DNA of 21,816 bases from Chloroflexota bacterium (GTDB lineage: Bacteria; Chloroflexota; Limnocylindria; Limnocylindrales; CSP1-4). How positions within the stretch are numbered: position 1 is the stretch's first letter; every line of letters begins with the position of its first letter. The position numbers were made by a program, and so were the translations under genes. The stretch lies in the NCBI GenBank assembly GCA_021786915.1, contig JAJYMP010000363.1:1-21816 (forward strand), written 5' to 3'. The notes under the pieces were generated by a model, which saw only the letters and a program-made list of their open reading frames with translations, made no database searches and was not told the DNA's origin. Positions 1-21,816 of the stretch are shown here, in pieces.

Positions 1-2
1 TG

Positions 3-728
3 GCGCAGGCACGGCTCCGCCGACTCTGGGAGTGGGGCTACCTCGAGCGCGCGACGCTCCCACCGGCCGGTCCTCGGGGTGGCGCTCCGCTCGCCTACCG
101 CCTGTCGCCGGCCTGCCGTCGCCGACTCGGCTACCGACGCAGCCCGTGGCGCGGTCCCGGCTACCTCGCCCACACGCTCGACGCTGGTGAGGCAATCTGC
201 GCCCTCGTCCGGACGAGCGACCCGGACACCCGCCCGATCGTCCAACTCTGGCTCCCCGAGTCGATCGTCGCCGACGCCCTTCCAGATGGACCGGTCGCCG
301 ACGCGGTCGTCGTCCTGTCCGGAGAAGCGGGATCGGCCGTCATCTGTCTCGAGATCGACGAGTCGACGCAACACCTGGCACCGATTCGCGAGAAGCTCCG
401 AGCGTATCGACGGACTATCGGCGGACGGTCCGGCTGGCACGTCCTGTTCGTCGTCCCGACCGTCGCGCGACGAAGATGGCTGCGCCGGATCGCCCGAGCC
501 CAGGACCCTGGAACTGCCTCAGCCTGGGTGGTGACGATGGACGATCTTCGCAGAGGCGGAATCGATGCGCGGCTCATGCCGATGTTCGGTCCGTCGGCGC
601 GGTCGACGATCAGACCGCTCCTCGCCGACGAGCAGCCTCGCCGGTCGGCCTCGCCGGTCGCCAGCCATGCGTGGCTCGAGCTTCTGGGGTCGGGTGGTGG
701 CGAGGACACGGATAACGTGCTCCGGTGA
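3..728 (+). CDS. Replication-relaxation family protein, C-terminal part (5' end outside window)
   Basis: The frame is open from the first bases to a TGA at 726-728, so about 241 C-terminal residues are visible and the start lies upstream. The first residues (ARLRRLWEWGYLERATLPP) look like the end of a winged-helix domain. They are followed by an AYRLSP segment, a HTLDAGEAICALV stretch, a VICLEIDESTQ strand, a helix (REKLRAYRRTI) and a WHVLFVVP strand ending in an arginine-rich turn. This order is typical of the replication-relaxation (PF13814) family, found on plasmids and integrative elements and thought to help start replication or transfer. The assignment rests on pattern recognition; the winged-helix N-terminus cannot be checked here. 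The stop codon sits inside a palindrome (724-735). If the assignment is right, the left edge of the window is probably part of an integrated or plasmid-derived element. Confidence 0.7.
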   Translation, partial: AQARLRRLWEWGYLERATLPPAGPRGGAPLAYRLSPACRRRLGYRRSPWRGPGYLAHTLDAGEAICALVRTSDPDTRPIVQLWLPESIVADALPDGPVADAVVVLSGEAGSAVICLEIDESTQHLAPIREKLRAYRRTIGGRSGWHVLFVVPTVARRRWLRRIARAQDPGTASAWVVTMDDLRRGGIDARLMPMFGPSARSTIRPLLADEQPRRSASPVASHAWLELLGSGGGEDTDNVLR

Positions 729-741
729 CGTCACCTAGGTG
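724..741. promoter_or_regulatory. Overlapping palindromes at the end of the replication-relaxation gene
   Basis: GGTGACGTCACC (724-735) is a perfect 12-base palindrome and CACCTAGGTG (732-741) a perfect 10-base palindrome sharing four bases with it. The first contains the TGA stop of the upstream gene. They lie about 100 bases upstream of the next gene, so they could be a repressor site for it. No T-tract follows, so a terminator is less likely. The function is inferred only. Confidence 0.3.
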
Positions 742-844
742 CTGATCTCGGCCGTCCAGCCGAGCGGCCGTCTGGGCATCGCGGGCCTCTGCGGGCTGGG
801 TATGATTGCGCTTCAACTTCGGCCAGCGCAGGGAGGGGCCGGTC

Positions 845-1399
845 TTGCCGGGCAAGCTCGAGATCGCCGAGCTCCATAGGTTTCATCCTGGAGTGCCCGA
901 GGCGCAGTCAACCTACTACACCAGCGCTGCGGCGGTGTGCCTGCATCGACACCACACATCACCCAAACCCGTGATGGTCACCCTCGACACCGCGAGTGAC
1001 TCATACGATGCCGAATGGAACGAACCCACTGCGGCCGAGACACGCGGCCTGGCCAACAAGGACGAGGCGACGCGCGACGGGGCGTACTGCATCGCCCTGG
1101 CTGCGGCTCACGCTCACCTCCAGCGCATCGCGTTGCGGCGCTCCGAGGGGCTGACCGGAGCCGATTGGTACCTCGTCCCTTCGGACGCCGAGGTCGGCGA
1201 TGATCTGGAAATGGACCTCGAGCGCACCGACATCGTCCGTCTCGAGGTGTCGGGCGTCGACCTAGACGACGATGCCAAGATGCTGGGCCGACTGAATGAG
1301 AAGCTCCGCCAAGCCCGGAAGGGAAAGTCGGCCTTCCCGGCCTATGCTGGCGTCGTCGGCTTCCGCGGCGCTCGGGTCCAATTCGCGAAGGTGCTGTAG
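845..1399 (+). CDS. Hypothetical protein, first gene of an abutting pair
   Basis: I do not recognise this family with certainty. The longest open frame starts at a TTG at 806, but the TTG at 845 has a strong ribosome-binding site (GGGAGG at 831-836, 8 bases before it) and is preferred; this gives 184 residues. The protein is mixed alpha/beta, with a helix-rich segment (DGAYCIALAAAHAHLQRIALRR), then GADWYLVPS and RLEVSGVDL about 26 residues later, and a final strand AYAGVVGFRG. The G-x-D ... L-E-V-S-G spacing faintly recalls PD-(D/E)XK nuclease cores, but the usual lysine is a serine, so this is only a hint. The stop is directly followed by the GTG of the next gene, so the two are almost certainly co-transcribed. 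Confidence 0.6.
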   Translation: MPGKLEIAELHRFHPGVPEAQSTYYTSAAAVCLHRHHTSPKPVMVTLDTASDSYDAEWNEPTAAETRGLANKDEATRDGAYCIALAAAHAHLQRIALRRSEGLTGADWYLVPSDAEVGDDLEMDLERTDIVRLEVSGVDLDDDAKMLGRLNEKLRQARKGKSAFPAYAGVVGFRGARVQFAKVL

Positions 1400-2536
1400 G
1401 TGTCGCTCGAGGTACACCGCCGGGCTGAAACCCTCATGGCTGCAGCCGATGCCGCGGTAGCCCAGGGCCGGCACGAAGACGCACAAGGACTCTACCGCGA
1501 GGCGGCAAACGCCGAAGCCGAGGCGTATGGGCTGATCCCGGCAGATCGGGTGCGAACCAGAGGCGTGCTCGCCGTCAGCGCTGTGGCGCTTTATCGCAAG
1601 TCGGGTGACCCGGCCGAAGCCCTGCGGCGGGCCTACTTGTATCTGGCCGAACCGGATCTGCACGAGGCCGCCCGTGAGGACCTTGAGGACCTACTCGGAG
1701 ACCTACGGGCCGAGCAACTTGAACGTGTCAACGGGCGGGCCCTAGGACCCGATTGGTTCGAGTGGCGGCTCGCCGGACCGAACGTGGGCAAGGGCACCGC
1801 GCCGCTGCCACTCGTTGCTCAGAAGATCGACCAGATCCAGAAGTACGCGACCAGGGTCTACGAGTTCGTCGCCGGCATGCCAATCCGCATGCACGGACCC
1901 GTGGATGAGTCCGTCCGCGAGGGCATGGAGCTGGTGATGAGCCAACCAGCCGCCGGCAGTTTCAAGTTCTCGCTCCGACTCTCGGTGCCTCAGGAGCAGA
2001 TGGCACTTTTCGTAGAGTCCGCAGCGGTGGTTCCGGAGCGGGTCGGAGATGTCTTCTTCCGTGTCCTTGAGGCCACGGTGGACGGTGACACCAGCCAACT
2101 CGAGCAGACTGTTCCTGCGCCCGCGTACCAGGACGCGTTCATGCGCCTGGTCCGGAACCTCCTTCCCGATGGCAAGGACCTCAGCGAGATCGAGGTTCGC
2201 CGTCAAGGAACCGACTCACCCGTGGCTGCGGTTCTAAGGCCCGTCCTGCGCGGCCCTCTGGACAGGCGCATCAAGGCCCGCCGGCCGCCACGAGACACGA
2301 CGCAGAAAGAGACCACGCGAGTCGATGTGCTCCGCGGACTCCAGCTGAACAAGCATTGGATTGTCCTCGGCACCGAGGATCGTGAGCGCTTCTGCTGGGA
2401 TGACGGCGAGGTAGTGCTCGAAGACGCGGTCGAAGGTCTCGTCAATCACCGTGTCCGGGTGACGGGGCACATGAAGGGCAAGCGGTTCGTGATCGAGGAC
2501 ATCGTGGCGGCCGATCCGGACGAGCCAGACCAGTAG
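1400..2536 (+). CDS. Hypothetical protein with TPR-like N-terminus and small beta C-terminal domain
   Basis: The GTG start immediately follows the stop of the preceding gene, giving 378 residues. Residues 1-105 are alanine-rich paired helices (AETLMAAADAAVAQGRHEDAQGLYREAANAEAEAYG and a second unit around residues 55-85) resembling tetratricopeptide hairpins. The middle region (about 140-300) is mixed alpha/beta with a regular strand pattern around 188-200. The C-terminus (about 305-372) looks like a small OB/SH3-like barrel, containing HRVRVTGHMKGKRFVIEDI. The family is not recognised. Tight coupling to the upstream unknown gene suggests the two products work together. There is no signal peptide or transmembrane segment, so the protein is probably cytoplasmic. 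A defence or mobile-element role would fit the neighbourhood but is not shown by the sequence. Confidence 0.65.
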   Translation: MSLEVHRRAETLMAAADAAVAQGRHEDAQGLYREAANAEAEAYGLIPADRVRTRGVLAVSAVALYRKSGDPAEALRRAYLYLAEPDLHEAAREDLEDLLGDLRAEQLERVNGRALGPDWFEWRLAGPNVGKGTAPLPLVAQKIDQIQKYATRVYEFVAGMPIRMHGPVDESVREGMELVMSQPAAGSFKFSLRLSVPQEQMALFVESAAVVPERVGDVFFRVLEATVDGDTSQLEQTVPAPAYQDAFMRLVRNLLPDGKDLSEIEVRRQGTDSPVAAVLRPVLRGPLDRRIKARRPPRDTTQKETTRVDVLRGLQLNKHWIVLGTEDRERFCWDDGEVVLEDAVEGLVNHRVRVTGHMKGKRFVIEDIVAADPDEPDQ

Positions 2537-3249
2537 CGGCAGTTCGGGCATTCCCGATCCACGGTCGTACACAATCTCGTACACATCTGGCATTGACCCG
2601 ACCCTGCCCTTAGCGCACGCTGCGATCGGGTGGCTGAGGCCAGAGGATGCGTACCTGAGCGCTTCAGCCGCCCGCCACGTTCGATGGTCGAACGGGCAGC
2701 GAGCTCCCCGGCACGAGCTCCCGCGGCAGATGCCGTGATCGGTCCAGCGCCGGCGTTCGGATCCTCTGCGGTCCGCGACGACTGAAGCACCTTACCAACC
2801 ACACAGCGCTGCCAATCGCGCGCACTTTGATGCGTGCGATCGCGCGAGGCGTGCCGCCACCTGGCGCTGGCGGAGTCCGGCCGGGATACGGCCGTCGCGA
2901 GGAACACTCCTCGACGGTCCGTCCACCGGTCGCCTCCCGCCCATCGTCGGGGCGCGGCGCGACCGGTCTCGGTCTGTCCGGGCGACCTCGCCGACGGCTC
3001 TCTCGTTCCTGATCGGACTCAGGTCTGCGTTCGGGCGGCGGATGACATCCGCGCCGGAACGGAGGTGATGCCCCGAAGGGGTTCGGAAGATGCCGGCGGC
3101 CTGCGCGCCCGCCCGGCGTTCGACAACGTGTTGCGCGCCCAGGACCGGGGCCGATCTCGCCGATCGCATCGAGTGCAGCGTGCCGCGCCTGCGCTCGTCT
3201 GCCTCCGGTCCGCCTGTCGTGCGGCGTTCGACCCACCTGGAGGTTTCTG
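2537..3249. other. 713-base intergenic stretch without a convincing gene
   Basis: Several frames stay open because of the high GC content, but their translations are arginine/proline/serine-rich and lack domain-like patterns. The stretch separates the unknown gene pair from the ubiquitin-like operon and should hold that operon's promoter, though I could not pick a confident -35/-10 pair. Just before the operon is a clear ribosome-binding site (GGAGG at 3239-3243). A 60-codon frame starting at ATG 3068 ends in a TGATG overlap with the modifier gene, but its ribosome-binding site is too close and its composition is not protein-like. Confidence 0.5.
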
Positions 3250-3489
3250 ATGCAGACGATGCAAGCCGCCGAGACGACGAAGGTCATCTACGGCGTCAAC
3301 GAGCTCGAGCTCGATCTGGCCGGCAAGACGGTCCGCGGGATCTGGAAGGTCCTCGAACAGGTCTTCAACATCCCGCGCGACGCGGTCGTGACGGTCAACG
3401 GCGCCCGCACCGACGACGAGTACGTCGTTCGTCCGGGCGACGAGATCGAGTTCCAGAAGGCAGCCGGCGTGAAGGGCCAGGCGGCCTGA
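3250..3489 (+). CDS. Ubiquitin-like beta-grasp modifier, PRTRC protein C-like
   Basis: This 79-residue protein has the beta-grasp pattern: a strand (KVIYGVNELELDL), a helix (VRGIWKVLEQVF), a strand (AVVTVNG), then EYVVRPGDEIEFQKA, the RPGD-x-I-x-F turn common in MoaD/ThiS/ubiquitin-like folds. The start is ATG with GGAGG six bases upstream. Genes for E2-, JAB- and E1-like proteins follow, so it is the likely modifier attached to targets through its C-terminus. It does not end in Gly-Gly. It ends GVKG followed by QAA. From memory, PRTRC system protein C ends in a similar phenylalanine-containing strand plus GTKG, so the glycine at residue 76 may be the mature terminus and QAA a tail removed by the JAB peptidase. 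The fold is strongly supported by context; tail processing is inference. Confidence 0.8.
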   Translation: MQTMQAAETTKVIYGVNELELDLAGKTVRGIWKVLEQVFNIPRDAVVTVNGARTDDEYVVRPGDEIEFQKAAGVKGQAA

Positions 3490-3494
3490 CACGT

Positions 3495-3573
3495 TGGCTT
3501 CGGCCACACCTGGGGGATCCCCGGGTCCGGTGGTGCCGCACGGCACGCCGGGCTCGGGGTCCTTCGGGGGACC
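3495..3573 (+). promoter_or_regulatory. Cluster of small hairpins between modifier and E2 genes
   Basis: The 111-base spacer holds several short inverted repeats: TGGC-TTCG-GCCA (3495-3506), the self-complementary GGGGATCCCC (3512-3521), GTGCC-GCAC-GGCAC (3533-3546) and GGTCC-TTCGGG-GGACC (3558-3573). None is followed by a T-tract. They could stabilise or attenuate the message so that the modifier is made in larger amounts than the enzymes. The ribosome-binding site for the next gene (AAGGAG, 3585-3590) lies just after them. Confidence 0.35.
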
Positions 3574-3600
3574 GATTGCTGAGAAAGGAGCTCCCGTCCC

Positions 3601-4374
3601 ATGCAGTCGCGCACATTCCTGCGCATCGAAGGCGATCTGGTGAGTCTCGTGAGCGAGGTCATCGACCGTGAGGTCGCGCTCCCCGACCTCCTCGCCGAGC
3701 TCACCACCACTCAGGTTCAAGCGAGCCCGCGGCTGCCGACCGGCTGCCGCTTCTGGGTCCGCTCCGGCGCGAACGACCGAACGGTCTTCGTCGTCGAGCA
3801 GGCCCCGATGCGGCGGACGATCGAGTACCACGCGAGCCGACGTTACGACAGCGAGCCGACCTCGCATCGACTCGCCCTGCCGTACGTCGTCTTCGTCGTC
3901 TCGACCTATGGGGAGCAGATCGAGGGCCTCGCGACCTATTTCCGGACGGCGCCCCTGCGCTCGCTCGATGACGCGCTCCTCTGCTCGACCCTGCCGAACA
4001 CGAACGACGATGGGATCGTCTGTCTCGGCTCGGTCCGGGTCAGCGGGGCGACGGTCGGCGAGCGGGTCGACGCGCTGATCGGCGCGTTCTGGGCGAGTCG
4101 CTTCAACCAGGACCTGCGGCGCCATCCGCTCTCGTTCAGCGGTGGCTTCCGGGCCTGGGCGGCCCGCTCGCGACGAGATCCGCTTGCCGCCCTCGCCTTC
4201 GAGTACGACCGCTACTGGCGGACCCTCCGCCAGGTCGTCGCCTCGATGGCCGGGCTCGCGGCGACCGAGCTCCCGGCCGCGACGCCGATCCCCGATGAGC
4301 CCGAGACGTCCGAGGTCCAGACCCCCGAGCCCGCACCGGTCGACGGAGGTGAGGCAGATGTCCTCGCTTCGTGA
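3601..4374 (+). CDS. E2-like (UBC-fold) protein, PRTRC protein B-like
   Basis: This 257-residue protein starts at ATG with AAGGAG ten bases upstream. Its core runs from a strand near 91-103 (LALPYVVFVVSTYGEQIEGL), through TAPLRSLDDALLCSTLPNT (116-134), to DDGIVCLGSVRV (136-147), then a helix ending in FWASRFNQDL and a final W-containing segment. PRTRC system protein B, a divergent bacterial E2-like family, has the same order: a strand with an al/gl turn, T-x-L-x-x-A-P, N-T/V, G-x-V-C-x-G, then FF-x-S-x-F. Cys141 in GIVCLGS is the candidate thioester cysteine; Cys128 is a second, less likely one. The last 35 residues (PIPDEPETSEVQTPEPAP) are a disordered acidic/proline tail. The E2 role is inferred from the motifs and the E1/JAB/modifier neighbours. 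The gene overlaps the next by 17 bases. Confidence 0.7.
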   Translation: MQSRTFLRIEGDLVSLVSEVIDREVALPDLLAELTTTQVQASPRLPTGCRFWVRSGANDRTVFVVEQAPMRRTIEYHASRRYDSEPTSHRLALPYVVFVVSTYGEQIEGLATYFRTAPLRSLDDALLCSTLPNTNDDGIVCLGSVRVSGATVGERVDALIGAFWASRFNQDLRRHPLSFSGGFRAWAARSRRDPLAALAFEYDRYWRTLRQVVASMAGLAATELPAATPIPDEPETSEVQTPEPAPVDGGEADVLAS

Positions 4375-4618
4375 CCACCTCGCGCGGACGCCGGAGATCC
4401 GGCCACGGGCGTTCGGCTCGTTCGTCGCCCCGTTCATCGGCGAGCGGACGAGTGACCTCCCGCCCCGCTACGTCGAGGAGGCGGCGCTCACGGTTCTCGC
4501 CGCGGTGTTCCGCCAGAGCGGGCCGATCCGCGAGCAGCTCGTTGCCGAGCGTCGACGGTTCGATCGGCTCACCGAGCGTGTTCATCGGCTGCCCGAGCAG
4601 CCGAGGGGAGGGGACTGA
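4358..4618 (+). CDS. Small helical protein of unknown function inside the conjugation operon
   Basis: The start is the ATG at 4358 with GGAGG at 4345-4349; a longer upstream frame only shadows the E2-like gene. The 86-residue product has a basic N-terminus (SSLRDHLARTPEIRPRAF), a central GSFVAPFIGERTSDLPPRYVEE segment, a hydrophobic helix (AALTVLAAVFRQ) and a charged, coiled-coil-like helix (REQLVAERRRFDRLTERVHRL), ending PRGGD. It overlaps the E2-like gene by 17 bases and shares one base with the JAB gene (TGATG), so it is translated as part of the operon. It sits in the same region as the small protein F gene of PRTRC cassettes, but I cannot show homology. It is not a beta-grasp fold, so the GG near its end is probably chance. 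It could be a scaffold between E2 and JAB, or a substrate. Confidence 0.7.
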   Translation: MSSLRDHLARTPEIRPRAFGSFVAPFIGERTSDLPPRYVEEAALTVLAAVFRQSGPIREQLVAERRRFDRLTERVHRLPEQPRGGD

Positions 4619-5451
4619 TGTTCCCGATCCTTGCCGCTGGGTCGCAGACCGAGCTGGTCGGTCTGCCGCTCTTCGTCGTCGCCCGCGACGGGCTCTATCT
4701 CCGGAAGCGGACGCTCCTCGGCCTCTCCCAAACGAAGGTCGAAGGGGCGGCCCATCTGCCGCTCGAGCGGGAGTATCTCGACTACGCGCTGCCAGCGATC
4801 CCCGCGGATCTGATGGGGCGGGTCGTCGGGTTCTTCCGCGCCGTCTACCGGCAGCAGCGGACCGAGGCGCTTGTCCTCCTCCTCTGGGAGGGCGGACGCT
4901 TCGCGATCCACGTGCCTGGCCAGAAGGTCACTGCCGCCTCGGTGCGGTTCAGCGTCGCTGAGGCCGAGCTCCCGGCGGGCTCGCGTCTCGTCGGTACGAT
5001 CCACTCCCACGGCGCCTTCGGCGCCGGGGCGAGCTCGATCGACGAAGACGACGAGGCCGAGCTCGACGGGCTCCACGTCGTCGTCGGCGACTTCGATCGG
5101 CGGCGGCAGACCTACTCGGCGGCGCTCGTCGTCGACGGTCGCCGGTTCGACGTCCGCCTGAGGAACGTCCTCGAGCGGCCCCGCCGGCTCATCGAGCCGC
5201 CGGAGGACTGGCTGCGGCGGGTGACGCTCCTGCTGCCGCCCCGGCCGTCGAAGGCGAAGGGTGGGCCAGCCGGGTCGAACGGCGCCACGGCGTCGGTCCC
5301 GGCGAGGCCTGCGGCTCGAGCGAGCCACGTCGATCTCGACGTCGCGCTCGCCCGAGCCGACCGACTCGCCGGCGAGCTCGGGTTGCACCTCTCGTACTGG
5401 CTCGTGCCGGTCTCCGGAGCGAGTCGGGAGGGCGGTGGCGTCGATGACTGA
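4618..5451 (+). CDS. JAB/JAMM metallopeptidase, PRTRC protein A-like (deubiquitinase-like)
   Basis: The 277-residue product starts at ATG overlapping the previous stop by one base. An N-terminal domain (1-75), with FVVARDGLYLRKR near residue 19, precedes the JAB domain (about 78-185). The JAMM zinc motif is complete: His129 and His131 in THIS-type context (TIHSHG), seven residues, Ser139, two residues, Asp142. Glu83 in RTEALVLL is the likely catalytic glutamate. PRTRC system protein A has the same layout, with an ADGLY-type N-terminus followed by an HSHG JAB domain. The likely role is to trim the modifier precursor and/or release it from targets. After residue 190 comes a flexible alanine/proline linker and a C-terminal helix (LDVALARADRLAGELG). 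The last 8 bases overlap the E1-like gene. Confidence 0.85.
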   Translation: MFPILAAGSQTELVGLPLFVVARDGLYLRKRTLLGLSQTKVEGAAHLPLEREYLDYALPAIPADLMGRVVGFFRAVYRQQRTEALVLLLWEGGRFAIHVPGQKVTAASVRFSVAEAELPAGSRLVGTIHSHGAFGAGASSIDEDDEAELDGLHVVVGDFDRRRQTYSAALVVDGRRFDVRLRNVLERPRRLIEPPEDWLRRVTLLLPPRPSKAKGGPAGSNGATASVPARPAARASHVDLDVALARADRLAGELGLHLSYWLVPVSGASREGGGVDD

Positions 5452-6145
5452 GCGGGTCGTGCTGATCGGACTGGGCGGCATCGGGAGCCAGCTCCTGCCG
5501 TCACTTGTCCGATATCTCTCGTTCCGACCCGAGCCGCGGCCGCTCCTCGTCCTCGTCGACGGCGACGCCTACGAGATCTCGAACCGGTCGCGCCAGCTCT
5601 TCCCCGACGAGGCCCTGGGCACGAACAAGGCCGAGGCCTTGGCCCAGCTGTTCCGGGGAAGCGGGCTCGGGATCCAGGCGATCGCCGAGTACGTGCGCTC
5701 CGACAATGTCGGGCTCGTGGTCCGCGAGGGCGACGTCTGTCTCCTCGCGGTCGACAACCACCCGACCCGGGCGCTCGTCGACCGGCACATCGCCAGTCTA
5801 TCGGACGTGACGCTCATCAGTGGCGGCAACGACGAGACCGACGGCAACGTCCAGCTCGTCCGCCGCCGCGACGGGGTGAGCGTCGATGGCTCGCTCACCG
5901 AGATCCACCCGGAGATCGGTCGGGCGGCCGGCTCGGAGGTCACGCCGGGTGCCGGCTGTGCGGCCCTCGCGGCCGAGCGGCCCCAGCTCGTCGTGACGAA
6001 CCTGATGGTCGCGAGCGCGATGCTCAACTGCCTCTGGGCGGTCATCGAGCAGGGCAGCGTCCCCTACAGCGAGGTCTACCTCGACGTCGTCCACAACGTG
6101 GCCCGCAGCCGCAGCTGGGTTCGCGTCCCGGCCGGCGCGCCGTAG
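5444..6145 (+). CDS. ThiF/E1-like adenylyltransferase, PRTRC ThiF-like
   Basis: The 233-residue product starts at ATG inside the end of the JAB gene (8-base overlap). It has the E1/ThiF/MoeB core: a nucleotide-binding VLIGLGGIGSQ loop (6-16), VDGDAYEISNRSRQLFP (38-54) equivalent to the canonical D-x-D-x-x-x-SNLNRQ, GTNKAEAL (59-66) with the conserved lysine, and LLAVDNHPTR (100-109). Cys172 in PGAGCAAL is the candidate thioester cysteine; the following PQLVVTNLMVASAMLNCLW helix resembles the matching part of PRTRC ThiF proteins. The protein should adenylate the modifier C-terminus with ATP and pass it to the E2-like protein. It is short, a minimal adenylation domain without extra E1 domains. 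It is the last gene of the operon; a hairpin follows at 6173-6205. Confidence 0.88.
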   Translation: MTERVVLIGLGGIGSQLLPSLVRYLSFRPEPRPLLVLVDGDAYEISNRSRQLFPDEALGTNKAEALAQLFRGSGLGIQAIAEYVRSDNVGLVVREGDVCLLAVDNHPTRALVDRHIASLSDVTLISGGNDETDGNVQLVRRRDGVSVDGSLTEIHPEIGRAAGSEVTPGAGCAALAAERPQLVVTNLMVASAMLNCLWAVIEQGSVPYSEVYLDVVHNVARSRSWVRVPAGAP

Positions 6146-6172
6146 GGGGGTGTGGTTCAAGGGTGCACATAA

Positions 6173-6205
6173 GGCCGGGGAGGCGCCAGACGGCGCTCCC
6201 CGGCC
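6173..6205. terminator. GC-rich hairpin between convergent genes
   Basis: GGCCGGGGAG (6173-6182) pairs with CTCCCCGGCC (6196-6205). With one bulged G the stem continues for four more pairs around a short loop. It lies 27 bases after the E1-like gene and before the end of the minus-strand DUF5677-like gene. No T-tract follows on the plus strand, so it is either a weak or factor-assisted bidirectional terminator or an mRNA-stabilising stem. Confidence 0.5.
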
Positions 6206-6346
6206 GACAACGCCGATACGAAGCAGGGACAGTCGTGCCTCGCCGAGCGGCGGGCTAAAGGAAGGGGTAAGGCTCCATGTGGGACCTGTCGCCAAGGGCG
6301 TCGAGGATCCGCGCGGAAACCGCGGCGGTGCGCCCGTCGGTCGGGA

Positions 6347-7471
6347 TCACGGTGTTTGCTCCGGTGTCGCTTGCCTCCTGGGCCGGCGGCGGCGCGTGCG
6401 ACGGCGCACTGCGGCGATCCGCTTCTCGAGTTCCTCGTGCGCCTGCATGAACGCGTCCCCGGCCTCTCGGTTCAGCGTCATGACCACCTGCATCGACACG
6501 AGCTCCTCCATGCCTGCCCTGGTCGCGAGAAGCTCGACCGTCGCGAGAGCGAGCGAGAACGCGGTGTTCGCGCCCGGATCAGCAAGGTCGCTGTTGCTCG
6601 CGCCGGCGAGGAGTATGTCCTGCTCGTCGTCGACGCCCATGACGTTGAACAGAGCACGCGGACCGGCATGCACGTTCTGGCTGGCCCACCGACCGTAGGG
6701 CCGCCAGTGAGCGAGATCGGCAGCGTTCTCGATGTCACGGAAGGTGGGTCGCGGTTTGCCGAGAGCCTCGGCCGCCCAGCCCCACTCCTCGCCGTATGGC
6801 GCCCCGAAGCGGGCGATCAGCGCGTTGCGCTCGGCCCTCATCTGGGCCACCTCCTCGTCGCTGAACGGAATGTCACCGAGGCGATCGGCGAAGAGCTGGT
6901 AGTCCAGCAATCCCCGCCACGAGGCGACGGCGTCGTGCAGGAGGTAGCGCTCGGCGAGATCGGGCCCGTGCTCGGCGAGAAAAGCCATGACCACGGCGAT
7001 CTCGTGAAGCGTCCGCCAGCGGGCCAGGGCGCCGCCGGCATGGCCGCTCCGGAGGAGGGAGAACACCTCGTCGGCGACGCGTACAGCGCGGACGTGGAGT
7101 CGTGCCAGCGCGTTGAACAGCGCGTCACCATCGTCACCCTCGGCGGCTGCCTTGTCAGCGTGACGTTCGGTGAACCGCTCGCCCGCCTCGCGAGCCGAGA
7201 CGAGCAAGGCCTCGAACCGATCGAACGCCGGACCCCATGGATCGCGGAGCCGGATCTCGAAGCCCGCCCGGAGTGCCGCGTAGTCGATGAGCATCGCCGG
7301 CGTCGCGGCGTGGAGCTCCTCGACGACCGACTCGGCGGTCGCGCGAGCGGTATGCACGAGCAGGTCCCGAAGCTCCTCCTCCCCGATGTCGGGCTTCAGG
7401 CGCTCGATCGTCTCGACGATCGCGTCCTCGAACATGTCCTTCGGCGGTTCTCGCCGGCGACGTGACGGCAT
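6347..7471 (-). CDS. DUF5677-like hypothetical protein
   Basis: A 374-residue protein read convergently to the conjugation operon. I prefer the ATG at 7471 (PSRRRREPPKDMF); a GTG at 7489 would add six residues, and neither has a clear ribosome-binding site. The protein is almost all helical. Its centre (ALARLHVRAVRVADEVFSLL, then GGALARWRTLHEIAVVMAFLAEHG and DLAERYLLHDAVASW) matches the pattern I associate with DUF5677: an ARWRTLHE helix followed by AERYL-x-H. The C-terminus (AAVRRRTRRRRPRRQ) is strongly basic and may contact nucleic acid or be disordered. The function of DUF5677 proteins is unknown; they often occur as single genes in accessory DNA. No catalytic motif is visible. Confidence 0.65.
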   Translation of the reverse strand: MPSRRRREPPKDMFEDAIVETIERLKPDIGEEELRDLLVHTARATAESVVEELHAATPAMLIDYAALRAGFEIRLRDPWGPAFDRFEALLVSAREAGERFTERHADKAAAEGDDGDALFNALARLHVRAVRVADEVFSLLRSGHAGGALARWRTLHEIAVVMAFLAEHGPDLAERYLLHDAVASWRGLLDYQLFADRLGDIPFSDEEVAQMRAERNALIARFGAPYGEEWGWAAEALGKPRPTFRDIENAADLAHWRPYGRWASQNVHAGPRALFNVMGVDDEQDILLAGASNSDLADPGANTAFSLALATVELLATRAGMEELVSMQVVMTLNREAGDAFMQAHEELEKRIAAVRRRTRRRRPRRQATPEQTP

Positions 7472-7611
7472 GCAGGAACGGTAGCCCACCCAGCGAACGC
7501 GCGGGACGCGATGGCCAGGGCCGAACAGGCCCTTGTTGCAGGCGAGGCCATCGAGCAGGGCGAGACTCGCCTGCAGAAACGAACGTACTATGGTCCAGAA
7601 CGCGCGGTTGC

Positions 7612-7639
7612 TTGACAGGAACGCGCGACGTGGTATCTT
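7612..7639 (+). promoter_or_regulatory. Sigma70-type promoter with flanking repeats
   Basis: TTGACA (7612-7617), a 16-base spacer and TATCTT (7634-7639) form a good housekeeping-type promoter 33 bases before the GTG at 7672. The 9-mer GAACGCGCG occurs at 7495-7503, 7598-7606 and 7619-7627. The last two copies flank the -35 box 21 bases apart, about two helical turns on one face of the DNA. They may be a regulator binding site. Confidence 0.55.
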
Positions 7640-7671
7640 CCGCTCCTACGCAAGCAAGCGAGGAGCTCACC

Positions 7672-8163
7672 GTGACCGCCACACTCCAACGTCCGACTCC
7701 GGCGGCGTCGGACCGCGCGGGAGACTTTCCCTTCCGCGAGCGGGTCGACTGGGCGTCGTTCGATGAGCTTGCCAAGCAGGTCGGAAGTGCCGGCTTGCGC
7801 GCCCTTGAGCCGGGCACGCTCGCCCACCTGCAGGTGAAGCGCGACTCGTTCGTCGTGGCCCGCGAAGCGGACTTCCAGCGGCTCGTCGGGATTGCCGCGG
7901 AGGCCGCCCGGCTGTCACAGATGGTACGCAGCCTCGTCGAGGGGATCGACCTGGCAGCCGCCCGCGAGGACCCGCAGCTCATCGCCTGGATGCGCGACAT
8001 GGCGCATCAGATGACCGCCACGCTTGGGCCCGCGAGGACGTCTGTGGAGCTCTTCGCCGCCGACGAGGACGCGCCGGAGGAGGCGGTCGAGGGCCCGCCG
8101 ACGCCGCCCGGATCCGAGCTCGACGCGCGCCGAATCCGCGCTGCCCTGTACCCGCGTGGATGA
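7672..8163 (+). CDS. Hypothetical protein, first gene of a coupled pair
   Basis: GTG start with AGGAG (7661-7665) six bases upstream and a promoter at 7612-7639; the longer upstream frame would run through the promoter and is rejected. The 163-residue product is not recognised. It has a tail-like N-terminus (TATLQRPTPAASDRAG), a compact part (WASFDELAKQVGSAGLRAL, then HLQVKRDSFVVAREADFQRL), two helices (VGIAAEAARLSQMVRSLVEG and PQLIAWMRDMAHQMTATLG), and an acidic/proline stretch (DEDAPEEAVEGPPTPPGSE) ending in a short basic helix. The last 8 bases overlap the next gene, implying translational coupling. A small helical protein upstream of a larger partner fits a toxin-antitoxin or regulator-effector layout, but no motif proves it. 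Confidence 0.6.
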   Translation: MTATLQRPTPAASDRAGDFPFRERVDWASFDELAKQVGSAGLRALEPGTLAHLQVKRDSFVVAREADFQRLVGIAAEAARLSQMVRSLVEGIDLAAAREDPQLIAWMRDMAHQMTATLGPARTSVELFAADEDAPEEAVEGPPTPPGSELDARRIRAALYPRG

Positions 8164-8845
8164 GGCGCGTCGTCGTCGCCTGATCGAGGAGGCCGCCCGA
8201 CTCCAGGGGCAGACGGACGCGATTGTCGCGGCGCTTGACGCGTACCTCGCCGGGCTCGACCCGGCAGACCGGCAGCGTGAGGTCAACGCGGTCTGGCTGG
8301 AGCCACCGATCACACGGGCCGAGGCGGTCGCCGCCTACCCGCCGCGATCAGACCACTTCGACGTCCTCCAGGGGGACGTGCTTCGCACGGAGGCGGCGTT
8401 CGTGCTCGGCCACCGTGTCGCGGGCGCCTACGTCGTCGCGTCGGCCACCTGCGATGCCGTCATTCGGCCCCGACCGAGGCGCGGCTCGATCCTTCTCCTG
8501 CCCGTTGTTCCCCGGACCCTCGAGGGCTTCGACGGGACGACGCCGGCGGCCAAGGCGAACGTGGCCGCAAGGCGCCTCGAGCAGCTCCTGACGTTCCGGA
8601 CCACGGGTGCCCTCTATCTGCCGCCGCTCATCGACGACGCCGACGACGTCGTGTTCAACGAGATCCGGTTCAACCACTTCGCCGCGCTCGAGAGCGCGCA
8701 GATCCCGACCGTCCAGCGCGTGCACTCGATGTCGCTGATCGGTTGGCGCGTGTTCGCGGCCCTGCTCCGTCTCGTCATCACGCGAACCGGCGACGAAGAG
8801 GTCGGCTTTCGGCTGGCAGTGGCGGAGCGACGCGCGGCGGGCTGA
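8156..8845 (+). CDS. Hypothetical protein with a conserved-looking Cys-Asp core
   Basis: The GTG at 8156 lies in the sequence GTGGATGA shared with the stop of the previous gene, giving 229 residues; the longer upstream frame is only a shadow. An N-terminal helix (DEARRRRLIEEAARLQGQTDAIVAALDAYL) is followed by a beta-rich core with DHFDVLQGDVLRTEAAFV, AYVVASATCDAVIRPR, SILLLPVVPRTL and RTTGALYLPPLIDDADDVVFNEIRFNHF. The layout QGDV ... a strand ending S-x-T-C-D ... a strand ending in PV-P recalls uncharacterised accessory proteins with a conserved CD motif, whose family name I cannot give. Its Cys/Asp pair could be catalytic or metal-binding. It is co-expressed with the upstream small protein. 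Confidence 0.6.
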   Translation: MDEARRRRLIEEAARLQGQTDAIVAALDAYLAGLDPADRQREVNAVWLEPPITRAEAVAAYPPRSDHFDVLQGDVLRTEAAFVLGHRVAGAYVVASATCDAVIRPRPRRGSILLLPVVPRTLEGFDGTTPAAKANVAARRLEQLLTFRTTGALYLPPLIDDADDVVFNEIRFNHFAALESAQIPTVQRVHSMSLIGWRVFAALLRLVITRTGDEEVGFRLAVAERRAAG

Positions 8846-9294
8846 CGCCTCTCGAAGCCCACACTCGTGCGTTTGCGGTCGGCCTTGCGAGCCACGTTCT
8901 CCTCGTCGATGAGGCGACGGAAGTCGACAGCCGCGGCAATGCTCGGTGCGACCTCCAGCACTGCCTCAAGTTCGCGCCGCAGCGACCCGGCGCCCGCCAA
9001 ACGCGCCGTGCCGGGCTGATGGTCGGGCGCCCCAGCACGACGCTTCCGTCTGGTCTCGAGCTGATTCTCCGTCGACGGACCGGAAAGTGCTGACGGCCCA
9101 GGCTCCTCCTCCTTGCACCGCCCAAACAGCATACCGGTGGGTGATTGTCGGCTTGGCGTCACCTCCTCGTAGGTACCTGCAGGACCGCGTCGCACAAGCG
9201 GGCGACCTGCCGGCTACAGGGCCGTGCTTGATGCCATGAGGGAGCGGGCCTCAACGCAGTCGACACGGGATGGAGCACGGGGACCTCCGCCCGT
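8846..9294. other. 449-base gap between convergent genes, possible coding remnant on minus strand
   Basis: No complete gene is supported here. On the minus strand, roughly 9040 down to 8846, one frame reads like real protein: SLRRELEAVLEVAPSIAAAV, then DFRRLIDEENVARKADRKR and TSVGFERR, with almost every third codon base G or C. The frame continues antisense into the upstream gene, where the translation loses its protein-like character. It has no clear start signal or stop at the right place, so I read it as a possible gene remnant. Confidence 0.25.
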
Positions 9295-10506
9295 TCAAGC
9301 CAGGACCCGCCGCACCGCCTCCAGGTCCGCCCCGATCTCGACGACGCGGCCATGCGGTCGGAGGTAGCGAGGTGTCTTCAGTGCCGAGCCCGTGACGAGC
9401 ACCACGATCCGCTCGGCGGGACCGACGAGGCGTCGCTCGAGGGCCACGAGGAGGCCGGCCAGGGCGGCGGCTCCGGCGGGTTCGGCGAGCACTCCTGCCT
9501 GCGTCGCGAGGAGGCGCATCGCATCGAGCATCTGTTCGTCGCTGACGCTCACGAAGCTGCCGCCGGACTGGACCACATCGCGCACTGCCAGCAACCCGCT
9601 GACCGGGTTGCCGACGGCGATGCCGTCCGCGATCGTGGCTGGCGTCGCCGGGCGCACCCGACCCCCGGTCTCCGAGGCTCGCTTGATCGGTTGGCACCCC
9701 TCGGCCTGCACTCCGATGAGCCGCGGAACGCGGTCGATCGCCTGGCACTCGACGAGCTCTCTGAATCCCTTCGCCATGCCGTTCAGCGTGGGCCCGTCGC
9801 CGACCGGAACCATCACGACGTCGGGGACCCCCCGTCCCAGCTGTTCCCAGATCTCGAGGGCCACGGTCTTCTTGGCCTCGATCGTGGCCGGGTTTACGCC
9901 GGTGTTCCGATCGATCCAGCCGAACTCCCGGGCCGCCGCCCGTGACAGGCGGAAGGCGGCATCGTACCCCTCTCGCACCTTGATCACGATTGCCCCGGCC
10001 TCGAGCATGAACTGAAGCTTGGAGTCGGCGACGTCGGCGGCGACGAAGGTGATGGCTTGCTTGCCCGCGGCGGCCGCACCCACCGCGAGAGAGACGGCAA
10101 CATTGCCCGTCGAGGCGCAGGTTACCCGCTGGATCCCGGTTGCCATCGCCTGCTGGAGCACCAGCGCCGTCGCCCGGTCCTTGTTCGACGCAGATGGTCC
10201 CCGCGTCTCGTCCTTCAGCCACAAGTTTGGCAGGCCGAGCCGCGCGCGCAGGGCCGGTGGCGCGATCAACGGGGTGCCACCAACCGGGAGCGGGTAGACG
10301 ATGGGCCCGTCGTCGAGCGGCAGCAGGCCGCGATACCGCCACATCCCCTCGAGGCTCCAGTCTCCGGACGGGAGGAGCGCCGGACCGTAGTCATAGCCGA
10401 GCTCGACCTGCCCATGGCCATCCCTGACTACGGCCTGGTCGAGGTCCGAGAGGCTTTCCTCCGTCCCGTCGTCGTAAACCACCATCGCGTGCGTCGGCTT
10501 GCCCAC
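9295..10506 (-). CDS. Threonine synthase-like PLP-dependent enzyme
   Basis: This is a fold-type II PLP enzyme. The GTG at 10506 (GGAGG four bases upstream) gives 403 residues; ATG 10485 is an alternative. The frame stays open to an ATG at 10677, but that extra part reads as the tail of another gene in a different frame. PLPVGGTPLI (72-81) and LWLKDE (95-100) precede PSASNKDRA (104-112), where Lys109 is the likely PLP lysine. ASTGNVAVSLAV (131-142) corresponds to the phosphate-binding SSGN loop, and VPVGDGPTLNGMAKGF and LVTGSALKTPRY are typical later motifs of threonine synthase. Most of the family has T-G-S-F-K-D-R at the lysine; the SASNKDR variant and the unusual N-terminus (YDDGTEESLSDLDQ) mean the true substrate may differ, for example another O-phospho amino acid. 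It is convergent with the gene at 8156-8845. Confidence 0.75.
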   Translation of the reverse strand: MGKPTHAMVVYDDGTEESLSDLDQAVVRDGHGQVELGYDYGPALLPSGDWSLEGMWRYRGLLPLDDGPIVYPLPVGGTPLIAPPALRARLGLPNLWLKDETRGPSASNKDRATALVLQQAMATGIQRVTCASTGNVAVSLAVGAAAAGKQAITFVAADVADSKLQFMLEAGAIVIKVREGYDAAFRLSRAAAREFGWIDRNTGVNPATIEAKKTVALEIWEQLGRGVPDVVMVPVGDGPTLNGMAKGFRELVECQAIDRVPRLIGVQAEGCQPIKRASETGGRVRPATPATIADGIAVGNPVSGLLAVRDVVQSGGSFVSVSDEQMLDAMRLLATQAGVLAEPAGAAALAGLLVALERRLVGPAERIVVLVTGSALKTPRYLRPHGRVVEIGADLEAVRRVLA

Positions 10507-10529
10507 GATCCCTCCCAGGTGCCCCTCGA

Positions 10530-10646
10530 TCAGGGTCGGATCCCCCGAGGTGTCCGTACGACTTCCCCCGGGCGCTCTCCCGTCGCCTGGCCGGCTCGAT
10601 GGACCAGGCGCCCCCCAACGAACACGGCGGCGACGCCCGGCGGTGC
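10530..10646 (-). pseudogene. C-terminal remnant of an amidohydrolase (D-aminoacylase-like)
   Basis: Reading the minus strand from about 10646 to the TGA at 10530-10532 gives QAPPGVAAVFVGGRLV, then HRAGQATGERPGEVVRTPRGIRP. The VFV-x-G-R-x-V ... T-G-x-RPG-x-V-x-R pattern is the standard last strand pair of amidohydrolases such as D-aminoacylases and dihydroorotase-like enzymes. Only about 38 residues are left, with no catalytic part and no start. It ends 24 bases before the start of the threonine synthase-like gene, as expected for an upstream operon neighbour cut off when the GntR cluster arrived or the upstream DNA was deleted. Confidence 0.6.
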
Positions 10647-10668
10647 TTGGCGTGGGCCAAGCTTGCGC

Positions 10669-10700
10669 TTGACACATGCGATAACGTTATGACGTTATGA
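10669..10700. promoter_or_regulatory. Promoter/operator region with GntR-type inverted and direct repeats
   Basis: ATAACGTTAT (10681-10690) is a perfect palindrome. AACGT (10683-10687) and ACGTT (10692-10696) form an inverted repeat, and ACGTTATG is directly repeated (10684-10691 and 10692-10699), the second copy containing the ATG of the regulator gene. Such AT-rich repeats stand out in this GC-rich DNA and are typical of HutC-type GntR operators. A TTGACA (10669-10674) lies just upstream, but any well-spaced -10 box would touch the start codon. The site probably mediates autoregulation of the cluster. Confidence 0.55.
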
Positions 10701-11452
10701 CTCTTCCTCTCGGGCGTCCGATCGCGGAGCGCGGGCCCACCCCACTGTGGTTCGAGATTAAAGAACGGCTCCGTCGCGCCATTCTCGACGGCACCTACAA
10801 GGTCGGCGACCGCTTGCCGACTGAAGCCCAGCTAATCGAGCACTTCGGGGTCAGCCGTATCACCGTTCGGACGGCGCTTGACCATCTGGAGCGCGAGCGG
10901 CTCATCGTGCGAGGTTCGGGCAGGGGAACCTTCGTTCGGCTGCCGGTCGTCGAGCAGCCCGTGCATAGCCTTGCCGGTTTCCACGAGGACATGCGCGCGC
11001 GCGGCCTCCAGCCAAGCAGCAACACACTGAGCGTGCTGCCGGTCGCTGGGATGGCCCAAACACGGCGGCGGCTCGCTGTCCTGGGCGACGATCCGCTGCT
11101 ATACGTCGAGCGCCTGCTCCTCGCCGACGACGAGCCGATGGCGCTGCAGCGCTCGTGGCTGCCGCGCTGGGTGCTGGGCGGAGGAAGGCCCTTCACGCCT
11201 GAAGAACTCGACTCCGGCTCCCTGTACGACCTGCTCGACGCGCGCAGCGGTGCGCGACCGGCGCGGGCGGAGGAGATCATCCAGGCCGCGGCGGCAGACT
11301 CGTCCGTGGCGACGTCGCTGGCGATTCCGGTCGGCAGTCCCATCCTGCTGGCACACCGCCTTTGCTTCGATGCCGCCGAGCGGCCGGTGGAGGATGTTGA
11401 CGTCTTCTACCGAGCCGACCGTTACCGCTACCGGGTGGAGCTGTCGCGGTGA
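10697..11452 (+). CDS. GntR/HutC-family transcriptional regulator
   Basis: The 251-residue protein starts at the ATG inside the repeat array, with no ribosome-binding site, so translation may be leaderless or weak. The GntR winged helix is clear: PLWFEIKERLRRAILDGTY (16-34), GDRLPTEAQLIEHFGVSRI (37-55), TVRTALDHLERERLIVR and GSGRGTFV (73-80). The UTRA effector domain (about 90-250) shows VERLLLADDEPMALQRSWLP, AEEIIQAAAADSSVATSLAI and PILLAHRLCFDAAERPVEDV, ending in the typical FYRADRYRYRVEL. It should bind a small ligand, often a sugar phosphate, and release the operator. The kinase gene overlaps its stop (TGATG), so it is the first gene of the catabolic operon and likely controls it. Confidence 0.9.
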   Translation: MTLPLGRPIAERGPTPLWFEIKERLRRAILDGTYKVGDRLPTEAQLIEHFGVSRITVRTALDHLERERLIVRGSGRGTFVRLPVVEQPVHSLAGFHEDMRARGLQPSSNTLSVLPVAGMAQTRRRLAVLGDDPLLYVERLLLADDEPMALQRSWLPRWVLGGGRPFTPEELDSGSLYDLLDARSGARPARAEEIIQAAAADSSVATSLAIPVGSPILLAHRLCFDAAERPVEDVDVFYRADRYRYRVELSR

Positions 11453-12378
11453 TGGCGATCGTCGTCGGCGACGCCGGGCTGGATCTTTCGGTGCGGGTCT
11501 CGCACCGACCGGCGGCCGATGAGAAGGTCCTGACGCACACCGACCTCATGACCGCAGGTGGCGTGGCCGCCAACACGGCCGCAGCCCTCGCTCGGCTCGG
11601 GACGTCGGTCGGCCTGGCAGCGGCGGTCGGCAGCGATTCCTTTGGCCAGCGGGTGGCGACCGCTCTAGATCAGGCTGGGGTCGATCTGCGCTATTTCCGC
11701 CAGCTCCCCACTGAGCGGACGTACTACAGCGTATCGCTGGTCGACGACTCAGGGGAGAAGGGCTTGGTCGTGGTAGCGGTTGGCCGCATGTACCCGCCGC
11801 GCGACTCGCAGCCCGCGGCGCTCCCCGAGGGCGTTAGCTGGCTCCACACCGTGCCGTACGATGCCGACGCGGCGGCGGCTTGGATCACGTTGGCCCGCCG
11901 ACAGGGCGTGCCTTGGTCGCTTGATCTGGAGCCAGCCGCTATCAGTGAGGGGTGGACGCCAGCGCTGCGCTCCTGCCTGGATGGAGCGACGGTCGTCTTC
12001 GTCAACTGGCGCGGCCTGAACCTCATCGCCGCCGACGAGCTAAGCGCGGCGCGCGCCTTGCACGGCCTCGGCGTCGAGACCGTGCTCGCCACTCGCGGAG
12101 CCGATGGATTGTGCCTGTGGCCCGTCGACGGCGACCCGATCGCGGCGCGACCGCCGCGCGTGGAGGTCGTCGACACCACGGGCGCCGGCGATACGGCTGC
12201 CGCTGCGTTCATCCACTACCGGCTCGCGGGAGCCAACCCCGGCGAGGCGACAACCCGCGCCTGCATCGCCGGTGCGCTCGCCTGCCGAGAGCTCGGCGCA
12301 CAGGCGAGCCTGCCCAGCCCCGAGGAGATCGAGCAGATCTACCAACAGCTGTTATCCGGCAGCAGAGGGGAACCATGA
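11452..12378 (+). CDS. PfkB-family carbohydrate/nucleoside kinase
   Basis: The 308-residue protein starts at the ATG overlapping the regulator stop; a GTG three bases earlier is an alternative. The PfkB/ribokinase signature is complete: an N-terminal VVGDAGLDLSVRV strand, the substrate-binding GGVAANTAAALARLG (36-50), AAVGSDSFGQRV (57-68), VNWRGLNLI (184-192), and the catalytic VVDTTGAGDTAAAAF (239-253), where Asp247 is the expected base. It transfers phosphate from ATP to a sugar, nucleoside or similar alcohol; the substrate cannot be read from the sequence. It overlaps the BtpA-like gene by ATGA. Together with the downstream sugar-type transporter it probably traps the imported substrate as a phosphate ester. 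Confidence 0.9.
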   Translation: MAIVVGDAGLDLSVRVSHRPAADEKVLTHTDLMTAGGVAANTAAALARLGTSVGLAAAVGSDSFGQRVATALDQAGVDLRYFRQLPTERTYYSVSLVDDSGEKGLVVVAVGRMYPPRDSQPAALPEGVSWLHTVPYDADAAAAWITLARRQGVPWSLDLEPAAISEGWTPALRSCLDGATVVFVNWRGLNLIAADELSAARALHGLGVETVLATRGADGLCLWPVDGDPIAARPPRVEVVDTTGAGDTAAAAFIHYRLAGANPGEATTRACIAGALACRELGAQASLPSPEEIEQIYQQLLSGSRGEP

Positions 12379-13235
12379 CGGACGGGATACCGCTCCTTCC
12401 TCCCAAGCCCAACGCACTGCGCGAGCTGTTCGCCAAGCCGAAGCCGTTGATCGGCGTCATCCACCTTGCGCCGCTGCCGGGGGCACCGCGCTATCGCGGG
12501 CAGCCGATGGAGGGCATCTACGTGGCCGCCGCCGAGGATGCCCGGCGACTGACCGAGGGAGGCGTCGACGGCATCATCGTCGAGAACGCGTTCGATCTGC
12601 CCTTCGCCCGCCCCGAGGACATCGGCCCAGAGACGGTCGCGGCCCTCACTGCGGCCTGCCAGGCGGCGCGCCAAGCGACCCGCCTGCCGCTCGGCATCAC
12701 GTGTGTCGCCAACGGCGCGATCCCGGCCATGGCGGTCGCCAAAGCGGTCGGCGGACGCTGGGTGCGGGTCAACCAGTGGGCCAACGCCTACGTGGCCAAC
12801 GAGGGCCTCCTCAACGGACCGGCCGGGCAGGCGCTGCGCTTTCGGTCACGCCTGTTCGCCGAGGACGTGTTCGTCTTCGCCGATGTCGACGTCAAGTTCG
12901 GGGCCCACGCCATCACCGCCGATCGCGACATCGAGGAACAGACCCGTGATCTTGAGTTCTTCGATGCCGACGCGGTGATCGTCACCGGCCAGCGTACAGG
13001 CTCGCCTACGGCCAAGGGCGACGTTGAGCGGGTGAAGGCGGCCACCTCGCTCCCGGTGTTGGTGGGGAGCGGCTTGGACGCTGGAAGCGCCTACGAGCTC
13101 CTGGCTGTGGCCGACGGAGCAATCGTCGGATCGGCACTCAAGGAAGACGGGCAATGGTGGCGGCCCGTTGATCAGCGACGCGTCGCGCAGCTGGTGGCCG
13201 AGGTTGAGCGCGCGCGAGATGCCCTGCGGAGTTAG
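12375..13235 (+). CDS. BtpA/SgcQ-family TIM-barrel protein
   Basis: The 286-residue protein starts at ATG within the ATGA overlap. It has the BtpA-family landmarks: IGVIHLAPLPGAPRY (26-40), GGVDGIIVENAFDLPF (62-77), GITCVANGAIPAM (107-119), VRVNQWANAYV (130-140), VFADVDVKFGAHAI (167-180), VTGQRTGSPT (203-212) and VLVGSGLD followed by ADGAIVGSALKEDG, a phosphate-binding type end of the barrel. BtpA was named for photosystem I accumulation in cyanobacteria, but homologues such as SgcQ sit in sugar operons and may be enzymes acting on phosphorylated sugars or nucleosides. Here, between a PfkB kinase and a CUT1 transporter, it most likely acts on the kinase product. The exact reaction is not known. 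Confidence 0.85.
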   Translation: MTDGIPLLPPKPNALRELFAKPKPLIGVIHLAPLPGAPRYRGQPMEGIYVAAAEDARRLTEGGVDGIIVENAFDLPFARPEDIGPETVAALTAACQAARQATRLPLGITCVANGAIPAMAVAKAVGGRWVRVNQWANAYVANEGLLNGPAGQALRFRSRLFAEDVFVFADVDVKFGAHAITADRDIEEQTRDLEFFDADAVIVTGQRTGSPTAKGDVERVKAATSLPVLVGSGLDAGSAYELLAVADGAIVGSALKEDGQWWRPVDQRRVAQLVAEVERARDALRS

Positions 13236-13266
13236 CACAGACCTCGACGGAGAAGGAGACGACGGA

Positions 13267-14769
13267 ATGCGCACTACGCCTCGGATCGGCGCGTCCCTGC
13301 TGGCCCTCGTCATGCTCCTCGCCGCCTGCGGCGGAAGCGTAAAGACCGGGCCGAACGCGTCACAGATCCCCGATCCGGGCACGGCCAGCGGACGTTTCAA
13401 GGGCGTGGCGCTGGTGGTGGCCGGGCCAGCAGGACAGCTGGACTTCATGAAGGCCAAGGCTCAGAACTGGGCGAGCCAGACCGGGGCGTCAGTCCGGGTC
13501 GACGAGATCCCGTTCGGCGACCTCAACGACAAGATCCTCTCGGCGCTGAGCACCAACACCTACCTCGCCGACGTGATCAACATCGGCAGCAACCTGGGTG
13601 GCGACCTGATGGGCGGCGGACTGGTGCTGCCCGTGCCGGACTGGGCCACGGAGCGCGCCAAGTACGACGGCGTGCTGAAGATCTTCCGCGAGCAGTCGCT
13701 GTCGTGGGGCGGCACCGCCTACGGCATGCCCTGGGACGGCGACATCCTGACCTACTTCTACCGAGCCGACGCGTTCGGCCAGTACGCGGACAAGTTTAAG
13801 CAGCAGACCGGCAAGGATCTGACGCCGGCGGCCTCCTGGCAGCAGTACGCCGAGATCGCCAAGTTCTTCACCGGTTGGGACTGGAACGGCGACGGCGCGA
13901 ATGACTACGGGCTGGTCGAGCTGCCGATGCGCAAGAACCAGGGCTGGAACGGATTCATGACTCGCGCGGCCGCCTATGCCAAGGCGCCCGACGACCCGGG
14001 CTTCTTCTTCGACCCCGAAACGATGACCGCGCGCATCAACAACCCCGGCTTTGTGCAGGCCCTTCAGGACTGGGCGGATGTCATCAAGTACGGTCCGCCC
14101 GGCATGCTGAATTTCGGCTGGATCGAGAACGCGCAGACCTTTGCCGCCGGCCAGGCCGCCCAAGACATCCAGTGGGGCGACATCGGACCGGTCAGCCATG
14201 ATCCGAAGATGACGAAGATCGAGGGCAAGGTGGGCTACGGCGTGGCACCGGGCTCCGAGCGCTACTTTGACCCAAAGAAGAACGACTGGGTGACCCCCGG
14301 CGCCCCTAACCATGCCTCGTTTCTCGGTTTCGGTGGCTGGATCAATGTGGTTCCGACGTCAACCAAGAACGCGGCGGCTGCCTTTGACCTGGCTGCCTTC
14401 CTGGGCAGCCCGGAGGTAATGAACGAGGCGGTCATCACCCCGGGAACCGGCGTGAACCCGTCGCGTGACAGCCAGCTGCAGCCCGAGATCTGGGTCAAGG
14501 CCGGCTGGTCGCAGGACGAGGCCAAGGCCTACACCGACGCGATCCGTTCGGCCCTCGAGGATCCGAACGCCGTGTTCGACATGCGGCTGCCGGGCTTCCC
14601 GGAGTACAAGGACGCCGTCGAGCTGGCGGTGTCGGAGGCGCTCTCCGGGCAGAGCGACGCCAAGGCGGCGCTCGATAGGGCGGCCAAGACCTGGGACGAG
14701 ATCACCAACCGCCTAGGTCGGGACAAGCAGCGCGAGCTGTACCGTGAGTCTCTTGGGCTCTCCGGGTAG
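13267..14769 (+). CDS. ABC transporter substrate-binding lipoprotein (CUT1 sugar type)
   Basis: The 500-residue protein starts at ATG with AAGGAG (13253-13258) eight bases upstream; the longer upstream frame overlaps the BtpA gene and is rejected. The signal peptide ends in a lipobox (LLAAC, Cys21), so it is a membrane-anchored lipoprotein. The mature part has the family 1 extracellular solute-binding layout: DEIPFGDLNDKILSALS, YGMPWDGDILTYFYRADAF (152-170), ASWQQYAEIAKFF, GFGGWINVVPTSTKNAAAAF and a C-terminal FDMRLPGFPEYKDAVELAV. A calcium-loop-like DWNGDGANDYG (205-215) is present, as in several large sugar-binding proteins. It should deliver a carbohydrate-like ligand to the two permeases encoded next. 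Confidence 0.9.
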   Translation: MRTTPRIGASLLALVMLLAACGGSVKTGPNASQIPDPGTASGRFKGVALVVAGPAGQLDFMKAKAQNWASQTGASVRVDEIPFGDLNDKILSALSTNTYLADVINIGSNLGGDLMGGGLVLPVPDWATERAKYDGVLKIFREQSLSWGGTAYGMPWDGDILTYFYRADAFGQYADKFKQQTGKDLTPAASWQQYAEIAKFFTGWDWNGDGANDYGLVELPMRKNQGWNGFMTRAAAYAKAPDDPGFFFDPETMTARINNPGFVQALQDWADVIKYGPPGMLNFGWIENAQTFAAGQAAQDIQWGDIGPVSHDPKMTKIEGKVGYGVAPGSERYFDPKKNDWVTPGAPNHASFLGFGGWINVVPTSTKNAAAAFDLAAFLGSPEVMNEAVITPGTGVNPSRDSQLQPEIWVKAGWSQDEAKAYTDAIRSALEDPNAVFDMRLPGFPEYKDAVELAVSEALSGQSDAKAALDRAAKTWDEITNRLGRDKQRELYRESLGLSG

Positions 14770-14772
14770 CCG

Positions 14773-15702
14773 ATGCGCTCTGCCGGGTCGGCCGGGGCGG
14801 GCAAGCCTGCCCCGGCCGACCGCGACCGCATGGCCCGGCGCCTGTTTCTGGCCCCGGCCGTGCTGGTCGTGTTGCTGCTTTCGCTTTTCCCGCTGGTCTT
14901 CTCACTGGGGTTGACGTTCACCAACGTCAATCTGTTCAGGCGCGGGGTACCGCTGACCTTTGCCGGGGCCGACAATTGGGTGCGCCTGCTTGGAGACGAC
15001 GCGCTGTGGGAAACATTGGGCAACACCGCCATCTTCGTGACCGGAGCGGTGGTACTCGAGTACGCGCTTGGGCTCGGGCTGGCGCTGCTGCTCAACCGCG
15101 GCGTCCGCGGCCAGCGCGGCTGGCGACTGTTCTTCCTGCTGCCGATGATGATGAGCCCCATCGCCGTCGGCTTCATCATCGGCCGGATGATGTTCGGCGA
15201 GGCGTTCGGGCCGGTCAACGATCTGCTCGGCCGCGTCGGTCTGGCGCCCGTCAGCTGGTTCGGGCCGCCCTGGATGGCGCGGCTCACGCTCATTCTGGTC
15301 GACGCCTGGCAGTGGACGCCGTTCATGATGTTACTCCTGCTGGCAGGGCTGCAGACCATTCCCCATGAGCCGGTGGAAGCCGCGCGTGTCGACGGCGCCA
15401 GCTCGTGGCAGGTCTTCCGCTACGTCATCTTCCCGCTACTGCTGCCCGCTTCCATCACTGCCATCCTGTTGCGGGCGGTCGAGGCGTTCAAGGTGATCGA
15501 CATCATCAGGGTGGTCACCGGCGGCGGGCCCGGCCGGGCGACCGAGTCGGCGATGGTCTATGTCTACGACCTCGGGGCCAAACAGGGCGACCTGGCGTAT
15601 GCCTCAACCGCCGCCTACGTGCTGATGATCGGGGTCATTGCGGTGGCCACCGGGCTGCTGCTCTTGACCCGCCGCCTGACCGCGCGTTACGCCGAGCTAT
15701 GA
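14773..15702 (+). CDS. ABC sugar transporter permease (MalF/UgpA-like)
   Basis: Three bases separate this 309-residue gene from the binding-protein stop. Six hydrophobic helices are visible, the first at about 24-45 (LFLAPAVLVVLLLSLFPLVF) and the last near 285-300. The cytoplasmic EAA loop that contacts the ATPase is EPVEAARVDGASSWQVFRYV (199-218), ending IFPLLLP. NLFRRGVPLTFAGADNWVRLL is the typical periplasmic segment after TM1. The N-terminal 20 residues are basic and alanine-rich; an in-frame ATG at 14830 is an alternative start. The stop overlaps the next gene as ATGA. It pairs with the downstream permease to form the membrane channel of a CUT1-type importer. Confidence 0.9.
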   Translation: MRSAGSAGAGKPAPADRDRMARRLFLAPAVLVVLLLSLFPLVFSLGLTFTNVNLFRRGVPLTFAGADNWVRLLGDDALWETLGNTAIFVTGAVVLEYALGLGLALLLNRGVRGQRGWRLFFLLPMMMSPIAVGFIIGRMMFGEAFGPVNDLLGRVGLAPVSWFGPPWMARLTLILVDAWQWTPFMMLLLLAGLQTIPHEPVEAARVDGASSWQVFRYVIFPLLLPASITAILLRAVEAFKVIDIIRVVTGGGPGRATESAMVYVYDLGAKQGDLAYASTAAYVLMIGVIAVATGLLLLTRRLTARYAEL

Positions 15703-16550
15703 GCCTGGGCCGGCTCGCCGCCGTCACCCGCACCATCGGCCTGCTGAGCTGGGCGCTCGTCGTGGGCTTCCCGCTGTACTGGATCACGATCACCTCGTTC
15801 AAGACCGCCGGGGCCATCGCCGGACGGCCAACGTACCTTCCGTGGGTCGACTTCCAGCCGGTGCTCGACGCGTGGGAATGGATGTTGGCCTCGGACGCGC
15901 GCGGCGATGTGCTACGCGCCTTCGCCAACAGCCTGGTGGCGGCCGGGGGCAGCGCCCTGGTCGCTACGCTGCTTGGCGCGCTGGGCGCGTACGGGTTGGT
16001 TCGGTTCCGGTACCGGGCCGGCCCGTGGCGCAACGACGACATTGCCTTCTGGTTTGTGTCACAGCGGATGCTGCCGCCAGTCGCCGTCGTGCTGGCTTTC
16101 CTGTTGATGTTCCGCGAGCTGAACCTGCTCGACTCGCAGGTTGGCCTGCTCATCGCCTACACGGGCTTCTCGCTGCCGTTCGCTATCTGGATCCTGCGCA
16201 ACAGCTTCGCGCGCATCCCGATCGAGCTGGAGGAGTCCGCGCGGGTCGAGGGCGCCAGCGTCTGGCAAGCGTTCCGCCACATCGCGCTGCCGCTGGCGCG
16301 CCCGGGCCTGGTGGCCTCCGGCCTCTTCTGCTTCATCTTCGCCTGGAACGAGTACCTGTTCGCGCTGATGCTCACCTTCCAGGACGCGACGACCGTGCCG
16401 CCGCTGTTGGCCGCTCGGATCACCTCCTTCGGGGCCCAGTGGGATCGGCTCTCGGCGCTGACGCTCGTGAACCTCGCGCCCGCCCTGGTGGTCGGCTTGA
16501 TCCTCGAGCGCTACCTGGCCCAAGGTCTGTTCGCGGGTGCCGAACGGTGA
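15699..16550 (+). CDS. ABC sugar transporter permease (MalG/UgpE-like)
   Basis: The 283-residue protein starts at ATG in the ATGA overlap with the first permease. TM1 is at about 13-32 (followed by TITSFKT, the typical MalG-type turn), with further helices near 80-100, 125-140, 150-165, 203-220 and 250-270. The EAA loop is ELEESARVEGASVWQAFRHI (177-196), then ALPLARPGL. FIFAWNEYLFALMLT is the conserved MalG-type segment before the last helix. It forms a heterodimer with the upstream permease. No gene for the nucleotide-binding subunit lies in the window, so a shared MsmK/UgpC-type ATPase encoded elsewhere probably energises the system. It overlaps the next gene by GTGA. Confidence 0.9.
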   Translation: MSLGRLAAVTRTIGLLSWALVVGFPLYWITITSFKTAGAIAGRPTYLPWVDFQPVLDAWEWMLASDARGDVLRAFANSLVAAGGSALVATLLGALGAYGLVRFRYRAGPWRNDDIAFWFVSQRMLPPVAVVLAFLLMFRELNLLDSQVGLLIAYTGFSLPFAIWILRNSFARIPIELEESARVEGASVWQAFRHIALPLARPGLVASGLFCFIFAWNEYLFALMLTFQDATTVPPLLAARITSFGAQWDRLSALTLVNLAPALVVGLILERYLAQGLFAGAER

Positions 16551-17212
16551 ACGGGCAACCCGTGAGGGTCGGGCTCATCTTTCTGGCCCAGTTTGATGAC
16601 CGCAGCGTGGCGCTGCTCCAGCGCTGCCGGCGTGCCCTCGAGCGCCTTGCCCGTGGGGGATGGCGCCTGTCGATCGACGGGATGGTCGGTCGTCAGGATC
16701 GCGGCGCGGTAGTGTACCGAGCCAGCACCTTCCACGACATCGACTTGTTCGGGGTCTTTGAGGCGCCTGACTGGGCGGCGGCCCTGGAGGGCATGGCGCT
16801 GCTGGAGGCTGCCGGTTGGGGACGCCTCTTCCGCTGCAGTTGGCTGCTCGGACCACGCGATCTGGGACCGACGCCGACCCCCGCTCCGCCGGCTGGAGGG
16901 CTGGGCTTCCTGGCCCTCTGGAACTGGAACGAGGCCTGGCACGCCGCATCGCTTGCCGAGCGTAGCGCCTACGATGTGGACTGCGACATCGCCTTCGGCA
17001 ACGACACTGCCCTGGGTGCCGACCAAGCGGGGCGCTTCTCCACCTCACTGACCAGCGCGTGGGACCACGTTTCGCTGTGGGAAATCACCGATGCCGCCAT
17101 GCTGGGCAGGGCGATGCGCGTTCACGAGGAGGTTCGCGACTTCATGTTTACAGCCTCCAGCCACTACATCGGCTGGGCGATGCCGTTCGCCGACCTGGAG
17201 GATGAACGATGA
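16547..17212 (+). CDS. Hypothetical protein with two dimeric alpha/beta-barrel-like repeats
   Basis: The 221-residue protein starts at the GTG in the GTGA overlap with the permease gene; the longer frame shadows that gene. It contains two related units joined by a proline-rich linker (GPRDLGPTPTPAPPAGG, 102-118). Unit 1 has VGLIFLAQF, a helix, then STFHDIDLFGVFEAPDWAAA (60-79). Unit 2 has GFLALWNWN, GADQAGRFST (157-166) and AWDHVSLWEITDAAMLGRAM (171-190). Each unit fits a ferredoxin-like beta-alpha-beta-beta-alpha fold of the dimeric alpha/beta-barrel type. Unit 2 closely resembles the next gene's product. No family is recognised; it may be an enzyme or ligand-binding protein for the transported compound. 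Confidence 0.7.
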   Translation: MNGQPVRVGLIFLAQFDDRSVALLQRCRRALERLARGGWRLSIDGMVGRQDRGAVVYRASTFHDIDLFGVFEAPDWAAALEGMALLEAAGWGRLFRCSWLLGPRDLGPTPTPAPPAGGLGFLALWNWNEAWHAASLAERSAYDVDCDIAFGNDTALGADQAGRFSTSLTSAWDHVSLWEITDAAMLGRAMRVHEEVRDFMFTASSHYIGWAMPFADLEDER

Positions 17213-17508
17213 TCGTCTGGATCCACCAGTACCGTCCGCGCAGCGCCTGGTACCGCCTCGCCGAGGAACGGCATCGTGCGCTGGCCGCTGCCTGGGAGAG
17301 TTGCCACCGTGTCGCCATCGCGGGCGGCGCGGACCTCGTAGGTCGCTACTCGGTGCGGGGGCAGTCGCTCTATGAGCGGGTAGAGGTGTGGCTGTTCCCC
17401 GATGTGATTGCCGCGGAGCGCCACTGGGTTGACCTGATTTCAGCGGGATACCTCGACTGGCGCGAGACAGCGAATCTCCTCGGCGTTCAGACGGATGACG
17501 AGGTCTGA
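17209..17508 (+). CDS. Small hypothetical protein, single copy of the same repeat
   Basis: The 99-residue protein starts at ATG in an ATGA overlap with the previous gene and is the last gene of the catabolic cluster. It aligns with the second half of its neighbour: MIVWIHQYRP matches the first strand, GGADLVGRYSV (38-48) matches GADQAGRFST, and YERVEVWLFPDVIAAERHW matches WDHVSLWEITDAAMLGRAM. It is therefore one ferredoxin-like, dimeric alpha/beta-barrel-type unit, probably arising by duplication. It may dimerise with itself or complex with the upstream two-unit protein. The function is unknown; co-expression with the kinase, BtpA-like protein and transporter suggests a part in the same pathway. 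Confidence 0.7.
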   Translation: MIVWIHQYRPRSAWYRLAEERHRALAAAWESCHRVAIAGGADLVGRYSVRGQSLYERVEVWLFPDVIAAERHWVDLISAGYLDWRETANLLGVQTDDEV

Positions 17509-17800
17509 TCGTCAATCGACTTCGAGGTCGCGTCCGGGATCTGCTGGAAAAGCTGTGACGGCAGCGGCTCCTCGGCACGGGTATATCAGGCGAGCTGCTG
17601 GGCCGTCTGCGGGACCGTCTATCGAGGGAACCATTCAACGGTCACTCCTCAGAACCACCCGGTGAACATACGGTTCCATGCCGGAGCACGACGTTGCGGG
17701 TGGTGCCCGGCGCCGAGCGAAGCAACCACTGACCGGGATCCCGCAGCTGGAACTCACGCGTGTACCTATGGACCGACCTTGGTCGAGGACGGGGCAGGGA
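17509..17800. other. 292-base gap between catabolic cluster and mobile-element remnant
   Basis: No coding frame here has protein-like character. The right-hand part should contain the outer end of the IS1634-type remnant, because its transposase frame ends at 17801 on the minus strand. With only one end of the element present I could not identify its terminal repeat. No T-tract terminator is evident after the last gene of the cluster. Confidence 0.4.
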
Positions 17801-19072
17801 TCAGGCGGTGGCGGCAGCCCGGGCGGGCGCGAGCGCGAAGAAGCGCGGTGGCTCGGCCACCGCGAGCGCCCTGAAGATGGCGGCCTGAGAGGCGGTCGTC
17901 TCGGTGCGCTGGGCGACCTCACCGGCCGGGCCGCTGAAGCGCCCGAGGTGGAGCTTGTCGAGCTCGGAGCGCAGCCTGCGCCAGGTCTCGCCGGTGGCCT
18001 GCTCCGCCATCCGGACCAGGAGGAGGGCGAGCCAGCAGAGGAGGACGTGCGCCCGGATGCGCGCCTCCCTGCGGTGGTAGACCGGCCGCCACGCCAAGCT
18101 CGTCTTCAGGTCGCGCCAGGCGCGCTCGACCTCGAGCAGCTGCTGGTAGCCGATGGCCACCTCCACCGCGGAGAGCGACGGATCGCTCGTGCGCAGGAGG
18201 AACGTGTCGTCGAGGCGCGCCTCCACGGCGACGGCGGCACGGTCGATCCGGAGCAACCCCTGCCTCGTCACCCGCAGGAAGCGCCGGTAGCCCGGCTTCG
18301 CGCGCAGGCGGCAGGCGAGCGCCTGGCGCACTTCGGGTGTCGCGTCGTCGGAGCCGGCGATGGCGGCTTCGAGCTGGTCGTAGCCGATATCTCCGATCAG
18401 GTGCTTGCCGCAGCCGGCGCAGTGGAACATGTCCAGCGCGTAGGGTCGACGAGGGTCGGCGGGTCTCCCGGTGGTTGTAGCCCGGCGAGCCCGCCGGCTC
18501 CGGGCAGACTCCCAGAGCTCGACGGGGACGATCGGCTCCCAGTCCGCCGGAGCTCCGTCCCGGAGTCGACCGACGTAAAGCGGCGAGGTCAGGATGCTTC
18601 GGACGGTGAAGAGCGGGAGCCCCACCAAGCTCGCGACTTCCCGGTCCGGGAGTCCGGCGGCAGACAGTTCGAAGACACGCCGGACGAGCGGGAGCTTGGC
18701 CGGATCGGGCTCGACGAGCTTGTCGGGATCACGCCGGAAGCCGAACGGCGGATGGCCGCCCGGGTCGCGCTTCGTGGTGAGCTTCGCGGCGAGACCCTCG
18801 CGGACCTGCCGGCGATGCTTGCGCAACCACGAGTCGGCGGCCTTCGCCTCGTCGACGAGCTGGTCCCAGTGGCGATCGGCCGACGAGAGGATCTCCTCGT
18901 CGCAGAAGTACACCGGGACGCCGGCCGGGTGGAGGATGTCTTGAAGGAGTTCCAGGGTCCGGCGGAGGTTCTGCTGCCCGCGGGAGACGTAGCCGACGAG
19001 GAGGACGTCGAACTCGCCCCCGTCCCCCTGCGCGGCGCCGAGCATCGCGGCTATCTCCGCTGACCGGTACAC
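17801..19072 (-). pseudogene. Chimeric ORF: serine recombinase middle fused to IS1634-type transposase C-terminus
   Basis: One open frame of 423 codons joins two unrelated genes. Residues 1-225 match a large serine recombinase without its catalytic N-terminus: FDVLLVGYVSRGQQNLRRTL (21-40), the recombinase domain GGHPPFGFRRDPDKLVEPDP (105-124), LTSPLYVGRLRDG, and FHCAGCGKHL (216-225), the first half of the zinc ribbon; the second CxxC is missing. From about 230-260 on it is an IS1634-family transposase: PGYRRFLRVTRQGLLRIDRA, RLDDTFLLRTSDPSLSAVEV, the catalytic-glutamate helix LEVERAWRDLK (313-323), RPVYHRREARIRAHVLLCWL (329-348) and a normal C-terminus ending AEPPRFFALAPA. The transposase lacks its N-terminal aspartates and the recombinase its serine, so neither activity is expected. 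The GTG at 19072 is merely the first in-frame start. Confidence 0.8.
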
Positions 19073-19104
19073 GGTTCGCCCGGAGTGGGCCGCGCGCCAG
19101 ACGA

Positions 19105-19326
19105 GTCCGGGTCGAGCGGGCCAACCGGACCCGCACCGAGGAGTTCCACGAGGTCACCGACGCCGAGCCCGACCTCGCCTCCCTCGCCCCGGCCCTTTGG
19201 ACGTGGGAGGACACGCACAACCGGGTCCGTCCCCACCAGTCCCTCGGTCACCTCACCCCTGCCGAGTACCTCGCGTTCCTGGGGATCGATGTGTCGTGGA
19301 CGTGCTGGATGAGTACACCCGCTTGA
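19105..19326 (+). pseudogene. 3' remnant of an rve-type transposase (IS3/IS481-like)
   Basis: From about 19105 to the TGA at 19324-19326 the plus strand reads VRVERANRTRTEEFHEVTD, then LASLAPALWTWEDTHNRVRP and HQSLGHLTPAEYLAFLG. G/R-V-E-R-x-N-R-T, W-x-x-x-x-N-x-x-RPHQ-x-LG and TP-x-E-YL are the C-terminal signature of rve-fold (DDE) integrase-type transposases. Upstream of 19105 the similarity stops abruptly, next to the truncated recombinase, so the first two catalytic aspartates are gone; the Glu of RVER lies where the final catalytic Glu is expected. About 73 codons remain. Confidence 0.7.
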
Positions 19327-19352
19327 CAACGCCGCCAACAGTTAGGTAAGGT
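19323..19352 (+). promoter_or_regulatory. Promoter of the ROK regulator gene
   Basis: TTGACA (19323-19328), an 18-base spacer and TAAGGT (19347-19352) lie about 90 bases before the regulator gene. The -35 box contains the TGA stop of the transposase remnant (19324-19326), so the promoter uses sequence at the very end of a mobile element. Confidence 0.5.
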
Positions 19353-19359
19353 GCCTAAC
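19341..19359. promoter_or_regulatory. Operator-like palindrome overlapping the -10 box
   Basis: GTTAGG (19341-19346) and CCTAAC (19354-19359) form a perfect inverted repeat around a 7-base centre that contains most of the -10 hexamer. Binding here would block transcription. The likely binder is the ROK regulator encoded just downstream (autoregulation), which is inferred from position. Confidence 0.6.
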
Positions 19360-19441
19360 CAATGCAGGACGGCGCGGGCGCCCTACGTCCTGGCGCCGAA
19401 TCCAGGCACGCGTGCTCTCTCACGGGGAGGTAGATCGCCTC

Positions 19442-20740
19442 ATGCTTCGCCCCAACGCCTGGCGTCGTGATCCGCTGCCCAGTCTCGGCCGCGCCGTGAG
19501 CGAAGCACGGGTGATGGATCTCCTCCATCGTGGTCCCGCGTCGCGTGCCGCGATCAGCCGCGCGACGGGTCTCTCGAAGCCGACGGTGTCCGCCGTCGTT
19601 CGGGACCTCGAGGAGGCCGGCCTCGTCCGCCTGGGTGGCCGAGCGTCCGGCGGCGTCGGCCGATCGTCCACGCTCTACGAGGTGAATCCGTCCGCGGCAT
19701 ACGGGCTCGGGTTCGACATCGGCGGCACGAGTCTCCGCGCGGCGCTGGTTGACCTGTTCGGCACCTCCCTCGCCGAGGTGAACGAGCCCACCCGCCATGA
19801 GCGACGCGCCGAGCTCCTCGCACAGGTCGCCGACGTGTACGAGCGACTGCTGCGCGAGGCGGGCGTGGCTCGGGCCGATGTGCGCGCGGCCGGGATCAGC
19901 GTGCCGGGCGTGATCCATCCCGAGACCGACGTGATCACCGCCGCCTACAACGTGCCGGCACTGACCGACGCACATCCTCACCGAGATTTCACGGACGCGC
20001 TCGGCCTGCCGGTGCTCATCGCGAACGACGTCAACCTGGCGGCCGCCGGCGAGCAATGGCGCGGATCGGCGGCCGGCAGCTCGAACTTCGTCGCGCTCTC
20101 GATCGGCACGGGAATCGGCGTCGGAATTGTCGCGGACGGCGCGATCTACGTCGGCGCTCGAGGTGCGGCGGGCGAGATCGGCCTGCTCCCGCTCGCCCCC
20201 GGCCCGATCGACTTCTCGCGGACCGTGGGTGGGCCGTTCGAGGATGCGGCGTCCGGTCCGGCCGCGTTGGCCCGCCTCAGGGCGGCCGTGGCGAGCGCGC
20301 CGCAAACGTCGCTCACTGCCGATGCGACGTTGCCCGAGCTGTTCGATGCGGCCGCCGCAGGGGACCCTCTCGCCGTCGAGCTGGTCGAGCAGGAGGCGCG
20401 ACTCCTCGCGTTCGGCATCGCGGCGATCGTGGCGCTCATCGATCCGGCACTGATCGTCCTGGGGGGCGGCCTCGGCGCGAACCCCGCGCTCCTGGAGCCC
20501 GTGCGTCGCCACGTGGCCGCGATCGTCGTCGAGCCACCCGACATCGTCACCACGTCTCTCGGGGGGCGGGCGTCGCTGATGGGCGCGGTGGCGGTGGCGC
20601 TCAATGCCGTGCGCGATCAACTGCTGCGGGAGGTGCGGCGGGTACGCGCCGGACGCGACGGGCAGGGCCGGGGCGACGCGGGGCTCATGGTGGGCACGAT
20701 TGGGCCGCGGCAACGCGGGCAGGGGACGGAGGTGGCGTGA
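19442..20740 (+). CDS. ROK-family transcriptional regulator (sugar-responsive repressor)
   Basis: ATG 19442 follows GGAGG (19426-19430) by 11 bases; a GTG at 19412 would add ten residues. The 432-residue protein has an N-terminal winged helix (about 18-80, with SRAAISRATGLSKPTVSAVV at 34-53) and a ROK domain: GFDIGGTSLRAALVD (90-104), VLIANDVNLAAAGEQW (191-206), ALSIGTGIGVGIV (218-230) and IVLGGGLGANP near 345. Asp196 matches the ROK catalytic aspartate. The zinc-binding C-x-C-G-x-x-G-C motif is absent, and the usual His after GEIG is replaced (GAAGEIGLLPL, 241-251), so it is probably a sensor, not an active kinase. The extra C-terminal tail after residue 395 is basic and low-complexity. It precedes a ribose-type binding-protein gene by 28 bases and likely controls that transport operon. 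Confidence 0.88.
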   Translation: MLRPNAWRRDPLPSLGRAVSEARVMDLLHRGPASRAAISRATGLSKPTVSAVVRDLEEAGLVRLGGRASGGVGRSSTLYEVNPSAAYGLGFDIGGTSLRAALVDLFGTSLAEVNEPTRHERRAELLAQVADVYERLLREAGVARADVRAAGISVPGVIHPETDVITAAYNVPALTDAHPHRDFTDALGLPVLIANDVNLAAAGEQWRGSAAGSSNFVALSIGTGIGVGIVADGAIYVGARGAAGEIGLLPLAPGPIDFSRTVGGPFEDAASGPAALARLRAAVASAPQTSLTADATLPELFDAAAAGDPLAVELVEQEARLLAFGIAAIVALIDPALIVLGGGLGANPALLEPVRRHVAAIVVEPPDIVTTSLGGRASLMGAVAVALNAVRDQLLREVRRVRAGRDGQGRGDAGLMVGTIGPRQRGQGTEVA

Positions 20741-20768
20741 GCCACCCAACGGTGAGGAGGCACGGTTC

Positions 20769-21816
20769 ATGAATCCGATCGTCAGGCGGCTCGCGATCAT
20801 CGCGGCCGCGTCCGCCGTCGCTGTCGGGGCGTGCAGCGGATCGGCGGGCTCCAGCCCGACCCCGGCCGGCAACACCGCACCCGGCGGCACGACCGCCGCA
20901 TGCGACATGAGCGCGAAGACCGTCGGCCCGAACGGAGAACCGTCGACCCCGGCCGAGCAGGTCTCGCTGACCGACGAGGAGGCGGCCAAGGTCAAGGGCA
21001 TGAACCTGAAGATGGCCATGCTCTGGGCCGGCGCGGGTCCCTGGTACAACGCGCTGACCGCGGGCGCGACCGACGAGGCGAAGCGCCTCGGCATCGCGAT
21101 CGCCGCGACGGCCGAGGCGAACTTTGACCCCGCCAAGCAGGCCACCGACGTCGAGACGGCGATGGCGCTCAACCCCGACATCGTGCTGACGCTCGTCGTC
21201 GACCCGACGTCCGGTGCCCAGGCGTTCAAGCCCGTCGTCGACGCGAAGAAGGCGCTCGTCTTCGTCGACAACGGCGCCGACGGCTACAAGGCGGGCGATC
21301 AGTACGTGAGCGTCGTGACGGGGGATCACCTCGGGCTCGGTCGCGCCGACGCCGACCTCATGAACAAGGCGCTCGGCGGATCCGGGGCGATCGGCTACAT
21401 CTTCCATGACGCGGTCTTCTACGTGACGAACAACCGCGACCGCGAGTTCAAGCGCGTCGTCGAGTGCCAGTACCCCAACATCAAGATCGTCGCCGAGCAG
21501 GGTTTCACCGAGGAGGGCAAGACCGAGGCGATCGCCTCGGCCATGCTCACCCAGCATCCCGAGATCCGGGCGATCTACGTCGCCTGGGACACTGCGGCCG
21601 AGGGGGTGGTCGCCGCGATTCGCGCCGCCGGCCGCACCGACGTGAAGGTGATCACGATCGACCTCGGTGCGACCAACGACCTCGACATGGCCCAGGGCGG
21701 GATCGTCTACGGCAAGGTCGCCGATCGACCCTACGAGGAGGGCCAGAAGATGGTCGACCTCGCGGCCTACAAGATCCTCGGCAAGACGGCACCGCCGTTC
21801 GTCACGGTGCCCACCG
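20769..21816 (+). CDS. Ribose-type (CUT2) ABC transporter sugar-binding lipoprotein, 3' end outside window
   Basis: ATG at 20769 with GAGGAGG (20754-20760) eight bases upstream; the frame runs off the window after about 349 residues. The signal peptide (IVRRLAIIAAASAVAVGAC) ends in a lipobox with Cys22, followed by a Ser/Pro/Gly/Thr-rich linker. The mature domain is a type I periplasmic binding fold: MKLAML-like start (LKMAMLWAGAGPWYNALTAG), DEAKRLGIAIAATAEANFDP, ALNPDIVLTLVVDPTSG, LVFVDNGADG, a GDHLGLGRADADLM segment, FTEEGKTEAIASAMLTQHPE, IYVAWDTAAEGVVAAIRAAG and VITIDLGATNDLDMAQGG. This matches the ribose/xylose/galactose-binding protein family. It presumably heads a sugar-import operon controlled by the upstream ROK regulator; ATPase and permease genes would be expected beyond the window. 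Confidence 0.9.
   Translation, partial: MNPIVRRLAIIAAASAVAVGACSGSAGSSPTPAGNTAPGGTTAACDMSAKTVGPNGEPSTPAEQVSLTDEEAAKVKGMNLKMAMLWAGAGPWYNALTAGATDEAKRLGIAIAATAEANFDPAKQATDVETAMALNPDIVLTLVVDPTSGAQAFKPVVDAKKALVFVDNGADGYKAGDQYVSVVTGDHLGLGRADADLMNKALGGSGAIGYIFHDAVFYVTNNRDREFKRVVECQYPNIKIVAEQGFTEEGKTEAIASAMLTQHPEIRAIYVAWDTAAEGVVAAIRAAGRTDVKVITIDLGATNDLDMAQGGIVYGKVADRPYEEGQKMVDLAAYKILGKTAPPFVTVPT

Follow-up and report, generated by a model that had tools for sequence, protein, structure and literature searches.

The window analysed here, a 21,816-nt stretch of DNA from a Chloroflexota bacterium, carries at positions 3250-6145 a run of five + strand open reading frames encoding a modifier, an E2-like protein, a small helical protein, a JAMM peptidase, and an E1-like enzyme (Table 1). 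The last four genes overlap by 17, 1, and 8 nt, and most relatives show the same pattern with small variations. All the reading frames, overlaps, and key residues that a sequence-only reading had claimed for this run were found. GC content by codon position agreed with the five reading frames, and the same gene ends were returned by a gene caller whose training set consisted in part of four of these genes.

Table 1. Positions of the operon genes, the leader elements, and the neighbouring genes in the window
Feature	Positions	Strand	Description
Replication-relaxation gene	3..728	+	PF13814, E 5e-11; cut by window start; last gene of the transfer module
Two cargo genes (197, 378 aa)	806..2536	+	Function not assigned; between transfer module and leader RNA
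Promoter-like site TTGACC-17-CACGCT	2593..2621	+	Recurring pair at near-fixed distance before the RNA core
Structured leader RNA	2622..3249	+	~630 nt; both ends inferred
Two 5' hairpins	2628..2697	+	Directly after the promoter-like site
RNA core segment 1	2699..2836	+	Covariance model R1
RNA core segment 2	3025..3170	+	Covariance model R2; contains conserved CGGAACGGAGGTGATG
Modifier gene	3250..3489	+	79 aa, ubiquitin-like, ThiS-like, ends AGVKG-QAA
E2-like gene	3601..4374	+	257 aa, Prok-E2_D, invariant Cys141 and downstream His175
Small helical protein gene	4358..4618	+	86 aa, fast-evolving
JAMM peptidase gene	4618..5451	+	277 aa, N-terminal extension
E1-like gene	5444..6145	+	233 aa, single-domain, ThiF family, Cys172

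Protein families and conserved residues

The modifier matched the ThiS family (PF02597) with an E-value of 8e-4, slightly under the Pfam cut-off. Among the matches listed, 116 of 120 modifier homologues contained GVKG, followed in 115 by zero to three residues. The small helical protein had no family match in profile searches (Pfam and NCBIfam among them), and its predicted model was helical with a pLDDT of 64, too weak for use. This protein diverges fast, with a median identity of 39% (36 pairs) compared to 69-72% for the modifier, E2, and E1.

The E2-like protein of the window matched Prok-E2_D (PF14460) at an E-value of 1e-3, slightly under the Pfam cut-off, while 40 of 42 E2-like relatives matched this family (best 9e-8) and hit none of the remaining Pfam families. 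Cys-141 and His-175 were invariant in all 42 sequences, and it is on the Prok-E2_D matches together with this Cys/His pair that the E2 identity is based. Its predicted structure, a low-confidence model with a mean pLDDT of 64, gave no match to a UBC fold and is no evidence against that fold.

The JAMM peptidase matched Prok-JAB (E 8e-5, slightly under the Pfam cut-off), and His-129, Ser-130, His-131, Ser-139, and Asp-142 were invariant in 29/29 sequences, an alignment from which a length filter had dropped 2 of 31 and in which duplicates of a few loci were kept. Approximately 100 residues precede the JAB core, and Arg-74 and Trp-90 in this region were invariant in the 29 sequences. The E1-like enzyme matched ThiF above the Pfam cut-off (E 8e-17) as its sole domain above cut-off; it was also matched by ThiF/MoeB profiles, and the Pfam scan disclosed no rhodanese domain. 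Its Cys-172 was invariant in 26/26 sequences (6 of 32 dropped by the length filter, duplicates of a few loci kept). PDB sequence searches with E2, E1, and JAMM returned no match.

A co-occurrence check set beforehand covered 27 E2 loci, namely 26 fetched loci and the window, some of them cut by contig ends. JAMM was present in 26, the modifier in 25, and the helical gene and E1 in 24 each.

Element setting and distribution

In the relatives, the operon is regularly part of the backbone in a family of Chloroflexota elements of integrative, conjugative type. On one side of it lies a transfer module of Tad/VirB4 type and on the other, near tRNA genes, a module with AAA-ATPase and integrase. In G038:C2, the transfer side runs in the order T2SSE ATPase, TadE, TadE/G-like, RcpC, VirB4/TraG, SLT+M23, HerA-type ATPase, and Replic_Relax, after which come the RNA and operon, AAA_16, an excisionase-like HTH, and the integrase. 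The leader RNA directly follows the Replic_Relax gene in G038 and L020. VirB4, the coupling ATPase, and the pilus genes are present in relatives; the window itself begins inside the last gene of the transfer module, whose product shares at most 61% identity with its counterpart in relatives. The two cargo proteins yielded chance-level matches or weak TPR at most in the family scan, and the fetched loci contained no relatives of their genes.

The recombinase in relatives is either a tyrosine integrase or a serine recombinase, and the only one in the window is of the serine type, in reverse orientation and 11.7 kb downstream. A tRNA gene was found in 11 of the 37 fetched stretches scanned, in 10 cases by the recombinase, with 4 overlapping it and 6 within ~140-305 nt. 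No relaxase was recognised in the Pfam-scanned element genes, in which Replic_Relax is present.

The E2 gene occurred in 16 of 177 genomes of one Chloroflexota class, with up to four operon copies per genome; a 17th genome with a marginal E2 match of 44 residues was not counted. The element VirB4 (E<=1e-40) was detected in 12 of the 16 E2-bearing genomes versus 2 of the other 161. Median identities among the element proteins were highest for E2 (72%), the modifier (71%), and E1 (69%), followed by VirB4 (64%, 3 pairs), SLT-M23 (63%), the coupling protein (49%), and Replic_Relax (35%).

This backbone position does not fit the stand-alone system suggested by the sequence-only reading and supports a link to mobile-element biology, which that reading had offered as plasmid biology. 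The lineage was rightly called poorly described; a literature search, mostly outside subscription papers, turned up nothing published on elements of this kind in the lineage or on the RNA leader.

Leader RNA and promoter-like site

Directly upstream of the operon (2593-3249), and overlooked in the sequence-only reading, lie a conserved structured RNA and a promoter-like site. Of 22 loci compared, 17 distinct ones had leader DNA that was 68-85% identical to that of the window across 450 nt or more. RNAalifold gave -97 kcal/mol for the + strand and -54 for the - strand, compared to -45 ± 4.4 for column-shuffled alignments. In a cross-clade test, pairing was 84.5% versus 35-49% when slid, and clade C displayed no excess of double-sided changes. 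Segment R1 comprises 32 pairs, with 97% of cells paired versus 30-42% when slid and double-sided changes in 9 pairs; none of 500 shuffles reached the observed value, the structure being derived from the same alignment. R1 scored 129.8 bits on the window, whose sequence is itself part of the model. The two-hairpin fold at the 5' end recurred with differing sequences in 21 loci folded singly, with only the first hairpin in L024, and had z values of -1.4 to -5.2 against mononucleotide shuffles.

A leader RNA match of >60 bits was present in 14 of the 16 genomes with the operon (10 of them had fed the model) and in 0 of the 161 others; the two misses were contig-cut or masked. An R1 match in G285 (37 bits) was rejected as it lies within a coding region, and matches in G415 and G523 (28 bits) fell below the error level that it set. 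Rfam at gathering score gave no match on the window, and in evalue mode the window, L072, and L001 gave matches only far below gathering scores. Neither blastn of the leader against plasmids and phages nor a search of IMG/VR by E2 alignment and by RNA core pattern returned relatives. The sequence data show a conserved leader RNA structure with covariation and without an Rfam match.

A TTNNNN-16/17-NANNNT pair was located 77-82 nt before the RNA core (67 in L024) in 21 of 22 loci, the remaining locus (L001) having too little upstream sequence. The pattern was picked after looking at the loci and is matched by 1% of mononucleotide-shuffled upstream sequences. Transcription of the leader likely starts from this sigma70-like promoter, and the RNA is presumably functional.

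A coding reading of the upstream region was rejected on two grounds: 71 of 604 pairwise indels (12%) had a length divisible by three, and any one stop column (ORFs of at least 25 codons) was common to at most 11 of the 22 sequences. A leader peptide from the SD-like GGAGGTGATG found no support either; the frame was open to the modifier start in 15 of 22 sequences and stopped early in 7, with little common protein sequence.

Proposed role and relation to known systems

The sequences show the set of genes with their residues and linkage, the conserved structure of the RNA, and the promoter-like site; the biochemistry, targets, transcription, and RNA function proposed here are what we infer. We consider it reasonably probable that the locus is a class 6d conjugation module in the backbone of Chloroflexota integrative conjugative-type elements, placed behind a sigma70-like promoter and a leader RNA of ~630 nt. 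JAMM would trim the short extra tail of the modifier to expose ...AGVKG. E1 would then adenylate the C-terminal glycine and load the modifier as a thioester on Cys-172, from which E2 would take it (Cys-141, aided by His-175) and join it to target lysines, with target choice aided by the fast-evolving helical protein. JAMM may also remove the modifier from targets. The targets are most likely transfer, maintenance, or excision proteins of the element, or else a conserved factor of the host on which these processes depend, since the module keeps its place between the transfer and ATPase/integrase genes. The leader RNA would set the timing or amount of the operon product, and the most likely overall role is RNA-controlled, element-encoded reversible protein conjugation acting on the life cycle of the element. 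There is a small chance that the RNA is instead a functional partner of the enzymes (scaffold, transfer/replication sensor, or target guide), forming a co-inherited unit with them that would serve as a control device in a so far undescribed family of conjugative elements of Chloroflexota. We know of no large structured RNA linked to a ubiquitin-like pathway elsewhere.

Phage defence, which the sequence-only reading had suggested, would have the modifier conjugated to phage proteins as in Bil, and the operon kept for host protection. The enzyme classes are those of Bil/CBASS operons, the E1 is weakly similar to BilD and E1-E2 profiles, and the distribution is sporadic. We regard this role as unlikely: the module keeps its backbone place rather than lying among the variable genes, PADLOC recognised no defence system in ten window frames (one later judged non-coding), giving only a weak likeness of E1 to defence E1s and a chance-level E2 match, and the single-Ubl modifier and single-domain E1 differ from the Bil proteins as described in the covered part of PMC11354881.

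An addiction or stability module, in which conjugation to host proteins is harmful unless reversed by JAMM so that element loss is penalised, seems to us similarly doubtful. Writer and eraser enzymes are opposed in one operon, up to four copies occur per genome, and this very speculation is offered for such operons in the portion of Iyer et al. 2006 (PMC1779556) considered here; yet a set of five genes with a long leader RNA presumably exceeds the needs of a simple toxin-antitoxin pair.

A somewhat lower chance is given to the upstream stretch acting as DNA and not as RNA, in the role of an oriT, a single-strand origin, or a partition site. It would fit the location directly after Replic_Relax in G038 and L020, and no oriT or, among the Pfam-scanned element genes, relaxase was recognised elsewhere. 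The excess of 271 G-U over 35 A-C cells favours the + strand because the pairs were predicted on that strand; pairs predicted on both strands show a slight asymmetry of 12 vs 7. The far better folding of the + strand and the promoter-like site preceding it at near-fixed distance speak against a DNA feature. Least probable of all is a sulfur-transfer or cofactor role, in which the modifier would be a sulfur carrier of ThiS/MoaD type and the E2-like protein something other than an E2: the ThiS match of the modifier, the ThiF/MoeB matches of E1, and the low-confidence E2 model (pLDDT 64) with no UBC match are in its favour, while the Pfam-scanned window genes include no sulfur-metabolism gene, E1 has no rhodanese domain, and Prok-E2_D matches in 40/42 relatives and the invariant Cys-141 oppose it.

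For the favoured conjugation module of the element backbone, the steady place, several copies per genome, and top conservation among the element proteins compared narrow the role, and the linked RNA provides a second, independent handle through promoter, transcript, and structure. Module and RNA together open a long-standing question to testing, namely what the ubiquitin-like operons carried by bacterial mobile elements modify and at what time. Much of this diversity was called experimentally unexplored in the covered sections of Iyer et al. 2006 (PMC1779556), and our literature search, mostly outside subscription papers, found no functional tests of class 6d or PRTRC modules.

Gene content identifies the operon as class 6d of Iyer et al. 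2006 (PMC1779556), the conjugation half of PRTRC. The sections of that paper covered here describe a small Ub-like protein with a conserved C-terminal Gly, a rapidly diverging alpha-helical protein, an E2-like protein with a conserved Cys and downstream His and without the classical E2 His, a JAB with conserved Arg and Trp in its N-terminal domain, and an E1-like protein. Corresponding features here are the GVKG modifier, the C141/H175 E2-like protein (likewise without the classical E2 His), the helical protein, the JAMM, and an E1 without rhodanese, with R74/W90 of the window family as putative counterparts of the Arg and Trp. The table of that paper lists class 6d for proteobacteria, low-GC Gram positives, cyanobacteria, and Bacteroides, without mention of Chloroflexi, and those sections describe for it neither an RNA leader nor a place in an element backbone, in contrast to the window operon.

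The kinship to the PRTRC cassette (TIGR03734-TIGR03738) proposed earlier was upheld, as JAMM is related to PRTRC A, the E2-like protein to PRTRC B, and the E1-like enzyme to PRTRC ThiF. The NCBIfam profiles matched them with E-values of 1e-7, 1e-3, and 4e-14, all under cut-off (31.5 bits vs 101.8, 18 vs 131.45, and 52.6 vs 144.75), while PRTRC_C left the window modifier unmatched at E<=1; it likewise matched in 0/14 related genomes, a weak result as the control search also matched nowhere. The claimed C-(F)-B-A-ThiF order needs a correction for the helical gene, which follows the E2 gene and precedes that of JAMM. The claimed absence of a ParB-like gene was supported in that none of 14 operon-bearing related genomes had a PRTRC ParB above cut-off; matches below it, covering ~residues 5-191 of 555, appeared in 13 of these and in 8/14 control genomes. 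Because the profiles score far below cut-off and no PRTRC ParB exceeds it in the 14 genomes, the sequences assign the operon to a sister variant, not to the PRTRC cassette.

Among plasmids, a Tolypothrix operon near dnaN and primase encodes E2_D, Mov34/JAMM, and ThiF proteins related to those of the window, and Alicyclobacillus and Rubrobacter plasmids carry a related JAMM+ThiF pair, near dnaN in Alicyclobacillus. Single sequences of those plasmid operons did not match the modifier or the helical protein in hhalign. BilABCD likewise unites Ubl, E1, E2, and JAMM in one operon. According to the covered part of PMC11354881, BilA has two Ubls where the window operon has one 79-aa modifier, BilD is a two-half E1 whereas the 233-aa window E1 is without the inactive adenylation half, and the helical gene is extra relative to BilABCD. 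Bub operons are bacterial ubiquitination-like operons for which phage protection is not demonstrated in the sections of PMC13373217 covered here; many adjoin CapW, CapH+CapP, or CapK+CapS regulators (PMC13373217). Compared on regulators, the window operon differs from them in having no Cap regulator named among the scanned frames and a structured RNA upstream instead.

Protein families and distribution of the operon

The five-gene run read from the sequence alone was borne out, with the same coordinates, lengths and overlaps of 17, 1 and 8 nt; codon-position GC agreed with the five genes, and a gene caller, trained at first partly on four of them, returned the same set. In profile searches the E1-like protein matched ThiF (E 8e-17) above the curated cut-off and PRTRC_ThiF (E 4e-14) below it. 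Matches below curated cut-offs were obtained for the JAMM peptidase (PRTRC_A, E 1e-7; Prok-JAB, E 8e-5), the E2-like protein (PRTRC_B and Prok-E2_D, both E ~1e-3) and the modifier (ThiS, E 8e-4), and no NCBIfam or Pfam family matched the 86-aa helical protein. The putative E2 identity is firmed up by its relatives, 40 of 42 of which matched Prok-E2_D (best 9e-8, with no other Pfam family matched) and 40 of 42 PRTRC_B (best 1e-6). The proposed key residues were also confirmed. E2 Cys141 is invariant together with His175 in all 42 sequences; after a length filter, E83, H129, S130, H131, S139 and D142 of the JAMM protein are invariant in the 29 sequences left, and E1 Cys172 in the 26 left.

Of 220 modifier homologues found, 120 were listed, and 116 of these have GVKG close to the C-terminus. 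The tail after this motif is three residues long in 110, one residue in 3 and 49 residues in a single sequence, and is absent in 2; in three of the four sequences without GVKG, its place is taken by GIKG, GVNG or GVQG. This near-invariant Gly with a short variable tail is what would be expected of a modifier trimmed by the adjoining JAMM peptidase, a processing predicted for such operons by Iyer et al. 2006 (PMC1779556). A covarying hairpin, of the CCCGGAGCCGG..CCGGCTCCGGG type in relatives, lies in the modifier-E2 spacer; its two strands fold about equally well.

E2 homologues at 1e-3 numbered 239; the 120 listed show 67–97% identity, and the few organism names supplied are Chloroflexi or Candidatus Limnocylindrales. 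An even draw across the phylum gave E2 matches in 12 of 400 genomes. In the class of genome G002, 17 of the 177 genomes matched, with the match in G461 covering just 44 residues. The gene is often multi-copy: in whole-genome searches of 17 genomes, four matches were obtained in both G001 and G010 and three in G005. The five matches in G017 are pieces of two broken copies, and the two in G014 belong to one split gene. Scanning of genome contigs yielded 26 loci, of which 25 carry a Chloroflexi label and the remaining one an Acidimicrobiia label. The genome with the latter label contains two broken operon copies (L026 and G017:C13; best segment 71% identical), which could reflect either cross-phylum transfer or misbinning.

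A predicted structured RNA upstream of the modifier gene

The DNA that separates the modifier gene from the gene before it is non-coding. It shows 68–85% identity to the window across 450 nt or more in 17 of the 22 other distinct loci compared; three more match at shorter lengths, and those of G038 and G056 gave no blastn match. A 22-locus alignment revealed hairpins with both arms changing together. RNAalifold scored the + strand at -97 kcal/mol and the - strand at -54, compared with -45 +/- 4.4 in 60 column-shuffled alignments; the + strand value, far below that of the - strand, points to transcription from the + strand. Pairs predicted on both strands (26) included 12 G-U versus 7 A-C cells, a difference too slight alone to settle the strand.

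To evaluate the structure across clades, the fold predicted from nine clade A sequences was applied to the other clades, with slid partners as control. Pairing reached 84.5% in clade B (seven sequences; 35–49% slid) and 77.5% in clade C (three; 37–47%); in the three most distant sequences it was 67% (35–45%). Double-sided changes exceeded the slid versions in B (66 vs 22–54) and D (38 vs 20–32), and were not in excess in C (22 vs 16–23). In the first core segment (139 positions), 97% of cells were paired versus 30–42% when slid, 9 of 32 pairs showed double-sided change, and none of 500 shuffles reached this; the cross-clade test is the cleaner of the two because the core structure was derived from the same alignment.

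A promoter-like pair, its pattern chosen after the sequences had been viewed, lies 77–82 nt (67 in L024) upstream of the core in 21 of 22 loci, the 22nd having too little upstream DNA; by comparison, 1% of shuffled upstream sequences contain it. Hairpins fold directly 3' of this site. No Rfam family matched the RNA. Within it, about 150–220 nt 5' of the modifier start, is a conserved SD-like CGGAACGGAGGTGATG (AAAGGAGGGATG in L072 and L074); no conserved ORF starts there.

The covariance model of the first core (R1) scored >60 bits in 14 genomes of the class, all within the 16 carrying the E2 gene; ten of these 14 fed the model, and G003, G008, G012 and G016 did not. In the two E2 genomes without an R1 match, the RNA position falls at a contig end (G007) or on masked bases (G015). 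None of the 161 class genomes without the E2 gene exceeded 30 bits, with two matches at 28 bits; the large scans were run with stricter filters. One of the four G001 copies (L009) lacked an R1 match, and a called ORF there ends 288 nt upstream of the modifier gene. An orphan R1-like segment (63 bits; L022:4427-4559) occurs in G010 without a modifier gene, ~4.5 kb upstream of a complete copy. Leaving aside L058, whose value is an orientation artefact, the other loci with a gene upstream have 560 nt or more between the end of that gene and the modifier, so other genes enter on the 5' side of the RNA or downstream of E1 and do not separate the RNA from the modifier. RNA and operon thus appear to travel together.

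The carrier element and the content of the window

Clustering of called genes in 26 loci and the window gave one recurring order, of which many loci, being cut by contig ends, display just a part. On the transfer side it runs from a VirB4-like ATPase through an SLT+M23 protein and a HerA/TraD-like ATPase to a Replication-relaxation protein; variable genes come next, then the operon (modifier-E2-helical-JAMM-E1), an AAA ATPase and a tyrosine integrase or serine recombinase. The complete set occurs uninterrupted on contig G038:C2, where genes for a T2SSE ATPase, TadE and TadE/G-like proteins and RcpC/CpaB precede it and those for an excisionase-like HTH protein and an integrase close it. A tRNA gene was present in 11 of 37 stretches scanned. 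In L009, L013, L015 and L016 this tRNA gene overlaps with that of the serine recombinase; in L014, L019, L062, L067, L069 and L073 (the G038 element) it lies within ~140–305 nt of an integrase gene, which is on the reverse strand in the first five of these six. L075 is the sole exception. Gene order and recombinases near tRNA genes indicate that the carrier is an integrative, conjugative-type element. Within the class of G002, its VirB4 (E<=1e-40) was found in 12 of 16 operon-bearing genomes versus 2 of the 161 others, the match in one of these two (G378) being only 34% identical. In G010:C64 (160000-234400; L060-L063) the transfer module is apparently split: the CpaB-like gene (cluster D28) and VirB4 are ~32 kb apart, with other genes in the interval.

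Median identities, over up to 55 pairs among 11 elements, were highest for E2 (72%), modifier (71%) and E1 (69%), followed by VirB4 (64%, 3 pairs), SLT-M23 (63%, 21), JAMM (60%, 55) and AAA (58%, 21), and lowest for the coupling ATPase (49%, 55), helical protein (39%, 36) and Replic_Relax (35%, 55). Between L019 and G002C40, E2, E1 and AAA are 86–88% and JAMM 73% identical, but the coupling ATPase only 43% and Replic_Relax 32%; element modules therefore reassort.

The window holds one partial copy, running from the Replic_Relax end through two cargo genes, the promoter-like site and the RNA to the operon. Downstream of the DUF5677 gene and two unassigned genes are a PALP-family enzyme gene and a sugar-transport cluster. 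No element-type AAA ATPase or tyrosine integrase was found in the window. Given the reversed element-type recombinase, the sugar-transport, PfkB, BtpA and GntR genes may belong to the element as cargo or be flanked by two elements; from this contig alone, 6347-17508 could be either cargo or chromosome.

Features of the window around the operon
Feature	Position	Strand	Remark
Replic_Relax end	3-728		
Promoter-like site	2593-2621		
Putative leader RNA	2622-3249		~630 nt
First core (R1)	2699-2836		
SD-like motif	3060-3070		
Modifier	3250-3489	+	79 aa
Modifier-E2 spacer	3490-3600		
E2-like	3601-4374	+	
Helical protein	4358-4618	+	86 aa
JAMM	4618-5451	+	
E1-like	5444-6145	+	233 aa
DUF5677 protein	6347-7435	-	E 1.6e-27; directly downstream of operon, outside conserved element order
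Two overlapping genes	7672-8163, 8156-8845		No Pfam match; possible cargo pair
Sugar-transport, PfkB, BtpA, GntR genes	10697-17508		
Element-type serine recombinase	17801-19108	-	37–44% identical over ~247 residues to element recombinase cluster

Likely role and relation to known systems

From the protein families, the predicted chemistry is reversible conjugation of a small modifier. The operon most likely acts inside the life cycle of the element, because the module belongs to the backbone and not to the variable cargo; phage defence and addiction are possible roles. With a promoter-like site at its start and an extent reaching the modifier start, the RNA is best read as a putative long cis-acting leader, a trans-acting RNA being the possible alternative.

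As to the PRTRC-like label given to the operon, the A, B and ThiF profiles match, but all far below cut-off. The absence of a ParB-like gene stood, with no PRTRC ParB over the cut-off in 14 operon-bearing genomes. In hhalign comparisons with 37 proteins, relatives of E1, JAMM and E2 were encoded by an operon on a Tolypothrix plasmid (P 75 and E 2e-5 for E2), and relatives of E1 and JAMM by plasmids of Alicyclobacillus and Rubrobacter. E1 was also tied to two annotated PRTRC ThiF proteins, and E2 weakly (P 56) to a protein near one such ThiF; the modifier and helical protein had no partner in this set. Bil, as described in PMC11354881, has a two-domain modifier and a two-half E1, unlike the Chloroflexota operon. 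Class 6d of Iyer et al. 2006 (PMC1779556), whose table row of taxa does not include Chloroflexi, comprises a small Ub-like protein whose C-terminal Gly is conserved, a helical protein that diverges rapidly, an E2-like protein bearing a Cys and, downstream of it, a His, a JAB protein extended by an additional N-terminal domain, and an E1-like protein. By sequence, the Chloroflexota operon appears to share the class 6d features examined.
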